Virus record (IMG/VR): IMGVR_UViG_3300028393_000001
Span: 59,963 to 123,962 of that record
Source: a virus
DNA: 64,000 nucleotides
Reading direction: 5' to 3' (one strand)
Positions within the stretch are counted from its first letter, which is position 1. Every line of letters begins with the position of its first letter. This document shows, one piece after another, positions 1 to 64,000 of this stretch. Under the pieces are notes generated by a model. That model had not been told where the DNA came from. It worked only from the letters and a program-made list of their open reading frames with translations, and ran no database searches. Both the position numbers and the translations under genes were made by a program.

Positions 1-356
1 AAAATTTTCCTCAATATCATGCTTTCCTAGATAATTATTATAATGATGTTTATGGTACAATTGATCAAGTTGCCGAATATATTCGTGCCCTAGATAGTTA
101 TACACCAGCAAGTTTAAAGCGTTTTCAAGAGTTAACTTTTATTCAAGATCAAACTATGCAACAACCCCCTATGGGAATGTTTCAAGAATTGTTCAATGAT
201 AATGCAACAATGTTAAAGTTTTTAACTGATACGTTTGATGTAGCTACTGCGGAAAGACAGCAAGGAATTGCTAATTTTATTGCTGAAAGAATTGACGCGC
301 ATCAGAAACATCAGTGGATGATTCGCAGTATTTTAAAGAGCGTAGCTTCTCTATAA
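1..356 (+). CDS. dps: Dps/ferritin-like protein, 5' end missing
   Basis: The reading frame is open from the first bases of the window (codons start at base 3) to the TAA at 354-356, so the gene begins to the left. The visible 117 residues start with NFPQYHAFLDNYYNDVYGTI, which matches the helix of Dps proteins that carries the ferroxidase ligands (F..H..L...Y.....D..AE.IR.L), followed by a four-helix-bundle C-terminus ending in HQKHQWMIRSILK. Dps proteins oxidise and store iron in a 12-mer shell and protect DNA from peroxide. The ATG at 156 is internal, not the start. The neighbours are tRNAs, and a superoxide dismutase lies further right. The family is clear; whether it binds DNA cannot be judged because the N-terminal tail is not seen. 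Confidence 0.88.
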   Translation, partial: NFPQYHAFLDNYYNDVYGTIDQVAEYIRALDSYTPASLKRFQELTFIQDQTMQQPPMGMFQELFNDNATMLKFLTDTFDVATAERQQGIANFIAERIDAHQKHQWMIRSILKSVASL

Positions 357-367
357 AAAGCTAAAAC

Positions 368-441
368 GGGCTTATAGTTAAACGGTATAACGGTAGCTTT
401 GCAAGCTTCAATTCGGAGTTCGATTCTCCGTTGGTCCACCA
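368..441 (+). tRNA. tRNA-Ala(TGC)
   Basis: Cloverleaf of 74 nt: acceptor GGGCTTA pairs with TTGGTCC (one mismatch), anticodon loop TTTGCAA, T-loop TTCGATT, and an encoded CCA end. It lies 11 nt after the Dps gene. Confidence 0.95.
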
Positions 442-463
442 CTTACACACACAAGGACATAAT

Positions 464-691
464 ATGTTTTCACTAGATTTTTACATTGACTCTTTTCAAT
501 CAACAAAAAGAGCTTTAACCAATCAGGTCTTTACTGACCCTAAACTGAACAAGGCTGCAAATAAATTTATTGACGCACAAACTCAGTTTGCAAAAATGCT
601 TGCACAAAATACAGTAGATATGCTAAAGTATTCCGCCGACGCTGTTACTAACAAAGCATTTCCAAAGGCGACCAAAAATGACACCGTTTGA
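464..691 (+). CDS. Small phasin-like helical protein, function unknown
   Basis: Encodes 75 residues beginning MFSLDFYIDSFQSTK. The ATG at 464 is chosen because AAGGA lies just upstream; a longer reading frame from 431 would run through the tRNA-Ala 3' end. The sequence is amphipathic and probably all helical (FIDAQTQFAKMLAQNTVDML), a little like the phasin fold of polyhydroxyalkanoate granule proteins, but the similarity is too weak to name it. It overlaps the next gene by 14 nt, and the two products look alike in size and helix content, so they may act together. Confidence 0.65.
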   Translation: MFSLDFYIDSFQSTKRALTNQVFTDPKLNKAANKFIDAQTQFAKMLAQNTVDMLKYSADAVTNKAFPKATKNDTV

Positions 692-902
692 AATTCGTGC
701 AGACCTGCTTAAACTAGCAGCAGATCACCTAGAAAAACAGTTTACAGCAAATGTAAAGTTTGCAACAGAATATAACAAGGCTATGTTCCAAGCAGGAACT
801 GCTGCTGCTACTGAAGCCTTAGTTAAAATGCCTACATACTTTACATCTGAAGATGTAATTAAAAAGGCAACAGAATTTTATAGTTTTGTTCAAACAAAAT
901 GA
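678..902 (+). CDS. Small helical protein, function unknown
   Basis: Encodes 74 residues, MTPFEIRADLLKLAADHLEK onward, with long amphipathic helices (FATEYNKAMFQAGTAAATEAL). It overlaps the preceding gene by 14 nt, and its TGA shares bases with the ATG of the next small gene, so translation is probably coupled. The sequence has a weak phasin-like look (helical, Ala-rich), as does the gene before it. I do not recognise a defined family. Confidence 0.65.
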   Translation: MTPFEIRADLLKLAADHLEKQFTANVKFATEYNKAMFQAGTAAATEALVKMPTYFTSEDVIKKATEFYSFVQTK

Positions 903-1042
903 AGTTATTTAAGTGCTTAAAACAATTCTTTGAGCCTAAAAATCCAATGCAAGATTTCATTGAGCGTCATAATCCTCAATCGGTTTATGATGTAGAACGA
1001 TTGCAAAAAGAGTACGACAATCTTATATTTAAACTTAAGTAA
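899..1042 (+). CDS. Hypothetical 47-residue protein
   Basis: Short reading frame starting at the ATGA overlap with the preceding stop and ending TAA at 1040-1042. The product begins MKLFKCLKQFFEPKNP and is charged and probably helical toward the end (DVERLQKEYDNLIFKLK). Support comes from the coupled start and the tight packing with the next gene, which begins two bases later. No family recognised. Confidence 0.5.
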   Translation: MKLFKCLKQFFEPKNPMQDFIERHNPQSVYDVERLQKEYDNLIFKLK

Positions 1043-1043
1043 T

Positions 1044-1241
1044 ATGCCCCTAGTAATTAAAGACCGTAAAGTAGTTTATCAGAAGCCAACTGTGGATGAA
1101 ATGCCTAAGATTGGTAAATATGTTAGCCTGAATCCAATCTTTCAAATGCATCGGGCACACGCTCATATTAGAAATCTATCAGAATCTATGAGTGTACTAC
1201 AACGTAGTTTAATTCCTGGTGCATTAGAGCAATTAAAATAA
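1044..1241 (+). CDS. Hypothetical 65-residue protein
   Basis: Encodes a 65-residue basic protein starting MPLVIKDRKVVYQK. It follows the previous stop by one base and ends just before tRNA-Asn. No motif that I can name; the C-terminal half (MHRAHAHIRNLSESMSVLQR) is probably helical. Confidence 0.55.
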   Translation: MPLVIKDRKVVYQKPTVDEMPKIGKYVSLNPIFQMHRAHAHIRNLSESMSVLQRSLIPGALEQLK

Positions 1242-1242
1242 T

Positions 1243-1318
1243 TCCCTAGTAGCACAGCGGTAGTTGCACTTGACTGTTAATCAAGTTGTCCGTGGTTCGA
1301 TCCCACGCTGGGGAGCCA
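1243..1318 (+). tRNA. tRNA-Asn(GTT)
   Basis: 76 nt. Acceptor TCCCTAG pairs with CTGGGGA, anticodon loop CTGTTAA, T-arm GTGGTTCGATCCCAC, encoded GCCA end. Confidence 0.96.
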
Positions 1319-1323
1319 TAAAA

Positions 1324-1370
1324 TAGGCCTAAACAGGCTAGTCCAGGTGCAAGTCCTGGAATTTGTACTT
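1324..1370 (+). other. Two small hairpins, possible tRNA 3'-half remnant or leader RNA
   Basis: Between tRNA-Asn and the gene at 1420 there is a 5-bp hairpin with loop AAAC, then a hairpin CCAGG-TGCAAGT-CCTGG whose 7-nt loop looks like a T-loop. No acceptor stem or 5' half can be found, so it is not an intact tRNA. It may be a decayed tRNA or part of the 5' leader of the next gene. Confidence 0.35.
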
Positions 1371-1419
1371 GAATTTTCCTTAAAAATCAATTAAAATAAT
1401 CCTTTAACTAGGAACACTT

Positions 1420-1884
1420 ATGATTAAACTAAACGACTTTTTAAACATTACCGAATATGAAACTGGACACCTTGAGGTTGTCCATCAACAAGACGTATAT
1501 GGCAAAACTGCTATTAGTCTTGAAGTCTATGGCTTTGAATTTAATAAACTAATATGCGTATATGATATAGTATCGCAAGAAGTCCTAGAAATCATAGCCA
1601 AAGACGATGCTGCTGGTAAAAGTTATGTGTGGCAAACTTCAGACATTAAAGGTTTAGGCAACTATCGCGACTACCTAATTGAGCTAGAAGCAGAAGAAGA
1701 TATTTTAGAAAAAGCTGAAGCTATTTTCTTTAATAAGCCTTATGATTCACGAATAGTTGTTCCTATTGATATTAAAGACGAAGACTTCCTCTTATACGCA
1801 AAAGCTGCACATAAACTAGACATTACTATTAATGAGTTTATGGAACAAGCCATTCAGGAAATGGTAGAAAAATATAAAGGATAA
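1420..1884 (+). CDS. Conserved-looking phage protein with possible ribbon-helix-helix C-terminus
   Basis: Encodes 154 acidic residues beginning MIKLNDFLNITEYETGHLEV. The N-terminal two thirds look like a mixed alpha/beta domain. The last 45 residues (VVPIDIKDEDFLLYAKAAHK, then LDITINEFMEQAIQEMV) have the strand-helix-helix pattern of ribbon-helix-helix DNA-binding proteins. That reading is an inference from pattern alone. AGGAACACTT precedes the ATG. The next gene follows after 3 nt, suggesting one operon. Confidence 0.7.
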   Translation: MIKLNDFLNITEYETGHLEVVHQQDVYGKTAISLEVYGFEFNKLICVYDIVSQEVLEIIAKDDAAGKSYVWQTSDIKGLGNYRDYLIELEAEEDILEKAEAIFFNKPYDSRIVVPIDIKDEDFLLYAKAAHKLDITINEFMEQAIQEMVEKYKG

Positions 1885-1887
1885 CAT

Positions 1888-2085
1888 ATGAACGTAAACA
1901 GAGTTTCTCTTCAAAAGGAAGAAGTGTACCGCCAGTGGGAAATTAAAAAGTTAGACAAGCGGCACGAAGAACTTCGAATAGAAGAACAACGTGCTAAGTT
2001 AGATCTTATAGACAATGAGCAAGCAAGAGTTGAAATGAATCGTCGAATGAATCGTCCAGGACAAAATGTAGATAGGATGGCATAA
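1888..2085 (+). CDS. Hypothetical coiled-coil protein
   Basis: Encodes 65 residues, almost all charged and predicted to be one long helix (QWEIKKLDKRHEELRIEEQR). AAAGGA lies before the ATG. Its stop TAA overlaps the ATG of the next gene (TAATG), so the two are likely translated together. Function unknown. Confidence 0.6.
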   Translation: MNVNRVSLQKEEVYRQWEIKKLDKRHEELRIEEQRAKLDLIDNEQARVEMNRRMNRPGQNVDRMA

Positions 2086-2306
2086 TGGCGAAACCTAAAC
2101 CAAAACGTAAACCCACGGGGGCTATCGACATTCAGCCAGAAGGTCCACACGTTCCGGCTATGCCTCCAGTACAAGGAAGTTCAATGATTAGTCCAGTAAG
2201 TCCCGTCGAGGCGGGTGGTGGAACGTATAACCGTCCACCGCCTAAGCCTCAACCTTCAAAACCAATGAAGACTCCTAAACCTAAACCTCCGATGCCTAAG
2301 GCTTAG
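2085..2306 (+). CDS. Small Lys/Pro-rich protein
   Basis: Encodes 73 residues with basic, proline-rich ends (MAKPKPKRKPTG and KPMKTPKPKPPMPKA) and a Gly/Pro middle. The composition suggests a disordered, nucleic-acid-binding protein, but no fold can be assigned. Coupled by a TAATG overlap to the preceding coiled-coil gene. Confidence 0.6.
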   Translation: MAKPKPKRKPTGAIDIQPEGPHVPAMPPVQGSSMISPVSPVEAGGGTYNRPPPKPQPSKPMKTPKPKPPMPKA

Positions 2307-2307
2307 T

Positions 2308-2409
2308 ATGCCCAGTCCTCGTAGAACCAGTCAGATTTTAAAGGGGAAGAAGCCGCCTAAGCCCCGAAGCCTAAATGCAATGGCTAAAAGATCGGCGCGC
2401 AAAAAATAA
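2308..2409 (+). CDS. Hypothetical 33-residue basic peptide
   Basis: ATG one base after the previous stop; product MPSPRRTSQILKGKKPPKPR followed by a basic tail ending ARKK. Very basic like its upstream neighbour. The stop runs directly into tRNA-Ser, whose first base is 2410. Support is the coupled position and similar composition. Confidence 0.45.
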   Translation: MPSPRRTSQILKGKKPPKPRSLNAMAKRSARKK

Positions 2410-2496
2410 GGAAGATGTGTTGCAAGGTGCAACAGAGGCTTGCTAAGCCTTCGTCTAGAAATAGGCCGATAGGTTCGATTCCTATATCTTCCGCCA
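2410..2496 (+). tRNA. tRNA-Ser(GCT)
   Basis: 87 nt with a long variable arm. Acceptor GGAAGAT pairs with ATCTTCC, anticodon loop TTGCTAA, T-arm AGGTTCGATTCCT, encoded GCCA. Confidence 0.95.
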
Positions 2497-2499
2497 CTT

Positions 2500-2574
2500 A
2501 GCCGTGTAGCTCAGAGGAAGAGCAAACGCTTGATAAGCGTTAGGTCGACATCTCGGAATTGTCCATGGCTACCA
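2500..2574 (+). tRNA. tRNA-Ile(GAT)
   Basis: 75 nt. Acceptor AGCCGTG pairs with CATGGCT, D-arm TAGCTCAGAGGAAGAGC, anticodon loop TTGATAA, encoded ACCA. The T-arm is unusual: GACAT-CTCGGAA-TTGTC has a mismatch and no TTC at the loop start. Confidence 0.88.
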
Positions 2575-2598
2575 TAATTATCATTAGAAGGATATAAT

Positions 2599-2787
2599 AT
2601 GAAATACCAAAATTCAATGTGGGGCGATTACAGCCCTACTCCAGCGGTTGAACAGATCGGCGTGCAGATAGAAGCAGACAATCAACCTGAGATGGTTGTA
2701 ACAGCCCAACAAATGGCTACAGACCCCTCGTGTACTACAACAGAGGATATGATTGCAGCAATGGGTACAGTACCAGCACGCTCATAA
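2599..2787 (+). CDS. Hypothetical 62-residue acidic protein
   Basis: Encodes 62 residues beginning MKYQNSMWGDYSPTPAVEQI, preceded by GAAGGATATAAT that contains AAGGA. It sits between tRNA-Ile and tRNA-Trp. The product is acidic, with no motif I recognise. Confidence 0.55.
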   Translation: MKYQNSMWGDYSPTPAVEQIGVQIEADNQPEMVVTAQQMATDPSCTTTEDMIAAMGTVPARS

Positions 2788-2801
2788 AGCTAATTTTAAG
2801 T

Positions 2802-2876
2802 GTCTCTCTAGTGTAATGGCAGCATCACAGATTCCAAATCTGTTAGGTCAGGGTTCGAGTCCTTGGGGGGATGCCA
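2802..2876 (+). tRNA. tRNA-Trp(CCA)
   Basis: 75 nt. Acceptor GTCTCTC pairs with GGGGGAT (several G-U pairs), anticodon arm ACAGA-TTCCAAA-TCTGT, T-arm CAGGGTTCGAGTCCTTG, encoded CCA. Confidence 0.93.
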
Positions 2877-2896
2877 ACTTTTTAACAGGATATTTT

Positions 2897-3316
2897 ATGA
2901 AAAAATTTATTTCAATTGCCGTTATCTCTTTTGCTGGCGTTGTTAATGCCGGAGAAATTACAGCCTCCTACTTAACCGATAGCGGACGTGATGGATATGC
3001 CATTAGTACACAGGTCAAAGGCGTTACCCTTGGAGCCTCACACGTTGATCGTGTTTATGACCGCTTCTCAGTAGGTAAATCTTTTGATATTGCTAAAGTC
3101 GGACCACTACAACTAGCAGCAGGCGGAAGCGGAGTATATCAAAGTACTCTTGCTAAAAATGATAGTGGTTATGGCCTAGCAGCTCAGGTAACAGCAACTG
3201 CTGCGGTCAATAAAAACGTTGACGTAGTTGCTGGCGTACAGAAGTTCTGGGGACAGGACCGCGTGAGTGCTCAAAATGGTAACTCGGCTACTGTTGGAAT
3301 TAAAGTTAAGTTTTAA
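2897..3316 (+). CDS. Exported small outer-membrane-barrel-like protein
   Basis: Encodes 139 residues. The ATG at 2897 follows AACAGGATATTTT and starts a clear Sec signal peptide, MKKFISIAVISFAGVVNA, with cleavage likely after NA. The mature part has alternating hydrophobic strands and a C-terminal VGIKVKF, ending in Phe as outer membrane beta-barrel proteins often do. A role as a phage-encoded surface protein (for example blocking superinfection) is inference. It is directly followed by the tmRNA region. Confidence 0.7.
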   Translation: MKKFISIAVISFAGVVNAGEITASYLTDSGRDGYAISTQVKGVTLGASHVDRVYDRFSVGKSFDIAKVGPLQLAAGGSGVYQSTLAKNDSGYGLAAQVTATAAVNKNVDVVAGVQKFWGQDRVSAQNGNSATVGIKVKF

Positions 3317-3319
3317 TTT

Positions 3320-3416
3320 AAATACACTACTTGCCACTTAATAAATATATGCGGAGACGTTCCGGACTGTGTCATTCCGCGGGTAACTGGGAGCACCCAG
3401 CATAGGTAGTGTGTTT
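3320..3416 (+). repeat. Hairpin with outer stem AAATACACTAC / GTAGTGTGTTT
   Basis: 3320-3330 pairs with 3406-3416 (one G-U). Inside are GCGGA...TCCGC and CTGGG-AGCA-CCCAG hairpins. The outer stem sequence is close to that of the hairpin at 5563-5643. It may belong to the tmRNA acceptor piece or be a separate leader structure. Confidence 0.65.
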
Positions 3417-3486
3417 TTTATTTTATAGTTGTATGAAGTAGACAGAAAAGTGTCTTGGACGGGGGTGCGAATCCCCCCAGGTCCAC

Positions 3487-3543
3487 CAGAAGTATATTCG
3501 ACCTCACACGCGGAGAGGTGAAATATAACAGAATATACTTCTG
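3487..3543 (+). repeat. 12-bp helix closing the tmRNA spacer
   Basis: 3487-3498 (CAGAAGTATATT) is the exact reverse complement of 3532-3543. It begins within the CCA end of the acceptor piece and ends three bases before the coding piece, enclosing an inner hairpin ACCTC...GAGGT. Confidence 0.9.
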
Positions 3544-3631
3544 ATGGGCCTGCATAGTTTCGACAGGGCAAAGAGTAGGAAAATGGACAACTCGGTAGGC
3601 GATGACCGTTAATCAAGCAAAACAAGTAAAC

Positions 3632-3664
3632 GCAAACGACTCACAGTTCGCATTAGCAGCCTAA
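3632..3664 (+). other. tmRNA proteolysis-tag reading frame
   Basis: Codons GCA AAC GAC TCA CAG TTC GCA TTA GCA GCC TAA give tag ANDSQFALAA. The tag starts with the resume codon GCA and ends in the ALAA degron seen in many proteobacterial tags. Confidence 0.93.
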
Positions 3665-3722
3665 ACACTGCTTAGGGTTTTGATAAGTTTTCCTCGTAAC
3701 AGAATAAACTTATCTCAAATAC

Positions 3723-3798
3723 CGCAGAGTATGGAAGTGGTCATCCGTCTGGTCTCATAAGCCTGAAATCGTTGGTTCGAATCCAACCTCTGCATCCA
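3723..3798 (+). tRNA. Initiator tRNA-fMet(CAT)
   Basis: 76 nt. Acceptor CGCAGAG faces CTCTGCA, leaving a C1-A72 mismatch, the hallmark of bacterial initiator tRNA. Anticodon loop CTCATAA; anticodon stem with GG/CC pairs; T-arm GTTGG-TTCGAAT-CCAAC; encoded CCA. It starts a few bases after the tmRNA coding piece. Confidence 0.92.
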
Positions 3799-3816
3799 AT
3801 ACGAAAGGAAAATTGT

Positions 3817-4050
3817 ATGAAATTAAAATCTACTCCAGGTGCAATGGCAAATGCCAAGATACCTACATCCGTAAGCTACGGAGCAGATGCCCCCTCCTTA
3901 GATGCTGATATGGGTGTAGAGGATATTAGTCCTACAGGTACTGATATGGATGATATTCCACCAGGCAGTTTTGAGTTATTGACTCCAACAGTTAATAATA
4001 TTAAAATTACACACGAAGGTGATATGGGACGACTAAGTCCCCTAGAATAA
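3817..4050 (+). CDS. Hypothetical 77-residue acidic protein
   Basis: ATG at 3817 after GAAAGGAAAATTGT; a longer frame from 3772 would cover the tRNA and is rejected. The product, MKLKSTPGAMANAKIPTSVS onward, is Asp/Pro-rich and probably unstructured in the middle (DADMGVEDISPTGTDMDDIP). No family recognised. It lies between tRNA-fMet and tRNA-Gly. Confidence 0.55.
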   Translation: MKLKSTPGAMANAKIPTSVSYGADAPSLDADMGVEDISPTGTDMDDIPPGSFELLTPTVNNIKITHEGDMGRLSPLE

Positions 4051-4057
4051 AAGATGA

Positions 4058-4132
4058 GCGGGCATGGTGCTAGTGGTAACACATATCCTTGCCAAGGACA
4101 AGTTGCGAGTTCGATTCTCGCTGCCCGCTCCA
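4058..4132 (+). tRNA. tRNA-Gly(GCC)
   Basis: 75 nt. Acceptor GCGGGCA pairs with TGCCCGC, anticodon loop TTGCCAA, T-arm GCGAGTTCGATTCTCGC, encoded TCCA. Its CCA end is the first part of a 20-bp helix that runs to tRNA-Ser. Confidence 0.96.
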
Positions 4133-4223
4133 TATATAAATATACTACTAAACCCGCTGAGTCAGGTTTAACTACTGGAGTTCTGAAAAGAAGGTGTCGT
4201 AAGAGTAGTATATTTATATATGG
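4130..4223 (+). repeat. 20-bp perfect helix joining tRNA-Gly and tRNA-Ser
   Basis: 4130-4149 is the exact reverse complement of 4204-4223. The left arm begins at the CCA of tRNA-Gly and the right arm ends on the first GG of tRNA-Ser(TGA). The 54-nt inside holds a hairpin AAACC...GGTTT and then an unpaired A/G-rich stretch. Confidence 0.95.
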
Positions 4224-4313
4224 AAGATAATGCAGCGGGGTTGGTCCTGCGACTGGCCTTGAAAACCAGGTTCTCTTAACAGGGATGGGGTTCGACTCCT
4301 CTGTCTTCCGCCA
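4222..4313 (+). tRNA. tRNA-Ser(TGA)
   Basis: 92 nt with long variable arm. Acceptor GGAAGAT pairs with GTCTTCC, anticodon loop CTTGAAA, T-arm GGGGTTCGACTCCT, encoded GCCA. Confidence 0.93.
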
Positions 4314-4318
4314 ATATT

Positions 4319-4885
4319 ATGAAAAAAACAATATTATCACTATTTGATTACTCAGGTAATTGGCCTAGCCCTTATAAACGGGCAGGGTATGATGTGTATC
4401 AAGTTGACGTTAAACTAGGTATAGATATCTTAGAACTTCAACCCGAGGACATACCTGATAATGTCTATGGTATATTAGCTGCTCCTCCTTGTACAGATTT
4501 TGCAGGCTCAGGAGCACAGTACTGGAAAGCTAAAGACATAGACGGACGTACTGATAGTAGTCTAGCCCTAGTAGATAAAACATTAGAAATTATTTCTTGG
4601 TGTGACCCTAAATTTTGGGTGCTGGAAAATCCTGTAGGTAGACTAAGTAAACTTAGACCCAAACTAGGAGATCCCTGGTATTTTCAGCCTTGGCATTATG
4701 GTGATGCCTATACTAAGAAAACAGGGTTATGGGGTAATTTCAATAAAAGTTTAGTAAAACAGGAGGTAATTCCTGATCCTAATTCTTGGATAATGAAACT
4801 AGGTGGTAAATCGGAGAGAACAAAAGAATTACGCTCAATGACTCCTTTAGGATTTGCAGAGGCTTTCTTTAAAGCAAACCCATAA
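4319..4885 (+). CDS. DNA (cytosine-5) methyltransferase-like protein
   Basis: 188 residues. Residues 54-65 contain APPCTDFAGSG, the Pro-Cys motif IV that carries the catalytic cysteine (C58) of C5-cytosine methyltransferases, and ENPVGRL near residue 103 is the motif VI counterpart (ENV in most). The N-terminus ILSLFDYSGNW is the S-adenosylmethionine-binding motif I region. At 188 residues it is shorter than usual enzymes (300+) and has no visible separate target-recognition domain; many phages carry such short forms. Likely role: modifying phage DNA against host restriction. No cognate endonuclease is seen. Confidence 0.85.
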   Translation: MKKTILSLFDYSGNWPSPYKRAGYDVYQVDVKLGIDILELQPEDIPDNVYGILAAPPCTDFAGSGAQYWKAKDIDGRTDSSLALVDKTLEIISWCDPKFWVLENPVGRLSKLRPKLGDPWYFQPWHYGDAYTKKTGLWGNFNKSLVKQEVIPDPNSWIMKLGGKSERTKELRSMTPLGFAEAFFKANP

Positions 4886-4893
4886 ATTTAGAT

Positions 4894-4922
4894 TTGAACT
4901 GTGAGTTAAAATTCTTTATAAT
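4894..4922 (+). promoter_or_regulatory. Sigma70-type promoter
   Basis: TTGAAC, 17-bp spacer, TATAAT (4917-4922), seven bases before the ATG at 4929. Confidence 0.8.
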
Positions 4923-4928
4923 ATCAGT

Positions 4929-5156
4929 ATGAAAAAGAAATTTAATATCCAATCTCTCTCGCCGCAAATGTCTACACCTAGAGTAACTCGCACGGATATT
5001 CCGAGCTTGTATACTCCTGGGGGTAACTGTACCCTAAAAGAAACACCTAAGTATACAGGCGACCAAATGATTGGTATTTCAATCATTCATAAGTCCTGCC
5101 TACAACCTATCTTTAGTCAACAAGAGGCTATTGATGCAGCAAGTATGCGACGTTAG
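4929..5156 (+). CDS. Hypothetical 75-residue protein
   Basis: First gene after a promoter whose -10 ends at 4922, so the transcript would be almost leaderless unless it begins at a later ATG. Product begins MKKKFNIQSLSPQMSTPRVT and ends with MIGISIIHKSCLQPIFSQQE plus a short tail. This C-terminal pattern resembles small proteins of other tailed phages, but no function is known to me. The next gene starts one base after the stop. Confidence 0.65.
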   Translation: MKKKFNIQSLSPQMSTPRVTRTDIPSLYTPGGNCTLKETPKYTGDQMIGISIIHKSCLQPIFSQQEAIDAASMRR

Positions 5157-5157
5157 T

Positions 5158-5439
5158 ATGGCTAAGTCGTTTGCAGAAATTAAAAAATCATTAGGCTTAC
5201 TAGACTTTATCCAGTTTGGTAAGTATCGTGGTTGTCGTGTAGACTCCATAGTTGCTATGGATGACGACTACCTTCGTTATATGCAAACACAAGGTATCAA
5301 GTTTGATGCTAGTGTAATGGATGCACTAACCAATAAGTTTTCAGCTGATTCTATAGAAGTAGGGTATGACCCTCGTGAAGTTCAAGAAGTAGATGAGCAT
5401 GGTTATGGCCCTATATATTTTGGCGACGTGCCTTGGTAA
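5158..5439 (+). CDS. Small DUF3820-like protein
   Basis: 93 residues beginning MAKSFAEIKKSLGLLDFIQF. The stretch FGKYRGCRVDSIVAMDDDYL followed by RYMQTQ fits the FGKYKG...D.DYLRWM pattern of the DUF3820 / exonuclease-associated small domain. ATG at 5158 is one base after the preceding stop; an in-frame upstream start at 5071 would overlap that gene widely. Biochemical role unknown. Confidence 0.65.
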   Translation: MAKSFAEIKKSLGLLDFIQFGKYRGCRVDSIVAMDDDYLRYMQTQGIKFDASVMDALTNKFSADSIEVGYDPREVQEVDEHGYGPIYFGDVPW

Positions 5440-5461
5440 ATTAATAATAAGGAGAGCTGTC

Positions 5462-5500
5462 ATGACAAGTGACAAGAGTGACAAACTGCCGGGGGTATAA
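5462..5500 (+). CDS. Possible 12-residue leader peptide overlapping tRNA-Lys
   Basis: AAGGAGAGCTGTC gives a strong ribosome binding site 5 bases before an ATG that opens MTSDKSDKLPGV and stops at TAA inside the first bases of tRNA-Lys (starts 5491). It may be the start of a gene that was replaced by the tRNA, or a real short peptide. Confidence 0.3.
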   Translation: MTSDKSDKLPGV

Positions 5501-5565
5501 CTTAGCGGCTAAAGTAACTGGCTTTTAACCAGTAAATCAGGGTTCGATTCCCTGTGCCCCTACCA
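5491..5565 (+). tRNA. tRNA-Lys(TTT)
   Basis: 75 nt. Acceptor GGGGGTA pairs with TGCCCCT (first pair G-U), anticodon arm CTGG-CTTTTAA-CCAG, T-arm CAGGGTTCGATTCCCTG, encoded ACCA. Confidence 0.95.
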
Positions 5566-5643
5566 TATAAAAATACACTGTCCTAGGCTGTGACCTAGTC
5601 CATCAGAAGTCCTCAGAGACAGAAGCAGTGTGTTTCTATATGG
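5563..5643 (+). repeat. 18-bp helix joining tRNA-Lys and tRNA-Met/Ile(CAT)
   Basis: 5563-5580 pairs with 5626-5643: 16 Watson-Crick pairs, one G-U and one A-C. The arms begin at the CCA of tRNA-Lys and end on the GG of the next tRNA. Inside is a hairpin CTAGG-CTGTGA-CCTAG and an unpaired A/G-rich part. Confidence 0.92.
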
Positions 5644-5716
5644 TAATGTAGGACAATGGTAGTCCACCTCCTTCATACGGAGAATGCTAGTGGTTCGAGT
5701 CCACTCATTACCACCA
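5642..5716 (+). tRNA. tRNA with anticodon CAT (Met or lysidine-modified Ile)
   Basis: 75 nt. Acceptor GGTAATG pairs with CATTACC, anticodon loop TTCATAC, T-arm AGTGGTTCGAGTCCACT, encoded ACCA. One of three CAT tRNAs here. Its loop differs from the usual CTCATAA of Met tRNAs, so it could be the AUA-reading Ile tRNA. Confidence 0.88.
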
Positions 5717-5722
5717 AGTTAT

Positions 5723-5795
5723 GTGTGAGAGCCAGATTAGTGATGGTGCTGATGTATTTCAGTGAAAGAGTGAGCGAACCCACTTCCACACACCA
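5723..5795 (+). other. tRNA-like degenerate element ending in CCA
   Basis: GTGTGAG at 5723 can pair with TCCACAC before an ACCA end at 5795. A D-like arm, a hairpin CTGA-TGTATT-TCAG and a T-like arm GAGTG-AGCGAACC-CACTT follow the tRNA order. The anticodon loop has 6 and the T-loop 8 bases, and the D-loop lacks GG. It is either a decayed tRNA or an unusual tRNA-like RNA. Confidence 0.4.
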
Positions 5796-5798
5796 AGT

Positions 5799-6019
5799 TT
5801 TGTTAAAGTGTTAGCAAGAGAAATCACGCTGATTAGTATTCTTCGAAGGTACTAATCAGTAGAAAGTTGCGGGTTCGATTCCCGACTTATCGCCGTTTAC
5901 GGTGGAGGTATACAGGGGCGTATCAACTGGATGAATCCCAAGTAACGTACCGAGACCTTGCCGGCCTTGTATAATAAGGTGAATGGTTCCGATAATATGG
6001 GTGGAACTACTTTAACAAA
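5799..6019 (+). ncRNA. Candidate structured RNA with tRNA T-arm, ends closed by 11-bp helix
   Basis: 5799-5809 is the exact reverse complement of 6009-6019. Inside lie a 10-bp perfect hairpin (5829-5838 with 5850-5859), a canonical T-arm CGGG-TTCGATT-CCCG (5870-5884) followed by TTATCG, hairpins near 5965-5979 (CCTT-GTATAAT-AAGG) and 5984-6005, and CGATAA at 5990 that could pair with TTATCG. No coding frame of note. The order 3' half before 5' half resembles the permuted tmRNA in this genome. Alternative: several unrelated hairpins plus a tRNA fragment. Confidence 0.5.
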
Positions 6020-6027
6020 TTAAATAC

Positions 6028-6101
6028 TGGGGGATAGTTAAACGGTATAACCGCGGATTTTGATTCCGCTATCCTAGGTTCGATTCCTAGTCCCTCTGCC
6101 A
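6028..6101 (+). tRNA. tRNA-Gln(TTG)
   Basis: 74 nt. Acceptor TGGGGGA faces TCCCTCT with an open first pair, as is usual for tRNA-Gln. Anticodon loop TTTTGAT, T-arm CTAGGTTCGATTCCTAG, encoded GCCA. Confidence 0.93.
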
Positions 6102-6104
6102 CCT

Positions 6105-6199
6105 AAGTGTTTAGGCGTGGCCATGTTGTAACGGTTAGCAACAGAGATTGTGATTCTCTTAGTCTGGGTTCGATTCCCAGTGGTCACCCCTAAACACTT
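6105..6199 (+). repeat. 11-bp inverted repeat flanking tRNA-His
   Basis: AAGTGTTTAGG (6105-6115) is the exact reverse complement of 6189-6199. It lies directly outside the tRNA-His acceptor stem and would extend it to a helix of about 18 bp, occupying nearly all of the spacer to both neighbouring tRNAs. Confidence 0.93.
6117..6188 (+). tRNA. tRNA-His(GTG)
   Basis: Acceptor GTGGCCA pairs with TGGTCAC, discriminator C at 6188 (typical of His), anticodon loop in AGAGA-TTGTGAT-TCTCT, T-arm CTGGGTTCGATTCCCAG. CCA is not encoded (CCT follows), unlike the other tRNAs here. The base at -1 is C, so G-1 would have to be added. Confidence 0.92.
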
Positions 6200-6200
6200 T

Positions 6201-6275
6201 CGGTCTTTAGTAAAATGGATATTACACAACGCTACGAACGTTGGAGTGGGAGTTCGATTCTCTCAGGATCGACCA
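6201..6275 (+). tRNA. tRNA-Arg(ACG)
   Basis: 75 nt. Acceptor CGGTCTT pairs with AGGATCG, anticodon arm CAACG-CTACGAA-CGTTG, T-arm GGGAGTTCGATTCTCT, encoded ACCA. The A34 would need deamination by host TadA. Confidence 0.94.
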
Positions 6276-6281
6276 ATTAAT

Positions 6282-6355
6282 GCGGAGTTAGTTTAATGGT
6301 AAAACAGCAGATTTCCAATCTTCGGTCAAGGGTTCGATTCCCTTACCCCGCTCCA
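6282..6355 (+). tRNA. tRNA-Gly(TCC)
   Basis: 74 nt. Acceptor GCGGAGT pairs with ACCCCGC (one mismatch), anticodon loop TTTCCAA, T-arm AAGGGTTCGATTCCCTT, encoded TCCA. Confidence 0.95.
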
Positions 6356-6367
6356 GTCTAAAATACT

Positions 6368-6538
6368 ATGCTTAGTAAAAAAGAATTTCACGGCGACCAG
6401 TTCTATGCTTGGGCCGCCCAACAATATGAAGCTGCCCGAGTTTACTTAAAGAATTGTGGTAGACCCAAAGATGAATATGATCGTTGGCTTATTGAACAGG
6501 CCAAATTTGACGCAGTTCTCTTCAAAAGATTTATTTAA
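6368..6538 (+). CDS. Hypothetical 56-residue protein
   Basis: ATG at 6368, stop TAA at 6536-6538, between tRNA-Gly and tRNA-Val. The product, MLSKKEFHGDQFYAWAAQQY onward, is charged and probably helical. No family recognised and no strong ribosome binding site, so support is moderate. Confidence 0.5.
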   Translation: MLSKKEFHGDQFYAWAAQQYEAARVYLKNCGRPKDEYDRWLIEQAKFDAVLFKRFI

Positions 6539-6539
6539 T

Positions 6540-6614
6540 GCATCCTTAGCTCAGGGGTAGAGCGTCTCTTTTACACGGAGAGGGTCCGCGGTTCGAAACC
6601 GTGAGGATGTACCA
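6540..6614 (+). tRNA. tRNA-Val(TAC)
   Basis: 75 nt. Acceptor GCATCCT pairs with AGGATGT, D-arm TAGCTCAGGGGTAGAGC, anticodon loop TTTACAC, T-arm GCGGTTCGAAACCGT, encoded ACCA. Confidence 0.96.
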
Positions 6615-6616
6615 AC

Positions 6617-6692
6617 GCAACTTTAGCTGATGTGGTCATAGCGCTGGTCTGAAGAACCAGTGAACTAGGTTCGATTCCTAGAGGTTGCACCA
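6617..6692 (+). tRNA. tRNA-Phe(GAA)
   Basis: 76 nt. Acceptor GCAACTT pairs with AGGTTGC, anticodon arm CTGGT-CTGAAGA-ACCAG, T-arm CTAGGTTCGATTCCTAG, encoded ACCA. Confidence 0.96.
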
Positions 6693-6697
6693 GATAT

Positions 6698-6775
6698 ATA
6701 TAGGCGTGCGCTGAACGGCGAGGCAGTGGATTGCAAATCCTCATAATGCAGGTTCGAGTCCTGTCGCCTATTCCA
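6698..6775 (+). tRNA. tRNA-Cys(GCA)
   Basis: Acceptor ATAGGCG pairs perfectly with CGCCTAT, anticodon arm GGA-TTGCAAA-TCC, T-arm GCAGGTTCGAGTCCTGT, encoded TCCA. The next tRNA starts at the very next base. Confidence 0.92.
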
Positions 6776-6850
6776 GGTCTTAAAGTGTTCATGGACGCAC
6801 ACAACACTGTCACTGTTGAAGAAGGGGATCGTTACCCCTTGAGACCGCCA
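6776..6850 (+). tRNA. tRNA-Asp(GTC)
   Basis: 75 nt. Acceptor GGTCTTA pairs with TGAGACC, anticodon arm CAACA-CTGTCAC-TGTTG, T-arm AGGGG-ATCGTTA-CCCCT (loop without TTC), discriminator G and encoded CCA. Confidence 0.9.
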
Positions 6851-6856
6851 AATTTT

Positions 6857-6922
6857 TGCAATGCTCATTATGAGATTGCACCTGGGCATGTTGCCCAAAA
6901 GTTCTTGCTTATAAAAGGAGAA
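6857..6922 (+). promoter_or_regulatory. ROSE-like RNA thermometer in the hsp20 leader
   Basis: Three hairpins precede the hsp20 start: 6857-6880 (TGCAAT...ATTGCA with inner CTCAT/ATGAG), 6884-6896 (GGGCA-TGT-TGCCC), and 6902-6922. In the last, TTCTTGCTT pairs with AAGGAGAA containing the Shine-Dalgarno, with G6907 of the TTGCT box left bulged. This is the layout of ROSE elements, which melt on heating to free the ribosome binding site of small heat-shock genes. Confidence 0.72.
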
Positions 6923-6925
6923 AAT

Positions 6926-7348
6926 ATGACAGAACTAACCGTGGGTCAAGTAAACTTTGGATCCAACCTCAATCGTGCTTTAATTGGTTTTGACCAACTA
7001 TTCAATAACTTAGAATATGTACAAACTACAAATTATCCACCGTACAACGTAATCAAATCTGATGAAGATAATTATATCATTGAAGTGGCTGTAGCTGGTT
7101 TCAAGAAACCGGAAATTAAAGTAGAAATTGACAATAATAAACTATCAGTAAAAGGTTCTAAAGAGAAAGAGGATACAAAAACGCAGTATCTTCACCATGC
7201 ACTTAGTGCTAGAAACTTTAATCATCAGTTTACTATTGCAGAAAATATGGTGATTAAGTCAGCCACTTTGGAAGATGGAATACTTCAAGTATTAATTAAA
7301 CGTATTGTTCCAGAATCCAAAAAAGTACGTACAATAGATATTCTATAA
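6926..7348 (+). CDS. hsp20: Small heat-shock protein (Hsp20 / alpha-crystallin family)
   Basis: 140 residues. The ATG at 6926 follows AAAAGGAGAAAAT, a strong ribosome binding site; a longer frame from 6731 would run through tRNAs. Residues about 37-130 form an alpha-crystallin domain (NVIKSDEDNYIIEVAVAGFK; LSVKGSKEKED; ATLEDGILQVLIKRIVPE), with the conserved A/G-x-L-x-x-G-x-L motif as ATLEDGIL-V. It lacks only the terminal I-x-I style tail, ending instead in RTIDIL. Small heat-shock proteins hold unfolding proteins for refolding; phage members are known in cyanophages. Regulation is probably by the thermometer just upstream, and an intrinsic terminator follows at 7363. Confidence 0.93.
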   Translation: MTELTVGQVNFGSNLNRALIGFDQLFNNLEYVQTTNYPPYNVIKSDEDNYIIEVAVAGFKKPEIKVEIDNNKLSVKGSKEKEDTKTQYLHHALSARNFNHQFTIAENMVIKSATLEDGILQVLIKRIVPESKKVRTIDIL

Positions 7349-7362
7349 TCGTAATCTTAATA

Positions 7363-7395
7363 AGAGGACTAAAGACAACTTTAGTCCTCTTTTTA
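7363..7395 (+). terminator. Intrinsic terminator after hsp20
   Basis: 12-bp perfect stem AGAGGACTAAAG / CTTTAGTCCTCT with loop ACAA followed by TTTTT. Confidence 0.95.
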
Positions 7396-7412
7396 GTTTA
7401 AAAATTATATAC

Positions 7413-7441
7413 TTGAAATACTATTCAAATTTTGATATAAT
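7413..7441 (+). promoter_or_regulatory. Sigma70-type promoter
   Basis: TTGAAA, 17-bp spacer, TATAAT (7436-7441), 24 bp before the ATG at 7466. Confidence 0.88.
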
Positions 7442-7465
7442 TATATCTTACAAACACATTATATT

Positions 7466-7897
7466 ATGAAAAACCCTATGTTTCCCTTTCCAATGATTAC
7501 AGTCAAAAATGCTCGTGACGATGGCACTAATGTACAGGATGTTATTAACCATATTAAATTAGCTGAGGATAATCTTCGTAAAGAGATGTTGCTTAAAGCT
7601 AAACTTTGTGGTGTTGGTATTGTACATATTAAAAGTGCAGAAGGCGAGTGGCGTAAAGGCGGTATGACAGTTGCCTTTAAAAAGTCTAATCAATATAAGT
7701 ATGGCCGTATGGTAGAAGTAGCCGTGGCTGTTTGTAGCCCAGAAGATACTTTTAGCCGTAAAATCGGTACTCAAATGGCCCTAGAAAAATTCTTCTCACA
7801 AAAAGTAATTGAGTTGCCCTTGTTAGAATTTTATGGTCAGGAAGATATTAACATGGCAGTTAAAAAAGCATTTACAGCTATGTGGCACGCGATATAA
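7466..7897 (+). CDS. Hypothetical 143-residue protein
   Basis: First gene behind a near-consensus promoter. Product MKNPMFPFPMITVKNARDDG onward is a mixed alpha/beta protein with no signal peptide or membrane segment. No Shine-Dalgarno is visible in the roughly 20-nt leader (ACAAACACATTATATT). I do not recognise a family. tRNA-Leu and tRNA-Met follow within 5 bases. Confidence 0.75.
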   Translation: MKNPMFPFPMITVKNARDDGTNVQDVINHIKLAEDNLRKEMLLKAKLCGVGIVHIKSAEGEWRKGGMTVAFKKSNQYKYGRMVEVAVAVCSPEDTFSRKIGTQMALEKFFSQKVIELPLLEFYGQEDINMAVKKAFTAMWHAI

Positions 7898-7902
7898 TTA
7901 AT

Positions 7903-7985
7903 GCGGGTGTGGTGGAATGGTAGACACAGGAGACTTAAAATCTCCCGCTTTATGCGTGCTGGTTCGACTCCAGTCACCCGTACCA
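7903..7985 (+). tRNA. tRNA-Leu(TAA)
   Basis: 83 nt, class II with variable arm. Acceptor GCGGGTG pairs with CACCCGT, anticodon arm GGAGA-CTTAAAA-TCTCC, T-arm CTGGTTCGACTCCAG, encoded ACCA. Confidence 0.95.
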
Positions 7986-7990
7986 AAATC

Positions 7991-8065
7991 TCCTGTCTAG
8001 CATAATGGTAGTGCCGCGAACTCATAATTCGTACAGTCTGGGTTCGACTCCCGGGGCAGGAACCA
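7991..8065 (+). tRNA. tRNA-Met(CAT), probably elongator
   Basis: 75 nt. Acceptor TCCTGTC pairs with GGCAGGA, anticodon arm GCGAA-CTCATAA-TTCGT, T-arm CTGGGTTCGACTCCCGG, encoded ACCA. Fully paired acceptor start, so not an initiator. Confidence 0.92.
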
Positions 8066-8095
8066 AATTTTGTAATCTTAATAAGGAAAATCTAA

Positions 8096-8488
8096 GTGGC
8101 AATTAAACGTGGTAAATCAGCAGAAAGTCATTTTGCATCATATAAAACTTCAAAGCGTTGGGAATCTAATCGCAGGAAGAAGCTAGAACGTCAACTTAAA
8201 CTACAGCCTAACAATGAGCAAGTAAAGAAAGCCTTCTCTAATATTCATTACAGACGTAAAACTCCTGTAGTACGTGAATGGAGTGCCACTACGATTAGAA
8301 TGGCTAAAATAGTTAAACTATTTACAGGTAGGTTTGATCGAGATATTTTAAGCTCAAATAAAGATACAGCATCCTTAGCTATTCAGAAATCAGCATCTAG
8401 ACCAGAGCAACAAAAAAGTAAAATCCAGATTGCAGACAAAAACTTCTTCTCCATTGGTGCTCGCCTAAGTAGTGGCTCGCTTGCATGA
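8096..8488 (+). CDS. Basic protein of unknown function, GTG start
   Basis: 130 residues, starting at GTG 8096 behind AAGGAAAATCTAA, which fits a ribosome binding site. The N-terminal half is strongly basic (MAIKRGKSAESHFASYKTSK; WESNRRKKLERQL), suggesting RNA or DNA binding. No known domain is recognised. It overlaps the next gene by 4 bases (ATGA). Confidence 0.7.
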   Translation: MAIKRGKSAESHFASYKTSKRWESNRRKKLERQLKLQPNNEQVKKAFSNIHYRRKTPVVREWSATTIRMAKIVKLFTGRFDRDILSSNKDTASLAIQKSASRPEQQKSKIQIADKNFFSIGARLSSGSLA

Positions 8489-8736
8489 GTTTTATTGACT
8501 GGTATTTACTATTCAGTTTAACAACAGCAGTATGTGCAGTATGGGAACTACTAGTTCCTGTAATGAATACAGAAAAAGAAGAAATGGGTAAGATTGACGC
8601 AGAAAAACTAATATATATAGTGTTTTTTATAATGTCAATTATATTAGCTCCTTTAGTATTTCTTAGTTGTATAATCCCCTCTATGAGCGATAGATTTAGA
8701 AGTTCGTTACATAGTGGGCTTTTTCCCAAAGAATAA
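8485..8736 (+). CDS. Small membrane protein with two transmembrane segments
   Basis: 83 residues. Two hydrophobic stretches (WYLLFSLTTAVCAVWELLV and LIYIVFFIMSIILAPLVFLS) separated by a charged linker (MNTEKEEMGKIDAEK) predict an integral inner-membrane protein with both segments crossing. Starts in an ATGA overlap with the preceding gene. Function unknown. Confidence 0.72.
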   Translation: MSFIDWYLLFSLTTAVCAVWELLVPVMNTEKEEMGKIDAEKLIYIVFFIMSIILAPLVFLSCIIPSMSDRFRSSLHSGLFPKE

Positions 8737-8747
8737 AAAATTTGCAG

Positions 8748-8776
8748 TTGCACTGTAATGCTTAAACAGGTATAAT
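8748..8776 (+). promoter_or_regulatory. Sigma70-type promoter
   Basis: TTGCAC, 17-bp spacer, TATAAT (8771-8776), 28 bp before the ATG at 8805. Confidence 0.85.
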
Positions 8777-8804
8777 ATATACTTAAACAGCCCAATAAAC
8801 AACT

Positions 8805-9080
8805 ATGAAAACACTAACATTTAAATACGCAAAAGCAGATGGTTCAGTTTCTTATCGCTCACTTCTAGTGATGGTATCCCCTAATACTATGTATGAGGGC
8901 CTGGATATTTCAGAACTAGAGTCAGCAGACCAAGCTGAATTTGAGTCCCTAATGAGTTCAGCGTACAATAATTATATTAATGAAATTAATACTCTAAAAG
9001 AAGAGTTTGACATTAAGCACAGTTATCGTCGTTTTGACCCCAAGAAAATGACTGAGATCAATGAATTGGAAAAAGTATAA
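8805..9080 (+). CDS. Hypothetical 91-residue protein
   Basis: Behind its own promoter. Product MKTLTFKYAKADGSVSYRSL onward begins with a beta-hairpin-like stretch and continues as an acidic helix (ELESADQAEFESLMSSAYNN). The start resembles small WYL-like or SH3-like beta domains, but this is weak. tRNA-Thr begins two bases after its stop. Confidence 0.7.
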   Translation: MKTLTFKYAKADGSVSYRSLLVMVSPNTMYEGLDISELESADQAEFESLMSSAYNNYINEINTLKEEFDIKHSYRRFDPKKMTEINELEKV

Positions 9081-9081
9081 C

Positions 9082-9156
9082 GCCGGATTAGCATAGTGGT
9101 AGTGCTCCCGCCTTGTAAGCGGGAGGTCGTTAGTTCGATTCTAACATCCGGCACCA
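9082..9156 (+). tRNA. tRNA-Thr(TGT)
   Basis: 75 nt. Acceptor GCCGGAT pairs with ATCCGGC, anticodon arm CCGC-CTTGTAA-GCGG, T-arm GTTAGTTCGATTCTAAC, encoded ACCA. Last tRNA of the bank in this window. Confidence 0.96.
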
Positions 9157-9170
9157 CATATGTAGTAATT

Positions 9171-9440
9171 ATGGAACAAAAACGTAATCCTAGAAAATTT
9201 AGACTTTGGGATAGTAATGCACTACACGAAAATTTACAAGTATGTATACAGTATCAAACTGCAATTGAAGAAGCAGTAAAGCAGTCAACAATTGATGATA
9301 CTCCAGTATTAAATTCAACTATACCTACAAACTCACTATATGACATTGTTACTTGTTATATAGCAATGTATGAAAAAATATTAGCTGAAGATTTACTTCA
9401 GACTAATGGCACTCCCGTAAACAGAAACCAAATCCACTAA
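9171..9440 (+). CDS. Hypothetical 89-residue protein
   Basis: ATG at 9171 chosen; the longer frame from 9096 would lie inside tRNA-Thr. Product MEQKRNPRKFRLWDSNALHE onward, mostly helical, with no recognised domain. A downstream gene follows after 12 bases with AAGGAAA before its start. Confidence 0.6.
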   Translation: MEQKRNPRKFRLWDSNALHENLQVCIQYQTAIEEAVKQSTIDDTPVLNSTIPTNSLYDIVTCYIAMYEKILAEDLLQTNGTPVNRNQIH

Positions 9441-9452
9441 GGAAATTTAAAA

Positions 9453-9806
9453 ATGGCATGGACAGAAGAACAAAAACAGTCAGTTATCGAAGCATATAAA
9501 GCAGGTGACCCGACCCCCGAAAACTCAACAGAGTTGATTAAAGAAATTGCAGAAGAAATGGAACAGAGTGCAAACGGTGTTCGTATGATTCTAGTACAGG
9601 CAGGTGTATATGTGAAGAAAGAAGCTTCTACATCTATTGCCAAAGGCGGTACTTCTAAGTCTACAGGTACTCCTCGTGTTTCTAAGGACTCACAGATTGC
9701 AGAGTTGCGTGCTCTCATTGAAGCTAAAGGCGCTGAAGTGGATGACGAGATTCTTACAAAGCTGACTGGCAAAGCCGCAGCTTACTTCGCCAAAGTAATG
9801 GCGTAA
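9453..9806 (+). CDS. HTH-type DNA-binding protein, related to the gene at 13129
   Basis: 117 residues. Residues 1-50 (MAWTEEQKQSVIEAYKAGDP; ELIKEIAEEMEQSANGVRMI) show a SANT/Myb-like or GcrA-like three-helix pattern: W-T-x-E at the start, then a helix-turn-helix that ends S-A-N-G-V-R. A Ser/Thr-rich linker and a second helical part follow. The gene at 13129 carries several repeats of the same pattern (W-S-D-E...S-V-x-x-K). Likely a phage transcription regulator or DNA-binding protein; target unknown. A terminator follows directly. Confidence 0.72.
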   Translation: MAWTEEQKQSVIEAYKAGDPTPENSTELIKEIAEEMEQSANGVRMILVQAGVYVKKEASTSIAKGGTSKSTGTPRVSKDSQIAELRALIEAKGAEVDDEILTKLTGKAAAYFAKVMA

Positions 9807-9808
9807 TT

Positions 9809-9835
9809 AATGGCAGCTTAGGCTGCCATTTTTAT
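9809..9835 (+). terminator. Intrinsic terminator
   Basis: Stem AATGGCAGC / GCTGCCATT with loop TTAG followed by TTTATTT, three bases after the stop of the HTH gene. Confidence 0.93.
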
Positions 9836-9845
9836 TTATACAATT

Positions 9846-10118
9846 ATGTTTATAGTATATTCAAAAGAAAACTGCCCCTACTGTGTGCAGTCTAAAGCCC
9901 TACTCAAGTCTAAGGGACTAGAGTACATAGAACTAATGCTAGACTTGGGCCAGTCCCACAAACCTGATACTGAGTATGTATTCTTACATGATTTAGAAAA
10001 AATATTACCAGGTGTGCAATCAGTGCCTCAAATCTTTGAACGTCTTGATGGAGCAGCTCCTGCAACTCAACACATTGGCGGTTTCAAAGAGTTAAAGGAA
10101 TACCTCAATAAATCTTAA
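9846..10118 (+). CDS. Glutaredoxin
   Basis: 90 residues with the redox motif C-P-Y-C at positions 10-13 (MFIVYSKENCPYCVQSKALL), the conserved cis-proline in VQSVPQIF, and the glutathione-binding HIGGFKEL near the end. The fold and length fit classical glutaredoxins. It probably supplies electrons to the phage ribonucleotide reductase at 26663, as phage glutaredoxins such as T4 NrdC do. It lies directly after a terminator. Confidence 0.93.
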   Translation: MFIVYSKENCPYCVQSKALLKSKGLEYIELMLDLGQSHKPDTEYVFLHDLEKILPGVQSVPQIFERLDGAAPATQHIGGFKELKEYLNKS

Positions 10119-10119
10119 C

Positions 10120-10148
10120 TTGTAATTTTTGCCTTAAAGTGTTATAAT
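10120..10148 (+). promoter_or_regulatory. Sigma70-type promoter
   Basis: TTGTAA, 17-bp spacer, TATAAT (10143-10148), 21 bp before the ATG at 10169. Confidence 0.85.
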
Positions 10149-10168
10149 TATTCTTTAACGGAGATAAT

Positions 10169-10327
10169 ATGAAACAGCCCGACCCTAAATTGCATATGCT
10201 TATTAGTTTTGCTAAAAGTGCGTGTCGCATTATTGCGGCAGTACTACTAGCTGTTGGTGTATTTAAGTCGGCTGGTTTAATGTTCTTGATTGCAGAAGCG
10301 CTAGGAATTGTAGAGGAGTTAGTATAA
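10169..10327 (+). CDS. Small membrane peptide
   Basis: 52 residues, MKQPDPKLHMLISFAKSACR onward, with one long hydrophobic stretch (IIAAVLLAVGVFKSAGLMFL) that can span the membrane. Preceded by a promoter and by ACGGAGATAAT, a clear ribosome binding site. Its TAA overlaps the ATG of the next gene (TAATG). Function unknown. Confidence 0.65.
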   Translation: MKQPDPKLHMLISFAKSACRIIAAVLLAVGVFKSAGLMFLIAEALGIVEELV

Positions 10328-10932
10328 TGGCAAGAGCAGCTAAAGAAAACGAACTGTTAACAGACGCTAACATCGAGCGAGTTATTGCAGGATTTGAGTC
10401 AACACCTAAGATGACTAAAAAAGATGCGTGTGCCATTTTAGGCATCGCATACAATACAACTCGCCTGGATTCCCTAGTTGAAAAATATTTGGAAAAGAAG
10501 GCACGAGATGCTCAACGTCGAGCAAACCTTCGCGGTAAGCCTGCAACTCAAGACGAAGTAGTATATGTAATTCAGGAATACCTAGAGGGTGCTACAATTG
10601 ATGCCATTAGCAAGGCTACCTATCGCGGTAGTAACTTTGTTAAACATATACTAGAGAAGTACGAGGTACCTATTCGACAAACCTCTCACGACTATTTCAA
10701 ACCTGAACTTATTCCAGACGGAGCTACGCGTGACCGCTTCCAGGTTGGAGAAGTCGTCTACTCGGCTAGGTATGACTCTGTGGCACGCATCGACGCAGAG
10801 CAACATGACCATCGGCACGGATGGATTTATCGAGTTTGGCTACTCTCTGAAAAGTGGAAACAGTCAGCGTATCAAGAGGCTTGTGAGTTAGCCTCCTTAG
10901 AACACTTACGAACAGCAGGAGTACGAGTATGA
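10327..10932 (+). CDS. Putative HTH protein of unknown role
   Basis: 201 residues. The N-terminal half has two helix-turn-helix-like stretches (KMTKKDACAILGIAYNTTRL and ATIDAISKATYRGSNFVKHI), followed by a beta-rich C-terminal part (FQVGEVVYSARYDSVARIDA; GWIYRVWLLSEKW). This layout fits a phage DNA-binding protein; similar proteins occur in T5-like phages next to replication genes, but I cannot name it. Coupled to its neighbours by TAATG upstream and ATGA downstream. Confidence 0.68.
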   Translation: MARAAKENELLTDANIERVIAGFESTPKMTKKDACAILGIAYNTTRLDSLVEKYLEKKARDAQRRANLRGKPATQDEVVYVIQEYLEGATIDAISKATYRGSNFVKHILEKYEVPIRQTSHDYFKPELIPDGATRDRFQVGEVVYSARYDSVARIDAEQHDHRHGWIYRVWLLSEKWKQSAYQEACELASLEHLRTAGVRV

Positions 10933-11000
10933 AAGCACTTTGGGATAAGTTTAATAAGTGGTGTGAAAAATACTTTAAAGCTAATAAGGAGTATCAATGA
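10929..11000 (+). CDS. Hypothetical 23-residue peptide
   Basis: ATGA overlap with the preceding stop and another ATGA overlap with the next start frame this tiny gene (MKALWDKFNKWCEKYFKANK plus three residues). Amphipathic helix. The double coupling is the only support. Confidence 0.45.
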   Translation: MKALWDKFNKWCEKYFKANKEYQ

Positions 11001-11293
11001 CAGAAGAACCATATTACGAAAAACTAGTTTATGAAAATGAAATCAAAGGCTATCAACTAAAATTAGTAGTCAATGAATTTCGTGGTAAGCAGTATATTCA
11101 CATACGCAAATACTTTCTTTCCTATGAGGGAGAGTATGTACCCTCTCGCGAAGGTGTAAGTATGGAGGCATCACTTCATAATATATTCTCCTTGTTAGAC
11201 GGATTAATGGAAATTTGCTCTAAGGAAGAATCCGCAGAGGCAATACTTACCTATTTTAGCGATAAAATTACTCACTTGAAGAATTTAGAATAA
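10997..11293 (+). CDS. PC4/YdbC-like ssDNA-binding protein
   Basis: 98 residues. The segment LVVNEFRGKQYIHIRKYFLS, then YEGEYVPSREGVSM, follows the core of the PC4 (transcriptional coactivator p15) domain: V-x-x-F-x-G-K-x-Y-I-x-I-R-x-Y-x(4)-G-E-x-x-P-x-R-x-G-I-S. PC4-like proteins dimerise through a beta-sheet and bind single-stranded or unwound DNA. In this place, just before the ligase and replication genes, a role in replication or transcription of melted DNA is likely (inference). Confidence 0.8.
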   Translation: MTEEPYYEKLVYENEIKGYQLKLVVNEFRGKQYIHIRKYFLSYEGEYVPSREGVSMEASLHNIFSLLDGLMEICSKEESAEAILTYFSDKITHLKNLE

Positions 11294-11304
11294 ACTGCTA
11301 TAAT
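11276..11304 (+). promoter_or_regulatory. Sigma70-type promoter for ligA
   Basis: TTGAAG, 17-bp spacer, TATAAT (11299-11304), 7 bp before the ligase ATG at 11312, so the transcript is nearly leaderless. Confidence 0.82.
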
Positions 11305-11311
11305 ATACTTT

Positions 11312-12265
11312 ATGAACAAGATAAAAGCCTACTTAGATGAAGCCTCGATTGCCTACTACTCGGGTAGTCCTATTATTAGTGATGAAGCATTCGACAGATT
11401 AGCCGAAACCTCAGGCTATATGAAGGTAGGCGCTCGTCAACACGATAATATCGCAAAACACCTCTACCCTATGTACAGTTTGCAAAAGTACTACGAGGAT
11501 GAAGGTGTAGCCCCCATTCAAGGGGTCAAAGACATTACTGTAAGTGTTAAACTAGATGGCGCTGCTGTCAGCCTACTTTATGCGAACGGAGAGTTAGTTC
11601 AAGCTCTTACTCGTGGAGACGGCATTGAAGGCACAGATATTACAGAAAAATTCCTTGCCCGCCGAGATCTAGCCCCCTTAAAAGTACCCAGGCTTGATGT
11701 ATTTCAGGTTACTGGTGAAATTGTCGCGTCTAAGGAAATTCCAAATAGTCGTAACTATGCGGCAGGTGCTCTTAACTTAAAAGATATGAATGAGTTTAGG
11801 ACTCGTGCAGTATCTTTCTATGCTTACGGCGTATTTCCTTATGAGCAGCCTACCTTTGTCCGAGACATGGTTATCTTGACTACTCAAGGTTTTCAAACCA
11901 TAATAGCTAAAGAACTAGATAAAATCTATCCATGTGATGGATTAGTATTCCGAGTAAATGACAATCACGAATTTGAAAAACTTGGATATACTTCAAAACA
12001 TCCTCGCGGAGCATATGCAAAAAAAGAACGCCAAGCCGCTGTTGAGACAACTATCGTATCAGTAGAGTGGAATGTAGGTAAATCAGGTAAAGTAACCCCC
12101 GTAGCCCACTTAGACCCAGTTTATATTGGTGATAAGTTAGTGAGTAAAGCAACCTTAAACAATCCTGGGTTTATTGAAATGTTGAATATCTGCATAGGCG
12201 ACCGAGTAGGAGTTATACTAGGCGGAGAGATTATTCCATGCATTACCCACAAAGTAGAATCATAA
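11312..12265 (+). CDS. ligA: NAD-dependent DNA ligase, N-terminal (adenylation/OB) subunit
   Basis: 317 residues. The start has the Ia-domain pattern (AYLDEASIAYYSGSPIISDE, with YY and D..D), then the adenylation motif V-K-L-D-G-A with the lysine that takes AMP (SVKLDGAAVSLLY), then ALTRGDGIEGTDIT, GEIV, CDGLVFRV, KHPRGAYAKK and an OB-fold (GDKLVSKATLNN; GDRVGVILGGEIIP). The Zn finger, HhH and BRCT domains are missing here and occur in the next gene. Phage T5 also has a two-gene ligase, so this looks like a natural split and not a frameshift: the pieces are 93 bp apart with a promoter between. Confidence 0.95.
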   Translation: MNKIKAYLDEASIAYYSGSPIISDEAFDRLAETSGYMKVGARQHDNIAKHLYPMYSLQKYYEDEGVAPIQGVKDITVSVKLDGAAVSLLYANGELVQALTRGDGIEGTDITEKFLARRDLAPLKVPRLDVFQVTGEIVASKEIPNSRNYAAGALNLKDMNEFRTRAVSFYAYGVFPYEQPTFVRDMVILTTQGFQTIIAKELDKIYPCDGLVFRVNDNHEFEKLGYTSKHPRGAYAKKERQAAVETTIVSVEWNVGKSGKVTPVAHLDPVYIGDKLVSKATLNNPGFIEMLNICIGDRVGVILGGEIIPCITHKVES

Positions 12266-12308
12266 TAAATTCAATCATACACATTAGACCAGCACAGAAA
12301 AAATAGAC

Positions 12309-12337
12309 TTGCCAAGGCACTCTAAATACAGTATAAT
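12309..12337 (+). promoter_or_regulatory. Sigma70-type promoter for ligB
   Basis: TTGCCA, 17-bp spacer, TATAAT (12332-12337), 21 bp before the ATG at 12359, lying between the two ligase genes. Confidence 0.83.
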
Positions 12338-12358
12338 AACACATAAATTGATAATACT

Positions 12359-13114
12359 ATGCAAAAGATTGAAATTCCTACAACTTGTCCATGCTGTTCC
12401 TACAAGCTAGAAATAGTCAATGAACAACTGTTCTGTAGAAATCTATCCTGCGAGGCTCAATTAGGTAAAAAGCTAGAGCATTTTACAAAGACTTTAGGTA
12501 TCAAAGGTTTTGGCCCTAAGACTATTGAGAAACTTGGTTTAGCTGATATTACAGAACTTTTTTACTTAGATAAGGCTTCCGTTGTTGAAGCACTTGGAAG
12601 TGAGAAAGTAACAGATAAGCTCCTAGATGAAATCGAAAGAGCTAAAGGTGCAGATCTAGCCACCGTTTTAGCGTCATTTTCTATCCCTTTAGTGGGTGGA
12701 ACTGCTTCTAAGAAAATTGCTAGTGTAGTTAGTTCTATAGAAGAAATTACACAAGAAACCTGCAAACAAGCAGGCCTTGGAGATAAAGTTACTTCTAATC
12801 TATTGAACTGGATTAGTATGGATTATCCAGAAGTAAAAGAGTTCTTGCCATTCTCTTTTAAGTCCAGTGAAGTAAAACCTGTTAGTACAAGTGGCCCAAC
12901 TATTTGTATTACTGGTAAGTTATCCTCATTTAAAACAAAATCAGAAGCAACCAAGATATTGGAAGCAGCAGGTTTTATAGTAGTAGAGTCCGTAACAAAG
13001 ACTTTAAAGTATCTAGTAGATGAGGACAGCAAAGGAAGTACAAAGCGCAAAAAAGCAGAAGAATATGGCGTAACAATAGTAACAAATCTAACCGATTTTG
13101 TATCAAAATTTTAA
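12359..13114 (+). CDS. ligB: NAD-dependent DNA ligase, C-terminal (Zn-finger/HhH/BRCT) subunit
   Basis: 251 residues. A four-Cys zinc finger (CPCCSYKLEIVNEQLFC and CRNLSCEA, residues about 9-37) is followed by helix-hairpin-helix repeats (GIKGFGPKTIEKLG; ASFSIPLVGGTASKKIA) and a C-terminal BRCT domain (ICITGKLSSFKTKSEATKIL; residues about 180-251). These are the parts absent from the upstream ligase gene, so the two products should assemble into one ligase. It has its own promoter. ATG after an AT-rich leader. Confidence 0.94.
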   Translation: MQKIEIPTTCPCCSYKLEIVNEQLFCRNLSCEAQLGKKLEHFTKTLGIKGFGPKTIEKLGLADITELFYLDKASVVEALGSEKVTDKLLDEIERAKGADLATVLASFSIPLVGGTASKKIASVVSSIEEITQETCKQAGLGDKVTSNLLNWISMDYPEVKEFLPFSFKSSEVKPVSTSGPTICITGKLSSFKTKSEATKILEAAGFIVVESVTKTLKYLVDEDSKGSTKRKKAEEYGVTIVTNLTDFVSKF

Positions 13115-13128
13115 AAAAGAGAAAATAA

Positions 13129-13872
13129 ATGAGTGAAAAAGCTAAAAAATGGTCTGACGAAACTGTAGCCCAACTATTGTCGATTGTTGGTCATGATAGT
13201 CCAGTAAGCGTCGCGCGGGTTGAGCAAGCAGCCGAAGCATTGGGTGTTACAGAACGCTCAGTTGCATCTAAACTGCGTCAACTAGACCGTGAAGTTGCTT
13301 CTATGGCAAAAGAAAAGGTATCGGCCTTTACCCCCGAGCAAGGTGCTGCATTGTCTAGTATGGTTAGCAGCAATTCTGGTGTGTATACTTATAAAGATAT
13401 TGCTGAGCGTTTTGAGCACGGTACTTTCACTGCTAAACAAATTCAGGGCAAATTACTTGCTTTGGAATTGACTGGCAATGTTAAGCCTGCTGAAAAAGTA
13501 GAAGCAGCTCGTACCTACTCTGATGCTGAAGAAAGCACTTTCATCAAGATGGCTCAAGCAGGTAAGTACATTGAAGAAATCGCAGTTACCCTAGGTAAGA
13601 GCATTCCTTCTGTTCGTGGCAAGGCACTTAGCCTGACACGTAAAGGTCAAATTGACCGCATTCCGGCACAAAAAGATAGCCATGCTAAGAACACTGTTGA
13701 TCCAGTGACTGCACTTGGTATGAGCATTGTTAACATGACTGTTGCAGAAATTGCAGCTGCTGTTGATAAAACAGAGCGTGGTCTGAAAACACTTCTTACT
13801 CGTCGTGGTATTTCTGTTAAAGATTACGATGGTGCGGCAAAGAAGGCTAAAGCCGAAGCTAAAGCAGCTTAA
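13129..13872 (+). CDS. Multi-HTH DNA-binding protein, T5 D5-like
   Basis: 247 residues made of three or four similar helix-turn-helix units: KWSDETVAQLL...GVTERSVASKLRQL, AFTPEQGAALS...FTAKQIQGKLLAL, TYSDAEESTFIKM...GKSIPSVRGKALSL and a last one ending KTERGLKTLLTRR. The units end in the pattern S-V-x-x-K-L. The C-terminus is Ala/Lys-rich (AAKKAKAEAKAA). Length and position between ligase and helicase fit the D5 DNA-binding regulator of phage T5, which is abundant early in infection; that match is from synteny, not from alignment. The GC content seems higher than its neighbours. A strong terminator follows. Confidence 0.78.
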   Translation: MSEKAKKWSDETVAQLLSIVGHDSPVSVARVEQAAEALGVTERSVASKLRQLDREVASMAKEKVSAFTPEQGAALSSMVSSNSGVYTYKDIAERFEHGTFTAKQIQGKLLALELTGNVKPAEKVEAARTYSDAEESTFIKMAQAGKYIEEIAVTLGKSIPSVRGKALSLTRKGQIDRIPAQKDSHAKNTVDPVTALGMSIVNMTVAEIAAAVDKTERGLKTLLTRRGISVKDYDGAAKKAKAEAKAA

Positions 13873-13892
13873 TTGTAACCTGTAGGTTATTC

Positions 13893-13928
13893 AAGGCCAG
13901 GAGTTAATTTTAGCTCTTGGCCTTTTTT
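13893..13928 (+). terminator. Intrinsic terminator
   Basis: 14-bp stem from AAGGCCAGGAGTTA to TAGCTCTTGGCCTT (G-U pairs included), loop ATTT, followed by TTTT. Confidence 0.92.
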
Positions 13929-13937
13929 ATTTGTAAT

Positions 13938-14237
13938 ATGAAAATAACAATTACTTACCACGATACAGAGTCGTTCACTGTGGAAGAAGTGGTTAAACAA
14001 GCAGAACATAATTACGGTAAATCTATTAAGGTAGATATTACCCCTGAATCAAATAAACCCCATGATTTAATATACTTCGGGTTACAACAAATTATAACAC
14101 ACCAACAGCTAGGACTATTATTTAATGATAAGTTCGGCTATCAAGCTAGCCTGCAAAAATTACGCAATGAGACTCTATATAAGTTACAAGAAATTTTAGA
14201 TCAAGTAATTATTGACAACGAAAGTAAGGTAGAGTAA
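13938..14237 (+). CDS. Hypothetical 99-residue protein
   Basis: ATG at 13938; a longer frame would begin inside the terminator stem. Product MKITITYHDTESFTVEEVVK onward, with an N-terminal beta-strand pair and helical remainder. Its TAA overlaps the helicase ATG (TAATG), so it is translated with the helicase; a helicase-loader-like or accessory role is only a guess from position. Confidence 0.62.
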   Translation: MKITITYHDTESFTVEEVVKQAEHNYGKSIKVDITPESNKPHDLIYFGLQQIITHQQLGLLFNDKFGYQASLQKLRNETLYKLQEILDQVIIDNESKVE

Positions 14238-15619
14238 TGGATATTAGCGCAGTTGTCATTAATAAACTACTAACAGAAAAGAATTTAGATGTTTGGAGCA
14301 AATTAAAGCTCGCGTTCCTTGACCCTGCCTACTCCTCAGTATATAGTTTAATTACTAGATACTATGACAAGTATAGTACTATACCATCGTTCGATGACTT
14401 AGACGCTATTGCTAGAGAGGGGTTGGCGCAAAAGACGCTAGCAACCCTTCGTCTTATTGATGAAACTGACGTTACTGCAGAAGTTGCCCTAGATGCACTT
14501 ATAGATCAGTATACTCAGAATCAAACTATTATTTTATTGGATAAGTTTATTGACAAACTACCAGTTTATGATAGTACAGAAATCAAAGAAAATTTAGCGA
14601 GTATAGTACTAACCTTAGATGAAAAAACTTTAACAACTGAAGGCGTGTATACCATGAGCGATATCATGGTTTTTATACGACCAGATGAATTAGCTAAAAA
14701 TCGCGTACACTTAGGACTTAATAATACTTTCGATAGTGTGCTTGGCGGCGTAGCTAGACAAGAACTTATTTTAATTGGCGGAAAGCGTGGATCTGGTAAA
14801 TCTATTACTTGCAGTAATATTATGATTAATCAGTACGAGGCCGGTAATGCCTCCATATACTTTACAATTGAAATGGAAGCTCATGAAACCTTACAACGTA
14901 ACATGAGTATCTTAGCCAATGTAAATCACCAAAATCTTAAAAATAATACTTTAACAGATTCAGAACTATTACAAGTAGTTAAATCTAGAGCAGGTATGTA
15001 TGAAGATTCAGACAAATTAGTTATGGCATTTATTAAAGATAGAGATCAATATAAGTTTGAGGAAACCTTAGTACGAGAATACGCTCTTAAGGATCAAAAC
15101 CAGATGGTTATCATTGATGATAGAGCATTGACCCTAAGCTCTATCGATTTGCACTTAGGTAAGATGAAATCTCGTTTTGGCGATAAGTTTACTGTAGCAG
15201 TTATTGATTACTTAAATCAGATCGTTGTAGAGGGCGCATCACAGTTTGACTGGCAACCACAAGTTATTATATCTAAGAAGCTAAAAGAGTTTGCTCGTAA
15301 GTATGATATTGTAATGGTAAGCCCATATCAGATTGATGCTAGTGGCGAAACACGCTTTGCAAAAGGCATCTTAGATGCAGCAGACATTGCCCTACTAATG
15401 GAAGCAAACGCAAAAGAGGACGCAGCAATGAGTTTTGAGACAACAAAGATACGCGGCGCCAAAGAGATGCGATTTACTAGTGGCATGGATTGGGATAGCT
15501 TACGTATTAGTCCTGTTTCAATTGAAAAACCTGCTGTTAAAGAAGATAAACCAAAAAAGATTAAACGAGCAGGAACTAAAGTGGACGAACCTGCATCAGA
15601 CTTACCCTGGGATACATAA
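14237..15619 (+). CDS. dnaB: Replicative DNA helicase (DnaB/RecA-fold family)
   Basis: 460 residues. Walker A is GGKRGSGKS at 181-189 (LILIGGKRGSGKSITCSNIM), Walker B and motif regions FTVAVIDYLNQIV and VSPYQID follow, and FTIEMEAHETLQRN is the helicase motif with the catalytic Glu. The N-terminal 150 residues are helical as in DnaB. It unwinds the fork ahead of the phage polymerase. The next gene, a primase, overlaps by one base (TAATG), giving a helicase-primase pair as in T5. The last 25 residues are charged and probably disordered. Confidence 0.94.
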   Translation: MDISAVVINKLLTEKNLDVWSKLKLAFLDPAYSSVYSLITRYYDKYSTIPSFDDLDAIAREGLAQKTLATLRLIDETDVTAEVALDALIDQYTQNQTIILLDKFIDKLPVYDSTEIKENLASIVLTLDEKTLTTEGVYTMSDIMVFIRPDELAKNRVHLGLNNTFDSVLGGVARQELILIGGKRGSGKSITCSNIMINQYEAGNASIYFTIEMEAHETLQRNMSILANVNHQNLKNNTLTDSELLQVVKSRAGMYEDSDKLVMAFIKDRDQYKFEETLVREYALKDQNQMVIIDDRALTLSSIDLHLGKMKSRFGDKFTVAVIDYLNQIVVEGASQFDWQPQVIISKKLKEFARKYDIVMVSPYQIDASGETRFAKGILDAADIALLMEANAKEDAAMSFETTKIRGAKEMRFTSGMDWDSLRISPVSIEKPAVKEDKPKKIKRAGTKVDEPASDLPWDT

Positions 15620-16470
15620 TGAGCGATCCAGTATTAGACTTACTTAAAGATAAGGGAGTACCTTTTCAAATTTCTGGAAAAGACTATGTAACTAAATGTT
15701 TTAATCCAGAGCATGATGACACTAACCCTAGCTTTCGTATTGACCGAATGACTGGAATAGCTCACTGTTTTTCTTGTGGATTTAAGACAAATATATTTAA
15801 ATACTATGGTCTACTAACTAATAATGTTTCTGTAAGAGTAGCAAAATTAAAAGAAAAACTAAATATTTTAAAAGAGAGTAGTGCAGGACTAGATCCCCTA
15901 GAGGGAGCAAAACCTGTTACACAGTCTTTTAGAGGTATCTCTACTCAAACATTAAAATACTTTAAGGCTTTTGAAACAGATCAAGTAGAAAAAATGCTAG
16001 ATCGCATTGTCTTTCCAATTACAGATGTTAGAGGAAAAACTGTTTGCTATGTTGGGCGTCACTCAATGTCAAATGGTAATCCTAGGTATGTTAATTACCC
16101 TAGTGGTGCTACAATTCCCTTATTCCCAGCTAAGTTTGCGGAAAAGCATAGAACAGTAGTCCTAGTAGAAGGCATATTTGATATGCTAAATTGCTACGAT
16201 AAGGGTTTAAAGAATACAGTTTGTACCTTTGGTACTAGTAAATTACTAAACGATGTTCCACAAAAACTACTTAGCTATAAAGTAATGGGTATTGAGAAAG
16301 TATTTATTCTCTATGACGGAGACGATGCAGGACGCGAAGCAGCTAAGAAGATTAAGCCGTTGATAGAAGAAGCAGGTTTCATAACAGAAATCATTGATTT
16401 ACCTGAAGGACAAGATCCTGGGGTAATTACACAAGAGGATGTAAACTCTTTAATAGAATATACAAAATGA
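15619..16470 (+). CDS. dnaG: DNA primase (CHC2 zinc finger, Toprim)
   Basis: 283 residues. The N-terminal zinc-binding motif uses C27, H32, C50 and C53 (TKCFNPEHDDTNPSFR; IAHCFSCGF). A Toprim domain follows with VVLVEGIFDML (catalytic Glu) and LYDGDDAGREAA (D-x-D). It is shorter than bacterial DnaG and has no helicase-binding C-terminal domain. It lays down RNA primers for the polymerase at 16467, with which it overlaps by four bases. Confidence 0.94.
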   Translation: MSDPVLDLLKDKGVPFQISGKDYVTKCFNPEHDDTNPSFRIDRMTGIAHCFSCGFKTNIFKYYGLLTNNVSVRVAKLKEKLNILKESSAGLDPLEGAKPVTQSFRGISTQTLKYFKAFETDQVEKMLDRIVFPITDVRGKTVCYVGRHSMSNGNPRYVNYPSGATIPLFPAKFAEKHRTVVLVEGIFDMLNCYDKGLKNTVCTFGTSKLLNDVPQKLLSYKVMGIEKVFILYDGDDAGREAAKKIKPLIEEAGFITEIIDLPEGQDPGVITQEDVNSLIEYTK

Positions 16471-18752
16471 CAAAAATTTGCATTATAGATAAAGCCCCAA
16501 GTAGAAATAATTATAGTATCTACTTTAATTTTGATTTTGAACTATTTCACATGAGTCAAGTACCTATTACTAAACTCCTTAAGAAAGATGTGGACTTAGA
16601 TATTGACTTAGAGCCGTATGACTTTGTTATCCTAGTAGGGGCTGAAGCAGCAAAAGAATATGCTAAAGTTAGTTCTGTAACTAACTATGCCGGACAACTA
16701 ATGCATGATAAATTCATATGTATTAGCAACCCAGCGATGCTACACTTCAAGCCAGAAGGTAAGCCTGATTTTCAAAGATCAGTAGATCGTATTCATAAGT
16801 ACATTGAAGGCTCTATTAAGAATGCAAGTATTACTGGAGATTATTTGGGTATTGTAAATACTACCCAAGCATTAAAATTCTTACAAGAAGTTTTTGATAA
16901 TGCTGAAGGTTATGTAGCAATGGATACAGAAACAACAGCCTTATATCCTAGAGATGGATATGTGCTGGGATTGTCTATTAGCTATAAAGATAAGCATGGC
17001 GCATATATTAGCACTGAGTGTTTAGACGAAGAGTGTCTTGAAAAAGTACAGCAGATTGCTGATAAATATGAAATAGTTTTTCATAATATGAAGTTCGACA
17101 TTAAGATGATCGAATATCATTTAGGAATTAAATTCAATAGAGCACGAGTACATGACACAATGCTAATGCACTATGCATTAGACGAAAACGATAGTCACGG
17201 CTTAAAACCTTTGGCTCTTAAATATACTGAGTATGGTGATTATGATGCAGAATTAGATAGTTTTAAGAAGGAATACTGCTCTAGCAAGGGATTATTACTT
17301 GAAGATTTTACTTATGACCTAATTCCTTTTGATGTAATTGCAAAATATGCTGCAATTGATACAGCAGTAACTATTACTTTATTCCATAAATTCTGGCCTA
17401 ATGTTCAAAAGAATACTAAGCTATTATGGGTATATAAGAACATTTTAATACCTGGTACCCTATTCTTAATGGATATGGAAGAAGTAGGTATTCCAATTGA
17501 TCGTGAAAGAATGACTTCAGCCGAGGGTTTCTTAGACTTACAAATTGCAGAAGCAAAACAAGAAGTATATGCTTTTCAAGAAGTTAAAGACTTTGAAAAA
17601 GACGCAGGAATTATATTTAATCCAAACTCAGTACAACAACTTAGAAAAGTTTTGTTCGACTATGTTAAACTTACTCCCACCGGAAAGAAGACCGGCACCG
17701 GAGCTATTTCAACTGATGCCGAAGTGCTTGAAGAACTATCCGAAGAACACCCACTACCAGCAGCCATACTTAAAGTTAGACAGCTTGGTAAGATCAAGAA
17801 TACTTACATCAGTAAAATCCTACCAGAGTTAGACAAAGATGGCCGAATTCGTACAAATTTTAATCTTATTTTTACCACTAGTGGGCGTTTGTCTAGTAGT
17901 GGGAAATTTAATGCTCAACAGATTCCACGAGATAATTCAATCATCAAAGGATGTATTAAGGCACCTGAAGGTTACAAAATAGTATCACAAGACTTAACAA
18001 CAGCTGAAATGTACTATGCGGCCGTTCTTAGTACTGATAAGAATCTTCAACAAGTTTTTATATCAGGCGGCGACTTTCACAGTACTATTGCTAAAATGGT
18101 GTTTGATCTAGTTTGCGAGGTTGAAGATGTTAAGAACACTTTTGGTTCTATGCGTCAATCAGCAAAAGCAATTTCATTCGGAATCTTATATGGTTCTGGC
18201 CCTCAAAAAGTATCTGATACAGTATCAAAATCAACAGGTGAATACTATGGTATCGACAGAGCAAAACAAGATATTAAATCTTACTTTGAAAAATTCAATA
18301 AACTTAAAAAGTGGCTGGATAGCCGTAAAGAATTTATTCAAGCTAATGGTTACACTTATAGCTTTTTTGGCAGGAAGCGTCGTCTTATCAATGTGTTCTC
18401 CACAGATAAGGGAATTGCTGCCCACGAGGTACGTTCCGGAATCAATGCAGAAGTACAATCTTTAGCAAGTGATATGAACCTATTTGGCGCTATGGATACT
18501 GCTAATGAAATCAAAGCTAAAGGTATAGACGCTAAAATATTCATGTTAGTACATGACTCAATTGTAGCCTTAGTTAAAGACGAGTGTGTAGAAGAATATT
18601 GCGAAATATTGAAGAGAAATACTCAAAAAGATCGTGGTTGTTCTATACAAGGTTATCCAATTGGTGTAGATCAAGAAGTAGGACAGGATTATAGTTTTGG
18701 AAAATTTGATAAACAGTATCTCGTTGAAGGACATAGCTTATCCAGTATTTAA
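16467..18752 (+). CDS. polA: DNA polymerase, family A with 3'-5' exonuclease
   Basis: 761 residues. The 3'-5' exonuclease starts at about 150 (AMDTETTALYPRDGYVLGLS, with D-x-E) and continues HNMKFDIKM and YAAIDTAVT. The polymerase part has TSGRLSSSGKFNAQQIPRD, motif A as SQDLTTAEMYYAA, motif B as RQSAKAISFGILYGSGP and motif C as MLVHDSIVAL. No 5' nuclease domain; that activity is separate at 24916, as in T5. In motif A the usual D-[YF]-[SK]-Q-[IV]-E reads D-L-T-T-A-E. Confidence 0.96.
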   Translation: MTKICIIDKAPSRNNYSIYFNFDFELFHMSQVPITKLLKKDVDLDIDLEPYDFVILVGAEAAKEYAKVSSVTNYAGQLMHDKFICISNPAMLHFKPEGKPDFQRSVDRIHKYIEGSIKNASITGDYLGIVNTTQALKFLQEVFDNAEGYVAMDTETTALYPRDGYVLGLSISYKDKHGAYISTECLDEECLEKVQQIADKYEIVFHNMKFDIKMIEYHLGIKFNRARVHDTMLMHYALDENDSHGLKPLALKYTEYGDYDAELDSFKKEYCSSKGLLLEDFTYDLIPFDVIAKYAAIDTAVTITLFHKFWPNVQKNTKLLWVYKNILIPGTLFLMDMEEVGIPIDRERMTSAEGFLDLQIAEAKQEVYAFQEVKDFEKDAGIIFNPNSVQQLRKVLFDYVKLTPTGKKTGTGAISTDAEVLEELSEEHPLPAAILKVRQLGKIKNTYISKILPELDKDGRIRTNFNLIFTTSGRLSSSGKFNAQQIPRDNSIIKGCIKAPEGYKIVSQDLTTAEMYYAAVLSTDKNLQQVFISGGDFHSTIAKMVFDLVCEVEDVKNTFGSMRQSAKAISFGILYGSGPQKVSDTVSKSTGEYYGIDRAKQDIKSYFEKFNKLKKWLDSRKEFIQANGYTYSFFGRKRRLINVFSTDKGIAAHEVRSGINAEVQSLASDMNLFGAMDTANEIKAKGIDAKIFMLVHDSIVALVKDECVEEYCEILKRNTQKDRGCSIQGYPIGVDQEVGQDYSFGKFDKQYLVEGHSLSSI

Positions 18753-19248
18753 ATTAGGGTTAATTAAACCTGAAACTATGGATAAAGTAGTTTTCTACCT
18801 ATATCAATATGAGTCAGAAGATAATGAAACTATTGCAAAGTTAAAAATAGTAGACGATTTAAATATAGACAAAGATAGTTTAGCACTTAGAAGATTAAAA
18901 TTAAAATCTGAAGGTGCTAACCTATTCAAAATTAATAAAGCTGTATATTTTATTGGCGACTTAATTAAAATAGCTACACCACATACGTGGTTTATAGACT
19001 CTAATGGAAAAATATTTAAATATGCAAAAACTACTAAAGCTAAACTTAAATTTCATAAAATAAAAGCACTAATACCAATAAAAGGAGGCGGAGTAATAAT
19101 AGAAGTAGAAGATCTAAATACTAGATTTAAAGCTCTGTATACTCCCGAAAGCATGAATAGATACGCAGGAATCTTACATTATGGTAAATCTTTGATTTTA
19201 TATGGCTTTTATGATAAGGCGTATGAAGAAACTTGGAGAAAGATTTAA
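18697..19248 (+). CDS. Phage protein of unknown function overlapping polA
   Basis: Up to 183 residues. The longest frame begins at TTG 18697 with AGGA upstream; TTG at 18724 (giving MKDIAYPVFKLGLIKPETMD) or ATG at 18778 are possible shorter starts. All but the last overlap the polymerase 3' end in another frame. The sequence looks like an N-terminal winged-helix-like part (VVFYLYQYESEDNETIAKLK) followed by a beta domain (TPHTWFIDSNGKIFKYAK). It sits between polA and the SF2 helicase. No family named. Confidence 0.72.
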   Translation: MENLINSISLKDIAYPVFKLGLIKPETMDKVVFYLYQYESEDNETIAKLKIVDDLNIDKDSLALRRLKLKSEGANLFKINKAVYFIGDLIKIATPHTWFIDSNGKIFKYAKTTKAKLKFHKIKALIPIKGGGVIIEVEDLNTRFKALYTPESMNRYAGILHYGKSLILYGFYDKAYEETWRKI

Positions 19249-20543
19249 TGCCTAAAGCAATTATATCAAATAAAATTTACCTAGAAACCACAACTGAATT
19301 AGCACAGAAGTTAATTAAAACTCTTACTTATAAAATCCGTAGAAATATTCCTGGTGCTAAAAGTCATTTTATTCAATTTGACATAGTTAAGAATTATAAA
19401 GTAATGCCTAAGGGTGTTATGTCTATACCTGTGGGTAGAATAGATTTAATTCCTGAAGGGTATGAAATTACAGACAAAAGAATAATAAATGAGCTACCAT
19501 TTCCCAATCCTAAATTTCCACTAAGAGGAAGTCAGCTTGACGTATATAATAAGGTTGATGATACCTGCTTTATTAATGCAATGGTAGGTTGGGGTAAAAC
19601 TTTTACTGCCTTACATATTGCTAGAAAATTAGGTCAAAAAACACTTATAGTATGTCACAATACTATGCTGAGAGATCAATGGATAGAAGAAGTTGAGAAA
19701 TTATATGAAATGCCTGTTGGAGTTATTGGTTCTGGCAAATTTGATATAGATCACTCCATAGTAGTAGGAAACATACAGACTTTAGTAAAGTTAATACCAC
19801 AAATTGCAAAAGAGTTTGGCACAGTAATAGTTGATGAAGCCCACCACTGCCCGGCTAGTACTTTTACTGCTTTTATTGATAGTATGCATGCCCGTTATAA
19901 AATTGGGCTTAGTGGTACTATGCAACGTAAAGACGGTAAACAGATATTATTTAAAGACTTCTTTGGTACAAAACTATATCAACCCCCACAAGAAAACACT
20001 CTTACTCCCACAGTACAGGTTATTAAAACAGGTATTTCTCTTTCACCTGGAGAACCTTGGGTTAAAAAAATAAATAATCTATTATACGATCCAGACTATC
20101 AACATTTTATAGCTGCTGCTGCTAAAATACAGATTGATAAAGGCCACAAAGTCCTTGTTATTGCAGATAGGGTAGAATTTCTTAAACAAGTAGGAGAACT
20201 AATTGGTGAAACGTGTGTGTGCATTGTTGGTGGGACAACCTTTGAAGAAAGAATCCTACTCAAAGAACAAATTGAATCAGGAGAAAAAAGTTGCATTGCT
20301 GGAAGTAGACAGATTTTCTCAGAAGGTATATCAGTCAACATCCTTAGCTGTGTAATACTAGCTGTACCAATAGCAAATGACGGTCTATTAGAGCAGATTA
20401 TTGGACGAATAATGAGACAACATGAAAATAAGTTATCTCCATTAGTGGTAGATATGATGTTTAGTGGTGCAAGCGACAGAAAGCAAAACAAAGATCGCAT
20501 AGCATTTTATATGAGAAAGGGTTGGACGATACTAGGCTTATGA
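19248..20543 (+). CDS. Superfamily 2 DNA helicase, T5 D10-like
   Basis: 431 residues from the ATG at 19248 (TAATG overlap with the previous stop). Motif I is AMVGWGKTFTALHIARK, motif II VIVDEAHHCPAS, motif III LSGTMQRKDG, with motifs V and VI in SRQIFSEGIS and EQIIGRIMRQ. The N-terminal region (FPLRGSQLDVYNKVD) is the Q-like motif. The same place in T5 holds D10, a branch-migrating helicase, and T4 UvsW is of the same type. Likely role: recombination-dependent replication and fork repair. Confidence 0.93.
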   Translation: MPKAIISNKIYLETTTELAQKLIKTLTYKIRRNIPGAKSHFIQFDIVKNYKVMPKGVMSIPVGRIDLIPEGYEITDKRIINELPFPNPKFPLRGSQLDVYNKVDDTCFINAMVGWGKTFTALHIARKLGQKTLIVCHNTMLRDQWIEEVEKLYEMPVGVIGSGKFDIDHSIVVGNIQTLVKLIPQIAKEFGTVIVDEAHHCPASTFTAFIDSMHARYKIGLSGTMQRKDGKQILFKDFFGTKLYQPPQENTLTPTVQVIKTGISLSPGEPWVKKINNLLYDPDYQHFIAAAAKIQIDKGHKVLVIADRVEFLKQVGELIGETCVCIVGGTTFEERILLKEQIESGEKSCIAGSRQIFSEGISVNILSCVILAVPIANDGLLEQIIGRIMRQHENKLSPLVVDMMFSGASDRKQNKDRIAFYMRKGWTILGL

Positions 20544-20552
20544 AAAATACAC

Positions 20553-20581
20553 TTGCAAACGTATTCCAATAATGCTATAAT
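20553..20581 (+). promoter_or_regulatory. Sigma70-type promoter
   Basis: TTGCAA, 17-bp spacer, TATAAT (20576-20581), 20 bp before the ATG at 20601. Confidence 0.83.
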
Positions 20582-20600
20582 ATGTATTCCAGCGATAATT

Positions 20601-20981
20601 ATGGCTTTGTTCTTTAACTTAAAAACTCTTGAACAACAATCAAATGGTGATAGTAGTAGTTTTATGGCAATGCTAGAGTATCATTACTCTAAAAGATTAC
20701 CTTATAAATATTCTAAACATAAACCTAGTAAAGTATCACTGGCTGGTAACTGTTTTATTTTAAATCCAGAGGCACTATTTGCGGACAAACCAACAGATAT
20801 ATTATTTAAAATCCAATATATCAAACTAGCTGCTAGGCGTGACTATAATTTATATAAACAGTACAATTATCGGGCACTACAAAAATCATACTACCCTGAT
20901 ATAGACTATACTTCAATCAAATACAATCCGTTATTAATAATAACAAATACAGAGATACTCTTTAAATACGAGGAAAATTAA
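20601..20981 (+). CDS. Hypothetical 126-residue protein
   Basis: ATG at 20601 is chosen because it lies just after the promoter; the frame continues upstream to 20553 only through the promoter. Product MALFFNLKTLEQQSNGDSSS onward is Lys/Tyr-rich (YHYSKRLPYKYSKHKPSKVS). Followed 3 bases later by the SSB-like gene. Position matches T5 genes between D10 and D11-12, but function is unknown. Confidence 0.65.
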   Translation: MALFFNLKTLEQQSNGDSSSFMAMLEYHYSKRLPYKYSKHKPSKVSLAGNCFILNPEALFADKPTDILFKIQYIKLAARRDYNLYKQYNYRALQKSYYPDIDYTSIKYNPLLIITNTEILFKYEEN

Positions 20982-20984
20982 AAA

Positions 20985-21632
20985 ATGGCATTAGCTTTTT
21001 CACAAACCAAAGGTAAAGCAATCAAAAAATCTTTTGATGCTTATGAATATAAGGACGGAGAAAACACTGTTCGAATTGTTGGAGGTATTTTACCTCGCTA
21101 TGTTTACTGGCTCAAAGGCACAAATGCTAAGGATATTCCAGTTGAATGCTTAGCATTTGACCGCGAAGCTGAAAAGTTCAACAACAAGGAATATGATCAT
21201 GTTCCTGACTACTTCTCAGATAAAAAATGTTCTTGGTCTTATAGCACAAATTGCATCGATCTAAAAGACGGTAAAGTCAAAATCTTAAACTTGAAAAAGA
21301 AATTGTTTGAACAAATTTGTCAAGCAGCAGAAGATTTAGGCGACCCTACTGATACAGATAGTGGATGGGATGTAGTATTTAAACGTGTTAAGACTGGCCC
21401 CCTGCCTTTCAACGTTGAATATACTCTTTCAGTTCTACGTTGCAAAAAGCGGGCACTTACTGAAGCTGAAATAGAGGCTGCAACAGCTTCTGAGAGTATC
21501 GATGTGAAATATCCTCGTCAAACTCCAGAAGAGGTAAAAGCCACACTGGAGCGTATCTTGAAGGGCCCTGCCGGAGAAGAAGCAGCAGACTCAACAACGG
21601 ATAACGAAGCAGTTAGCGATCTAGCACATTAA
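20985..21632 (+). CDS. ssb: Single-stranded DNA-binding protein, gp32-like
   Basis: 215 residues. The pattern FDAYEYKDGENTVRIVGGIL, CSWSYSTNCIDLKDGKVKIL and KLFEQICQAAEDLGDP resembles phage SSBs of the T4 gp32/T5 kind, with a beta-barrel core, a helix, and then VEYTLSVLRCKKR. The C-terminus is acidic (EEAADSTTDNEAVSDLAH), typical of SSBs where it binds partner proteins. It is placed between helicase and recombination nuclease genes. The gene ends in a strong terminator, consistent with high expression. No zinc motif is obvious. Confidence 0.82.
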   Translation: MALAFSQTKGKAIKKSFDAYEYKDGENTVRIVGGILPRYVYWLKGTNAKDIPVECLAFDREAEKFNNKEYDHVPDYFSDKKCSWSYSTNCIDLKDGKVKILNLKKKLFEQICQAAEDLGDPTDTDSGWDVVFKRVKTGPLPFNVEYTLSVLRCKKRALTEAEIEAATASESIDVKYPRQTPEEVKATLERILKGPAGEEAADSTTDNEAVSDLAH

Positions 21633-21637
21633 TAAAT

Positions 21638-21672
21638 AAGCCCCTAAGTATTAGTAACTTAGGGGCTTTTTT
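21638..21672 (+). terminator. Intrinsic terminator after ssb
   Basis: 12-bp stem AAGCCCCTAAGT / ACTTAGGGGCTT with loop ATTAGTA then TTTTTT. Confidence 0.95.
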
Positions 21673-21683
21673 CACTATAAATT

Positions 21684-22634
21684 ATGAAAGTTTTATTTAC
21701 AGCAGATATTCATATTAAACTAGGTCAAAAAAACGTCCCAATTGATTGGGCTAAAAGCAGGTATGATAAGTTTATAAAACAACTATCTACTCTACAACAA
21801 AACTGTGACCTTTTAGTATTAGGCGGCGATATATTTGATCGTATGCCAACAATGGATGAATTAGAAGTCTATTTTGACCTTATAGCATCCATTTCAATAC
21901 CTTGTATTATATATGCAGGGAACCACGAGGCATTAAAGAAAGACACAACATTCTTTACTAGCCTTAAGCGTAGTACTCAAAGACTTAACTCAAAAGTTAC
22001 AGTTATAGATGATTATTACTCTTTGGAGAATATGGACTTTATTCCATATAATAAATTAAAAGATTTTAATCCTAATGATTTTACTGGTAATATTCTTTTT
22101 ACTCATGTACGTGGCGAAATCCCTCCGCATGTAAAACCTGAAGTTGACTTAGATGTATTTAATCGCTGGGACGTAGTACTGGCCGGAGACCTACATAGTT
22201 ATGAGAATTCACAGAGAAACATTTTATATCCTGGCAGCCCTTGTACTACTAGCTTTCATAGAAATAGAGTTAATACAGGCGTCATCTGTTTTGATACTAC
22301 TACTCTTCAACATGACTGGGTACATCTCGAACTTCCTCAGCTAATACGTAAAACTATTAGGGCTGGAGATGAAATGCCTGGCACTGACTACGATCATACC
22401 ATATACGAAGTTGAAGGTGACATGAGCGAACTGGGCGCCATGGAGGACAATACGCTTATAGATAAAAAAGTAGTTCGTAGACAAACAGATACTGCTCTTA
22501 TACTTGATCCTAGTATGACACTAGCTGCAGAATTAACCGAATACTTACTATATATTTTGCAGCTTCCAGATAATACAGTTCAAGATATAGTACAAATCTT
22601 AAACAATAACTTAGATAAGATTACTACAGAATGA
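21684..22634 (+). CDS. sbcD: SbcD/Mre11-type exonuclease subunit (T5 D12-like)
   Basis: 316 residues with the metallophosphoesterase motifs: FTADIHIKLG (D-x-H), LVLGGDIFDRMP (G-D), IYAGNHEALK (G-N-H-E), FTHVRGEIPP and LAGDLHSYEN (G-D-x-H). It is the nuclease half of an Mre11-Rad50 type complex with the next gene, which overlaps by four bases (ATGA). T4 gp47 and T5 D12 play the same part in recombination and host DNA breakdown. Confidence 0.94.
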   Translation: MKVLFTADIHIKLGQKNVPIDWAKSRYDKFIKQLSTLQQNCDLLVLGGDIFDRMPTMDELEVYFDLIASISIPCIIYAGNHEALKKDTTFFTSLKRSTQRLNSKVTVIDDYYSLENMDFIPYNKLKDFNPNDFTGNILFTHVRGEIPPHVKPEVDLDVFNRWDVVLAGDLHSYENSQRNILYPGSPCTTSFHRNRVNTGVICFDTTTLQHDWVHLELPQLIRKTIRAGDEMPGTDYDHTIYEVEGDMSELGAMEDNTLIDKKVVRRQTDTALILDPSMTLAAELTEYLLYILQLPDNTVQDIVQILNNNLDKITTE

Positions 22635-24439
22635 TTATATTTAAAGAAATTAGATGGAGTAATGCTTTCTCATATGGACCTAATAATGTAATTAAATTAG
22701 ACAGTGCTCCATTAACACAAATTGTTGGTAAGAATGGACACGGCAAAAGTTCTATAGCTTTAATTCTTGAAGAAGTCCTTTACAACCAAAACTCCAAAAA
22801 AATAAAGAAAGCAGATATACTTAATAGATACACATCTGATAAAACCTACTCAATAGAGTTAGATTTTAATAAAGATGGTGCAGACTATACAGTAAAAACA
22901 TCAAGAACCAATGCATCTACCTCTGTAAAATTGCTAAGAGACAGTGTAGATATTAGCAGTCATACTGCCACTAACACCTATAAAGCCATAGAAACTATAA
23001 TTGGTTTTGATCATAAAACTTTTAGTCAAATAGTTTATCAAAGTAGTGTTTCTAGTTTAGAATTTTTAACAGCAACAGATACGGCAAGAAAGAAGTTTTT
23101 AATAGAATTATTAAATCTATCTATGTATACCAAAGCTTCTGAGTGTTTCAAAGAACTTACCTCAGATATGAATAAGAAAGTAGATGCTATTCAAGCCAAA
23201 CTTTCAACTGTACGTAGTTGGTTATCTAAATATGAAAAAGAAGATTTATCACTTAAAGAACTAGAAGAAGAAATAGAGCCGCCAACAGAACAAACTTCTA
23301 AATTAACTTTATTAAAACACGAATTATTAAATATAGAGACTACTAATAAAAAGATTGTGCAAAATAACACGTACAAACAGATTATTAATAGTATAGTACT
23401 TGATGACCCTGCTCCACCTTCTATAGATGATAGCTTCCTTAATGCTTTAAAAGTAGAATTATCTAGCAAAGACTCAAAACTTAGGGAAGGTACGACTTTA
23501 TCTAAAAAGTGTCTAGGTCCTACTATTAAGTGTCCAACTTGTTCTCAAGATATGGATAACAGCACTATGTTTACCCTAGTAGAACAATTCAAAATAGACA
23601 AAATATCCCTTGAAAAAGATATTAAAGGTCTAAATGCAAAAATAGAGACCTCTGAGAGTATTATTTCTAAGTATAAAGCACACCAGAAAAAAGTAATTGA
23701 GTGGGAAAAGTACTATGCTTTAATAGATAACGATCTAACTAGTGAGTTATTAAATAAAGACGAACTATCTAGTAAGATTATTGGATTAGAAAAATCTATA
23801 AATGAAGTTAATAGTGCGATTACTAAAATTAGAACTAAGAATAAGAGTGTTAATGAACATAACTCTAAGGTAATAGTTATTAGTAGTCAAATGGCTGATA
23901 TGAGAGAAGAATTAGCAGAATACTCTACAGAATTATCAAAATATACAGCAGAGTTATCTAATTTACAAGTATTAGTTAAAGCGTTCTCTACTACTGGATT
24001 AGTAGCATATAAGATCGAGTGTTTAGTCAAAGATCTAGAAAGTCTTACTAACGAATACTTAGCCGAGTTAGCTGATGGTAGATTTCAGTTAGCATTTAAA
24101 ATAGCTTCTTCGGATAAACTAAATGTTGTTATTATTGACAATAGTCATGACGTGGATATCCTTGCTCTTTCTAGTGGTGAGCGTGCTCGCGTTAATGTGG
24201 CTACTTTGCTTGCTATTCGTAAACTTATGCAGACTTTATCTAACTCGCGTACTAATCTTCTTATCCTCGACGAAACAGTGGAAAATCTTGATGCAGAAGG
24301 TAAAGAAAAGTTGATTGAAGTTCTCTTAAAAGAAGAAAGCTTAAATACTTTCTTAATATCTCACGGATTTACGCATCCTCTACTAGAAAAACTACAGGTG
24401 CTTAAACAGCGCAATATGTCAAGGATAGATAATGGTTGA
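22631..24439 (+). CDS. sbcC: SbcC/Rad50-type ATPase subunit (T5 D13-like)
   Basis: 602 residues. Walker A GKNGHGKSS near residue 34, a long coiled coil interrupted by the zinc hook C-P-T-C (C301, C304), the ABC signature LSSGERARVN near 514 and Walker B LLILDETVENLD near 544. The coiled coils are short compared with bacterial SbcC (over 1000 residues) but normal for phage gp46/D13. Works with the overlapping SbcD-like gene. Confidence 0.95.
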   Translation: MIIFKEIRWSNAFSYGPNNVIKLDSAPLTQIVGKNGHGKSSIALILEEVLYNQNSKKIKKADILNRYTSDKTYSIELDFNKDGADYTVKTSRTNASTSVKLLRDSVDISSHTATNTYKAIETIIGFDHKTFSQIVYQSSVSSLEFLTATDTARKKFLIELLNLSMYTKASECFKELTSDMNKKVDAIQAKLSTVRSWLSKYEKEDLSLKELEEEIEPPTEQTSKLTLLKHELLNIETTNKKIVQNNTYKQIINSIVLDDPAPPSIDDSFLNALKVELSSKDSKLREGTTLSKKCLGPTIKCPTCSQDMDNSTMFTLVEQFKIDKISLEKDIKGLNAKIETSESIISKYKAHQKKVIEWEKYYALIDNDLTSELLNKDELSSKIIGLEKSINEVNSAITKIRTKNKSVNEHNSKVIVISSQMADMREELAEYSTELSKYTAELSNLQVLVKAFSTTGLVAYKIECLVKDLESLTNEYLAELADGRFQLAFKIASSDKLNVVIIDNSHDVDILALSSGERARVNVATLLAIRKLMQTLSNSRTNLLILDETVENLDAEGKEKLIEVLLKEESLNTFLISHGFTHPLLEKLQVLKQRNMSRIDNG

Positions 24440-24884
24440 TAGTAGAGAAAAAGGCGCCAGGGCTGAAACATTAGCTAGAGACGCTCTTAGAAAACTATCT
24501 AAATTACAATGGGAAAGAACGCCAGGATCTGGCGCTCTTGACCCTAAACATTTGCTAAAAGGTGACTTGTACATACCTGGTGAGAAAAATCTTTATGTAG
24601 TAGAAGTAAAACATTACGCAGAAGATCATCTTACTAGTGCCTTATTAACCCATAAAAAGCCGCAATTTTTTGAGTGGTGGGAGCAGGCGGTAAGGCAGGG
24701 TAAGCAAGTAAAACAAAAACCTTTACTTATATTTAAATTTGATAGATCTAAGCTATTCGTAGGGTATGAGGATATACCTTCTGGCGTATACAACTATATG
24801 TTTGTAAATGCCCATGGGTACGAAGTATATATTAGTCTCCTAGAAGATTGGTATGAGAACGAGCAACCAAAATTTATCGCTTGA
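24432..24884 (+). CDS. PD-(D/E)XK nuclease, Holliday-junction-resolvase-like
   Basis: 150 residues. SREKGARAETLARDALRKLS carries the conserved helix Glu, WERTPGSGALDPKHLLKGDL contributes the R-T-x-G-S-G-A...G-D of Hjc-like and phage nucleases, and NLYVVEVKHY is E-x-K. These three parts make the PD-(D/E)XK active site. T5 D14 lies at the same point of the gene order. The exact substrate is unknown; recombination or repair is likely. Overlaps sbcC by eight bases. Confidence 0.8.
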   Translation: MVDSREKGARAETLARDALRKLSKLQWERTPGSGALDPKHLLKGDLYIPGEKNLYVVEVKHYAEDHLTSALLTHKKPQFFEWWEQAVRQGKQVKQKPLLIFKFDRSKLFVGYEDIPSGVYNYMFVNAHGYEVYISLLEDWYENEQPKFIA

Positions 24885-24909
24885 CAAAGGTCACTAGATT
24901 TGGTATAAT
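24881..24909 (+). promoter_or_regulatory. Consensus sigma70 promoter
   Basis: TTGACA exactly, 17-bp spacer, TATAAT exactly (24904-24909), 6 bp before the exonuclease ATG at 24916. The -35 box overlaps the stop of the preceding gene. Confidence 0.93.
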
Positions 24910-24915
24910 ATACAC

Positions 24916-25779
24916 ATGACAAAAACATTTGAACAACTAAACCAGTCTGACCCTAAATCGTTAATGATTTTGGATTCCCTAAACCTTGCCTTTCGCTATA
25001 AGCATTCAAAGGCAGTAGATTTTGCCACAGATTATATGCGGACTGTTGAAAGTCTCCAGAAATCTTACAAAACTAAAAAACTTATTATTGCAGGTGATAT
25101 GGGCGCTAGTTCATATCGCAAAGCTCTTTACCCTCTCTACAAACAGAATCGCAAAGATAAGTATGCGAATCAAACTGAGGAAGAGGCTGCTGAGTTTGAG
25201 GCATTCTTTGAAGAAGTACAAGTTATCCTTTCAACATACGAAGATGAAGGTAAGTTTCCTGTTGTGCGTTTCCCAAATGTAGAAGCAGATGATATTGCCG
25301 CTTACATAGTATCAAAACGTAAAAAGTATAGTATTAATCAAGTATGGTTAGTATCATCTGACAAAGATTGGGACTTGCTAGTAGCTCCTGGAGTTTCACG
25401 TTTCTCATACGTTACTCGCAAAGAGATAACTCATGATAACTGGGATACACATTACGAGTGTACACAAGATGAGTATATTTCTATTAAATGCCTTATGGGT
25501 GACTCAGGCGACAATGTTGTGGGCGTTCCTGGTGTGGGGCCAAAACGTGCGCTTCAGCTTGTCCAAGATTATGGTAGTGCTTATGACATTATCGCAGCTT
25601 TGCCTATCAGTAGTAAGTATAAATATATTACCGCACTTAATGAGTTCGGTAGTGAAGGTTTAATGCTAAACTACAAATTAATGGATTTAGTTACCCACTG
25701 CGAAGAAGCAATTGGTGAAGAAAATTGTAAAAATATTAACAAAGTAATGGACTTTTATTTAAATGAAGATATTAGTTAA
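24916..25779 (+). CDS. 5'-3' exonuclease / flap endonuclease (T5 D15-like)
   Basis: 287 residues. LMILDSLNLAFRYKHSKAVD, LIIAGDMGASSYRKALYPLY, NVEADDIAAYIVSKR, VSSDKDWDLLVAPGV and MGDSGDNVVGVPGVGPKRAL give the aspartate clusters and the helix-3-turn motif of FEN-type nucleases. It removes RNA primers and flaps; in T5 this enzyme (D15) is essential for replication. It has the strongest promoter on this strand, directly upstream. Its end overlaps the dUTPase start by 17 bases. Confidence 0.95.
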   Translation: MTKTFEQLNQSDPKSLMILDSLNLAFRYKHSKAVDFATDYMRTVESLQKSYKTKKLIIAGDMGASSYRKALYPLYKQNRKDKYANQTEEEAAEFEAFFEEVQVILSTYEDEGKFPVVRFPNVEADDIAAYIVSKRKKYSINQVWLVSSDKDWDLLVAPGVSRFSYVTRKEITHDNWDTHYECTQDEYISIKCLMGDSGDNVVGVPGVGPKRALQLVQDYGSAYDIIAALPISSKYKYITALNEFGSEGLMLNYKLMDLVTHCEEAIGEENCKNINKVMDFYLNEDIS

Positions 25780-26197
25780 AACAGATGATAGTAGAGCAGT
25801 GCCTTTTAGGGCACACCCTACAGATGCAGGTGCAGACTTAGTTTCTAATAAAGAGATAGCACTATATCCTGGTGAAACAAAATTAGTAGACACTGGTGTT
25901 GCGGTTAAAATTCCTGAGAATTATGTTGGTTTAGTATTTAACCGATCATCACAGGGTAAAATTCATGTAACTATACCTCATTCAGTTGGAGTAATTGACT
26001 CAGACTATCGTGGTAATATTAAAGTCCTATTACAAAATAACGGGGAAGACCCCTACTTTATCTCTCGTTATACAACCCGAATTGCACAGCTAGTAGTTGT
26101 ACCAATAGTTCTTCCTGATTTTAAAGGATGGGATTCAACTACTGAGCCTTGGGATGATACTACTAGAGGTGCAGGCGGATTTGGAAGTACTGGTTAA
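25763..26197 (+). CDS. dut: dUTPase (trimeric)
   Basis: 144 residues with the five dUTPase motifs: HPTDAGADL, FNRSSQGK, GVIDSDYRGNI, TRIAQLVVVP and the C-terminal P-loop-like RGAGGFGSTG. It turns dUTP into dUMP, keeps uracil out of the phage DNA and supplies thymidylate synthesis. Length is typical for bacterial and phage trimeric enzymes. It overlaps the exonuclease gene by 17 bases. Confidence 0.96.
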   Translation: MKILVKTDDSRAVPFRAHPTDAGADLVSNKEIALYPGETKLVDTGVAVKIPENYVGLVFNRSSQGKIHVTIPHSVGVIDSDYRGNIKVLLQNNGEDPYFISRYTTRIAQLVVVPIVLPDFKGWDSTTEPWDDTTRGAGGFGSTG

Positions 26198-26214
26198 TTA
26201 AAAAAGGAAATAAA

Positions 26215-26469
26215 ATGATTAAACTTAAATATAAAGAAGATGGTAGTATTACACTTAAAGGTCTAAATGAGTATCACTTAGACCTTATTGCAGTTTTGGT
26301 TAATAGCGTGCGACTGGGCGACGAAACCCCTAGTTCTCAAGCCGCTTTTGACTTATGTGAGTTCTTTGAACAGGAACAATTCCCTGAAGAAGAAATCGAA
26401 TTAGTAGTTGTTAATAATAAAAACGACAAACACATTGAAGATTTTACCTTAGAAGTAAATCAGTTATAA
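26215..26469 (+). CDS. Hypothetical 84-residue acidic protein
   Basis: Product MIKLKYKEDGSITLKGLNEY onward, preceded by AAAAAGGAAATAAA, a good ribosome binding site. The sequence is acidic with probable beta-alpha structure (HLDLIAVLVNSVRLGDE; FEQEQFPEEEIELVVVNNKN). Lies between dUTPase and an AbrB-like gene. No function recognised. Confidence 0.68.
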   Translation: MIKLKYKEDGSITLKGLNEYHLDLIAVLVNSVRLGDETPSSQAAFDLCEFFEQEQFPEEEIELVVVNNKNDKHIEDFTLEVNQL

Positions 26470-26483
26470 TCAGAAAGAAGTAA

Positions 26484-26663
26484 ATGAGCCATTATACAGT
26501 AATAGTAGAAGAAGATCCAGAAACAAAGGATTTACTACTCCAACTTCCTGAAGAAGTTTTAGCAGAACTAAAATTAGTTGAAGGAGACGTTCTTAATTGG
26601 GAAGATGCAGGTGGTGGTTCATTTATTTTAACTAAAAAGTTAAAAACTTTAGAAGGGGAATAA
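26484..26663 (+). CDS. Small AbrB/MazE-like protein
   Basis: 59 residues. LLLQLPEEVLAELKLVEGDV followed by LNWEDAGGGSFILTK matches the swapped-hairpin AbrB pattern (hxhPxxhhxxLxhxxGDxhxh). Preceded by AGAAAGAAG, and its TAA overlaps the reductase ATG (TAATG). Could be a DNA-binding regulator of the reductase gene. No toxin gene is next to it, so an antitoxin role is not supported. Confidence 0.62.
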   Translation: MSHYTVIVEEDPETKDLLLQLPEEVLAELKLVEGDVLNWEDAGGGSFILTKKLKTLEGE

Positions 26664-28627
26664 TGACGGTCTCAACAAGAGCACAAGTAATTACACGCAG
26701 AACATACAACAGACCTTTATCAGATGACGGAAAAACTTTTGAAACTTGGCAGGAGACAGTTTCAAGAGTAATAGACCACCAACAATGGTTATGGGAACGA
26801 GCAGCCCGTAGAGAATTAACAGACCTAGAGTTTGCTGAACTATATGATTTAGAACAGCTAATGTTAGATCGTAAAGTTTCTATGAGTGGTCGTTCCCTTT
26901 GGCTTGGTGGAACAACAGTTGCACAAAAACGAGAAGCCTCACAATTTAATTGTAGTTTCACAGAAGTTGAAACAGTATACGATGTAGTAGATTGTTTATG
27001 GTTACTTCTACAAGGTTGCGGTGTTGGGTTTAAACCCGTAGTTGGAACACTAAATGGTTTTTCGAAACCTATTAAAAATATTAGAGTAGTACGCAGTACT
27101 CGTACCGCAAAAGGCGGAAGTGAACATAATACAGAAACTTGGGATAGTGATACTAAAACGTGGACTATTCAAGTAGGTGATTCAGCAGAAGCTTGGGCAA
27201 AGTCAGTAGGTAAACTAATGGCAGGTAAGTATCCTGCAAAAGAGTTAGTTTTAGACTTCAGTCAACTACGTCCTGCTGGCGAAAGATTAAAAGGATATGG
27301 TTGGATTTCTAGTGGCGATAGTGCTATTAGTACTGCCTACCTAGCTATTGCTAAAATTCTTAATGGTAGATCTGATAGCCTTCTTACAAGAATGGATATC
27401 ATGGATATTATTAACTGGCTTGGTACTATCCTATCTAGCCGCCGTTCTGCTGAAATTGCTCTTTTTGAGTATGGGCAACCTGAGTGGGAAGAATTTGCTA
27501 CAGCTAAAAAAGATTGGTGGCTGCATAATAACTCGCATAGGCAGCAATCAAACAATAGCTTAGTTTTTAAGGAAAAACCCTTATATGTTGACTTACGAAA
27601 AATCTTTGATCTTATGGAAGACGCTGGAGGATCCGAGCCAGGGTTCATTAATGCAGTGGAAGCTACTAGAAGAGCACCATGGTTTGCAGGATGCAATCCC
27701 TGTGTCGAAATCCTACTGGGAAATAAGTCCTTCTGTAATCTCACTGAAACCGACATCGGCAAATTTAAAGGGGATACCGCAGGATTACACGAAGCTATTA
27801 GGCTTGCCGCCCGTGCAAACTACAGGCAAACTTGCGTTAATTTAAATGACGGAATCCTTCAGGAGAGTTGGCATCTCAATAATTATTTCCTTCGTCTGTG
27901 TGGAGTTGGCCTTACTGGTATTGCCAAACGCCCTGATATGGGCGGTTATGATTACGAATACCTCAAGCGTACTGCTACCGCTGCTGCCATTGGTATGGCT
28001 GACGAGCTTGACCTTCCTAGCCCAAAAAACATAACCTGTGTTAAGCCTTCGGGAACTCTTTCAAAGATCATGGATACTACCGAGGGAATTCACAAGCCTT
28101 TAGGTAAGTACATTTTTAATAATGTTCAGTTTAGTAAGTATGACCCAGTAGTTGATAAACTACGGGCTGCTAACTATAATGTTATTAATCATCCTACCGA
28201 TGACTCAGGTGTATTAATTACTTTTCCAGTAAGATGGGATGACGTTCCCTTTCACAAAGTGAACGGCAAAGAGGTAAATTTAGACTCCGCAATAGAACAA
28301 CTAGAAAAATACAAATTAATCCAGACCAGCTGGACTCAGCAGAACACTTCTGTAACTATCTCCTATGGCTTAAATGAAGTAGAAGAAATTATTAAGTGGC
28401 TGCTAAATAACTGGGATTGTTATGTAGGTGTTAGTTTTATTTATCGTACTGACCCTAGTATGACAGCTAAAGATCTTGGGTACTTATATCTTCCACAAGA
28501 AGTAGTAAGTGAACAAGATTATAACGACTACGTTAAACTTCTTCAACCCGTTAGTCTAGAGGATACAAATAGTTTCGATGAAATTGTAGCTGAAGACTGC
28601 TCAACTGGAAGTTGTCCCATTAAATGA
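26663..28627 (+). CDS. nrdJ: Class II (adenosylcobalamin-dependent) ribonucleotide reductase
   Basis: 654 residues, resembling the monomeric RTPR type. C97 (QFNCSF) and C358 are the redox pair and C347 in GCNPCVEILLGNKSFCNLTE is the radical cysteine; the C-terminal DCSTGSC supplies a second pair for re-reduction, probably by the glutaredoxin at 9846 or a host thioredoxin. Class II enzymes need B12 but neither oxygen nor a separate radical subunit, and no NrdB-like gene is seen. It makes deoxynucleotides for phage replication. It is coupled to the AbrB-like gene by TAATG. Confidence 0.94.
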   Translation: MTVSTRAQVITRRTYNRPLSDDGKTFETWQETVSRVIDHQQWLWERAARRELTDLEFAELYDLEQLMLDRKVSMSGRSLWLGGTTVAQKREASQFNCSFTEVETVYDVVDCLWLLLQGCGVGFKPVVGTLNGFSKPIKNIRVVRSTRTAKGGSEHNTETWDSDTKTWTIQVGDSAEAWAKSVGKLMAGKYPAKELVLDFSQLRPAGERLKGYGWISSGDSAISTAYLAIAKILNGRSDSLLTRMDIMDIINWLGTILSSRRSAEIALFEYGQPEWEEFATAKKDWWLHNNSHRQQSNNSLVFKEKPLYVDLRKIFDLMEDAGGSEPGFINAVEATRRAPWFAGCNPCVEILLGNKSFCNLTETDIGKFKGDTAGLHEAIRLAARANYRQTCVNLNDGILQESWHLNNYFLRLCGVGLTGIAKRPDMGGYDYEYLKRTATAAAIGMADELDLPSPKNITCVKPSGTLSKIMDTTEGIHKPLGKYIFNNVQFSKYDPVVDKLRAANYNVINHPTDDSGVLITFPVRWDDVPFHKVNGKEVNLDSAIEQLEKYKLIQTSWTQQNTSVTISYGLNEVEEIIKWLLNNWDCYVGVSFIYRTDPSMTAKDLGYLYLPQEVVSEQDYNDYVKLLQPVSLEDTNSFDEIVAEDCSTGSCPIK

Positions 28628-28644
28628 GGTATTAAAATTTAGTA

Positions 28645-28673
28645 TTGTATAAATCATGTCCTTGTGTTATAAT
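28645..28673 (+). promoter_or_regulatory. Sigma70-type promoter of the homing endonuclease
   Basis: TTGTAT, 17-bp spacer, TATAAT (28668-28673). Expected start near 28680, which is downstream of the left arm of the hairpin at 28649-28706. Confidence 0.85.
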
Positions 28674-28706
28674 AATTTTTATATTATTTAATTGGGCATG
28701 ATTTAT
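28649..28706 (+). promoter_or_regulatory. RNA hairpin covering the endonuclease start codon
   Basis: 28649-28661 pairs with 28694-28706 over 13 bp with one G-U. The right arm contains GGG and the first two bases of the ATG at 28705. Only transcripts begun upstream (through the reductase gene) contain both arms. Confidence 0.75.
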
Positions 28707-29400
28707 GGCTTCAGGTATTTACTTATTAAGATTTTCAAACGGTAGTATATATATTGGGCAGTCAGTTAATATTTATGGACGGTATAAGGCACACTGTAAT
28801 AAATTAATTAAAGGTACTCATATAAATTCAAAAATGTCTATAGCGTATACTAAATACGGAATACCTTCTCTAGAAATTTTAATAGAGTGTCTTAAAGATG
28901 AACTAGATGCTAATGAAATAGCTGCAATTGAGGTTTTTGATAGTATTAATAATGGATTAAATATATCTCCTGCAGCAGGAGAGTTTCCTATATTAAATGG
29001 AGAATATAATGGCTCATCTAAGTATAGAGATAGCGATATTATACTAATAGTAGAATATCTGGTTGCAAATTTAGAGCAGCCACTTAAACTATCAGCTTCT
29101 ATATTAGGTATGCATTATTCTACAATTAAAAATATTGCTAATGGTACATCTCATAGATGGTTAATGGAAAGAATACCTGAAAGTTATAATAAATTAATAG
29201 CATTTAAAGGTAAACGTAGTATAAATACTAGTAAAGGAAAAGGGCTTAATTATAATATACTAAGTCCAGATAATATAATATATCCTATAACAAATATAAT
29301 TACTTTTTCCAAAGAACATTCCCTTAATGCAGGTGCATTAGGGGAAGTATTAAGAGGTAATACTCTTCAACATAAAGGCTGGAAATCTCCGCCTATTTAA
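28705..29400 (+). CDS. Free-standing GIY-YIG homing endonuclease
   Basis: 231 residues. GIYLLRFSNGSIYIGQSVNI gives the GIY...YIG motif, and GRYKAHCNKL carries the catalytic Arg and the following His; the catalytic Glu lies in DANEIAAIEVF. The C-terminal part (LSASILGMHYSTIKNIANGT; SLNAGALGEVLRGNTL) has the helix-turn-helix NUMOD-like DNA-binding pattern. It is not inside an intron and no intron is seen, so it is a Seg/mob type selfish gene placed after the reductase. It has its own promoter and a hairpin that can mask its start. The AT content is high. Confidence 0.92.
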   Translation: MASGIYLLRFSNGSIYIGQSVNIYGRYKAHCNKLIKGTHINSKMSIAYTKYGIPSLEILIECLKDELDANEIAAIEVFDSINNGLNISPAAGEFPILNGEYNGSSKYRDSDIILIVEYLVANLEQPLKLSASILGMHYSTIKNIANGTSHRWLMERIPESYNKLIAFKGKRSINTSKGKGLNYNILSPDNIIYPITNIITFSKEHSLNAGALGEVLRGNTLQHKGWKSPPI

Positions 29401-29432
29401 TTAATAAAAATAAATGGAACCACAAAAATAAT

Positions 29433-29606
29433 ATGACAACAGAAGAAAATACTACTCCACAAACATACTCCTTCTTATTCACACAGGAAGAAGCAAATAT
29501 TATTCTTAATGCTTTAGCAGAACTACCTTTCAAGGTATCTAATCCATTAATTGCTAATATGATTAAACAATTCCAAGAGCATACGCAATTAGCTAACGAA
29601 GAATAA
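29433..29606 (+). CDS. Hypothetical 57-residue protein
   Basis: ATG at 29433 to TAA 29604-29606. Product MTTEENTTPQTYSFLFTQEE onward; the core SFLFTQEEANIILNALAELP is typical of small phage proteins of unknown function. Last rightward gene, ending just before a convergent terminator. Confidence 0.65.
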   Translation: MTTEENTTPQTYSFLFTQEEANIILNALAELPFKVSNPLIANMIKQFQEHTQLANEE

Positions 29607-29611
29607 AAAAT

Positions 29612-29645
29612 AAAGCCCCTAAATCTTGCGATTTAGGGGCTTTTT
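29612..29645. terminator. Bidirectional intrinsic terminator between convergent operons
   Basis: 14-bp stem AAAGCCCCTAAATC / GATTTAGGGGCTTT with loop TTGC; T-run on the right (TTTTT) and A-run on the left, so it can end transcripts of both strands. Confidence 0.95.
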
Positions 29646-29649
29646 GCAT

Positions 29650-29904
29650 TTAAGCTTTTACAAATGTTTCAAATTCTTCTATGAGCATACTAATTGCTTC
29701 TTTGCCTGTTTCAGATTTAAAGTAAGCATCCATTTTATCCAAATTTTTGGAAATAAATACTTGCTGGGGTTGGGTTAGTGCTTTCCCAAAACTTTGATAA
29801 GTGCTTTCAAATAATGATAACATTTTTTGAGCTTGTGCCATATTATTATTAATATTAGGCATTATCATTTGAGGGGAAATAAGTTTAAGTAATTGTTCCA
29901 GCAT
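29650..29904 (-). CDS. Hypothetical 84-residue protein
   Basis: Product MLEQLLKLISPQMIMPNINN onward, helical (KMLSLFESTYQSFGKALTQP). Last gene of the leftward operon before the convergent terminator. No family recognised. Confidence 0.65.
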   Translation of the reverse strand: MLEQLLKLISPQMIMPNINNNMAQAQKMLSLFESTYQSFGKALTQPQQVFISKNLDKMDAYFKSETGKEAISMLIEEFETFVKA

Positions 29905-29955
29905 TATTTTTCCATATAAAAAGGTAGATGTTCTAATTTGTACATAATTTATCCT

Positions 29956-30426
29956 TTAATTATTATTTGCCATTATATTCCACTGTGTGCCGTCAAATAT
30001 TACTATAATTCCTTTATTTATTTCTAAATTTTGTGTTGAATTACCATCTATTTTTTGACCGCTAGTACCAGTAACACTAATATTACCGGTAACCTGAGTT
30101 TTTATTGCATATGTTTTACCTAATACACCCAATGGTAGGGTAATTGTAATATCTTTTTTAGTTGCAGCGATAAAGTAATCGTTAGCAGTAGCAGTATAAT
30201 TAATAGAAGTTAATTTTACAGTCTGTAAATTGTTAGTAGTTGCGCTTAATACACCTAAAGATGTAATGGACAAACCGCTACCGACTTGAATAATGCCTAA
30301 ACTAGTAGTAGTTGCTATATCAGATTCCAGCGAATAATCAAATACGCCAGAACTACTTTCACTAGGTACAGCTGGGACTCTTTTTAGTCCACGCCCAGGT
30401 TGGACTGGTGGTCTACTATAAGCCAT
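29956..30426 (-). CDS. Small fibre or decoration-like protein, family of four
   Basis: 156 residues. After a Pro/Ser-rich start (MAYSRPPVQPGRGLKRVPAV) it shows beta-rich repeats and a C-terminal module KTYAIKTQVTGNISVTGTSG...KGIIVIFDGTQWNIM. The same end (x-G-S-I-x-x-I/V-x-x-G-x-x-W) occurs in the genes at 30433, 30846 and 33021, so these are paralogues, probably virion fibre or head decoration proteins. The host target is unknown. Confidence 0.72.
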   Translation of the reverse strand: MAYSRPPVQPGRGLKRVPAVPSESSSGVFDYSLESDIATTTSLGIIQVGSGLSITSLGVLSATTNNLQTVKLTSINYTATANDYFIAATKKDITITLPLGVLGKTYAIKTQVTGNISVTGTSGQKIDGNSTQNLEINKGIIVIFDGTQWNIMANNN

Positions 30427-30432
30427 AATAGT

Positions 30433-30831
30433 TTAAGTTAATAACCACTGTACACCATCATAGATAAGTGTTAGTGAACCATAAGGTGTGTTAATTGTAG
30501 CGTTTACAGCACCATCAATGGTACCTGCAGTTGGAACAATAGTAATAGGTGTAGCAACACTAGCTAGACCTAAACCATCTTTGATAATAAAAGTTTGCCC
30601 TGCTACGCCAGCCGGTAGGTTTACTGCTACTGGAACTGGTCCAGGTACTTGTACTGCAATTGCAGCATCTGCACTTAAGACTGCTATGGGTGTTGCTACT
30701 GCAATTCGGATTGCTGTAATTACTACACCACCAGCACTAATAGTAATTCTATTTGCTCCAGTGCCTGTAGTAGGTGTGACTATGATACCAGTACCTGCAA
30801 TAATACTGGTAGGATTATTTGTATATGACAT
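30433..30831 (-). CDS. Small fibre or decoration-like protein, family of four
   Basis: 132 residues beginning MSYTNNPTSIIAGTGIIVTP, beta-rich, ending with QTFIIKDGLGLASVATPITI...YGSLTLIYDGVQWLLT. It shares this module with three neighbouring genes. Seven bases separate it from the next gene downstream. Probable structural protein; the C-terminal module likely forms a beta-sandwich or trimeric beta-knob (inference). Confidence 0.72.
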   Translation of the reverse strand: MSYTNNPTSIIAGTGIIVTPTTGTGANRITISAGGVVITAIRIAVATPIAVLSADAAIAVQVPGPVPVAVNLPAGVAGQTFIIKDGLGLASVATPITIVPTAGTIDGAVNATINTPYGSLTLIYDGVQWLLT

Positions 30832-30845
30832 ATGTGTCCTTAAAA

Positions 30846-31319
30846 TTAAGTTATGCTCCAGTTGGAGCCATTAAATACTACTGTAATACTACCAAATGGT
30901 ACATCAATAGTAGCTGTGCCGATATCAACATTTTGTGCTGTTCCTTGTATTGTAATAGGTGCATTATTTGCATTTCCACTACAATCCTTAATTACGTATA
31001 CTGTACCTAATATGCCTGTAGGTAATGTAATTGTTACTGGTGCTACGCTTAATACACATAGAAAATAGTCTGTGGCTAAAGCAGTATAAGTTGCTGTTGT
31101 TACATCAGTAACAGGCACTACGCCAGGTGTACCTGGTGGTCCTGGAGGCCCTGGAGGTCCAGGCGGTCCAACGGGTCCAGGTGGTCCAACTACTAGACTA
31201 TTATTAATAAATAAGTCTTTGTCAGGAATATATGGAAATATTGGATAAATAGGAGGAAACATTTGCATTTGCATTTGTCCCTCTGGTCCTTGGTTCTGCA
31301 TTTGTTGTGGAAAAAACAT
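30846..31319 (-). CDS. Collagen-like small fibre or decoration protein
   Basis: 157 residues. The start (MFFPQQMQNQGPEGQMQMQM) is followed by a Gly-Pro-Pro run of about 11 triplets (VGPPGPVGPPGPPGPPG...), a collagen-like trimerising rod, and then the common C-terminal module (VYVIKDCSGNANNAPITIQG; GSITVVFNGSNWSIT). Collagen repeats occur in many phage fibres. First gene after the terminator at 31328. Confidence 0.78.
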   Translation of the reverse strand: MFFPQQMQNQGPEGQMQMQMFPPIYPIFPYIPDKDLFINNSLVVGPPGPVGPPGPPGPPGPPGTPGVVPVTDVTTATYTALATDYFLCVLSVAPVTITLPTGILGTVYVIKDCSGNANNAPITIQGTAQNVDIGTATIDVPFGSITVVFNGSNWSIT

Positions 31320-31327
31320 AAAGTTTC

Positions 31328-31368
31328 CTTAATAAAAAGCCCCCTCGACTTATGGTTGAGAGGGCTTA
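31328..31368 (-). terminator. Intrinsic terminator (leftward)
   Basis: On the minus strand AGCCCTCTC / GAGGGGGCT stem (9 bp with one G-U) followed by TTTTTATT, placed just after the stop of the gene at 31384. Confidence 0.85.
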
Positions 31369-31383
31369 AAACTACACCAAATA

Positions 31384-32451
31384 TTAACGAATAGAAGTAT
31401 TTGTGTTAGTTGGGTTAGCTGTTAGTGTACCAGAACCAACATTAATTGCACCATTTGTAATGTTTTGGCCTAATCCGTAGATTAGATTAGCCAATGATGC
31501 GTATTGCTGTTGTTGCTGTGCTTGTTGTTGCATTTGATTAATGTTATTTGTAGTAGTAACGTTAATACCAGCTGTAGCTGCTTGTAGACGACCATCGCCA
31601 CGTAGTTCAATAATTTCTGCATTTGCATCAGTTAGTTGACGATTTAATGTTTGTTCGTATTGACTTACAATCAGTGCACGAGTAGTAGTACCATCAGCAG
31701 TAATAGCACGTTCTGTGTTATTAAAACCAACTAACATATTTGTGTTAACTTGATTTAGTTGTTGCATTACTGCAACTGCATTTGCATTAACAGCATCTTT
31801 TACGCCATCAATACGATTAACTAAACTACCTGTAGTAGAGTTAAATTGATTTGTCAAACCAATTGTTTGGTTAGCTTGACTAGCTTCCATTGCTGCTTGA
31901 CCTACTGCTACTGCTTTGTCAACTTGACCAATACTTTGCATTAATTGCATATTAGCCGTAGCTTGACCAGTTACGGCACTTTCGCCGCCATTGCCATTAC
32001 CACCAAATAAACCACCACCGCCTTGGCGTAGGAGGCTTCCTAAGATTAATCCACCAATCAATCCGCCACCACTACCAAAACCTAGACCACCATCTCCGCC
32101 GCCACTCATCATCATTCCTGCTGGGTTTAGAACTTCTGCCATTTTTTTCTTCCTTGTTTCATTATCAAAATAATTTGTTCCTGTTGACTCTATTGCAAAA
32201 GGAACCTCTATGTTACTGACTGTATCTCCGTACATTATAGTTACAGTACCTGTAACCCCTGGAGCATCCTTGATTTCAAAATATACTGGTTTTCCTGCAG
32301 GCCCCCAGAACTTATCTACTGGTGTAGTTAAGTTTCCGTCAACATACGCAACCACTTGTATATTATCAGGTTTGCTGACAGTTATCATACCGTCAGTGGG
32401 TATAATAACTGTGTTAGTAATCCCAGTAATGGGTTTTACTATTGACCACAT
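31384..32451 (-). CDS. Phage virion-like protein with Gly-rich and coiled-coil parts
   Basis: 355 residues. The first 90 residues look like a beta-sandwich (DGMITVSKPDNIQVVAYVDG; KPVYFEIKDAPGVTGTVTIM). A Met/Gly-rich segment follows (MMMSGGGDGGLGFGSGGGLI) and then a long helical region (MQSIGQVDKAVAVGQAAMEA) with Gln-rich runs. The pattern suggests a fibrous or scaffold-like structural protein that trimerises through the helices. No named family. Confidence 0.7.
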   Translation of the reverse strand: MWSIVKPITGITNTVIIPTDGMITVSKPDNIQVVAYVDGNLTTPVDKFWGPAGKPVYFEIKDAPGVTGTVTIMYGDTVSNIEVPFAIESTGTNYFDNETRKKKMAEVLNPAGMMMSGGGDGGLGFGSGGGLIGGLILGSLLRQGGGGLFGGNGNGGESAVTGQATANMQLMQSIGQVDKAVAVGQAAMEASQANQTIGLTNQFNSTTGSLVNRIDGVKDAVNANAVAVMQQLNQVNTNMLVGFNNTERAITADGTTTRALIVSQYEQTLNRQLTDANAEIIELRGDGRLQAATAGINVTTTNNINQMQQQAQQQQQYASLANLIYGLGQNITNGAINVGSGTLTANPTNTNTSIR

Positions 32452-32496
32452 TATATTTCCCTTCTCTTAATTTGTAATCTTACGATTACTGCATCC

Positions 32497-33024
32497 CTAG
32501 TTATCCCTATGATAACTAGGTAATTTTTCATTAATTATAGACCAATTGATAGTATTCCAGATATTATCAATATAGCCCCCTTTATTTGCGTGGTAATCTA
32601 AAGCCCATGAGTGTTCCCACCAATCTATTAATACAACAATGTCATTAAATATTGCATGATTTTTTATTGTACGTATTTTACCATCACTAGAAAGATATAC
32701 CCATCCGCTGCCTTGTATTTCAAAAGCAGCCTTTTTAATTTCTTGTTTAAATTTACTAAAATCTTCGTAGTAATGATTAATAAAGTCTAAGCTTTTGCCA
32801 AAAGGCTGATTAGTTTCCGAATATGGTTGTAGTTGTTGAAAAAAGATATTATGTAAAAAAGCACCTGCTTCATTAAATACAGGGTCGCCCTCATTATTAT
32901 TAAATCTTGTTACGTAACCACGAGCTAAGTTCTCGTAATGGTAATCTAAAGTTTCCGCACTCATAGCAGGACTTAATTCAGTTACACTATATGGAAGCGG
33001 GGCTAATACTAATATCTTATTCAT
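32497..33024 (-). CDS. sod: Fe/Mn superoxide dismutase
   Basis: 175 residues from the ATG at 33024, which overlaps the preceding stop (ATGA) and has GGAG upstream; a GTG at 33036 gives four extra residues. The four metal ligands are visible: H29 (MSAETLDYHYENL), H58 (NEAGAFLHNIFFQQ), D134 and H138 (LIDWWEHSWALDYHANKGGY), plus the conserved GSGWVYL. The second His of the usual HH pair after the first ligand is replaced (ENLARGYV). SOD removes superoxide. It stands between two structural-type genes, which is odd, and may be packaged or expressed late. Confidence 0.92.
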   Translation of the reverse strand: MNKILVLAPLPYSVTELSPAMSAETLDYHYENLARGYVTRFNNNEGDPVFNEAGAFLHNIFFQQLQPYSETNQPFGKSLDFINHYYEDFSKFKQEIKKAAFEIQGSGWVYLSSDGKIRTIKNHAIFNDIVVLIDWWEHSWALDYHANKGGYIDNIWNTINWSIINEKLPSYHRDN

Positions 33025-33317
33025 AGCGTACTCCACTCTATACTATTATATATAAAAGTTATGCTACCAAAATTTTTATTAATAACTTTAGTTAATTTTC
33101 CGTCTATAGTATTAGACTCACTACTAACCGTAATATTATTTATTTTTGCTCTACCACTAAAATCTTTAACTATATATAATTTTCCAGGTTTAGAATCAGA
33201 TGGTAATATAATCTCTACGCCTTCATCTGTAGCTAAAAAATGCTCTTCGCTGGTAGGGGTATATGGGGAATCGGTAACAAAACTAGTTGATATTATTCCA
33301 GAGGACTTTTGAAACAT
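33021..33317 (-). CDS. Small fibre or decoration-like protein, family of four
   Basis: 98 residues, MFQKSSGIISTSFVTDSPYT onward. The end KLYIVKDFSGRAKINNITVS...FGSITFIYNSIEWSTL matches the C-terminal module of the three genes at 29956-31319. It is the first gene behind the leftward promoter at 33372 and overlaps the SOD start by four bases. Confidence 0.74.
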   Translation of the reverse strand: MFQKSSGIISTSFVTDSPYTPTSEEHFLATDEGVEIILPSDSKPGKLYIVKDFSGRAKINNITVSSESNTIDGKLTKVINKNFGSITFIYNSIEWSTL

Positions 33318-33371
33318 CGGATTACCTTTATTTTATAGATACCAAAACTTTTTGTACCAATTTATTTTACA

Positions 33372-33400
33372 ATTATATACTTTATACCAAAAAAGTGCAA
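33372..33400 (-). promoter_or_regulatory. Sigma70-type promoter (leftward)
   Basis: On the minus strand TTGCAC (33400-33395), 17-bp spacer, TATAAT (33377-33372), 54 bp before the ATG of the gene at 33317. ATACCAAAA-like boxes at 33339, 33354, 33384 and 33400 surround it. Confidence 0.83.
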
Positions 33401-33433
33401 TACCAAAAATTTGTGCTATAAAATCCAAGCATG

Positions 33434-33475
33434 AAAAAGCCCCTATAAGTATTACTACCTATAGGGGCTTTTTTA
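33434..33475 (-). terminator. Intrinsic terminator downstream of phoH
   Basis: Inverted repeat AAAAAGCCCCTATA / TATAGGGGCTTTTT; the minus-strand copy ends in a T-run just past the phoH stop. Confidence 0.93.
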
Positions 33476-34144
33476 ATTTCTATAAGCCATTATGATTTGT
33501 TTACATAGTTTACTTCGTACTATATCTTCATCTAAAAATCTGATTATTTCAATGCCAGGAATACCTTCAAGTCTATGAACTGCGTCATCTAATCCTGAAT
33601 CTTCGATGTCACTTTGTTCAGAGTCTCCTGAAAAAATCATTTTAGTATTTTTACCGATTCTGGATAAAATCATTTTCATCTCAGTAACGGTGGCGTTCTG
33701 AGCTTCATCTACTAATACAATTGCATTATCAAATGTTGCTCCTCTCATAAAACCAAGTGGTCTTGGTTCAATAGTCTTAGTTTTTAACGCGTACTCATAA
33801 AATCCTTTACCTAAAGCCCTAGCAAATACACTATCAAAAGGATCTAAATAAGGTGCATACTTTTCTTCCAGTGTTCCGGGTAAGAAGCCTAAACCTCTAC
33901 CTGTTTCAACATTTGGTCTTGTTAGTATTATCTTATCTACTCTACGATGAAATAATTCTGAGGCAGCATAACTAGCTGCTACATAGGTTTTTCCAGTTCC
34001 TGCACTACCTACTCCAAATATAATATCATTATGTTTAATAGCATCTAGATATTCTCCTTGGATAAAGTTTAATGGTTGTACTTCTTTAAAAGAAGCACTA
34101 TAACTTTCACCTTCATTTCTTCGACTCTTTTTACCAGTAGCCAT
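33473..34144 (-). CDS. phoH: PhoH-like ATPase
   Basis: 223 residues. Walker A GVGSAGTGKT at about 44-53 and Walker B IVLVDEAQNATVTEM, with SGDSEQSDI as the sensor region, are those of the PhoH family (RecA-like fold, T4-like and many marine phages). Suggested roles include RNA/DNA helicase or nuclease activity during phosphate stress, but the phage role is not settled. It lies at the end of the leftward lysis operon and is followed by a terminator. Confidence 0.93.
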   Translation of the reverse strand: MATGKKSRRNEGESYSASFKEVQPLNFIQGEYLDAIKHNDIIFGVGSAGTGKTYVAASYAASELFHRRVDKIILTRPNVETGRGLGFLPGTLEEKYAPYLDPFDSVFARALGKGFYEYALKTKTIEPRPLGFMRGATFDNAIVLVDEAQNATVTEMKMILSRIGKNTKMIFSGDSEQSDIEDSGLDDAVHRLEGIPGIEIIRFLDEDIVRSKLCKQIIMAYRN

Positions 34145-34169
34145 ATGTTCTCCAAAAATGATTAATAAA

Positions 34170-34358
34170 TTACTTCTTTTTTACAGGAATTTTTGTTCCT
34201 TGATGTTTTTTATGTAACTTTTTAACCTTTTTGGCGGGTTTTTTAAATTTTGCGGTTTGTGTTGTAGTACTTACAGGTTTTTCTGGTACTGAGGCAGTTG
34301 CCAAACCAGAACTTACTAAAAACACTAATGAAAGCAGAGTTAAATATACTTTACTCAT
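34170..34358 (-). CDS. Exported Lys-rich small protein
   Basis: 62 residues from the ATG at 34358; a longer frame from 34406 lacks support. The signal peptide MSKVYLTLLSLVFLVSSGLA is cleaved after TASV or SGLA, leaving a basic tail (FKKPAKKVKKLHKKHQGTKI). Position between phoH and the holin-like gene suggests a lysis or envelope role. Function unknown. Confidence 0.6.
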   Translation of the reverse strand: MSKVYLTLLSLVFLVSSGLATASVPEKPVSTTTQTAKFKKPAKKVKKLHKKHQGTKIPVKKK

Positions 34359-34365
34359 AACAGCC

Positions 34366-34704
34366 TTATAAAATTGGATCATTTGAATTTGGAATGACCT
34401 TACCAATCCTACTTGGAGTAGTAGGAGTAACTGAGCTAGCAGGCATACTAGTTCCAGTTATTTTTTCTTGTGTACGACCATAAGCCGCAATACCAAGCAC
34501 AGCACCCATAGCAATATGAAATAAGCCTGCGCCTTGCAAGGTTAATGGTTGCCATTGTGTAGAAATTTGTCCGTGCCCTATTTGTTGTAGTAAACTCCAT
34601 AATATAGGAAATACCATAAAATCACAACTACATACAGCCATGTACATCCAGCCCATAGCTGGTCTCCATTTAGCAGTAACCCAATGTTCTTTATCATCTT
34701 CCAT
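34366..34704 (-). CDS. Holin-like membrane protein
   Basis: 112 residues. KWRPAMGWMYMAVCSCDFMV, FPILWSLLQQ, and PLTLQGAGLFHIAMGAVLGI with AAYGRTQEK match the pattern of the three-helix phage holins found with GH19 endolysins (K-W-R-P...D-F...F-P...P-L-T-L-x-G-x-x-x-F-H...G-A...G). Holins open the inner membrane at a set time so that the endolysin reaches the wall. It is in the same operon as the endolysin and spanins. Confidence 0.82.
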   Translation of the reverse strand: MEDDKEHWVTAKWRPAMGWMYMAVCSCDFMVFPILWSLLQQIGHGQISTQWQPLTLQGAGLFHIAMGAVLGIAAYGRTQEKITGTSMPASSVTPTTPSRIGKVIPNSNDPIL

Positions 34705-34712
34705 AAATACTC

Positions 34713-34829
34713 CTATCTATGTCTATCATTTAACCAGTCTTTAAACATTACCCAAAATATCATTACTAAAGGTACGCATCCTAATAAAAATAAGGCATCA
34801 TTAAATGTAATAATTATATTAAAATGCAT
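34713..34829 (-). CDS. Small membrane peptide in the lysis cluster
   Basis: 38 residues, MHFNIIITFNDALFLLGCVP onward, with GGAGGATAATTT just before the ATG, a strong ribosome binding site. One or two membrane segments and a basic tail (KDWLNDRHR). Position 8 bp before the holin-like gene suggests a holin partner or antiholin; this is inference. Confidence 0.55.
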   Translation of the reverse strand: MHFNIIITFNDALFLLGCVPLVMIFWVMFKDWLNDRHR

Positions 34830-34832
34830 AAA

Positions 34833-35450
34833 TTATCCTCCACTTTTTGCGGCTGTTTCAATTTGTTTCTTCTGCTCTTGTTCTCTAGCCCACTGTTGTT
34901 CTCTAATAATTTTTGCACGTTTTGCTTGTGCAATTTCAAACTCTTTTTGTTGTTCGGTCATACTATAAAACTGTACACCTAACATAATAAACGCAGACAA
35001 CACTAACCCAAATCCCACTGTATACATAGTCATCATAAAGTACTTAGCCATTTTTTCTTTATGTAACTGTTTAGCTTTTGCTATTGCTTCTTCGCCCGCA
35101 CGTTTTTCTTTTATTAGTCTAGTACGCTCAGCAATCATCTCTTGCCAAATTTGAGGTTTACCTAGCTGCCAATAAATCATATCCTTTAAAGCTCTTTCAT
35201 CCTCACGTAGTTGATTACTACGCATAGCAAACTCAAGTGCTTGACGCCCAAGTTGAGCATCAGTTTTTCCAATAGATTCATGCTTAGCCTTAATACTAGC
35301 CATATGAACTTGATCAGCAGATTCGAAAAAATGCCCTACTTGCCCAATAATGCTATTAACATCCTTGCCCATAGCAATTGCTTGCTTAATACCGCTAATT
35401 GCTGACTGCGCTGCTGAAAAAGCAAGACTTATAGTAATTGGATCAATCAT
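34833..35450 (-). CDS. Phage protein with one membrane segment and coiled coils
   Basis: 205 residues. The N-terminal helix (MIDPITISLAFSAAQSAISG) is followed by charged helical parts (AGEEAIAKAKQLHKEKMAKY), a membrane segment (FMMTMYTVGFGLVLSAFIML) and a Gln/Glu-rich tail. Similar small membrane proteins lie with lysis genes in other phages of T5-like and marine types. Function unknown. Confidence 0.7.
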   Translation of the reverse strand: MIDPITISLAFSAAQSAISGIKQAIAMGKDVNSIIGQVGHFFESADQVHMASIKAKHESIGKTDAQLGRQALEFAMRSNQLREDERALKDMIYWQLGKPQIWQEMIAERTRLIKEKRAGEEAIAKAKQLHKEKMAKYFMMTMYTVGFGLVLSAFIMLGVQFYSMTEQQKEFEIAQAKRAKIIREQQWAREQEQKKQIETAAKSGG

Positions 35451-35647
35451 TTTTTAATAGTATCTTTACAGCATACTAACTCCATCTTACAAACTTTTCC
35501 TGCCTTGACATATTCATTAACACCATATGTTTTTCTACCTGTTTCACAAATTTCTTTAAGTACTAATTCAGTATTAGGCCAAGGCTTATATGAATCAGCA
35601 CTAGATGCTAAACAGATAACCGTAAGTGCTAAAAGAATATATCTCAT
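35447..35647 (-). CDS. Exported Cys-rich small protein
   Basis: 66 residues, signal peptide MRYILLALTVICLASSADSY and four Cys in the mature part (EICETGRK; KVCKMELVCCKDTIKK). It overlaps the next gene downstream (34833-35450) by four bases. Envelope location is likely; role unknown. Confidence 0.6.
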   Translation of the reverse strand: MRYILLALTVICLASSADSYKPWPNTELVLKEICETGRKTYGVNEYVKAGKVCKMELVCCKDTIKK

Positions 35648-35650
35648 AGA

Positions 35651-36238
35651 TTACTCCTCAAATATTTTCTTTTGTTTACGATACCACTCTTGCCAACCTT
35701 TTACTTGCTCTACTACTTGGTAATAGGTTCCGTAATTTTCGTTAACTGTGGAGATAAAGTCACTTGCTTTAACATCGGAGGTTCCTTGAGCAACTCCTCC
35801 GGTACTTCCGGGAACTTCCTCTTTACTGGCGGCGTTGACGAGCACGACTGCAGCATTAGTAAGCTTGCAATTATTATCCAAGTCTTTAGCAACATTTTGT
35901 GTGATGTATTGCTGATTTGCATTAGTATCCTCCTTGATCTTTATAGTTTTAGTTAATATTTTAGTTACTATTACTGTATTAACTTCACTAGATTTAGCCT
36001 CTGCTTGGGCAACTTTAATTTGTTCTTCTACTATCTTAGCCTGCCAAGATTCCTGATTACTTATACCACCTTCTAAGTAAACTCCAAATACACATAGTAC
36101 TAAAGCTGTAAACTTTAAAGGTAGGTTATAAGCGGCTGGTATAATATTAGTTAAAATAGTTGTAATTAGTATAGTTAATATACTTAGTAGTACAGTTAAG
36201 TGAACTACCCAGTCTGGTAAAAAATTAATTATCCACAT
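35651..36238 (-). CDS. Inner-membrane spanin (i-spanin, Rz-like)
   Basis: 195 residues from the ATG at 36238; a longer frame to 36319 overlaps the upstream gene. Two hydrophobic segments (LTVLLSILTILITTILTNII and LKFTALVLCVFGVYLEGG) precede a long coiled coil (QAKIVEEQIKVAQAEAKSSE). A lipoprotein gene lies inside it in another frame, as in Rz/Rz1 pairs. The two-segment N-terminus is longer than in lambda Rz. Spanins join the inner and outer membranes and fuse them at lysis. Confidence 0.8.
   Translation of the reverse strand: MWIINFLPDWVVHLTVLLSILTILITTILTNIIPAAYNLPLKFTALVLCVFGVYLEGGISNQESWQAKIVEEQIKVAQAEAKSSEVNTVIVTKILTKTIKIKEDTNANQQYITQNVAKDLDNNCKLTNAAVVLVNAASKEEVPGSTGGVAQGTSDVKASDFISTVNENYGTYYQVVEQVKGWQEWYRKQKKIFEE
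35713..35922 (-). CDS. Outer-membrane spanin lipoprotein (o-spanin, Rz1-like), embedded
   Basis: 69 residues nested in the i-spanin gene in another frame. AAGGAGG with a 6-bp spacer precedes the ATG at 35922. A lipoprotein signal peptide (TWIIIASLLMLQSC, lipobox LQSC, C27) is followed by a short Pro-rich mature part (STPPVKRKFPEVPEELLKEP). This is the Rz1 layout, one of the clearest embedded genes known in phages. Confidence 0.88.
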   Translation of the reverse strand: MQISNTSHKMLLKTWIIIASLLMLQSCSSTPPVKRKFPEVPEELLKEPPMLKQVTLSPQLTKITEPITK

Positions 36239-36239
36239 A

Positions 36240-36692
36240 TTAACGTTTTCCAAACACTTTGTATTCAAGTAGGTCAAGGCGGCTGTCCAAATCTGCACGG
36301 GCCAAGGCCGAGTCTTCACGGATTTTTGCTCTGCCCAATGCTGATTCTTCTCTCAGGGCAGCAAAATCTTTTACACGCTCTAAAGTCATTGCTGCTCGGG
36401 CCAGTGCTGCTTCTTCCTTGATCTTTTCCATCTCAATGGTAGTGCCTTGAGGCGGAATGGCCTTGTTCTCAGCACTCACTACCACATTGATTTTGCTTTG
36501 AAGAATAGTAAGGTCGTGGCTGGCACTACTTAAAGCTGTCATTAAGTATACTATACATGAAAACATTATGGGTATACCCGCAAAGGTTATCTTTTCAACT
36601 AATGCACCTTTACTAACAGCTGCAGCTTGTGCATCTCGTAGTTCTTTTACTTCTTTTAGTAGTGTTTCTATATCATGTTCTTGTGTCGACAT
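36240..36692 (-). CDS. Membrane protein with C-terminal coiled coil
   Basis: 150 residues. A membrane segment (GALVEKITFAGIPIMFSCIV) precedes an Ala/Glu/Arg heptad region with repeats of the form AALARA...ALREESALGRAKIREDSA. Located between the endolysin and i-spanin genes. A role in lysis is inferred from place only. Confidence 0.68.
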   Translation of the reverse strand: MSTQEHDIETLLKEVKELRDAQAAAVSKGALVEKITFAGIPIMFSCIVYLMTALSSASHDLTILQSKINVVVSAENKAIPPQGTTIEMEKIKEEAALARAAMTLERVKDFAALREESALGRAKIREDSALARADLDSRLDLLEYKVFGKR

Positions 36693-36693
36693 A

Positions 36694-37308
36694 TTATACT
36701 CCTAATACCTCTAGGGCGTGCTCGTAATGTTTAACGCGATCTTCTAGTCCAATGTAACCACCATTAATACGTTTAGTCATTGCCTTAATATCACCTGAGT
36801 CAGCTAGAGTGTTTAAATCATTTGTTTCCCAGAACCAGCAAGCACTTTGTACGCAACCTTCAAATGTTTGAAGAAACTCTACTATCTCTTCCATGCTAGA
36901 GGATAAACTATCAGCAAACGCTTTATAGTTATCGTGGCCAGTTAACTGAATAAGACCTCTACCGCAGTAAGCATAGCCATCACCAGAATGCTCATCGCCA
37001 TTCCCCATACGACCACCATACACACGATTAGCAATAGCTTCTTGATTATGTGCATATTGTTCCGCCAATTCTTGATTAGGGAAGTACTTGGGAAAAACTT
37101 TCATAAGACTTTCAGCCTTATAGTTTAAATTTTCTTTAATTGCTGTAAAGCTAGCTGACTCGTGTGCGCACTGAGCTAAAAAAGCTGCAACACGTTCTGG
37201 TGAGTCAATTTCATATTCAGGAAGAATAGTATTTAGGCATTCTAGCCAATTATCTAGGTGTTTATTACTAGGTATAATTTGTTCTAGTTGATCTCTAGTT
37301 ATTTGCAT
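36694..37308 (-). CDS. Endolysin, glycoside hydrolase family 19
   Basis: 204 residues. AQCAHESASFTAIKENLNYK gives the catalytic Glu of GH19 (H49-E50), and GDGYAYCGRGLIQLTGHDNY the conserved Y-x-G-R-G-x-x-Q-L-T-G. NGGYIGLEDRVKHYEHAL is the C-terminal end. GH19 phage enzymes cleave the peptidoglycan glycan chain. No signal peptide, so it needs the holin. It overlaps the upstream gene by one base. Confidence 0.94.
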   Translation of the reverse strand: MQITRDQLEQIIPSNKHLDNWLECLNTILPEYEIDSPERVAAFLAQCAHESASFTAIKENLNYKAESLMKVFPKYFPNQELAEQYAHNQEAIANRVYGGRMGNGDEHSGDGYAYCGRGLIQLTGHDNYKAFADSLSSSMEEIVEFLQTFEGCVQSACWFWETNDLNTLADSGDIKAMTKRINGGYIGLEDRVKHYEHALEVLGV

Positions 37309-37712
37309 TATGCTTTCCTATCATTCATTATTTGATCACGTTTTTGCTCTGCCCAGCTTGCTCCTCCGTCTCCACCCCAAAGATCCCAAGCTACTCTACC
37401 CTTACTAGGAAATCCTTCTTCTCCACTTGAAAATCCTGTGGCCTGCTTATCTACTGCATGACGACTAAAAAAGGAATGCATACGTAGGACTGTGCTCTCA
37501 GTTAAATTTTCTTTATTTTTTAACTGATTAGCACGAGCTAATCCTACAGCTGTGCCTCCGGGATGGCCTTCTTCATGCCACTTTAAAGCACGACGTGCTG
37601 CTGTGGCCATTCCATCTGTTGGAGTGTATGTTTTATCACTTTTAAGTAGATTATCTTGAGCAAAATCTACTAAACTTTGTAAGTCTTCTAATTCTTTTTG
37701 GATATTTCTCAT
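37308..37712 (-). CDS. Conserved phage protein of unknown function
   Basis: 134 residues. TPTDGMATAARRALKWHEEG, AVGLARANQLKNKENLTEST and GRVAWDLWGGDGGASWAEQK are strongly patterned (W-D-L-W-G-G-D...W-A). I recognise this motif from many unrelated phages but know no function. Neighbour of the endolysin with a one-base overlap. Confidence 0.72.
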   Translation of the reverse strand: MRNIQKELEDLQSLVDFAQDNLLKSDKTYTPTDGMATAARRALKWHEEGHPGGTAVGLARANQLKNKENLTESTVLRMHSFFSRHAVDKQATGFSSGEEGFPSKGRVAWDLWGGDGGASWAEQKRDQIMNDRKA

Positions 37713-37855
37713 TTTTGCTCCTCTTGTTGCTCTGTGGTACCTTGCCTTAGTACCTCAACGGCTTGTCTATCCAAAACTACTTTATCTTTAGTAGCTCTAA
37801 TATTTTCATTTAAGTCCCGTAATTGGGCTAGTAAAGTTTCATAACTATCAGTCAT
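37709..37855 (-). CDS. Hypothetical 48-residue protein
   Basis: Starts in TGATG overlap at 37855 and ends in an ATGA overlap at 37709, so it is framed by coupled genes. Product MTDSYETLLAQLRDLNENIR onward, a charged helix with probable coiled coil. Function unknown. Confidence 0.6.
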   Translation of the reverse strand: MTDSYETLLAQLRDLNENIRATKDKVVLDRQAVEVLRQGTTEQQEEQK

Positions 37856-38298
37856 CACATCTCCGACATTCGCATAGAGTCTGGGTCAACTTCTACAGCT
37901 GTTTCTTCACAATCTTCTTCATCAGATTCCCAACTATCGCAAGTTCTTAGGGCTGAGCATGTAATATTCCAACGAGTACAAATAGCAGAAGGCATTCCCT
38001 GAATATCTGCCCACTTAGGCTCTACTGGTAGCTCTGATGGAAGTAAGGTACCTCCTTCACCTGAGGCTATACACTCAAGCATGTAGGGACTATTGTCATA
38101 GTGTCCACAATTCATGCATAATTGTGAACGGGCTACGCCTTCTTCTACACCCCAAAGGGTCATTTTATCTCCCCAGTATAATGTACTAGGTTGACGTGGA
38201 TCTGCAGGGCCCAAATTAGCAAGTTTGATTGCCATTAAATGGTTAGAGAGATTAACCTCTTTGTACTGGGCCTCTATTGGGCAATCTTCATTATGCAT
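37855..38298 (-). CDS. Cys-rich protein, possible metal- or FeS-binding
   Basis: 147 residues with C-x2-C (QLCMNCGHYDNSPYMLECIA) and later CTRWNITCSALRTCDSWE. This Cys spacing recurs in small phage proteins of unknown function and suggests zinc or iron-sulfur binding (inference). First gene of the short operon that leads into the lysis genes. Preceded by AT-rich DNA without a consensus promoter. Confidence 0.66.
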   Translation of the reverse strand: MHNEDCPIEAQYKEVNLSNHLMAIKLANLGPADPRQPSTLYWGDKMTLWGVEEGVARSQLCMNCGHYDNSPYMLECIASGEGGTLLPSELPVEPKWADIQGMPSAICTRWNITCSALRTCDSWESDEEDCEETAVEVDPDSMRMSEM

Positions 38299-38327
38299 TT
38301 TTATTTTCCATAAAAAGTTTATAAAAT

Positions 38328-38360
38328 AGTAGGATACTTAACTATGATAAGTACCCTACT
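38328..38360 (-). terminator. Hairpin, probable terminator of the giant-gene operon
   Basis: On the minus strand a 13-bp stem AGTAGGGTACTTA / TAAGTATCCTACT (one G-U) is followed by ATTTTAT. It is weaker than the other terminators in T-run. Confidence 0.55.
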
Positions 38361-38437
38361 AACTCTAAGTTATTAAAGCAATTTATTTAAAAATTGCTAT
38401 TTTTAAAAGTTTGTACTATGGTAGTATGTTTTTAATT

Positions 38438-41400
38438 TTAATCAAAGAAAAAGAAATTAAAGAATTTTCCTGGTGTGCTGATAGCAAATACCCAACCAAG
38501 ATTATTACTTACATTAGTTGAATTATTTCCAGCGTACCATGAACCTGTACCAGAACTTGTAGCGTTAGAATCTCTAATACTTAAATAATCCGTATTAGTT
38601 ATTCCTGTATTTCTAGTTAAAGTAAATTGTGTACCAGGTATTGTACTATTAATTGTAACAAGATTACCAGAAGTTCCGGATGCTGTAAAATTATTAACAG
38701 TTTGTGTTGAACCTGCTTCAAAAGATATTGTACTTGGTTTTGTCGTTGCAGTTATATCTGCAAACGTATTATTTCCTAGAACAGTTAGTGCACCGGACCC
38801 ACCTTGATTCAATGTTGAATAATTTCCCCCACTACCAGTAAATGTCTTTGCCGATGCACTTGACATATTTAATGTTAGACCTGTAATTATAATTGGAGAA
38901 CTGGTAGAAGAAATCCAAGAAGTTAATGGTGATGTGGGAACAGTAAATGAAGTGGTGTATAATGCTGCACCTTTAGTTATGCGGAAATTACTAATATAAC
39001 CACCAAAACCAAGTCTATATGTAGAATCCGCCCAAGCACCTATATTTAAATTACCGCCTTGTTGTCCCATAGTACCAGAACCTGTTTGTGGAGTACCTGG
39101 TACACCATTAAGATATCCTGTAAATATATTTCCTTGTCTAACTAATGCAAAATGATACCAAGTGTTTGGTGTTATAACGGTAGGATAATTTTCAATTGCA
39201 ACCGCAGTTGGACCAATACCATCACCTATAAACCACTGTATTTTTCCTTGATCTGCTCCGCTTCCTTGTATAAATGCACCATATGATTCATTAACAAAGT
39301 TTACTGTTCCATCCTTCCCGAATAAAGCACCATCTGTTGTTATATTATTTTTATTGAACCAACATTCAATTGTCCAATTTGGCGCACCTGTTGCTAAATC
39401 TAGTACACTACTATTTGGACCAGGTATACTTAAATATTGAGTAGTACCATCTAATAAAATACTACCTATACCAGAAAGTGGGGTCAAAGAATTAAACGTA
39501 GCCGAATTATTATTTGTTACAGTTAATGCATTACTACTACTATCAGTTGTAAAATTATCTGCATTTTGTGTACTTAATAATAAACTAGTTGAAGAACTTA
39601 TTACTGAAGTAAACGCAGTACCTGAACCTGTAATATTATAAGTAGAAGAACCTGTCAAACTAGCTGTAGCATTAGGAAAAGTTGTACCAGAAAAATTAGA
39701 ACTAGTTAAAGTAAATGATGAAGTGTTAAATGTTCCAGACATTAATGTAATTGTTCCAGAAACTATCATTGCGTCAGCAAGTGTAATTGTACCAATTGTG
39801 TTGAGTGTTAATCCAGAAATTGTTTTGCCTTGATTAGTAAATGTGCCTGTACCAGAAGCAATAATACTCATTACAGTAAATGTTCCTGTTGATGATAATG
39901 TTAAATTACCTACTATATTCAATGTAGTTGTAGTTATAGCAAAACTTGTTGTACCAAAATTCAAATTATTAAACCAGCTACCTGTTATAAATGTTATAAC
40001 AGAGGAACCAGTTGTTAATGTTAAATTTGGAGCTGATGTAGCAGAACCACCGGCTGTTGCTCCTAATTGAATTGTTCTTGTTACAGATGCATCGGTTTGG
40101 AAGCCTCCTGTACCTGTACATGTAAGTCCGGTTACATTACTCATTTGCAAGGCATATGCTAATCCTGTAGGATAATTTAATATAATATTATTTGAACCAA
40201 ATGAAATTACACGAGTGTTTGCGTTTGATGAAAAGAATTGGCCTATTGTTAAATTACTACCAAGAGTTAATGTACCAGCTGTTAATGAATATCCACCTGT
40301 ATTAGTTGAGGCATAGGCTTTATTAAAAGTAACTGATCCAGCTGTATGATTAAATGATGGTACTGCACCTAGTACAGCTGTACCACTATATGTAAATGTT
40401 CCTGTTGCATTTACAAAGCTAACAGATGGTATTATAGTTCCATTAGAAAAATTAAATGTGCCTGAGTTAGTAAATGTTGTACAAGTAATGGTACCAATGT
40501 TGCTTAATGTACCTGCTGTATATGTTGCTGTGCCTGAACAAGTCAAATTGAAAGTAGCGAAATCAATAGTTCCACTAGTTTGTGTATAGGTAGTACAACT
40601 TAAAGCACTCGCTAATGTAGTAATTGTAGGGTCTCCTACTACATTAATAATAGTAAATGCCGCTATTGTTTTTCCATTAGGAGTAATAGTTCCTGTTCTA
40701 AACATTGTTACCGATAAACCAGTATATGTACTAGTACTAGATAATAATAAACTATTAACGTTTACACTGGTTGTTGGGATAGTAAACGCAGTAGTACCAA
40801 AATTAAGTATTTTAAACCAACTACTAGTAGTCAATGTTTGTATTGCAGTACCAGATCCAGTAAACGTTAAGTTTGGTTCCATTCCACCAGCAGTAGTTAC
40901 CCCAAATTGAAACGTTCTAGTTATATCTGCGGCCGCAGTAAATCCGCCGGTGCTAGTATTGTCCCATGTAAAACCGGTAGTAACCGCCATTGATAAATTT
41001 ACTGCAGTTGCAGTAGTAGTTGCCAACACAATATTGTTTGTGCTAAATGAAATCGCCCTTGTATTTACATTAGATGAGCTGAATATACCTGTTGTTAAAT
41101 TACTGCCTAATGTTAATGTACCGGCTGTTAATGTATAAGTACCGGTGGCGGTTAAGGCATAAGCTTTATTAAAAGTAACTGATCCAGCTGTATGTGTAAA
41201 TGCTGGTACTGCACCTAGTACAGCTGTACCACTATATGTAAATGTTCCTGCTGTTGTATTTACAAAACTAACAGATGGTGTTATAGTTCCACTAGAAAAA
41301 ACAAATGTACCTGAGTTAGTAAATGTTGTACATGTTAAAGTACCAATATTTGATAGTGTACCACCATTGTAAGTTGCTGTGCTAGAACAAGTAAAATTAA

Positions 41401-44400
41401 AACCAGCAAAATCCAATGTGCCCAATGTGACTGCCAATGTTGTGGATGCTCCAGCACTTCCAAGTGTGATTGTAATACCAAGTGTATTAACTATAAATGG
41501 TCCAAGCGATGCACTATTGAATATATACGTACCGCTAACTAACGGATTAATTGTTGTACTAGTATAAACACCACCTGAAGAAAGTGTGAGATTACCAACA
41601 ATGTTTAAGGTTGTTGTTCCTGGATTAAATATTGTTGTTCCAAAATTTAAGTTCTTAAACCAACTGGCTGTTGTTAGTGTCGCAACAAAAGCACCTGTTG
41701 TGAATGTAAGATTTACTGCGGTTGATAGCGACCCACCAGTAGTTCCGTAAGTAAGTGTTCTTGTGTTAGCCATATCAGCCACGGTGAATCCACCGGGCCC
41801 GGTATAGGTAAATCCTGTCACAATAGCCATACTCAATACAGTTGTTGCGGTAGTTGTATGTGTGAGATTGATATTTCCTGCCGACAAGCTACCAAAATTA
41901 ATTGAACGTGTGTTAGCGTTTGATGAAAAGAATATCCCAGTATTCAATGTTACACCATCAGCAAGTGTTAGGGTACCTGCTGTTAATGCATATGTACCAG
42001 TGACGGTTAAACCAAGTGATTGATTTAATGTAACAGTACCAGCAGTGTGTGTGAATGTTGCTACTGAACTTAAAACGGCCGGACTATTATATGTAAATGA
42101 TCCTGTTGTTAATACAAAGCTGGTTGATGGTGTAATTGTTCCGCTAGAGAAAGTAAATGATGGTCCATTAACGGTAAAGGTTGTACAAGTGATTATTCCT
42201 ATATTACTTAAAGTACCTCCAGCGTATGTTACGGTACCAGTATCAGTTAAAGTAAATGTGGCAAAATTCATTGTACCCAAAGTTTGAGTATATGAAGTAC
42301 ATCCAAAAGCACCTGCTAGTGTGATAGTACCTGACGTATTAACAGTAAAAGCACCTATTGTTTTACCATTAGGTGTAATAGTACCAGTACCAACAGCATT
42401 AATAGCAAGAGCAGTGAATATACCAGCACCAGAAGATAATGTTAAGTTACCTGCTATATTTAATGTTGATGCGGCCGCAGTAAAAGCAGTAGAACCAAAA
42501 TCTAAATTTTTATACCAATTATTATTTGATATTGTAACAACTGCCGTACCAGAACCAGTCAATGATAAGTTAGGAGCATTTGTTAATGAACCGCCTGTTA
42601 GACCGGCTGTAACTGTTCTAGTAATAGATGCATCGGTTTGAAAACTACCAGTTCCTGTCCAAGTAAAATTAGTAAGTGTTGCTATATTCAATACAGTTAT
42701 AGCAGCAGTAGTGTGCGCCAATACAATATTACCTATACCAAACTGAATTGCTCTTGTATTTGAGTTACTAGAGCTGAATATACCAGTTGTTAATGTAAAT
42801 CCATTAAGGTTTAATGTTCCAGTAGTTAATGTAGTTGTAGCTGTGATTAAAATAGGAAATGCTGTTTGTAATGTAATTGTTCCTACAGTATTAATAGTTA
42901 ATCCACCTAAACCAGTAGATGTTGTTAGAGCAGCACCATTAATATTAAGATTACCTGTGCCTGTCATTGTTACACTCAATAAAGTGTAACTACCAGTGCC
43001 TGATAATATTAAACTACCAGAACAAGTTATACCTGTTGATGGTACAGCAAATGTTGTAGTACCAAAATTTAAGTTATTAAAAAAGCTTGAATTTATTGTA
43101 GCAACAGAGGCACCTGTTGTAAAAGTAAGATTTGGATTGACTGTCGTTACCGCCTGAACAAAACTACGAGTAACACTCATGTCCGCAACAGTAAAGCCGC
43201 CTAGACCTGGGCAAGTAATATTAGTTCCTTGAATATTCAAAACTGTTGTTGCAGCTGTTGTATGCGTAAGGTTTATATTTCCTGCAGTTGTTGTGCCAAA
43301 CGTAATCGAACGGACACTGTTACTATTTGAACTAAAAATACCTGTTGTCAATGTTACACTATCAGCAAGTATTAGGGTACCAGCTGTTAATGTATAAGTG
43401 CCAGTAGCGGTTAAGGCATAAGCTTTATTAAAAGTAACTGATCCTGCTGTATGTGTGAATAGTGTTACTGCACTTAATACAGCTGTATTGCTGTAAGTAA
43501 ATGAACCACTAGTTAATACAAAGCTGGTTGATGGTGTTATAGTTCCACTAGAAAAAACAAACGCTGGTCCATTAACTGTAAATGTTGTACATGTTAAAGT
43601 TCCAATATTTGATAGTGTACCACCAGTGTATGATACGGTACCAGTATCAGTTAAATTAAAACCAGCAAAATTAATTGTACCCGATGTTTGTACATATGAA
43701 GTACAACCAAAAGCGCCGGCTAGTGTTACAGTACCCAACGTATTAACGGTAAATGCGGCTACTGTTTTACCATTAGGTGTAATAGTACCTGTGCCAGCCA
43801 TTGTAAATCCCTGAGAAATGTATGTACTACCAGCTGCTAGGGTTAAATTACCTGTTATATTTATAGATGAACCACTAAGTGCACCAGTATTTCCAGTAAA
43901 ATCTAAATTATTAAACCAACAACCAGGACCAAATTGCGGAGGACTAGCAGCTCCACCTGTAATAAAAAGATTAGGTGCAGATGTTATAGAACCACCAGCA
44001 GTTATTCCAGAATCAAATGATCTTATAGTACTCATTATTGTACTAAATCCACCAGTACCTGTTGGTGTAAAGTTAGTAAGGTCTGTTATATTTAACACGG
44101 TATTACTAGCGGCAGTAGTTGCAAGAAAAATATAATAAGTATTAAATGCAATTGATCGAATATTTGTAGTAGGAGAATAAATAATACCTGTTGTTAAATT
44201 GGCACCCAATGTTATTGATCCTGCACTTAGAGTATACTGACCAGTAGCAGTTAATGAATATGCTTTATTAAAAGTAACTGATCCAGCGGTATGTGTAAAT
44301 AGTGGTACTGCACTTAGTACAGCAGTACCACTATATGTAAATGAACCTGATGTTAATACAAAACTGGTTGAAGGTGTTATAGTTCCACTAGAAAAAACAA

Positions 44401-47400
44401 ATGTAGCTCCGTTAACAGTAAATGTTGTACATGTTAAAGTACCAATATTTGATAGTGTACCACCAGTAAATGTTACCGTACCAGTATCAGTTAAATTAAA
44501 ACCAGCAAAATTCATTGTACCCAAAGTTTGAGTATATGAAGTACATCCAAAAGCACCTGCTAGTGTGATAGTACCTGACGTATTAACAGTAAAAGCACCT
44601 ATTGTTTTACCATTAGGTGTAATAGTACCTGTGCCATTCATTATTATTCCAAGAGCGGTATAAGTACCTCCAGTTGCTAAAGTAAGATCTCCGTATACAC
44701 TTACTACTGTACTGGCTGGAATTGATGTGCTTCCACTAAAATTTAAATTGTTAAATAAACTATTTATTGATAGTGTGGGTATACTTACTCCACTATAAAT
44801 TGATAAATTAACTGGTGTACCCGATACTGTATTAGTAAATGTAGGTGCTGAACTAACAAATACACTTGCTCCTGTATTAGTAATAGTAAAATTATTAATG
44901 CTACTATCTGACGACCCACTACCAAAAGATGTATTTAATAATAATGATGTTTGGGAACCTGTAATAGCACCAGTATTAACCCCACCAAATGGGTTTGCTG
45001 TTTGAGTAGAAGTAAAAAGTCCAGTTGGAGTAGTAAAATTACCTGTATATACTGCTACCCCTGTTACTAATCTTATATTAGAAATATAACCAGCAAAATA
45101 ATCTAAAAATCCAGGATATTGGAAAGATCCGATAATAGTTTTTCTAGCAGTGACTGTTTTTGTAATAGTTGCCGAGTTATCCAATACACCATTAACAAAT
45201 AGTTTAACAAGTCCTGACTGTCTTGTCACTGCCACATGATACCATGTACCCAGAGAGATAGCTATACTACCCTCAACATATGCCTGACTTGAACTATCTC
45301 TTAGTTGAAATCCGATGGTGCCTCCTGAACGTGTAAATAGTTCCCAATATGAGGTGCCGCTGGACTCAGCATTAGTTAACAATGTCCCATCTGTTGCTGA
45401 TGTTTTATAAAACCAACACTCAGCAGTAAAATCACCAGTACCCCAAGAACTTGCCCCAACTGGTGCTGTTAAATATTGACTAGTACCATCTAACAACACA
45501 CTGCCAGGAGTAGCATTAGCTGATCCAGAAGTAAATGTGCGATCCACACTCATTGCGGAAACAAATCCACCTGTTCCTGTAACAGTTAATCCTGAAGAAT
45601 ATGCCATATCCAATACATTTATAGATGTAGTAGTATGTGCAAGTATAATATTACCTGTACCAAATGCAATAGTTCTAAAAAGAGTATTATTTGAGCTAAA
45701 AATTCCTGTTGTTAGGGTAAATCCTGCAAGATTTAGTGTTCCAGTTGTTAATGTTACTGTAGAGTTAACAGCTACTGTTAATGGAGCAGCTAAAGTAACT
45801 GTACCTGTAGTACAATTAATTGTAAATGATGGTAAAGTTGAATTACCAGCACTATTAATAGTTCCTGTACCAATAAAAGTTACTGTTAAATTTGTAAAAT
45901 TTCCACCAGAAGACAGAAGTAAACTATTAAGTTTTAAATTTGTTGTAGGTACAGTAACTGCTCCCGTACCACTTAAATCTAGTATATTAAATAAAGAGCT
46001 TGTTACTAATGCAGGAACAGAACTGCCAGTTAATCTAAGAGATGGTGCATTAGATGTTGAACCACCAGAAACACTACCAAAATTAAATCCTCTGGTAATA
46101 GTCATATTTGAATAAAATCCACCAGTACCTGATGCAGTAAAAGTAAAATTATTAGCCTGGTTCATAACTAATACAGTTGTTCCTGCATTTGGAGATGTTA
46201 ATTCTATAGTATATGAACCAAATTGTATTGAACGTATATTAGTATTATTAGAAGAAAAAATCCCAGTACTTACATTTGCTCCTAATTGAAGCACACCTGT
46301 TACTAAAGTAAATTGTGATGTTGCGGATAAATTACCACTTTGCCAGTAAACTGTTGTATTTGATGAGTTTACTATAATATCTGGTTGAAATGTGCCACCA
46401 ATTAATAATGTTTGAGTAACAGCGTTTCCTAAAAAAATTACTCCTATAGCGCTGCCTGATACTGTGGAATTTACGCCTGTTTTAATATCTCCGTAGACAT
46501 TGAAATTATTTAAAATATTTAACGTCATTGATAAATTTCTTGACGACATGTCTAATGTACCAATGGAATAGTTACCATTAATAGTGATTGTATTTCCCGT
46601 AGTAAGGCCTGTATTATCTACAATACATACATCTTGGGGTAATGGAAAATTATTAACACTTGGTGTTCCACCAGATGATTCTGCCCAAGCAATTGCATTC
46701 CAGGTACCTCCAGCTGTAAGACTCCAATAGAGTGTTCTTGCAACAAAAGTTATATTTGTATTATTACCTAAGTTACCAAGTCTTGTTCCTGTAAAAGGAG
46801 AAGCCGTACCAGTAGCATTTATATCTTTAAAATCAATATCAGTTAAAGACAATGTAGCAGCTGACAATGTAATTTGAGTACCAGTTGTACTAGATTGTAA
46901 TAATAAACGACCAGACGATAATGTACTTGTATTGCTTAATATGCCATTAATTGTTTGAGTTCCAGTGATTGATACTGTAACAGTTCCTGTTGTTGTTGGA
47001 TTGGTGAAATTTAAATTATTATATGTGTTTGTTCCAGTAATAGTTGTTATACTATCTGGTGATTGTGCTGGAGTAAATGATACATTATAAAATGTTTTAT
47101 TACTACTACCATTGTTTATTATAGTTGACGAAGAAACTCCACTTAAATTAATTTGTGAAGTTCCTGCATTAAATGTAGTATTTTCATAAGTTTGAAAATA
47201 ACCACTTAGATTAATTGTAGAAGAACCTAAATTAAATATAGTAGGAAAACCAAGTGAAGTAGCAATATTAGTACATGTAATATTATAATTATTTGTATTA
47301 AATGTTCCCCTAAAACAAAATATATTTGTACATGAAAGTGCTGAACCTAAATTATAAGTAACATTACTACCATTACCAATATAAATACTACCAGGAATTG

Positions 47401-50400
47401 TTTTACCATTTGTTGTTATAGTTTTTGTACCAGTGCTAGCATATAAGTTAAGACTACCAGTCATAGCTGTAAAAGTCATACTAGCAGATAATGTATAATT
47501 ACCATAAATATAATGACTTACTTGTGCTGCCAGAGTACCAGTAAATCCTGTAAAATCAACATTATTAGCTGAATCATTAGCATTTGTTATAAAACTTAGT
47601 GTTGAGGCACCAGTAAAATTAAAACTAATTGATTGAGCTTCTGATAGTGGTCCAGGAGATACACTAACTGTTCCTGATGGAGAGGTTACATTAACAACAG
47701 GAGTTCCTGTGATTGTTAAAGTTGTAACTGTACTAGTATCCCAAATATTACCTGTACCATTAACAGTTATAGAATTAGAACCAAAATTGAGTGTTCTAGG
47801 TCCACCAGCATCATTACTATTAAAAGAACCAGTTGTTATATTATAACCATTAAGAGACAGTGTTCCATAATATAATTGAACACTACTTAATGAGGTCATA
47901 ACTAGATCTGCACCTAATTGAACTGTTGCAGCAGCAATCAGAATTGAAGCTTGAATAGTTCTTGAAATCGTTATAGTTCTAAGTGTAAGATCTAGGGGAC
48001 TTGGACTAGTGCCAAATTGGATTTGTCCAGTTAATGAAGTAACAGTTCCGCCAGTGGCTGGTATGGTGCAATCTCCCAAAATATTCAATGTCAATGGCAC
48101 AGTAAAAGTACATGTTAATCCTGTTAAATCTAAAGTATAAAGACTACCAGATAATGCAACAGTATCTGTGGCACCAGAATTAATTTGAATACCAACACAC
48201 GAATTACATTTAACATCAAGTAATGGGGTGTATGATTTAATTGACGATGCTAATTTAATAGTTCTTGTTCCAATAGAACCACTATATGTACTAAGTATTT
48301 TTATTGTTCCTAAAGACCAATCACGATTAGAAGAACTTGTATCCCATATTGTTGTATTATTACCTGTTAATTGAATTAATGAAGATGTACTGAAATCAAT
48401 AAAACGTGTAGTAGTTGTACCTGATGCAATATATGCACCAGTTGTTAAAGTGTAATTATTAAGCGATAATGTTCCATCTGCATGTGCGTATGTACTTACT
48501 GTAAGTGAATTATTTAAAGTAACAGTACCTGCCGTATGCGTGAAAACAGGTGTTGTTAACGTACCGCCAGTATATGTAAATGTTCCTGCCGTGTTCATTA
48601 CAAAACTAACAGAAGAATTAATTGTTCCACTAGAAAATGTCAAATCACCAATACAGTTAAACGTTGTACAACTTATAGTTCCAATATTACTTAGTGTACT
48701 TGCGGTATATGTTGCAGTACTTGAACAAACTATATTAAATCCAGCACAATCTAAGTTACCTGACGTTTGTGCATAGGTAGTACAACTTAAAATACCTGCA
48801 AGCGTTATGGTTCCTGTTCCGCCTGTAATAACTTGAAAAGCGGCGATTGTTTTACCATTGGGAGTAACTGTAACAGTACCGCCTGCTTTTGTTAACATAT
48901 TTAAACTTAAAGCGGTAAATGTACCACCGGTAGATAATACGAACTCATTGACATATACAGCAGAAGCAGATACCATTGTAAACGCGGTTGTTCCAAAATC
49001 AAGTTTATTAAAATTACCACCTGAAATTGTTGCGGAAGTAGTACCAGTACCTGTAAATGTTAAGTTTGGTGCATTTGTTCCAAGACCGCCGCTAGTATTT
49101 CCAAAACTAAATGTTCTTGTAACCAATGCATCTGCTGTAAATCCGCCAGTACCTGTCCAAGTGAAACCGCCGGCAATTGCCATAGCCAATACTGTTTGCG
49201 CTGCGGTAGTATGAGCCAAAACAACATTATATGTTCCAAACGCAATTGAACGAGTACCTGCACCAGAAGAACTGAATATACCTGTTGTTAAATTAGCACC
49301 TAGTGTTATGGTACCAGCTGTTAATGTATAAGTGCCGGTAGCGGTTAAAGCATATGCTTTATTAAAAGTTACGTTACCAAATGTATGTGTAAATGTAGGT
49401 ACAGCACTTAATACAGCTGTACCGCTGTAAGTAAATGTTCCTGCCGTGTTCATTACAAAACTAACACTAGGTGTAATTGTTCCACTAGAAAATGTCAACT
49501 CACCAGTACAGTTAAATGTTGTACAAGTAATGGTTCCAATATTGCTTAATATTCCTGAGTTATATGTGGCTGTTGAACTACACGTTAAGTTGAATGTAGC
49601 AAAGTTAATTGTACCAGCTACCGGGGCATTCATTATGAATGATGTTACACTCAGTGCAGCCGACAATGTGACTGTGCCAGAACCATTAACGCTAAATGCT
49701 GCTATAGCTTTACCATTAGGTGTAATAGTACCTGTACCAGCTGCTGTTATTGATAAGTTGGTATATGTACCGCCAGCTGCTAAAGTTAGATTACCAGTGA
49801 CGTTTACTGTTGATATTGCTGGAGTTGCAGTTGATCCAGTAAAATCTAAATTATTAAACCAACTAGCCGTAGTAATAGTTGGTATAGCTGCGCCAGCAGT
49901 TATTGCTAGATTGGGCGATGTTGTTATAGAACCGCCTGTTGTTGATCCGCATGTAAATGATCTTGTAACAGAACCGTTTGCTGTAAAACCACCAGTACCT
50001 GACCAAGTAAAGTTGGTCAAATCTGCCATACTCAATACTACAGTAGCAGCAGTTGGATGTACTAAAACAATACTGAATGTACTAAAAGCAATTGAACGAA
50101 CTCCAGTACCAGTAGAACTGAATATACCTATTGTTAAATTACTGCCTAGTGTTAGTGTACCTGCTGTTAGGGTATAAGTGCCGGTAGCGGTTAAAGTATA
50201 CGCTTTATTAAAAGTTACGTTACCAGCTGTATGTGTAAATGTAGGTACTGCACTTAATACAGCTGTACCGCTGTAAGTAAATGTTCCTGCTGTATTTACA
50301 AAACTAGTTGAAGGTGTGATTGTTCCACTAGAAAAATCAAATGTGCCTGAGTTAGTAAATATTGTACAAGTAATAGTTCCAATATTGCTTAATGTACCGC

Positions 50401-53400
50401 TAGTATACGTAGCTGCGCCTGAACAAATTATATTAAATCCAGCACAGTCTAAATTACCTGCAGTTTGAGTAAATGTACTAGTAGTTACTGGGCCCGTCAA
50501 TGTTGAGATTGTAATAAGTCCAACATTCTGAAAGCCGGCAATCGTTTTGCCGTTAGTTGTGATGTTTTTAACAACAGCGCCATCATGTTGGTTACCAATT
50601 CTTAAAGTTACACCAGTGTATGTTCCACCAGTTGATAAAATTAGTCCACTTACAGTTATTTGACCTGTTGTAACAGAACAAGTAGTTGTTCCAAAATCAA
50701 GATTATTAAAGTCGCTATTAGTTAATGTTTGAGTTTGATTACCACTACCAGTATATGTTACATTAAAACCCCCTAAAGTACCACTAGCTGTAGATCCAAC
50801 TGCAATTGTTCTTGTAACTGATGCATCTGTTAAAAATCCACCTGTACCTGTCCAAGTAAAATTTGTACCATTTACAACGTTTAATACAGTTTGTGCTGCT
50901 GTAGGGTGATTCAATACAATATTGTTTGTACCAAACGCAATAGAACGTACACCAGTACCAGCAGACGTAAATATACCTGTTGTTAAGTTGCCGCCTAATG
51001 TTAATGTACCTGCTGTTAGGGTATATGTTCCTGTAGTAGTTAATGAATAATTTGTATTAATTGTTACTGAGCCTGCTGTATGCGTAAACGTTGGTACTGC
51101 TGATAAACCACCGGCTGCAGAAAAATTAACTGTAAGAGAACCTGAAGTTATAACAATACTTGTTGAAATTATCCAAGAACAGCCTGCAGCTATACTATAT
51201 GTACTACCTGCAATTGTAAGTGTAGTACATTGAACCTGTCCATTGTTGGATAATGTTCCACCATTGAGTGTACATGTGCTACTACAAATAAGTATACAAT
51301 TACTTTCTGTAACTACTGTACCAGCTGTTACAGCTAAGGTAGTACATCTATTAGTGTTACCATTAAGAAATGTTGTAGTTACAAGAACATTATTAACAAT
51401 CACAGGACCTATGCTGATACCAGCATATATAGTACCTGTACCAACCATATTTGAAGTTAGTGCAGTGAGCACACTTGTAGTTGAAGAAGTTGTTAAATTA
51501 ACTAAATTTATAGTTGTTGCAGCAATAGTAAAAGCAGTAGTACCAAAATTAAGTTCACCAAACCAACTACCTGTTGTCAGTGTAGGAGCTGATATACCAC
51601 TAGCCAAATAAAGGCCAGGTGCATTTGTTGCAGTACCACCAGTAGTTCCAAATGTAAATGTTCTGGTAACTGCCATTATTGAATGGAAACAGCCAGTTCC
51701 TGAGCCAAAAGTACCTGAAGTAGTATATGTAAAACCAGTAACTGTAGCCATATTTAATACAACAGTCGCAAGCGTAGTATGTTGTAAAGAAATAGTACCA
51801 GTTCCAAAATAAATTGCTCTTGTGTTTGTATTTGATGAACTAAATGCACCTGTTAATAAACCAAAATTATTAAGGTTTAATGTACCAGTTGTTAATGTGG
51901 TTGTACCTGTAAGAATTGTTGCAAACGCTGATGATAAAGTAACTGTTCCTGCAGTATTAATATTTAGTGCAGCTAAACCACCTGATGATAATCCAGAACT
52001 AGTAAGGGTACCAGTTGCTATCATGTTTACGGTTACTGCATTATAACTACTACTAGCTGATAGATTTAAATTTCCAGTAATATTTAATGTTGCTGCTGCA
52101 GGGATGCCAGCAGTTGTACCAAAATCTAAATTATTAAAATAACTACCTGTTGTAATTGTTGGGATAGCTGCACTTGTACCTGTAAAGGTTAAATTTGGTG
52201 CAGTTACTAAGGCTCCACCAGTTGTACCAAATACTAGAGTTCTAGTTACAGCCATGTCTGTAATGAAGTTTTGAGTTCCTGTGAACGTATAACCTGTAAC
52301 AATAGCCATATTTAGCACAGTTGTTGCAGCTGTGCTATGTGTTAAAGTAATAGTACTAGTCCCGAACTGAATAGCTCTTGTATTTGTATTTGATGAACTA
52401 AATGCACCTGTTAATAAATTAAAACCATTTAGGTTTAATGTACCAGCCGTTAGTGTAGTTGTACCAAGTACCGTCACTGCAAATGCTGATAGTAAAGTAA
52501 CTGTTCCAGTAGTATTAATATTTAACCCAACCAGTGCGCCAGCAGATGTTCCAGAACCAGTAAGAGTACCAGTTGCTATCATGTTTACGGTTAATACACT
52601 ATAATTACCACTAGTTGATAGATTTAAATTTCCGGTAATATTTATGGTAGTTGGTCCGGCCACCGAATTGGCAGTTGTAGTAAAATCTAAATTATTAAAA
52701 TAACTACCTGTTGTAAGTCCGATACTACTTGTGCCACCTCCTGTAAAGGTTAAATTTGGTGCAGTTACTAAGGCTCCACCAGTTGTACCAAAAGTAAATG
52801 TTCTACCCCCTGCCGTATCTGAAATAAAGTTTTGAGTTCCTGTGAACGTATAACCTGTAACAATAGCCATAGTTAATACAGGAACGGCACCTCCTGTTAA
52901 AGTAACACTATAAGTACCAAATGCAATTGAACGAGTATTTACATTACTAGAATTTAATATACCAACTGATAAATTACCGCCTAATGTTAATGAACCAGCA
53001 GTAAGTGTATATGTACAATTAGTTGGTAATGTCCATGCAATAGTTGACGATACTGTACCATTAGTTTGTATAAATGCAGGGCCTGTTAGTGTACCTCCAC
53101 TATTTGTGTATATACCAGAAGTAATAGTAAAACTTGAACTACTAGAAATAGTACCTGAAGTATGGGTAAATGTTGGCCCATTTAATGTAAATGTTATACA
53201 CTGAAGTGTACCACTTGTAATATCTAAACTACCACTGTTCCATGTAGCTGTGTTTGAGCAAATTAGAGAACTTGCAGCACCAAGTACCAAAGAGCCTTGT
53301 GTTACTGTTAATGTGGTACATCTACTTGTATTGCCTGCTTGAGCGGTAGTAGTTGCACCAACCGTATTTATAATTAATGGTCCTATAGTATTTTGTGTAT

Positions 53401-54298
53401 TAATTGTTCCGGTTCCTACCATATTGGCTGTTAAGCTGGTAAGAACACATGTAGAATTATTGTAAATATTAACTAAATTAAGAGTTGTTGCTATAGCTGT
53501 ATATGCTGTTGTGCCAAAATTAATTTCATTAAACCAACTACCCGTTGTCAATGTTGCAACTGCAACACCACTAACTAAATAAAGTTTTGGAGCATTTATT
53601 GCCGAACCACTAGTAGTTCCAAACGTAAATGTTCTGGTAACCGACATTGTGGATTGAAAACCCCCTGTTCCTGATCCAAAAGTACCGCTACTTGTATATG
53701 TAAAATTGGTTACATCCGCCATGCTCAACACAGTTTGTGCAGCTGTAGTATGAGCTAAAATAATATTATTGGAACCAAATGCAATTGAACGTGTATTAAT
53801 GATACTAGAACTGAATATACCAGTAGTTAGATCAAAACCATTAAGAGATAATGCACCGTTAGTTAATGTAGTAGTCTGTGTTGCACCAGTTGTTAATGCG
53901 CTAGTCAAACTCCAGCCACCACCTACTCCATTGAATGTAATAGGAGCATTTATTGTTGTTCCGCCAGTACCAATTGTTTTACCAGTTATTGTACTGTTAA
54001 ATGTTATTGCACCAGTACTAGTCCAAGTCATAGCTATCAATGACATAGAACCTGAAATTGCAAGTGTAGGTGTTGTACCTATTGCAAACGTGACAGTGCC
54101 TGCCGATACCGTAATATCTTGGCAAGTTAAAGCTCCCGTCATTGTAACTGTATAAGTACCTGGTTGGTCAAATATAACATTGTCAGCTGCAGTAGGAACA
54201 CTTGCACCGCCTGTTACTGCACCTGATGTAGTAGCCCAGTTAGTAGTTAAAGTAGTATTCCATGTACCTGCACCGCCTCTCCAATATCTATCTGCCAT
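38438..54298 (-). CDS. Giant repeat protein of 5,286 residues, probable virion adhesin/fibre
   Basis: One uninterrupted 15.9-kb frame. It opens with MADRYWRGGAGTWNTTLTTN, a start seen in phage structural repeat proteins. It is built of Ser/Thr/Gly/Asn-rich beta repeats such as GTLTLGSNLTTGIFSSSNTN, VTRTFTFGTTGG, WFNNLDFGTTAF and GTYTLTAGTLTLG, with a period near 280 residues (840 bp, nearly identical DNA). Two LamG/concanavalin-like domains interrupt them at about residues 2,930-3,140 (TAECWFYKTSATDGT) and 4,945-5,130 (TIECWFNKNNITTDG). The C-terminus ends in KFFNFFFFD. Low Cys, no signal peptide. A parallel beta-helix or beta-solenoid fibre that binds host polysaccharide is the best guess. 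Confidence 0.85.
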   Translation of the reverse strand: MADRYWRGGAGTWNTTLTTNWATTSGAVTGGASVPTAADNVIFDQPGTYTVTMTGALTCQDITVSAGTVTFAIGTTPTLAISGSMSLIAMTWTSTGAITFNSTITGKTIGTGGTTINAPITFNGVGGGWSLTSALTTGATQTTTLTNGALSLNGFDLTTGIFSSSIINTRSIAFGSNNIILAHTTAAQTVLSMADVTNFTYTSSGTFGSGTGGFQSTMSVTRTFTFGTTSGSAINAPKLYLVSGVAVATLTTGSWFNEINFGTTAYTAIATTLNLVNIYNNSTCVLTSLTANMVGTGTINTQNTIGPLIINTVGATTTAQAGNTSRCTTLTVTQGSLVLGAASSLICSNTATWNSGSLDITSGTLQCITFTLNGPTFTHTSGTISSSSSFTITSGIYTNSGGTLTGPAFIQTNGTVSSTIAWTLPTNCTYTLTAGSLTLGGNLSVGILNSSNVNTRSIAFGTYSVTLTGGAVPVLTMAIVTGYTFTGTQNFISDTAGGRTFTFGTTGGALVTAPNLTFTGGGTSSIGLTTGSYFNNLDFTTTANSVAGPTTINITGNLNLSTSGNYSVLTVNMIATGTLTGSGTSAGALVGLNINTTGTVTLLSAFAVTVLGTTTLTAGTLNLNGFNLLTGAFSSSNTNTRAIQFGTSTITLTHSTAATTVLNMAIVTGYTFTGTQNFITDMAVTRTLVFGTTGGALVTAPNLTFTGTSAAIPTITTGSYFNNLDFGTTAGIPAAATLNITGNLNLSASSSYNAVTVNMIATGTLTSSGLSSGGLAALNINTAGTVTLSSAFATILTGTTTLTTGTLNLNNFGLLTGAFSSSNTNTRAIYFGTGTISLQHTTLATVVLNMATVTGFTYTTSGTFGSGTGCFHSIMAVTRTFTFGTTGGTATNAPGLYLASGISAPTLTTGSWFGELNFGTTAFTIAATTINLVNLTTSSTTSVLTALTSNMVGTGTIYAGISIGPVIVNNVLVTTTFLNGNTNRCTTLAVTAGTVVTESNCILICSSTCTLNGGTLSNNGQVQCTTLTIAGSTYSIAAGCSWIISTSIVITSGSLTVNFSAAGGLSAVPTFTHTAGSVTINTNYSLTTTGTYTLTAGTLTLGGNLTTGIFTSAGTGVRSIAFGTNNIVLNHPTAAQTVLNVVNGTNFTWTGTGGFLTDASVTRTIAVGSTASGTLGGFNVTYTGSGNQTQTLTNSDFNNLDFGTTTCSVTTGQITVSGLILSTGGTYTGVTLRIGNQHDGAVVKNITTNGKTIAGFQNVGLITISTLTGPVTTSTFTQTAGNLDCAGFNIICSGAATYTSGTLSNIGTITCTIFTNSGTFDFSSGTITPSTSFVNTAGTFTYSGTAVLSAVPTFTHTAGNVTFNKAYTLTATGTYTLTAGTLTLGSNLTIGIFSSTGTGVRSIAFSTFSIVLVHPTAATVVLSMADLTNFTWSGTGGFTANGSVTRSFTCGSTTGGSITTSPNLAITAGAAIPTITTASWFNNLDFTGSTATPAISTVNVTGNLTLAAGGTYTNLSITAAGTGTITPNGKAIAAFSVNGSGTVTLSAALSVTSFIMNAPVAGTINFATFNLTCSSTATYNSGILSNIGTITCTTFNCTGELTFSSGTITPSVSFVMNTAGTFTYSGTAVLSAVPTFTHTFGNVTFNKAYALTATGTYTLTAGTITLGANLTTGIFSSSGAGTRSIAFGTYNVVLAHTTAAQTVLAMAIAGGFTWTGTGGFTADALVTRTFSFGNTSGGLGTNAPNLTFTGTGTTSATISGGNFNKLDFGTTAFTMVSASAVYVNEFVLSTGGTFTALSLNMLTKAGGTVTVTPNGKTIAAFQVITGGTGTITLAGILSCTTYAQTSGNLDCAGFNIVCSSTATYTASTLSNIGTISCTTFNCIGDLTFSSGTINSSVSFVMNTAGTFTYTGGTLTTPVFTHTAGTVTLNNSLTVSTYAHADGTLSLNNYTLTTGAYIASGTTTTRFIDFSTSSLIQLTGNNTTIWDTSSSNRDWSLGTIKILSTYSGSIGTRTIKLASSIKSYTPLLDVKCNSCVGIQINSGATDTVALSGSLYTLDLTGLTCTFTVPLTLNILGDCTIPATGGTVTSLTGQIQFGTSPSPLDLTLRTITISRTIQASILIAAATVQLGADLVMTSLSSVQLYYGTLSLNGYNITTGSFNSNDAGGPRTLNFGSNSITVNGTGNIWDTSTVTTLTITGTPVVNVTSPSGTVSVSPGPLSEAQSISFNFTGASTLSFITNANDSANNVDFTGFTGTLAAQVSHYIYGNYTLSASMTFTAMTGSLNLYASTGTKTITTNGKTIPGSIYIGNGSNVTYNLGSALSCTNIFCFRGTFNTNNYNITCTNIATSLGFPTIFNLGSSTINLSGYFQTYENTTFNAGTSQINLSGVSSSTIINNGSSNKTFYNVSFTPAQSPDSITTITGTNTYNNLNFTNPTTTGTVTVSITGTQTINGILSNTSTLSSGRLLLQSSTTGTQITLSAATLSLTDIDFKDINATGTASPFTGTRLGNLGNNTNITFVARTLYWSLTAGGTWNAIAWAESSGGTPSVNNFPLPQDVCIVDNTGLTTGNTITINGNYSIGTLDMSSRNLSMTLNILNNFNVYGDIKTGVNSTVSGSAIGVIFLGNAVTQTLLIGGTFQPDIIVNSSNTTVYWQSGNLSATSQFTLVTGVLQLGANVSTGIFSSNNTNIRSIQFGSYTIELTSPNAGTTVLVMNQANNFTFTASGTGGFYSNMTITRGFNFGSVSGGSTSNAPSLRLTGSSVPALVTSSLFNILDLSGTGAVTVPTTNLKLNSLLLSSGGNFTNLTVTFIGTGTINSAGNSTLPSFTINCTTGTVTLAAPLTVAVNSTVTLTTGTLNLAGFTLTTGIFSSNNTLFRTIAFGTGNIILAHTTTSINVLDMAYSSGLTVTGTGGFVSAMSVDRTFTSGSANATPGSVLLDGTSQYLTAPVGASSWGTGDFTAECWFYKTSATDGTLLTNAESSGTSYWELFTRSGGTIGFQLRDSSSQAYVEGSIAISLGTWYHVAVTRQSGLVKLFVNGVLDNSATITKTVTARKTIIGSFQYPGFLDYFAGYISNIRLVTGVAVYTGNFTTPTGLFTSTQTANPFGGVNTGAITGSQTSLLLNTSFGSGSSDSSINNFTITNTGASVFVSSAPTFTNTVSGTPVNLSIYSGVSIPTLSINSLFNNLNFSGSTSIPASTVVSVYGDLTLATGGTYTALGIIMNGTGTITPNGKTIGAFTVNTSGTITLAGAFGCTSYTQTLGTMNFAGFNLTDTGTVTFTGGTLSNIGTLTCTTFTVNGATFVFSSGTITPSTSFVLTSGSFTYSGTAVLSAVPLFTHTAGSVTFNKAYSLTATGQYTLSAGSITLGANLTTGIIYSPTTNIRSIAFNTYYIFLATTAASNTVLNITDLTNFTPTGTGGFSTIMSTIRSFDSGITAGGSITSAPNLFITGGAASPPQFGPGCWFNNLDFTGNTGALSGSSINITGNLTLAAGSTYISQGFTMAGTGTITPNGKTVAAFTVNTLGTVTLAGAFGCTSYVQTSGTINFAGFNLTDTGTVSYTGGTLSNIGTLTCTTFTVNGPAFVFSSGTITPSTSFVLTSGSFTYSNTAVLSAVTLFTHTAGSVTFNKAYALTATGTYTLTAGTLILADSVTLTTGIFSSNSNSVRSITFGTTTAGNINLTHTTAATTVLNIQGTNITCPGLGGFTVADMSVTRSFVQAVTTVNPNLTFTTGASVATINSSFFNNLNFGTTTFAVPSTGITCSGSLILSGTGSYTLLSVTMTGTGNLNINGAALTTSTGLGGLTINTVGTITLQTAFPILITATTTLTTGTLNLNGFTLTTGIFSSSNSNTRAIQFGIGNIVLAHTTAAITVLNIATLTNFTWTGTGSFQTDASITRTVTAGLTGGSLTNAPNLSLTGSGTAVVTISNNNWYKNLDFGSTAFTAAASTLNIAGNLTLSSGAGIFTALAINAVGTGTITPNGKTIGAFTVNTSGTITLAGAFGCTSYTQTLGTMNFATFTLTDTGTVTYAGGTLSNIGIITCTTFTVNGPSFTFSSGTITPSTSFVLTTGSFTYNSPAVLSSVATFTHTAGTVTLNQSLGLTVTGTYALTAGTLTLADGVTLNTGIFFSSNANTRSINFGSLSAGNINLTHTTTATTVLSMAIVTGFTYTGPGGFTVADMANTRTLTYGTTGGSLSTAVNLTFTTGAFVATLTTASWFKNLNFGTTIFNPGTTTLNIVGNLTLSSGGVYTSTTINPLVSGTYIFNSASLGPFIVNTLGITITLGSAGASTTLAVTLGTLDFAGFNFTCSSTATYNGGTLSNIGTLTCTTFTNSGTFVFSSGTITPSVSFVNTTAGTFTYSGTAVLGAVPAFTHTAGSVTFNKAYALTATGTYTLTAGTLTLGSNLTTGIFSSSNVNTRAISFSTNNIVLATTTATAVNLSMAVTTGFTWDNTSTGGFTAAADITRTFQFGVTTAGGMEPNLTFTGSGTAIQTLTTSSWFKILNFGTTAFTIPTTSVNVNSLLLSSTSTYTGLSVTMFRTGTITPNGKTIAAFTIINVVGDPTITTLASALSCTTYTQTSGTIDFATFNLTCSGTATYTAGTLSNIGTITCTTFTNSGTFNFSNGTIIPSVSFVNATGTFTYSGTAVLGAVPSFNHTAGSVTFNKAYASTNTGGYSLTAGTLTLGSNLTIGQFFSSNANTRVISFGSNNIILNYPTGLAYALQMSNVTGLTCTGTGGFQTDASVTRTIQLGATAGGSATSAPNLTLTTGSSVITFITGSWFNNLNFGTTSFAITTTTLNIVGNLTLSSTGTFTVMSIIASGTGTFTNQGKTISGLTLNTIGTITLADAMIVSGTITLMSGTFNTSSFTLTSSNFSGTTFPNATASLTGSSTYNITGSGTAFTSVISSSTSLLLSTQNADNFTTDSSSNALTVTNNNSATFNSLTPLSGIGSILLDGTTQYLSIPGPNSSVLDLATGAPNWTIECWFNKNNITTDGALFGKDGTVNFVNESYGAFIQGSGADQGKIQWFIGDGIGPTAVAIENYPTVITPNTWYHFALVRQGNIFTGYLNGVPGTPQTGSGTMGQQGGNLNIGAWADSTYRLGFGGYISNFRITKGAALYTTSFTVPTSPLTSWISSTSSPIIITGLTLNMSSASAKTFTGSGGNYSTLNQGGSGALTVLGNNTFADITATTKPSTISFEAGSTQTVNNFTASGTSGNLVTINSTIPGTQFTLTRNTGITNTDYLSIRDSNATSSGTGSWYAGNNSTNVSNNLGWVFAISTPGKFFNFFFFD
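39800..54200 (-). repeat. Long near-identical DNA repeats (about 840 bp period) in the giant gene
   Basis: The motif GCATAAGCTTTATTAAAAGTAAC and its variants recur near 40315, 41155, 43420, 44260, 49350 and 50200. Neighbouring pairs are about 840 bp apart, which is 280 codons. Confidence 0.85.
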
Positions 54299-54301
54299 AG
54301 A

Positions 54302-54502
54302 CTACTCCTGAGTAGGCATTGCATTAATTACTGCATACCAATTATTATATCTATCCTGTTGCATATCTGAAATTTGTTGCTGATTTAGTTGACCATACTC
54401 TGTCTCAGTAAACCATAAGGCGTCTCTAAAAGTATTAGTACCATCGGTTTTTTCAAAAATTATTTGTACTTTACCATCAGTTATGTTTATAATATCATTC
54501 AT
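54302..54502 (-). CDS. Hypothetical 66-residue protein
   Basis: Product MNDIINITDGKVQIIFEKTD onward; ADGTNTF-like beta start and a helical end (QQQISDMQQDRYNNWYAVIN). Three bases before the giant gene start, so probably co-transcribed and possibly its assembly partner. No known family. Confidence 0.65.
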   Translation of the reverse strand: MNDIINITDGKVQIIFEKTDGTNTFRDALWFTETEYGQLNQQQISDMQQDRYNNWYAVINAMPTQE

Positions 54503-54513
54503 AATTATCTTCC

Positions 54514-55629
54514 TTAAAATCCAAAATTCTTAGCAATTAATTGCCACTTTGATATATCTGAGCTATAAATAAACCCCATATAGTCGTACTTATTTCCTCC
54601 TGATGTTACACTAGGAAGTGTTGAATCAGTTGATCCACTAAATGCAGCATTCCAGGAGAATGTCTGTACGTTAGTAGATTTAATTTTAAGGATAAGTTTT
54701 TGTCCATTCACAGGAGTACCTGTAACGGCATTTATACTAAGTGTGCCAGTTGCTTGAGTATTAGTTTGAAAAGCTGTATCAGTTGTATCACAATTAATAG
54801 TAATAGAAACTCCATCTATTATGGTTGCTACTCTATTACCTAATGTAACTGTAACGTCACTTCCAACTGTACTAGATGATATATTTTGACCAGTAAAATT
54901 TATACTAGTTAATGAGGTTGTTAAGTCTGTTCCTCTATTTTTAACTGTAATAGGTGATACTTTTAAATTTTTAACGTATAAGTCGCCTCCGCTAAAACGG
55001 AAATCTGTACCATCATAAAAAAGATAACGATTATTACCTGAAGGAGTAAAATAAATTGCAGCAGTATTAGCACCACTACGGTATAAGGTTATATCACCAC
55101 TACTGGCAAGACCAATTACACCTGTACTATTAACTGTAAAACCTGTACCAACATAAGAATTTGAAACATTTAAAGAATTAGCAGTTGTAGACGTAGCTGC
55201 AGTACCATCAATACTAACACCAGTTAGTGTTTGTGATCCAGTAGTTCTACTAAGAGAAATACTTGTAGTACCTATAAATACTACATTAGTAGTAGCCAGT
55301 TTATTATTAAAAGTTGTCCAATCAGTACTACTTAACACACCTCTATTACTAGCTGAAGCAGTAGGGATATTTAAAGTAATAACTGGTGTAGTTGTACTAT
55401 CAGCTACGGTTGAGGTAACATCAGTCCCACTTGATCCAATAGTCAAGGCTGCAACTGATGTTACTGTTCCGTTTCCACCACCAAAAGAACCAATAGTGGT
55501 TCCGTCAGCTTTTTTGTAATAAAGTACACCATCTTGGTAATTTAAAGCGAGTTCTCCAAACGCCAAATCACCGATAGCCGGCACGCGAGCAGCTATCGAT
55601 GATTTTTTAAGTATGACTTGAGTTGTCAT
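54514..55629 (-). CDS. Tail-fibre-type protein
   Basis: 371 residues. The first 45 (VILKKSSIAARVPAIGDLAF, then GELALNYQDGVLYYKKADGT) form the N-terminal module common to many phage fibres and Mtd-like proteins (L-K-x-S...P...L-x-x-G-E-L-A-x-N...L-Y...G). The rest is a Ser/Thr beta-rich rod and a C-terminal domain ending in KWQLIAKNFGF. Likely a receptor-binding or base-plate-side fibre; the receptor is unknown. Confidence 0.8.
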   Translation of the reverse strand: MTTQVILKKSSIAARVPAIGDLAFGELALNYQDGVLYYKKADGTTIGSFGGGNGTVTSVAALTIGSSGTDVTSTVADSTTTPVITLNIPTASASNRGVLSSTDWTTFNNKLATTNVVFIGTTSISLSRTTGSQTLTGVSIDGTAATSTTANSLNVSNSYVGTGFTVNSTGVIGLASSGDITLYRSGANTAAIYFTPSGNNRYLFYDGTDFRFSGGDLYVKNLKVSPITVKNRGTDLTTSLTSINFTGQNISSSTVGSDVTVTLGNRVATIIDGVSITINCDTTDTAFQTNTQATGTLSINAVTGTPVNGQKLILKIKSTNVQTFSWNAAFSGSTDSTLPSVTSGGNKYDYMGFIYSSDISKWQLIAKNFGF

Positions 55630-55678
55630 TGTGGCTCCTAAAAAGGTTTTACTTAACTATAGAGTTAAGTTTATAATT

Positions 55679-57343
55679 TTAATATATTCCGCCGTCAACT
55701 GCTTTAATGGTTACGGTACCTGCTGTAACTGTAAAATCTGTTGTAGCAAAAGATGCTAGACCCAATACTGAGGTAGTAGCCGTTGGAATAGCGTTAGCTG
55801 TAACAGCAGTAACTAGACCTTTTGCATTTACAGTAATTGCTGGTACACTAGTTGAAGTACCAAAACTACCTACATTACTATTAACAGTTGCTAGGGTAAG
55901 TGCTAAGCTTGTTGTTCCTGAGCCAGTAGCATCACCAGAGGCTGTAATTGTCTGGTTATCTGTTAGGTATGCTACTGTAGAGGCCGCAGTTACTAAACCT
56001 TTAGCATTAACAGTAACATTATTAAATGTACCTGTGTTACTATTAACTGTAGCTAGGGTAACTGTTGCAGATACATTTGCTGTACCATCTACTGCGGTTA
56101 GTGTAGCTGTAGCATCGCCTGTTAAGCTTAGGTTACGAGCTGTTTCCCACTTATTTGTAGAAGAGGCAACACCGGTTATTGTACCGACAATATTACCGTA
56201 GATTGAACCGGAAGTGCGAATATCTTTATTAAATGACCAGCTATTATCAGCCGAAACATAGAGTATGGTAGCAGGGGTTGTAGGACCAACAACTGTTAGA
56301 CCAGCACCGTTAGCAGCAGCAGCCGTGGTAGCGTCTTTAGCTAAGATAATATTTAGGTCAGCTACAGCTATTGCTGTTGAATTAATTGTTGTTGTAGTAC
56401 CCTGAACTGTTAAGTTACCTGTAATTGTAGCATTACCGCTTACACTAATATTAGTGCTCGTAATGTCATCACTTGTAAGGGTACCATTTACTGTTACATT
56501 ATTAAATGTTACGTTATCTGTTATGCCGACAGCTTGTCCGATTGCAAAGCTAACTTGATTATTTGTAACTGTAGTATTTACACCAGTTCCGCCAGCAAAA
56601 GTTAAAGTATCAGTACCAACAGCTACTGTATCAGTTCCTGTGGTGCCGGCAATTGAAAGACTGCTTGAGATTGCAGCAGTAGTTACTGAAGTTACTAAAC
56701 CTTTAGCATTTACAGTAACTACTGGAATTGCTGTTGTCGAACCAAATGTACCTACATTAGAGTTAACCGTAGCTAGAGTAAGTGCAAGAGCTGATCCACT
56801 GTTAGTGCCGGTGGCATCGCCACTTGCTGTAATACTAGTAAGATAACTTACATTAGAAGCTGCAGTTACTAAACCTTTACCATTTACTGTGACGTTATTG
56901 AAGGTACCTGTGTTACTATTAACTGTAGCAAGTGTTGCTACAGCAGTTACATCCCCAGTACCATCAATTGATGGAGATGTATATGTAACATCACCTGTTA
57001 AACTAAGGGTACGCGCTGTAACCCATTTAGTAGCAGAACTAGCAACACCTGTTAAATTGGCTGTAATTGTACCAGCTGCAAAATTACCACTACTATCACG
57101 CTTGACTAAGGTTGAAATAGTGTTTAAATTAGTAGCCGCTGTAACCATATCGGTAAAATATTTACCACCAATTACTACGTGATTTACAGCATTTCCACTA
57201 GTTTCAGTTCCGGTACCAATGTACAGCCTATCTCCACCATTTGAACCATTATCAACTAATGCGGAATACGCTAATTCACCTGCACCTAATGTGCTTGGAT
57301 TACCCGAGGTTTCTGATCTTTTGATCTTAATTGTTGACGCCAT
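55679..57343 (-). CDS. Tail-fibre-type repeat protein
   Basis: 554 residues. Opens with the same kind of module (IKIKRSETSGNPSTLGAGEL then AYSALVDNG...LYIGTG). The body holds two copies of the unit NKWETARNLSLTGDATATLT...NVTVNAKGLVTAAS and blocks such as LALTLATVNSNVGTFG, typical of phage fibres built from shuffled modules. ATG after GGACATAAAATG on the minus strand. Ends in a short C-terminus (TVTIKAVDGGIY). Confidence 0.82.
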   Translation of the reverse strand: MASTIKIKRSETSGNPSTLGAGELAYSALVDNGSNGGDRLYIGTGTETSGNAVNHVVIGGKYFTDMVTAATNLNTISTLVKRDSSGNFAAGTITANLTGVASSATKWVTARTLSLTGDVTYTSPSIDGTGDVTAVATLATVNSNTGTFNNVTVNGKGLVTAASNVSYLTSITASGDATGTNSGSALALTLATVNSNVGTFGSTTAIPVVTVNAKGLVTSVTTAAISSSLSIAGTTGTDTVAVGTDTLTFAGGTGVNTTVTNNQVSFAIGQAVGITDNVTFNNVTVNGTLTSDDITSTNISVSGNATITGNLTVQGTTTTINSTAIAVADLNIILAKDATTAAAANGAGLTVVGPTTPATILYVSADNSWSFNKDIRTSGSIYGNIVGTITGVASSTNKWETARNLSLTGDATATLTAVDGTANVSATVTLATVNSNTGTFNNVTVNAKGLVTAASTVAYLTDNQTITASGDATGSGTTSLALTLATVNSNVGSFGTSTSVPAITVNAKGLVTAVTANAIPTATTSVLGLASFATTDFTVTAGTVTIKAVDGGIY

Positions 57344-57352
57344 TTTATGTCC

Positions 57353-57688
57353 TTAATATTGGCCACATTCAAAGGCCTGTTTTTCTAAAATTCTACTGGC
57401 TTTCCATTTTAGGTCAGAAGAACCGTATATTAGTAGTGCACCATCTGGTACACCTGATGAAAAGTCTACATCTAGTAGAGTTGAAACTGAGGTAGCTGCA
57501 GACTGACCAGCAGGGCCTTGGGGTCCCGGAACAGTAGATGCTGCTCCAGCTACACCTGGAGGACCTTGTGGTCCCTGAGTGGATGAAATTACAGGTTCCC
57601 TTACCTTAGTAATATAGGAAACTATATTAGTTGTATAATCTGTTACAGATTGTATAGTATTATTTGCTACGACAATATAATCAGTCAT
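57353..57688 (-). CDS. Short protein with a collagen-like segment
   Basis: 111 residues with STQGPQGPPGVAGAASTVPG and PQGPAG as short collagen-like runs in the middle. The start (MTDYIVVANNTIQSVTDYTT) is beta-rich and the end (LLIYGSSDLKWKASRILEKQ) is a small domain. Collagen runs in phage proteins usually trimerise fibres. Member of the fibre operon. Confidence 0.72.
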   Translation of the reverse strand: MTDYIVVANNTIQSVTDYTTNIVSYITKVREPVISSTQGPQGPPGVAGAASTVPGPQGPAGQSAATSVSTLLDVDFSSGVPDGALLIYGSSDLKWKASRILEKQAFECGQY

Positions 57689-57689
57689 C

Positions 57690-58280
57690 TTATCTTATTG
57701 CCTCCCTAGTTAAGGATATTATACCAGTACAAAAAGGTGTTACCTGTCCTCCACTAGAGGTAAGATTTAAACCGTAAACAGCAGTAGTAAAAGAAAAGGT
57801 ACTAGTAGTGGCTGCAGGTATATTTAATGTTATAGTCTTATTAGTATTGTTAATAACTATTTGACCATTTGTGGTACTAAGTTCTTGAATTACAGTAGTA
57901 CTATCAATACTTTCACGTATCTGCATACGTCCAGTGTATCCTGTTAAGTTAATAGGAGTATTGTACTCTAATATACCTCCACCAGTATAGGCTTTAAATC
58001 CTATACTATTTATGTCATTAATAGTAACAGTATTAGTAGTTAAACTAGATACTTGATAATATTCCTCATTATTGTTTAAATCCGTCATACCTAGTATATT
58101 AGTAAATTTTACACGCCAATTTAATGGTACACCATGAGCTGGCGCAGTTACTACTATAGGAGCAGATCTACTTGCATCTGTAATAGGTATATAAGTTTTA
58201 TATTCGGATTCCCAACGTAATTCTTCATTAAACGTCGTCCCTTGATATATAGTAAAATTTATTCTTGCAGGTGTTGTCAT
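57690..58280 (-). CDS. Baseplate/fibre-associated protein
   Basis: 196 residues: MTTPARINFTIYQGTTFNEE then RWESEYK...PINLTGYTGRMQIRESIDST, a beta-sandwich pattern of the BppU-like N-terminal domain of fibre-attachment proteins (I-x-x-G-x-x-F...L-x-G...M-x-I-R). Likely holds a fibre to the baseplate. Coupled to its neighbour by one base. Confidence 0.7.
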   Translation of the reverse strand: MTTPARINFTIYQGTTFNEELRWESEYKTYIPITDASRSAPIVVTAPAHGVPLNWRVKFTNILGMTDLNNNEEYYQVSSLTTNTVTINDINSIGFKAYTGGGILEYNTPINLTGYTGRMQIRESIDSTTVIQELSTTNGQIVINNTNKTITLNIPAATTSTFSFTTAVYGLNLTSSGGQVTPFCTGIISLTREAIR

Positions 58281-58630
58281 TACACTCCTCCTGTATTAAC
58301 GCTATGCGACATTACTATATGTAATCTAGCAATCTCTTTATTAAGATTAGATATTTCTAGTTGCAGTTTCTGATTTTCTAAGGTAAGGTCAGTTAACTGC
58401 TGACTCAAACGAATGAGCTCTGCCTGTAATTTTCCAACTTCAGTGGAAAAGGCAGTATTTTGTACATTCATGCGCTCTAATTCGGTTTGCATAATTTTTA
58501 ATAAATTACTCTCTGCCGAATTGCTTTTCCAGTTTTTGATTATCAGCTGTATTCCAACTGCTAAACTTATTGTGGCTAATATAAAAGCTGTAAATAAACT
58601 TGACGTGTTATTTAAATCTATAATTTCCAT
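58280..58630 (-). CDS. Membrane-anchored coiled-coil protein
   Basis: 116 residues: a membrane segment (LFTAFILATISLAVGIQLII) and then a leucine-rich coiled coil (LQAELIRLSQQLTDLTLENQ). Unlike its downstream neighbours it is not fibre-like. First gene behind the consensus leftward promoter at 58693. Role unknown. Confidence 0.7.
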   Translation of the reverse strand: MEIIDLNNTSSLFTAFILATISLAVGIQLIIKNWKSNSAESNLLKIMQTELERMNVQNTAFSTEVGKLQAELIRLSQQLTDLTLENQKLQLEISNLNKEIARLHIVMSHSVNTGGV

Positions 58631-58692
58631 AAGGCGTTCCTTTAAATATGTAATTTAGGCACAAATTTTAGACGCCTATATGATTTTGTTCT

Positions 58693-58721
58693 ATTATATC
58701 ACGTTGGCACTACTATGTCAA
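58693..58721 (-). promoter_or_regulatory. Consensus sigma70 promoter (leftward)
   Basis: On the minus strand TTGACA exactly (58721-58716), 17-bp spacer, TATAAT exactly (58698-58693), 63 bp before the ATG at 58630. It drives the fibre operon and the giant gene. Confidence 0.93.
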
Positions 58722-58722
58722 G

Positions 58723-58770
58723 ATAAAAAAATTCCCGCCCCCCTATTTCTAAGGAGCGGGATATTTTTTA
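58723..58770 (-). terminator. Intrinsic terminator (leftward)
   Basis: On the minus strand TCCCGCTCCTTA / TAGGGGGGCGGGA stem with loop GAAA, then ATTTTTTT. It ends the fibre transcript just before the next promoter. Confidence 0.93.
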
Positions 58771-58783
58771 TAATTTGTTAATA

Positions 58784-59794
58784 TTAGAATGTTATTGACC
58801 AAGTACCTACAGTTTTCCATGCATATATTCTAAAATCAGTATCAGTATATTCTATAGGTGAGCCTGTGTAGGAAGCAGGTGCTGGGTAATCTTTTGGATA
58901 CTTTATAATGACAACGCCAGAACCACCAGCACCACCGTTTCTAGCATAAGAACCACCACCACCACCACCAGAGCTATTGGATGCGGCCCCCTGAGTACCG
59001 GCGCCTGCGCTGTATACCATTACACTTGTACTAGGGTAGGCAGCAGGTCCCTCATAATATTCTCCCTGGCCACCACCTCCAAGCCCTCCAATACCTTTAT
59101 AATTACTACCATAATAAATATAAGTGGCACTACCGCCACCACCACCACCAAAATAAGGATTACCATATCCACCAACATTCATCTGGCCAACTTTAAGTGT
59201 GTCGTTAGCTGTGCGGTCCAGCCAAGCAACGTAGGTACCGGCTCCACCTGCGCCACCTGCAGCGTTCGCTGTTCCAATACCACCTCCACCACCACCTCCA
59301 CCAGCACTACCACCTGTTGCAACAGATCCGCCATTTATACCAGTACCAGCTCCATAACCACCATTATTACCTTGACCAGAAACTCCAAGTCCGCGTCCCA
59401 AGTAGGAGCCAGAAGAGGCACCACCACCAGAGCCACCATTTGCACCACTTGTAGTGGTTGTAGCATTGCGCCCGGCTCCTCCACCTCCGCCAAATGCGGT
59501 AATTATTGAAAATACTGAATTATCGCCATTTGTACCAGTACCAGCTGTATAACCACCAGACCCGCCCGCGCCTACAATAACAGGATATTCAATACCAGAA
59601 TCAATAGCAAATGAGGTACCTTGAAGTACACCACCACCACCACCACCAGCGCCGGATGCTACTGTTGCTGTAGCAGCATAGTTAGTGCCACCTCCTCCAC
59701 CTCCTCCAGCAACTACTAGATAGTAAACACTAGGAGTTTTGTTTGAACTTGAACTAAGAGCAGTAATTATTGAAATTGATGAAAGTCTTGACAT
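58784..59794 (-). CDS. Glycine-rich tail-tip adhesin
   Basis: 336 residues. Long Gly runs (VVAGGGGGGGTNYAATATVA; SGAGGGGGGV; AGGAGGAGTYVAW) alternate with short hydrophobic turns, ending in GGAGGSGVVIIKYPKDYPAP and a small beta module (YTDTDFRIYAWKTVGTWSIT). This is the layout of Gly-rich receptor-binding tips such as the gp38-type adhesins and their tail-fibre relatives. Receptor unknown. Confidence 0.82.
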   Translation of the reverse strand: MSRLSSISIITALSSSSNKTPSVYYLVVAGGGGGGGTNYAATATVASGAGGGGGGVLQGTSFAIDSGIEYPVIVGAGGSGGYTAGTGTNGDNSVFSIITAFGGGGGAGRNATTTTSGANGGSGGGASSGSYLGRGLGVSGQGNNGGYGAGTGINGGSVATGGSAGGGGGGGGIGTANAAGGAGGAGTYVAWLDRTANDTLKVGQMNVGGYGNPYFGGGGGGSATYIYYGSNYKGIGGLGGGGQGEYYEGPAAYPSTSVMVYSAGAGTQGAASNSSGGGGGGSYARNGGAGGSGVVIIKYPKDYPAPASYTGSPIEYTDTDFRIYAWKTVGTWSITF

Positions 59795-59795
59795 A

Positions 59796-62700
59796 TTATG
59801 CGTACGAAGTTAAGCCGCCTATTACAGTCCATGTACTAGGGGTTGTTTGAATAAAGGATAGAGACATCAAATTAACTCTACTAGCTGTACCATTGGGAGT
59901 TACAGCATTCTGCCATTTTATTGTCTGCGCTACTGTATTAATTGTTATACTAGAAGGTAAATAAACTGTTCCTCCTTGTACCATTATTAAAGTAACATTA
60001 CTTATGTAACCCGCAGTAGTTGGTATATTGGTAAAATTTGCAACAAAAGTTGCAGTAATACTAGGAAAATAAAAAATAGATGATTGACTATAATCTAATT
60101 GTACTGAACCAGAAACTATTGTTGGAGTAGTATAACTTTCTTGAAATGCCCCTGATGTAACTATACCTGTAAAAGTAGGAGAAGCTTTTGGCGCTCTTAA
60201 ATTTATTGCAGTATTAGTTGCTGTACTAACTGGTTTATCTAAGTCAGAAGTATTATCTACATTAGCTAAGTTAACCATTGATTTAGTAATATTACTTGTA
60301 TAGGCAACTGTACCACCCGTACTAAAATTAACTGAACTTGCATCAGTACCTGTAAATGTTAAGGTATTACTTACAGTAAGAATTTTATCATTAGCAATAG
60401 TTAGGGTAGAACCAGATGCTGGGGCAGTAATTGTTACTTTATTAATTGTAGTAGCTGAGGCAACACCCAGCGTTGGTGTTACTAATGCTGGACTTGTAGC
60501 AAATACTAATGAGCCAGTGCCTGTTTCATCTGATATAATACTCAGTAATTCTGAGGAAGTAGTAGCAGCAAATGCTGATAACTTATTACTTGTATAAGCA
60601 ACTGTACCACCAGTACCAAAAGCAACTGAACTTAGATCAGTACCTGTAAATGTTAGGGTATTATTTACAGTAAGAATTTTATCATTAGCAATAGTTAATG
60701 TAGAACCAAGTGAGGGAGTAGTAATTGTTACTTTATTAATTGTAGTAGCTGAGGCAACACCAAGTGTTGGTGTTACTAATGCTGGACTTGTAGCAAACAC
60801 TAATGATCCAGTGCCTGTTTCATCTGATATAATACTAGCTAATTCTGCTGAAGTAGTAGCAGCAAATGCTGATAGTTTACTACCTGTATATACAACAGTA
60901 CCACCAGTACCAAAAGCAACTGAACTTGCATCAGTACCTGTAAATGTTAGGGTATTACTTGCTGTTAATGTTTTACCCTCTGCAATAGTTAGGGTAGAAC
61001 CAGTCGCTGGAGCAGTAATTGTTACTTTATTAATTGTAGTAGCTGAGGCAACACCCAGCGTTGGTGTTACTAATGCTGGACTTGTAGCAAATACTAATGA
61101 GCCAGTGCCTGTTTCATCTGATATAATACTCAGTAATTCTGAGGAAGTAGTAGCAGCAAATGCTGATAACTTATTACTTGTATAAGCAACTGTACCACCA
61201 GTACCAAAAGCAACTGAACTTAGATCAGTACCTGTAAATGTTAGGGTATTACTTGCTGTTAATGTTTTACCCTCTGCAATAGTTAGGGTAGAACCAGTCG
61301 CTGGAGCAGTAATTGTTACTTTATTAATTGTAGTAGCTGAGGCAACACCAAGTGTTGGTGTTATTAGTGTTGGACTTGTAGCAAACACTAATGATCCAGT
61401 GCCTGTTTCATCTGATATAATACTAGCTAATTCTGCTGAAGTAGTAGCAGCAAATGCACTAAGTTTATTGCTTGTTGTGGCTAATGTGCCACTAGTTGGC
61501 AGTATTAGTGATGTAATACCTGTTACAGTAAATGTTGTATCAAATGCACCGCTAGTAGTTAAATTACCTCCTAAAGTAATAGTCTTATTAGTGTTAGCTA
61601 CGCCAGTGCCGCCGTATTGACCAGAAATAATTGTACCTTGCCAAGTACCGGTACCTATTGTAGCAACACTAGTTAGGCTGGAAGTAATAACACCTGAACC
61701 AAGTGTTGTTCCACTTAATACATCAATACCAGCAATCTTAAATGTTTTACCAGCTACAACATTAAAAGGTTCTGAAGAAGTCCAGCCATTTGAGGCACTC
61801 CAAGTAATATATTTATCCGTTGTACCTTTAAGAGTAATACCACCACCTATGGCAGTTACATCTGTTGGGCTAGCTGTGTCGCCTAAGGTAATATTAATAT
61901 CATCTACAGAAACAGTAGTAGCATTAATAGTTGTTAGTGTACCATTAACAATAAAGTTACCACTAATTGTTAAATCATTATTAATTGTTGTAGTACCAGA
62001 ACTTGCACCAATGCTTAATGCTGTTGCAGCACCGAAGGCATTAATAGTAGTTGCAGTTGTATTCAATAATGCAAAATTTGTACTTGGCGTAGTTAATGAT
62101 GTAGTAATTGTTGGACTTGTACCAAATACTAATGAGCCAGTGCCTGTTTCATCTGATATAATACTAGCTAATTCTGAGGAAGTGGTACCAGCAAATGCTG
62201 ATAACTTATTACTTGTATAGGCAACTGTACCACCCGTACTAAAATTAACTGAACTTGCATCCGTACCTGTAAATGTTAAGGTATTACTTGCTGTTAGTGT
62301 TTTACCCTCTGCAATAGTTAGTGTAGAACCCGTTGCTGGAGCAGTAATTGTTACTCTGTTAATTGTAGTAGCTGAGGCAACACCAAGTGTTGGTGTTGTT
62401 AGTGTTGGGCTTGCTGAAAACACTAATGATCCGGAACCTGTTTCATCTGATATAATACTAGCTAATTCTGAGGAAGTAGTAGCAGCATGTACTGATAACT
62501 TATTACCTGTATAGGCAACAGTACCACCTGTACTAAAATTAACTGAACTTAGATCAGTACCTGTAAATGTTAGGGTATTGCTTGCTGTTAATGTTTTACC
62601 CTCTGCAATAGTTAGGGTAGAGCCAGTTGCTGGAGCAGTAATAGCTACTTTATTAATTGTAGTAGCTGAGGCAACACCAAGTGTTGGTGTTACTAATGTT

Positions 62701-64000
62701 GGAGAAGTTAAAGTTGCAGAATTTAAAGTTGGACTTGTAGCAAATACTAGTGCTCCACTACCTGTCTCATCGCTAATTACACCGGCTAATTCTGAGGAAG
62801 TAGTAGCAGCAAATACTGATAATTTACTACCTGTATATACAACAGTACCACCTGTACTAAAATTAACTGAACTTAGATCAGTACCTGTAAATGCTAGAGT
62901 ATTATTTATGGTAAGAGTTTTATTATCAGCAATAGTTAGTATAGAACCAGATGCTGGGGTAGTAATTGTTACTTTATTAATTGTAGTAGCTGAGGCAACA
63001 CCAAGTGTTGGTGTTACTAATGTTGGAGAATTTAAAGTTGGGCTTGCTGAAAACACTAATGAGCCAGAGCCTGTTTCATCACTAATTATACCTAGTAGTT
63101 CAGCTGATGTAGTAGAGGCAAATGCTGATAACTTATTAGCTGTATAGGCAACAGTACCACCCGTACTAAAATTAACTGAACTTGCATCCGTACCTGTAAA
63201 TGTTAAGGTATTACTTGCTGTTAGTGTTTTACCCTCTGCAATAGTTAGGGTAGAGCCAGTTGCTGGAGCAGTAATAGCTACTTTATTAATTGTAGTAGCT
63301 GTGGCAACACCCAGCGTTGGTGTTACTAATACAGGGCTTGTAGCAAGAACATTAGTACCAGTACCAGTAACTGTGGTAAATCCATCAAATGATGCGTACC
63401 AAGATGCTGCCGAAGTCCCTGTAATTGCTGTTACTGTAAAAGTAGCAGAAGTGCTTGGCGGTACTAATAAGATAGTGTTTAATCCACTACTTTGTACAGT
63501 TATGCTACCAGTACTATTATTTACAATTTGATATTGTTGGCCAGTTATTAATGTACTTGTAATTGGAAGTACTACAATTTGTGTTGCAGTACCCGTAAAA
63601 TATTGTTGATAATTACTGGAATTAGTTAACGTAGTAGTTAATGTATTAGTTATAGTAGTACTATACCCATTAATAGTACTTTTACTTGAAATTATATTTG
63701 CACTAATATCCGCTGCTGATAGAGTGCCAGTAAACGTTGGGCTTGCTGAAAACACTAATGATCCCGTACCTGTTTCATCACTAATTATACTAGCTAATTC
63801 TGAGGAAGTAGTAGCAGCATGTACTGATAACTTATTAGCTGTATAGGCAACAGTACCACCCGTACTAAAATTAACTGAACTTAGATCAGTACCTGTAAAT
63901 GTTAGGGTATTGCTTGCTGTTAATGTTTTACCCTCTGCAATAGTTAGGGTAGAGCCAGTTGCTGGAGCAGTAATAGCTACTTTATTAATTGTAGTAGCTG
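59796..64000 (-). CDS. Repeat-built tail-fibre protein, 5' end beyond the window
   Basis: The frame is open to the right edge (about 1,400 residues visible), so the gene starts outside; the GTG at 63755 that reads as MFSASPTF is internal. It is made of a 98-residue unit (ATTINKVTITAPATGSTLTI; AEGKTLTASNTLTFTG; TGGTVAYTSNKLSAFAATTS; SIISDETGTGSLVF) repeated many times, with an inserted segment LTTPSTNFALLNTTATTINA...TVSVDDINITLGD. The C-terminus (SLSFIQTTPSTWTVIGGL) is typical of fibre ends. Likely a long tail fibre. Confidence 0.87.
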   Translation of the reverse strand, partial: ATTINKVAITAPATGSTLTIAEGKTLTASNTLTFTGTDLSSVNFSTGGTVAYTANKLSVHAATTSSELASIISDETGTGSLVFSASPTFTGTLSAADISANIISSKSTINGYSTTITNTLTTTLTNSSNYQQYFTGTATQIVVLPITSTLITGQQYQIVNNSTGSITVQSSGLNTILLVPPSTSATFTVTAITGTSAASWYASFDGFTTVTGTGTNVLATSPVLVTPTLGVATATTINKVAITAPATGSTLTIAEGKTLTASNTLTFTGTDASSVNFSTGGTVAYTANKLSAFASTTSAELLGIISDETGSGSLVFSASPTLNSPTLVTPTLGVASATTINKVTITTPASGSILTIADNKTLTINNTLAFTGTDLSSVNFSTGGTVVYTGSKLSVFAATTSSELAGVISDETGSGALVFATSPTLNSATLTSPTLVTPTLGVASATTINKVAITAPATGSTLTIAEGKTLTASNTLTFTGTDLSSVNFSTGGTVAYTGNKLSVHAATTSSELASIISDETGSGSLVFSASPTLTTPTLGVASATTINRVTITAPATGSTLTIAEGKTLTASNTLTFTGTDASSVNFSTGGTVAYTSNKLSAFAGTTSSELASIISDETGTGSLVFGTSPTITTSLTTPSTNFALLNTTATTINAFGAATALSIGASSGTTTINNDLTISGNFIVNGTLTTINATTVSVDDINITLGDTASPTDVTAIGGGITLKGTTDKYITWSASNGWTSSEPFNVVAGKTFKIAGIDVLSGTTLGSGVITSSLTSVATIGTGTWQGTIISGQYGGTGVANTNKTITLGGNLTTSGAFDTTFTVTGITSLILPTSGTLATTSNKLSAFAATTSAELASIISDETGTGSLVFATSPTLITPTLGVASATTINKVTITAPATGSTLTIAEGKTLTASNTLTFTGTDLSSVAFGTGGTVAYTSNKLSAFAATTSSELLSIISDETGTGSLVFATSPALVTPTLGVASATTINKVTITAPATGSTLTIAEGKTLTASNTLTFTGTDASSVAFGTGGTVVYTGSKLSAFAATTSAELASIISDETGTGSLVFATSPALVTPTLGVASATTINKVTITTPSLGSTLTIANDKILTVNNTLTFTGTDLSSVAFGTGGTVAYTSNKLSAFAATTSSELLSIISDETGTGSLVFATSPALVTPTLGVASATTINKVTITAPASGSTLTIANDKILTVSNTLTFTGTDASSVNFSTGGTVAYTSNITKSMVNLANVDNTSDLDKPVSTATNTAINLRAPKASPTFTGIVTSGAFQESYTTPTIVSGSVQLDYSQSSIFYFPSITATFVANFTNIPTTAGYISNVTLIMVQGGTVYLPSSITINTVAQTIKWQNAVTPNGTASRVNLMSLSFIQTTPSTWTVIGGLTSYA
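60250..64000 (-). repeat. 294-bp tandem coding repeats in the fibre gene
   Basis: Units of 98 codons recur with near-identical DNA; CTCAGTAATTCTGAGGAAGT at 60541 and again at 61129 are 588 bp (two units) apart. Divergent units and one non-repeat insert near 61450-62120 break the array. Confidence 0.88.

Follow-up and report, generated by a model that had tools for sequence, protein, structure and literature searches.

Hairpins that join the CCA end of one tRNA to the start of the next in a T5-like lake phage and other phages

The hairpin between tRNA-Gly and tRNA-Ser

The stretch of DNA analysed here, 64,000 nucleotides in length and referred to as the window, comes from a lake virus of bacteria that is T5-like by its NAD ligase, D5-like regulator, DnaB, DNA polymerase and SbcC-like proteins. 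Between its genes for tRNA-Gly(gcc) and tRNA-Ser(tga) lies a spacer bounded by two arms (TCCATATATAAATATACTACT ... AGTAGTATATTTATATATGGA) that form 20 perfect base pairs (Table 1). An earlier note on this DNA had described such a perfect helix, with arms beginning at the CCA of one tRNA and finishing on the GG of the next, and both points are borne out: the structure spans 4130–4223, from the CCA to the GG at 4222–4223, and a repeat search extends the arms to 4129–4149 and 4204–4224 (21 nt, 100% complementary, 54 nt between them). In this register, A76, C75 and C74 of tRNA-Gly are opposite U-1, G1 and G2 of tRNA-Ser; a helix anchored in this way is called a clamp below. The region of tRNA-Ser gives a sub-threshold Rfam match as tRNA-Sec (4222–4309), and its anticodon, UGA, was assigned by reading the sequence directly.

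Folding, which had been proposed as a check, yields for the spacer alone a structure far more stable than those of shuffled sequences (-30.6 kcal/mol vs -15.7 ± 3.2; z = -4.6), which none of 200 shuffles equals. The small hairpin that had been placed inside the spacer persists in the centroid fold as a 5-bp stem, weak and nothing more. The absence of a known ribozyme core agrees with the Rfam searches, in which no ribozyme or other family exceeded the threshold in 4133–4221; over the whole hairpin, a search with E up to 10 returned tRNAs and chance matches, those to miRNA models having E-values of 1.4 or weaker. Separately, AACCCGCTG in the loop (4152–4160) has its complement, CAGCGGG(G)TT, in the tRNA-Ser D-arm (4233–4242), which may reflect a competing fold or chance.

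Table 1. Positions in the window of the clamps, the adjoining tRNA genes and the tmRNA spacer helix
Feature	Position	Strand	Basis and remarks
tRNA-Gly(gcc)	4058..4132	+	ARAGORN; Rfam RF00005, 51 bits; CCA encoded at 4130-4132
5' arm of Gly-Ser clamp	4130..4149	+	CCA is its start; T4129 gives one extra pair
Gly-Ser loop, 54 nt	4150..4203	+	Without family or conserved core
3' arm of Gly-Ser clamp	4204..4223	+	Final bases are U-1 (4221), G1 (4222) and G2 (4223) of tRNA-Ser
tRNA-Ser(tga)	4222..4313	+	ARAGORN -ps85, as tRNA-???; default ARAGORN overlooks the gene
tRNA-Lys(ttt), second clamp junction	5491..5565	+	ARAGORN
Second clamp hairpin, Lys>Met	5561..5645	+	Arms 5561-5580/5626-5645, 90% complementary; fold z -4.1
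tRNA-Met(cat), second clamp junction	5642..5716	+	ARAGORN
Permuted tmRNA acceptor-stem strands and spacer helix	3478..3552	+	Rfam, repeat search; spacer helix 3489-3499/3531-3541; related motif

A second clamp joins tRNA-Lys to tRNA-Met, with A76 (5565) opposite U-1 (5641), the same register as in the Gly-Ser clamp, and with a different arm sequence. The window also encodes, at 3396–3755, a permuted (two-piece, beta-type) tmRNA with the tag ANDSQFALAA, in a T5-like phage; the tags in related phages are ANDEVFALAA or ANDETFALAA. Two-piece tmRNA is already known from aquatic phages (PMC9004378). The spacer of this molecule (3482–3548) folds with z = -5.7 against shuffles and, like the clamp, runs from CCA through helix, loop and helix to the GG with which the next RNA begins. 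The claim that the two have the same geometry holds in part: the arm motif AAGYAYACT is common to the tmRNA spacer helix and the clamps between tRNAs, but the register differs, with A73 paired to U-1, a C74·A-2 mismatch, C75 paired to G-3 and A76 to U-4, so that the CCA pairs upstream of the GG start, and the tmRNA arms (3478–3499/3531–3552) prolong the acceptor stem of a single molecule, whereas the clamp links two tRNAs. The Gly-Ser helix is not itself a permuted tmRNA spacer, since tRNA-Gly and tRNA-Ser are each complete and the register is another.

Recurrence of the clamp and selection on its arms

Relatives were retrieved as 41 loci with the 188-aa protein encoded at 4319–4885, and of the 125 strong stems in these loci and the window, 22 have their start at a tRNA 3' end. 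Across 23 contigs (1.18 Mb) 36 strong stems were observed at tRNA 3' ends vs 0.8 expected from stem density, a count that comprises the window phage and its relatives and includes some near-identical contigs twice. One contig (L004, the same as that of L005 and G001) represents the phage population of the window and was left out of the independent evidence; it was also the sole contig found when relatives were sought via the small ORF at 3817–4047. A pattern made up of a tRNA T-arm, the CCA and then the arm motif matched at least 119 stretches. Among 86 pattern matches in 80 loci, 71 close a helix with a score of at least 12, the maximum for shuffled downstream sequence being 11.3, and 13 of the 15 with lower scores fall below 10, three of these at most 100 nt from the end of a contig. 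The window, L005–L045 and later phage loci together offer 1526 distinct CCA ends, whose stem scores are bimodal: one group, below about 10, is chance pairing, and the other is hairpins, 136 scoring at least 11; as the pattern used to fetch loci L110–L189 included CCATANNNAANNAC, the arm consensus and tRNA types in this survey are biased. Chance origin is ruled out by the shuffle folds, the stem-density expectation, the shuffled downstream sequence and the score distribution at CCA ends. Lys, Glu and Gln are frequent among the tRNA types with clamps, in a sample biased by the fetching pattern.

The clamp is not a universal element of tRNA spacers, being present in 88 and absent from 257 of 345 tRNA gaps of 36–250 nt, and at short junctions (gaps up to 15 nt) it was found in 2 of 632 cases. 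Its distribution extends beyond phages that resemble the source phage in protein content. When seven window proteins were compared with 16 other contigs, ten contigs shared at least four (T5 was represented by a 35-kb stretch only, which makes its entry uninformative), and G033–G038 shared none or one, at 25–27% identity. The latter six carry clamp hairpins despite these few or no common proteins, G036 with a differing arm sequence and one consensus case, and the DNA polymerase of G033 and G034 belongs to another family than that of the window phage. Stretches taken from six cultured phages (SUSP2, PA5oct, T4, Slicko01, X1 and Melnitz) had clamps at none of 62 tRNAs; cultured phages near in DNA matched in single tRNAs or short stretches; and in a bacterial genome collection a stricter pattern matched five times, in no case with a hairpin.

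The consensus of the unique arms is CCAUAUNNAANCACAUU and AGUGUGUUUNNAUAUGG. Two positions are peculiar: 17 of the 102 unique arms contain an A8·C mismatch and 43 a U16·G pair, which never occurs as G16·U, so that the orientation relative to the tRNA is single. The helix is 20–21 bp long in the window and mostly 16–23 bp in relatives, and it encloses loops of 4–173 nt in which no common core is seen. On the upstream side, A76 is paired in 102 of these arms, C75 in 100 and C74 in 93. On the downstream side, 74 hairpins lie no more than 15 nt from a following tRNA, and in 39 of these the last base of the arm is the G2 of that tRNA; at tRNA-His junctions the arm stops one base earlier in 3 of 6, as if counted from the extra G-1 that mature tRNA-His bears, and the remaining junctions have a leader, mostly of 4–9 nt.

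Pairing over all hairpins jointly (95.8% vs 52.8% when shuffled) was not used as proof of covariation because the hairpins had been picked for pairing, and the evidence was confined to junctions selected by their flanking tRNAs and to T5 orthologues. The search for covariation that the earlier note had called for revealed, at junctions matched by their flanking tRNAs, compensatory double changes at three pairs for Lys>Met, three for Lys>His, four for Gln>Ser and eight for Phe>Asp. Relatives that keep the tRNAs and lose the pairing were held to speak against a function. At the matched junctions with gaps of 30–260 nt the pairing is kept throughout (Lys>Met 11/11, Lys>His 6/6, Gln>Ser 6/6, Phe>Asp 3/3), but the sole further spacer at a Gly(gcc)>Ser-like junction, that of L261, is 144 nt long and has no clamp. 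Among 128 unique arm pairs, under scoring equal for both, G-U pairs outnumber A-C mismatches by 113 to 50, and by 39 to 14 after clustering at 85% and removal of the two peculiar positions (68 clusters, p = 8e-4). As each G-U pair reads as A-C on the opposite strand, the excess argues for selection on the transcript in the tRNA sense; mutation bias could contribute. The compensatory changes and the tolerance of G-U are those of an RNA structure under selection, and the observation made at the Gly-Ser junction holds and generalises beyond the window.

The stable RNAs of T5 and the proposed processing of the precursor

The tRNA region of T5 (AY543070) contains annotated stable RNAs of unknown function, among them RNAIII, RNA2H and RNAIV, which resemble the clamp loops in being RNAs inside long helices within a tRNA cluster. 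RNAI, which ends in ...GCCGCCA, forms a 20-bp helix with the beginning of tRNA-His (arms GCCACAATTGAAAATTCGTA / TGCGAGTTTTCAATTGTGGC), the one CCA-anchored case among the RNA ends tested, and RNAIII is enclosed by this helix, exactly between the CCA end and tRNA-His and with both of its ends in the helix. T5 differs from the clamps in register (A76 is opposite nucleotide 2 of tRNA-His), in missing the CCAUAU...CACAUU consensus and in having the tRNA-like RNAI rather than a tRNA upstream. With RNA ends taken from the GenBank annotation, the predicted fold with flanks pairs the 5' nucleotide of RNAIII with the nucleotide 2 before its 3' end, the helix running on outside; RNA2H has a like 2-nt stagger with a bulge nearby, RNAIV a stagger of 1 nt plus a bulge, and the predicted folds of RNAI, RNA1, RNA2, RNA3 and RNAX lack a 2-nt stagger at the ends. 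The staggered ends of RNAIII and RNA2H correspond to a 2-nt 3' overhang such as RNase III would leave. In an alignment of T5 with five relatives, from 493 records with a match, SE24 and MET_P1-88 are read as having a replaced loop and arms that still pair, partly via G-U; the stretch before tRNA-His was also read in TrudiGerster and Proteus phage RP7, where a clamp was not established.

The helix, its register, the compensatory changes, the sense-strand bias and the T5 geometry are demonstrated in the sequences, and from them we infer the enzyme, the cuts and the fate of the spacer. The clamp is probably an RNase III excision signal in a polycistronic tRNA precursor, by which the spacer RNA would be released. 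The earlier note had considered a processing signal, which is the reading we favour, with RNase III as the best candidate. By its sequence, the folded spacer has the upstream CCA end and the 5' terminus of the RNA that follows at the base of a helix of 17–23 bp, in which host RNase III would cut both strands to leave a 2-nt 3' overhang, as the annotated ends of T5 RNAIII and RNA2H suggest. Through these cuts the precursor would become two separate, short-flanked units and the hairpin would be freed, and RNase P and 3' exonucleases would complete the tRNA ends as in standard tRNA maturation. The freed hairpin may last as a stable RNA, its counterpart being found in the T5 annotation. By analogy with RNAIII, the 54-nt Gly-Ser loop and the inner helix are predicted to leave as a spacer RNA; the other proposal of the note, an RNA of its own, is possible too, since RNAIII occupies the corresponding place in T5 and its annotation is that of a stable RNA.

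The phage would depend on the RNase III of its host, because no phage-encoded enzyme was found (PF14622 in 0 of 33 records and PF00636 in 0 of 18, with positive controls); bacterial hosts possess RNase III, and the missing phage copy is thus neutral. A helix of about two turns is the usual RNase III substrate, and the clamps provide a perfect or near-perfect helix of about 20 bp between RNAs that are to be parted. The related helix in the spacer of the permuted tmRNA, which must be excised, also speaks for this reading. Counting against it are the arm consensus and the recurrent A8·C mismatch, features that RNase III, with its loose specificity, would not need, and the fact that most spacers of 36–250 nt and all 62 tested tRNAs of cultured phages, T4 included, do without a clamp.

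The clamp is a variant of the double-stranded processing signals already known in phage tRNA precursors. RNase III processing of T4 tRNA precursors was reportedly described by McClain in 1979 and by Gurevitz and Apirion in 1983. A review that cites these two papers, PMC4810235, also gives RNase III a part in T4 tRNA maturation; T4 is alike in combining a phage tRNA precursor with the host enzyme, but its tRNA stretch is without a CCA-anchored helix (0 of 9 tRNAs). In the 16S and 23S pre-rRNAs, as touched on in PMC4810235 and generally known, a stable RNA likewise has at its ends a long helix that RNase III cuts, with other enzymes finishing the ends, but there the helix surrounds the product, whereas the clamp surrounds a spacer between two products. 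The titles and abstract openings of open-licence papers in PMC, a scope outside which the older T5 RNA papers fall, contained no description of a clamp helix.

Near-identical arms with differing loops occur at various junctions and in unrelated phages, the loop length varies widely, and the same tRNA pair can be either abutting (gap of at most 14 nt) or hairpin-bearing (gap of at least 35 nt), like empty and filled sites. All this would fit a palindromic element of the MITE, REPIN or attC type at CCA ends, either mobile DNA or a recombination hairpin, which would shuffle tRNA cassettes and have the arms as its terminal inverted repeats. Pro>Ala and Glu>Tyr also occur with longer gaps that have no hairpin. 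Such elements would be expected in either orientation or with a clean empty site, but the clamps have a single orientation and their linkers differ: abutting hairpins leave no linker to the tRNA, whereas the direct junctions listed have 1–14 nt, so that a simple insertion does not explain them. The preference for G-U over A-C on the RNA sense strand, the extension of the helix into both mature RNAs and the T5 relatives that swap the loop and retain the pairing are further points against a DNA element, which we consider unlikely.

That the CCA is paired in nearly all hairpins, even where no tRNA begins at UGG, would be explained if the clamp protected the 3' end without any part for RNase III, keeping the CCA out of reach of CCA-acting enzymes, nuclease toxins or the exonucleases of the host up to the time when the downstream RNA matures and the action of RNase P on the next tRNA opens the helix. 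However, the pairing of the CCA partly reflects how the hairpins were anchored and selected, and a gate of this kind, quite unlikely in our estimate, leaves unexplained both the 2-nt stagger at the ends of RNAIII and RNA2H in T5 and the related helix in the tmRNA spacer. The annotation of T5 RNAIII, RNA2H and RNAIV as stable RNAs could instead mean that the spacer RNA is the point, for example as a decoy that draws off a host protein which binds dsRNA or targets RNA, with tRNA processing as its route of production; yet the loops have no common core, can be as short as 4–5 nt and are replaced among T5 relatives, which makes this very unlikely. Either a CCA gate or a functional spacer RNA would be compatible with cutting by RNase III.

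Excision by RNase III would provide a rule by which some of the large tRNA arrays in phages are divided into units and would offer a simple origin for the orphan T5 RNAs RNAIII and RNA2H as excised spacers. As the arm finishes on the first bases of the next gene, the clamp would also serve as a marker of tRNA-like genes overlooked by annotation tools. The occurrence of nearly the same duplex, with frequent A·C and G-U, in unrelated phages calls for a specific reader or for the exchange of tRNA-spacer cassettes. It is conceivable, if doubtful, that aquatic phages share the CCA-clamp hairpins horizontally as an RNA module, in which one consensus duplex, whose register to the mature ends of two different RNAs is fixed, is recognised by a specific reader (RNase III or another nuclease) that separates tRNA and tmRNA units and yields stable hairpin RNAs with 2-nt overhangs, T5 RNAIII included. 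As part of such a module, the hairpin RNAs or the hidden CCA may act against host defences that target RNA.

Other hairpins and RNAs in the tRNA clusters

A second family of spacer hairpins, UUUUAGGNNNN..CAGCAA ... NNNNCCUGUU, starts right after the CCA and leaves the CCA itself unpaired. It comprises 37 candidates, 34 of them with a matching 3' arm, shows compensatory differences between the arms and sits in tRNA–tRNA gaps of about 70–130 nt (for example in L242, on the minus strand, and in L132, L124, L128 and L142), among them some of the 36–250 nt gaps that have no clamp; tRNA was its sole Rfam match among the matches listed.

Several RNAs bracketed by clamps or following them were left unnamed by the tools (L053:4779-4846, L053:4933 onward, L055:16829 onward and L049:16474 onward), and in L008 and L016 Rfam gave no match besides tRNA and tmRNA. 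The RNA after the Tyr clamp in L063, L072 and L104 is perhaps, by reading, a tRNA with the anticodon CUA. T-arm-like elements, possibly remnants of tRNA genes or overlooked tRNAs, were found in 7 of 127 distinct loops of at least 20 nt (two in L006 and one each in L242, L129, L151, L158 and L160), compared with a mean of 0.12 in shuffled loops.

In the window itself, default ARAGORN may have overlooked two additional tRNA genes, at 2500–2571 (Rfam) and 5812–5894 (ARAGORN with lowered score). A leader/trailer pair of tRNA-His (6105–6123/6181–6199) lengthens the acceptor stem in the inverse arrangement, with the helix around the tRNA. An ORF on the minus strand (38438–54298) has 5286 codons, which is very long in relation to the size of the phage.

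Follow-up and report, generated by a model that had tools for sequence, protein, structure and literature searches.

Annotated stable RNAs of T5-like phages

In the genome record of phage T5 (AY543070), RNAI, RNAIII, RNAIV, and others in the tRNA cluster are annotated as "stable RNA with unknown functions." RNAI and RNAIII are likewise annotated in phage BF23 (NC_042564), in the order RNAI-GCCA, RNAIII, tRNA-His. In T5, a helix of 20 positions runs from the GCCA of RNAI, around RNAIII, to TGTGGC, which is the start of tRNA-His. The annotated ends of T5 RNAIII fall within this helix and give a 2-nt 3′ overhang, which is what cutting by RNase III leaves; the RNAIII 3′ end abuts the tRNA-His annotation and may have been placed from that gene, in which case the overhang is not independent evidence. 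At the RNAI site of T5-like phages, the outer arms (GCCACAATTGA and TCAATTGTGGY) are fixed and enclose three unrelated cores. T5 RNAIII also contains a palindrome, TCTAGA, within TTCTAGAA. Elsewhere in phage T5 (L172 15428 to 15534), an unannotated helix of 20 positions with a 67-nt core lies immediately upstream of tRNA-Tyr.

A helix bridges tRNA-Lys and tRNA-Met in a T5-like lake phage

The window, which is the whole stretch of 64,000 nt analyzed here, is part of a 123,962-base virus record and carries a tRNA cluster and a permuted tmRNA within its first 9 kb. A split NAD-dependent DNA ligase is about 44% identical to the ligases of T5-like phages, with 99% of the query covered; judged by this ligase, the carrier is a T5-like lake phage. 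Positions 38438 to 54298 (minus strand) hold one repetitive open reading frame of 5,286 aa, followed by more long, repeat-rich frames.

The genes for tRNA-Lys(UUU) (5491 to 5565), with an encoded CCA, and tRNA-Met(CAU) (5642 to 5716) lie on the plus strand, as do S3 and, below, S1, S2, the F1 element, and the tRNA-His helix; both are real genes, with gene calls of 69 and 65 bits. The feature between them, S3, consists of a 5′ arm (CCATATAAAAATACACTGT; 5563 to 5581) that begins in the 3′ end of tRNA-Lys, a 43-nt core (5582 to 5624), and a 3′ arm (GCAGTGTGTTTCTATATGG; 5625 to 5643). The helix runs from the CCA of tRNA-Lys to G1G2 of tRNA-Met and so overlaps both genes. Pairing of 5563 to 5581 with 5643 to 5625 gives 16 Watson-Crick pairs, 2 G·U pairs, and one A·C mismatch (5570·5636), and an earlier sequence-only reading, which counted 18 bp with 16 Watson-Crick pairs, was correct over the first 18 of these 19 positions. 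The inner hairpin that it placed near the left arm is present at 5583 to 5598 (CTAGG at 5583 to 5587 with CCTAG at 5594 to 5598, loop CTGTGA) and is the single clear hairpin in the core. The A/G-rich single strand that it described survives as a moderate enrichment only, since 15 of the 26 residues in the 3′ half of the core (5599 to 5624) are A or G by direct count.

The 81-nt stretch folds with a z score of −4.13, and none of 200 shuffled sequences folded as well. In a comparison that leaves out modified bases and proteins, the full bridge together with the tRNA-Lys acceptor stem reached −69.6 kcal/mol, versus −66.9 kcal/mol when both acceptor stems form and the bridge is shortened. The bridge and the tRNA-Met acceptor stem are mutually exclusive at G1G2, and the slight preference for the full bridge suggests that cutting or remodelling would be needed before tRNA-Met folds fully. 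This competition, between states about 3 kcal/mol apart, could also be that of a regulatory switch in which the helix covers the CCA and the tRNA-Met acceptor and a trigger makes release of the tRNAs timed or conditional. However, there is no ligand-type conserved core at the tRNA-Lys site, where cores vary among phages, and we regard such a switch as very unlikely.

No terminator-like site was found. Positions 5566 to 5641 gave no match to Rfam 15 covariance models, even at E values up to 2. The S3 core has no homologue among the sequences searched, and its fold is a predicted one.

Long helices start at some CCA ends in the window and its relatives

All 64,000 bases of the window were scanned for helices with a loop of at least 18 nt and a span of at most 170 nt. 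Four reached a score of at least 16 (3478 to 3552, 4129 to 4224, 5561 to 5645, and 6105 to 6199), and each of them is at a tRNA or tmRNA gene. Among 25 dinucleotide shuffles of the first 12 kb, none contained a helix at 17.4 or above. The first of the four, S1 (3478 to 3552), is the intervening segment of the permuted tmRNA; it sits between the acceptor and coding pieces (RF04321 match of 136.8 bits at 3427 to 3664) and lengthens the acceptor stem and CCA to 22 positions with one C·A mismatch. S2 (4129 to 4224) joins the CCA of tRNA-Gly to the GGA of tRNA-Ser through a perfect 21-bp helix (arms 4129 to 4149 and 4204 to 4224). At 6105 to 6199, a leader/trailer helix extends the acceptor stem of tRNA-His by about 11 bp, a related arrangement.

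Several further RNA features lie in the same cluster. The tRNA-Ser(UGA) downstream of S2 (4223 to 4313) was missed by ARAGORN and scored below threshold in Rfam as tRNA-Sec; over 93 bases it shares 97.8% identity with part of the relative L033. The tRNA-His leader/trailer helix is also present in L019, L033, L096, L129, and L130. Positions 5716 to 6027 hold two more likely RNAs, which resemble T5 RNAI and RNAIII: one is a degenerate tRNA-like stretch ending in CACACACCA, and the other is closed by TTTGTTAAAGT and ACTTTAACAAA and contains a T-arm motif and a hairpin loop with CTTCGAAG.

The sequence-only reading had named a lack of more instances at tRNA junctions in related genomes as the result that would count against it. 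Further instances were found among 80 IMG/VR loci that encode a related ligase. Among 437 distinct tRNA CCA ends in these relatives and the window, 51 have a helix that starts at the discriminator-CCA and scores at least 13, versus 0.6 expected from shuffled downstream sequence; a few of the 51 are tmRNA acceptor pieces called as tRNAs by a relaxed search. The layout that it described recurs, then, at these ends as well as in T5 and in the intervening segments of permuted tmRNAs. About 88% of tRNA ends in the relatives have no helix, which argues that the bridge is not required for tRNA processing in general.

The 3′ arm mostly ends in TGGN, where N is complementary to the discriminator base (A-T in 26 cases, G-C in 11). 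In the arms of tRNA spacers, G·U pairs outnumber A·C mismatches 74 to 23 under a scoring that treats the two equally, and this excess points to selection on plus-strand (tRNA-sense) RNA. C·A is common in tmRNA intervening segments, since the position facing C74 is mostly left unpaired. By comparison across the relatives, the bridge helix was shown to be preserved by pairing.

Cores are exchanged between fixed arms

The arms CCATATAAAAAYACAYT and ARTGTGTTYCTATATGG of the tRNA-Lys site are common to the window, L033/L112, and L094, and the window and L094 share the identical A·C mismatch; the enclosed cores appear unrelated in a by-eye comparison. The same behavior was seen at other kinds of site, where site assignment by sequence pattern makes the cluster counts approximate: 23 elements at junctions from a tRNA to the tmRNA acceptor piece fall into 10 core clusters, 18 elements after tRNA-Ser(UGA) into 10, and 54 tmRNA intervening segments into 34. 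Six core clusters are each represented at two or more kinds of site. The sequence comparisons show the enclosed core to be exchangeable between kept arms.

These results do not support the proposal that S1, S2, and S3 belong to one RNA class within reach of a single covariance model. The three have no alignable core, their sequences match nothing beyond copies of this genome, and cores at one orthologous kind of site split into 10 to 34 unrelated clusters. Because no meaningful structural alignment of the three cores could be obtained, the covariance model gave way to a direct scan for helices. That structure and not sequence is kept holds among S1, S2, and S3 and fails at the tRNA-Lys site of other phages, where arm sequence is also kept. 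The tmRNA spacer S1, cited in support of a shared class, does share the layout, but it is ordinary on its own, as CCA-pairing hairpins also occur in bacterial permuted tmRNAs. The common feature of the bridges is an architecture and not one RNA family.

Candidate known families and ribozymes were also considered. Rfam scans at gathering thresholds of the window and seven relatives yielded only tRNA, tmRNA, and chance matches, with no match to GOLLD or ROOL, and permissive scans of window positions 1 to 10000 and of L021 700 to 2200 gave nothing beyond these kinds of match. An apparent resemblance of the L021 intervening segment to a pistol-like motif was unsupported by the permissive Rfam scan.

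The exchange of cores admits two readings besides a functional RNA. In one, the helix is a processing or separating stem only, and the core is a functionless passenger free to drift and be replaced. Many unrelated core clusters per site between kept arms are what this predicts, and some intervening-segment cores resemble coding sequence or tRNA debris; for example, the cores of L006 3538 to 3670 and of the L129 tmRNA segment resemble short coding sequence and not structured RNA. Several core families, however, keep their sequence and turn up at different sites from one phage to another, the F1 family described below has invariant positions and a covarying palindrome, and the T5 record lists RNAIII as a stable RNA. 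We consider a passenger core rather unlikely. In the other, the elements are DNA-level mobile cassettes, with terminal inverted repeats or single-stranded DNA hairpins, aimed at tRNA 3′ ends. Cores do move between sites, the arms behave as exchange points, and free-standing F1 elements exist. Yet the arms differ by site while remaining complementary and matching the local discriminator base, and G·U is favored over A·C on one strand; mobility at the DNA level is very unlikely to account for the bridges.

A variable palindrome in F1 cores

One F1 element lies in the window upstream of the tmRNA acceptor piece (3320 to 3416; arms 3320 to 3333 and 3403 to 3416) and has the palindromic loop TCCGGA. 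The F1 core pattern (GCCACTTAA...GGAG...TTCCRCGGGT) is present in 79 IMG/VR stretches. A search of bacterial genomes gave five pattern matches, all chance on reading; plasmids gave none, and isolated phages gave short chance matches only. The pattern is absent from S3, which clusters apart from F1.

About 30 positions of the F1 core are invariant across 26 sequences. Most core positions being invariant, consensus folding found little covariation beyond one P2 pair. A 6-nt palindrome sits in the P2 loop of 49 of 53 distinct cores, 46 of them at one fixed offset, and 12 different palindromes are used. Shuffled loops would give 8.5 palindromes and 3′ halves dealt anew would give 5, although the sequences are related and these counts are not independent events. 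Unless two copies pair with each other, repeated change from one palindrome to another is difficult to account for, and the variable six-base palindrome appears to be the mark of a kissing-loop homodimer.

These palindromes raise the possibility that cores self-assemble by kissing-loop homodimers, as in GOLLD, ROOL, and OLE complexes, with the tRNA-linked helix as the production route; this is compatible with a spacer that is processed from a tRNA precursor and adds a function for the core. Palindromes also occur in other core families and in T5 RNAIII, and the palindrome-switching argument has precedent in OLE and GOLLD RNAs (PMC12286853). Against this, the only palindrome of S3, CCTAGG (5582 to 5587), lies inside a predicted stem, and S1, S2, and nearly all cores of cluster F2 contain no 6-nt palindrome. 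Self-assembly of the cores is a reasonable possibility that falls short of being probable. We suggest, more tentatively, that T5-like phages make exchangeable, self-associating small RNAs that would be clipped from tRNA and tmRNA precursors by cutting of the bridging helix, many of them with kissing-loop palindromes through which the RNAs could pair as homodimers or build larger RNA-only assemblies in the course of infection.

S3 as a probable processing joint

Taken together, the data suggest that S3 is probably a spacer cassette of the T5 RNAIII type in a polycistronic tRNA precursor, a processing joint from which the two tRNAs and a small stable RNA would be released. Before cutting, the helix would mask the CCA of tRNA-Lys and compete with the acceptor stem of tRNA-Met. 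A double-strand RNase, for which host RNase III is the simplest candidate, could then cut both strands of the 18- to 20-bp helix in the transcript. The two tRNAs would thereby come apart, with a short 3′ trailer on tRNA-Lys to be trimmed by exonucleases and a short 5′ leader on tRNA-Met to be removed by RNase P, and the core would be released as a small structured RNA.

This processing model is favored by a helix that is far above chance and confined to tRNA and tmRNA genes, by its recurrence at 51 of 437 CCA ends, by covariation of the discriminator and the base opposite it, by the excess of G·U over A·C in the arms, and by the RNAI, RNAIII, and tRNA-His arrangement that T5 and BF23 share. 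Arms are kept around unrelated cores at the T5 RNAI, tRNA-Lys, tRNA-Ser, tRNA-to-tmRNA, and tmRNA sites, the full bridge is energetically favored, and no terminator-like site was found. Against it stand T4 rnaC and rnaD, which are bridge free, the large helix-free majority of tRNA ends in the relatives, and the lack of a homologue of the S3 core among the sequences searched.

Comparison with known systems

Our literature search, with most older T5 papers outside its reach, did not find the bridge, the core exchange, or the link to phage tmRNA segments. For T5 stable RNAs, whose functions are listed as unknown in the genome record, the comparison supplies an architecture (a bridge from CCA to the next tRNA), an evolutionary behavior (cores that are swapped while the arms stay fixed), and a model of processing that can be tested; it also ties these RNAs to the intervening segments found in phage two-piece tmRNAs. 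With the F1 palindromes, short transcripts suffice for a direct test of whether RNAs from phage tRNA clusters associate with themselves.

Permuted two-piece tmRNAs (Rfam RF04321 and RF01850) likewise have a hairpin between the CCA and the 5′ half in which the CCA region is paired, and S1 is one such intervening segment. Opposite C74, these phage tmRNAs usually keep a mismatched base other than G, whereas in tRNA spacers the CCA is fully paired. The two bacterial segments viewed by eye, in ARAGORN output for two genomes, are short hairpins, while phage segments have larger cores. The T4 species 1 and species 2 RNAs (rnaC and rnaD) are likewise small and stable and lie where a phage tRNA cluster ends, but lack a helix bridging from a tRNA CCA. 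GOLLD and ROOL are phage RNAs near tRNA islands that form homo-oligomers through loop contacts (PMC12286853), to which the F1 palindromes are comparable; unlike bridge cores, they are hundreds of nucleotides long and have other folds.

The closest counterpart is RNAIII of T5 and BF23. The S3 core is unrelated in sequence to that of T5 RNAIII, which has an apical palindromic loop where S3 does not clearly have one, and S3 is known here from its sequence while RNAIII is annotated as a stable RNA. Like RNAIII, S3 follows the CCA of one tRNA (in RNAIII, of a tRNA-like RNA) and precedes another tRNA, within a long helix from the discriminator-CCA to the 5′ bases of that second tRNA; arms are kept and cores exchanged at its site, and it is carried by a T5-like phage. 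In kind, S3 is the T5 RNAIII arrangement.

Follow-up and report, generated by a model that had tools for sequence, protein, structure and literature searches.

Positions 5799-6019 of the phage DNA analysed here probably hold the gene of a noncoding RNA of about 220 nt, which would represent a new family in phage tRNA arrays. Our best reading of it, which we regard as probable, is that of a small phage RNA that would associate with itself and mimic tRNA. Judging from its homologues, it is close to certain that the element is a conserved structured RNA and not a chance fold. We found no earlier description of the family in the open-access papers searched.

The window, i.e. the whole stretch of 64 kb that was analysed, forms part of a virus record of 123,962 bases. 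The phage DNA polymerase encoded in it shows 49% identity to its counterpart in Vibrio phage pVp-1 (Demerecviridae) and lies near DnaB helicase, an NAD ligase in two frames, SbcC and ribonucleotide reductase, so that the phage is probably T5-like. The NAD-dependent DNA ligase occupies 11312-13114, and a single open frame of 5286 aa runs on the - strand at 38438-54298. A tRNA array at 368-9156 comprises 19 tRNAs detected by ARAGORN and a permuted beta-type tmRNA (encoded at 3396-3755, with the tmRNA models matching 3374-3717), whose type suggests a betaproteobacterial host. Within this array the element sits between a CCA (5793-5795), the end of the preceding stretch, and a tRNA-Gln starting at 6028. 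Just upstream of it, 5717-5798 is cloverleaf-like; CCA lies near its end, its anticodon loop has six bases and its T-loop is unusual, and neither ARAGORN nor Rfam calls it as a tRNA. ARAGORN also missed a tRNA at 2500-2571 that Rfam reports with 48.6 bits, as well as a serine-tRNA-like gene at 4222-4312 with the anticodon loop CUUGAAA (hence UGA) and an odd D-arm. The best Rfam match of the latter is tRNA-Sec (36.9 bits, under the cut-off), and 62 columns are invariant over 15 aligned sequences of these phages. Two inter-tRNA spacers, 5562-5645 and 4130-4225, are each closed by a stem of ~19-22 bp and possibly constitute another RNA family; the fold of 5562-5645 has a z of -4.27 with 0 of 200 shuffles as good, a copy with 93% identity adjoins tRNA-Glu in record L063, and a similar one occurs in L185.

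A search with the T-arm sequence led to another phage, of 345 kb, whose sequence is 84% identical across about 190 nt. Patterns made from conserved blocks then yielded 11 stretches, subsequently 52, by a scan based on the conserved joining segment 5929-5953, and finally at least 120, some of these being chance matches (L047, L050 and L102 were rejected as such). Once duplicates had been removed and the presence of both conserved flanks verified, at least 112 distinct homologues remained. Five of the 112 are cut by contig ends and were left out, giving 107 full-length sequences, and dropping two near-identical or gappy ones gave the 105 sequences of the covariation and tree tests. All homologues come from IMG/VR contigs. 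No copy was found by blastn among 50,697 named phages, where only tRNA or chance matches appeared, and none of 11 pattern matches in bacterial genomes of GTDB was scored by the family model, which was built from 30 sequences. In each of 19 family-bearing phage records of 106-367 kb this model has a single strong match, one of the records containing an additional match of 17.5 bits, whereas it has none in the outside phages pVp-1 and FLC9.

The association with tRNA genes extends across the family. tRNA genes were detected in the locus of 106 of the 107 elements, one locus being without, and in 92 of the 107 a tRNA lies within 100 nt, all 151 such tRNAs being on the same strand as the element. 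An upstream tRNA is found within 60 nt of 69 elements, and in 55 of these its end is located exactly 13 or 15 nt before a conserved GUNAGC block; in many loci its CCA abuts the element. Contact with the CCA and fixed tRNA spacing would fit release of the RNA by tRNA processing.

Features of the element, with positions in the window
Feature	Position	Strand	Evidence or remark
Whole RNA element	5799-6019	+	Model R1 match 5792-6025, 230.7 bits, E 3.1e-63 (window sequence is among the model's 30 training rows); at least 112 distinct homologues
Predicted mature RNA	about 5796-6027	+	Span from after CCA 5793-5795 to before tRNA-Gln 6028
P1, 5' strand UUUGUUAAAGU	5799-5809	+	Perfect complement of 6009-6019; pair 5806-6012 E=0; 92.4% of cells paired (30 sequences)
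P2, weak hairpin with strongly conserved loop AGCAAGAGAA	5808-5827	+	Loop letters conserved in alignment; stem read by eye, competes with two inner P1 pairs
P3 hairpin, stem 5829-5838/5850-5859	5829-5859	+	5837-5851 E=0; 5838-5850 E=0.017
Palindrome 1 CUUCGAAG, P3 loop	5841-5848	+	Core UUCGAA in 92, UGGCCA in 9 of 105
P4, 5' strand AGUUG	5865-5869	+	Pairs with CAACU 5924-5928; closes tRNA-like module; corresponds to permuted-tRNA anticodon stem
T-arm CGGG-UUCGAUU-CCCG	5870-5884	+	Pair 5870-5884 E=0
Capped acceptor-like hairpin ACUU..CGCCG-UUUA-CGGUG..AGGU	5885-5909	+	Predicted on folding the post-T-arm stretch alone
D-arm-like hairpin AUAC-AGGGGC-GUAU, GG in loop	5910-5923	+	Family comparison
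P4, 3' strand CAACU	5924-5928	+	Both-side changes in 5/5 pairs; partner-swap test
Joining segment GGAUGAAUCCCAAGUAACGUACCGA, highly conserved	5929-5953	+	Alignment
P5 hairpin CCUU/AAGG	5956-5979	+	5958-5977 and 5959-5976 E=0
Palindrome 2 (GCCGGC), predicted self-pairing (kissing) loop in P5	5960-5965	+	5960-5965 and 5961-5964 E=0
P6 hairpin GUUCC..GGAAC, stem 5986-5990/6003-6007	5986-6007	+	5988-6005, 5989-6004 and 5990-6003 E=0
P1, 3' strand ACUUUAACAAA	6009-6019	+	Same evidence as P1, 5' strand

The original prediction had described a perfect 11-bp helix closing the region and a canonical T-arm, and both are present in the sequence as P1 and at 5870-5884. It had also implied an RNA outside known families, in agreement with the Rfam scan, in which no family covers the element and the best match up to E 10 is tRNA-Sec with 19.6 bits at a cut-off of 47, ruling out membership in that family. 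Likewise, neither ARAGORN nor RF00005 reports a canonical tRNA at 5799-6019. Folded as a single sequence, the element reaches -67.0 kcal/mol (z -2.86), a value that 1 of 200 shuffles matched, and with its flanks the z is -2.36 with 4 of 200 shuffles as good.

Covariation was assessed by an APC-corrected G-test on the 105 sequences, the null being 60 alignments simulated along the inferred tree, with E=0 thus meaning a value below about 0.02. Twelve position pairs have E<0.05, ten of which, all located in helices or in a palindrome, have E=0. The pair 5966-5969, which lies in the P5 loop outside any helix, is also significant; we attribute this to linked loop types and note that these add signal. 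A separate count on 30 sequences gave both-side changes in 35 of 53 pairs with 82.5% of the cells paired, and a covariation score of 0.301 vs. 0.128 after shuffling (reached in 0 of 500) and at most 0.092 when slid. In this count P6 has all cells paired and both-side changes in 5 of 5 pairs. The hairpin at 5984-6005, earlier regarded as a mere competing fold, is accordingly real: it is P6, with three covarying pairs. The acceptor-like and D-like hairpins are weaker in the same count (56-57% of cells paired), as the alignment there is poor. Comparison thus shows that the predicted covarying fold of P1, P3, the T-arm, P5 and P6 is conserved.

The self-complementary loops, which the original prediction had overlooked, are the most unusual feature of the RNA. 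At palindrome 2, 105 of the 107 sequences carry a perfect six-base palindrome, which comes in 12 types: CUCGAG (26), GCCGGC (23), CCCGGG (19), CGGCCG (11), GUCGAC (9), UCCGGA (6), CAGCUG (4), GCGCGC (3) and four singles. The centre in this count is the best of nine, the position-fixed test being the tree-based covariation; when segments are shuffled with their composition kept, just one in three or so contains any palindrome of at least six bases anywhere. In the 105 sequences the pair 5960-5965 is GC in 60, CG in 38 and UA in 4, and the pair 5961-5964 is CG in 66, UA in 37 and UC in 2, both with E=0. Since 5961-5964 encloses two bases, too few for a hairpin, we read it as pairing between copies. 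The central 5962-5963 is CG in 96, AU in 4 and GC in 4 of 105 and thus 99% self-complementary, its covariation being not significant (E=17) as it is too invariant. On a tree of the 105 sequences built without the P5 hairpin the hexamer changed at least 53 times, a figure to be taken as an index and not as a count of events, as the sequences recombine, which inflates it. A palindromic hexamer that switches its sequence yet stays self-complementary implies pairing between two RNA copies, and we consider it likely, from these substitutions, that the RNA pairs with further copies of itself through one or more of its palindromic loops. The same type of switching in loops of OLE and GOLLD, seen by cryo-EM, is used as evidence for inter-copy pairing in PMC12286853.

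Palindrome 1 switches in its flanks too, appearing as CUUCGAAG, GUUCGAAC, CUGGCCAG and AUGGCCAU. Its variation is low, with a minimum of 11 changes on the tree, none of its pairs is significant in the tree-based test on 105 sequences, and part of it may be an intramolecular stem. Loop 1 was found in 104 of 105 sequences by a search of a wider stretch; late-anchored rows (e.g. L046, L048, L064 and L072) depress several counts, including that of loop 1 in the 107-sequence set.

A different explanation of the palindromes is that they act in DNA, as sites for dimeric proteins, in recombination or in methylation, the RNA fold being merely a spacer or an aid to tRNA processing. The hexamers resemble restriction or methylation sites and the element is flush between tRNA genes, as this explanation would have it. 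However, a single binding site would hardly take the form of 12 different hexamers, and the palindrome lies within the loop of a covarying RNA hairpin, which makes an action in DNA very improbable.

The middle of the element resembles tRNA. In the window P4 closes a junction of the T-arm, the capped hairpin and the GG-loop hairpin with zero unpaired bases between them, the same order as in a tRNA whose acceptor end is closed and whose opening lies in the anticodon stem. P4 shows both-side changes in all five pairs in the 30-sequence set, and a naive partner-swap test gave 3.76 vs. a maximum of 3.40 in 200, a modest signal; no single P4 pair is significant in the tree-based test on 105 sequences, which is weak here because the wide mafft alignment misplaces the middle module. 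By pattern, 95 of 107 sequences have a stem that bears a seven-base loop of the T-loop type, a few of these picks being clearly wrong. By our rule the acceptor-like hairpin comes first in 42 of the 64 distinct middle segments, and in 39 of these 42 it is accompanied by a D-arm-like stem, which occurs in ten stem sequences and carries GG in 39 of 39 loops; in shuffle controls the stem appeared in 24% and the stem with GG in 12%. Of the other 22 segments some have hairpins missed by the rule and others are of a short A-rich type with a CGCAANN loop that lacks the module. It is likely, on the grounds of this comparison, that a permuted tRNA-like module is present, though not universally in the family.

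According to the original prediction, the permuted order would arise from TTATCG behind the T-arm pairing with a distant CGATAA as the 5' acceptor strand, making the element another permuted tRNA or tmRNA, either intact or in decay. Both motifs exist (5887-5892 and 5990-5995), the T-arm does precede acceptor and D-arm parts, and the same phage encodes a permuted tmRNA (RF04321, RF01850) in which the T-arm is likewise ahead of the 5' acceptor part. The six proposed pairs, however, form in 10-70% of the 105 homologues and do not covary (GTp near zero or below), and C5990 is part of a covarying pair in P6, so that the acceptor strand as drawn fails; the 5' acceptor-like strand is instead the second strand of the capped hairpin 5885-5909, which follows the T-arm directly. 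This cap, which takes the place of the CCA end of permuted tmRNA, leaves no free CCA end, and the RNA should consequently not be chargeable as tRNA or tmRNA. RF04321 and the beta tmRNA model RF01850 match only the tmRNA gene and not the element, and decay is contradicted by conserved helices that covary across over 100 phage sequences and by the single copy per record. A second permuted tRNA or tmRNA is thus contradicted and extremely unlikely.

Circular permutation of tRNA is also found in bacterial Y RNA (PDB 6CU1, PMC11472068), and the element might be a divergent Y RNA of the YrlA type, whose permuted tRNA-like module would link a host Ro60 ring with a nuclease. The order of T-arm, capped acceptor and D-arm within an outer closing helix is the same as in YrlA (RF02553), judging from PMC11472068 and the YrlA consensus, the likeness holding for those elements to which our rule assigns the acceptor-like hairpin (42 of the 64 distinct middle segments). 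The same phage contains, in its genome outside the window, a better YrlA-like stretch at G000:37806-37910 (33 bits). In the element itself the YrlA model matches only the 15-base T-arm, with 9.2 bits and an E of 8.7 at a cut-off of 69, and no Ro60 (TROVE) protein was found in 19 phage records, while the control matched in Deinobacterium. The element differs from YrlA, moreover, by a conserved core outside the module without YrlA counterpart, namely the extra hairpins P5 and P6, and by its palindromic loops; we know of no palindromic loops in YrlA. We regard a divergent Y RNA as improbable. The stretch at 37806-37910 is a YrlA-like RNA, as is 1501-1605 of record L054, with a closing stem, a T-arm, a capped hairpin and a D-arm-like hairpin; it scores below the cut-off of 69 bits, and ARAGORN reports no tRNA there.

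For a self-associating, tRNA-mimicking RNA we propose the following course of events. Processing of the flanking tRNAs would free the RNA, by 3' maturation at the upstream CCA and by RNase P at the downstream tRNA. The freed copies would dimerise or oligomerise through their palindromic loops, for which the P3 loop could provide a second interface, and the oligomer would display several mimics of the tRNA elbow. Its most likely use would be the binding of tRNA-handling factors while the phage infects its host, be it to divert host defences that cleave tRNA or to gather tRNA-processing or modifying enzymes, but such a decoy or recruiting role for tRNA-binding factors is a guess that we offer tentatively. 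Another speculative suggestion, and a rather doubtful one, is that the switching palindromic loop serves as a "barcode", each phage's RNA pairing with RNA of the same kind but not with the RNA of a co-infecting phage, and self-assembling to display permuted tRNA mimics alone or beside GOLLD cages. If true, the barcode reading would establish a new class of self-recognising, tRNA-mimicking RNA. The function of such phage RNAs is directly testable with a 220-nt transcript, the 12 natural palindromic loops serving as built-in controls.

GOLLD itself was detected above cut-off in 12 of 24 family-bearing records checked (L086 at 1448-1910, G007-G011, G014-G016, G022, G024 and G025). GOLLD and the element are 103-3518 nt apart on the same strand in the nine records measured, GOLLD being upstream in two and downstream in seven; in L086 the element follows the end of GOLLD (1910) by a few tens of bases. 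The two are separate neighbouring loci, as RF02032 (threshold 150 bits) has no match on the element. Nor does the ROOL model RF03087 match the element; it matched in 0 of 24 records, where no positive control matched either, leaving its sensitivity unproven. The shared loci might mean that the element serves GOLLD assemblies as a small accessory RNA, either co-assembling into GOLLD cages or acting beside them, particularly as phage origin, location in tRNA islands and palindromic loops are common to the two (for GOLLD, PMC12286853). We consider this unlikely: half of the records, including the window's own (124 kb, and possibly not complete), gave no GOLLD match, indicating that the element does not need GOLLD, and its position relative to GOLLD varies between upstream and downstream.

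In the HIV-1 dimer initiation site a hairpin loop carries a six-base palindrome, GUGCAC or GCGCGC, and both hexamers are among the types of palindrome 2. That site is a retroviral genome-packaging signal, unlike the element, and no relation is implied. The putative self-associating RNA also resembles GOLLD and ROOL, which are likewise phage-encoded near tRNA islands, and from which it differs by its T-arm/D-arm module. Many GOLLD RNAs exceed 800 nt, compared with 220 nt for the element, and switching of GOLLD palindromic loops is read as intermolecular kissing (both from PMC12286853), a reading that palindrome covariation would support for the element too. As described in PMC12286853, the homo-oligomeric natural RNAs GOLLD, ROOL and OLE are large and have only recently been seen by cryo-EM; beside them the present family would be a small, tractable RNA whose self-pairing has strong evolutionary evidence behind it and which carries a built-in tRNA mimic, encoded in GOLLD-bearing tRNA arrays.
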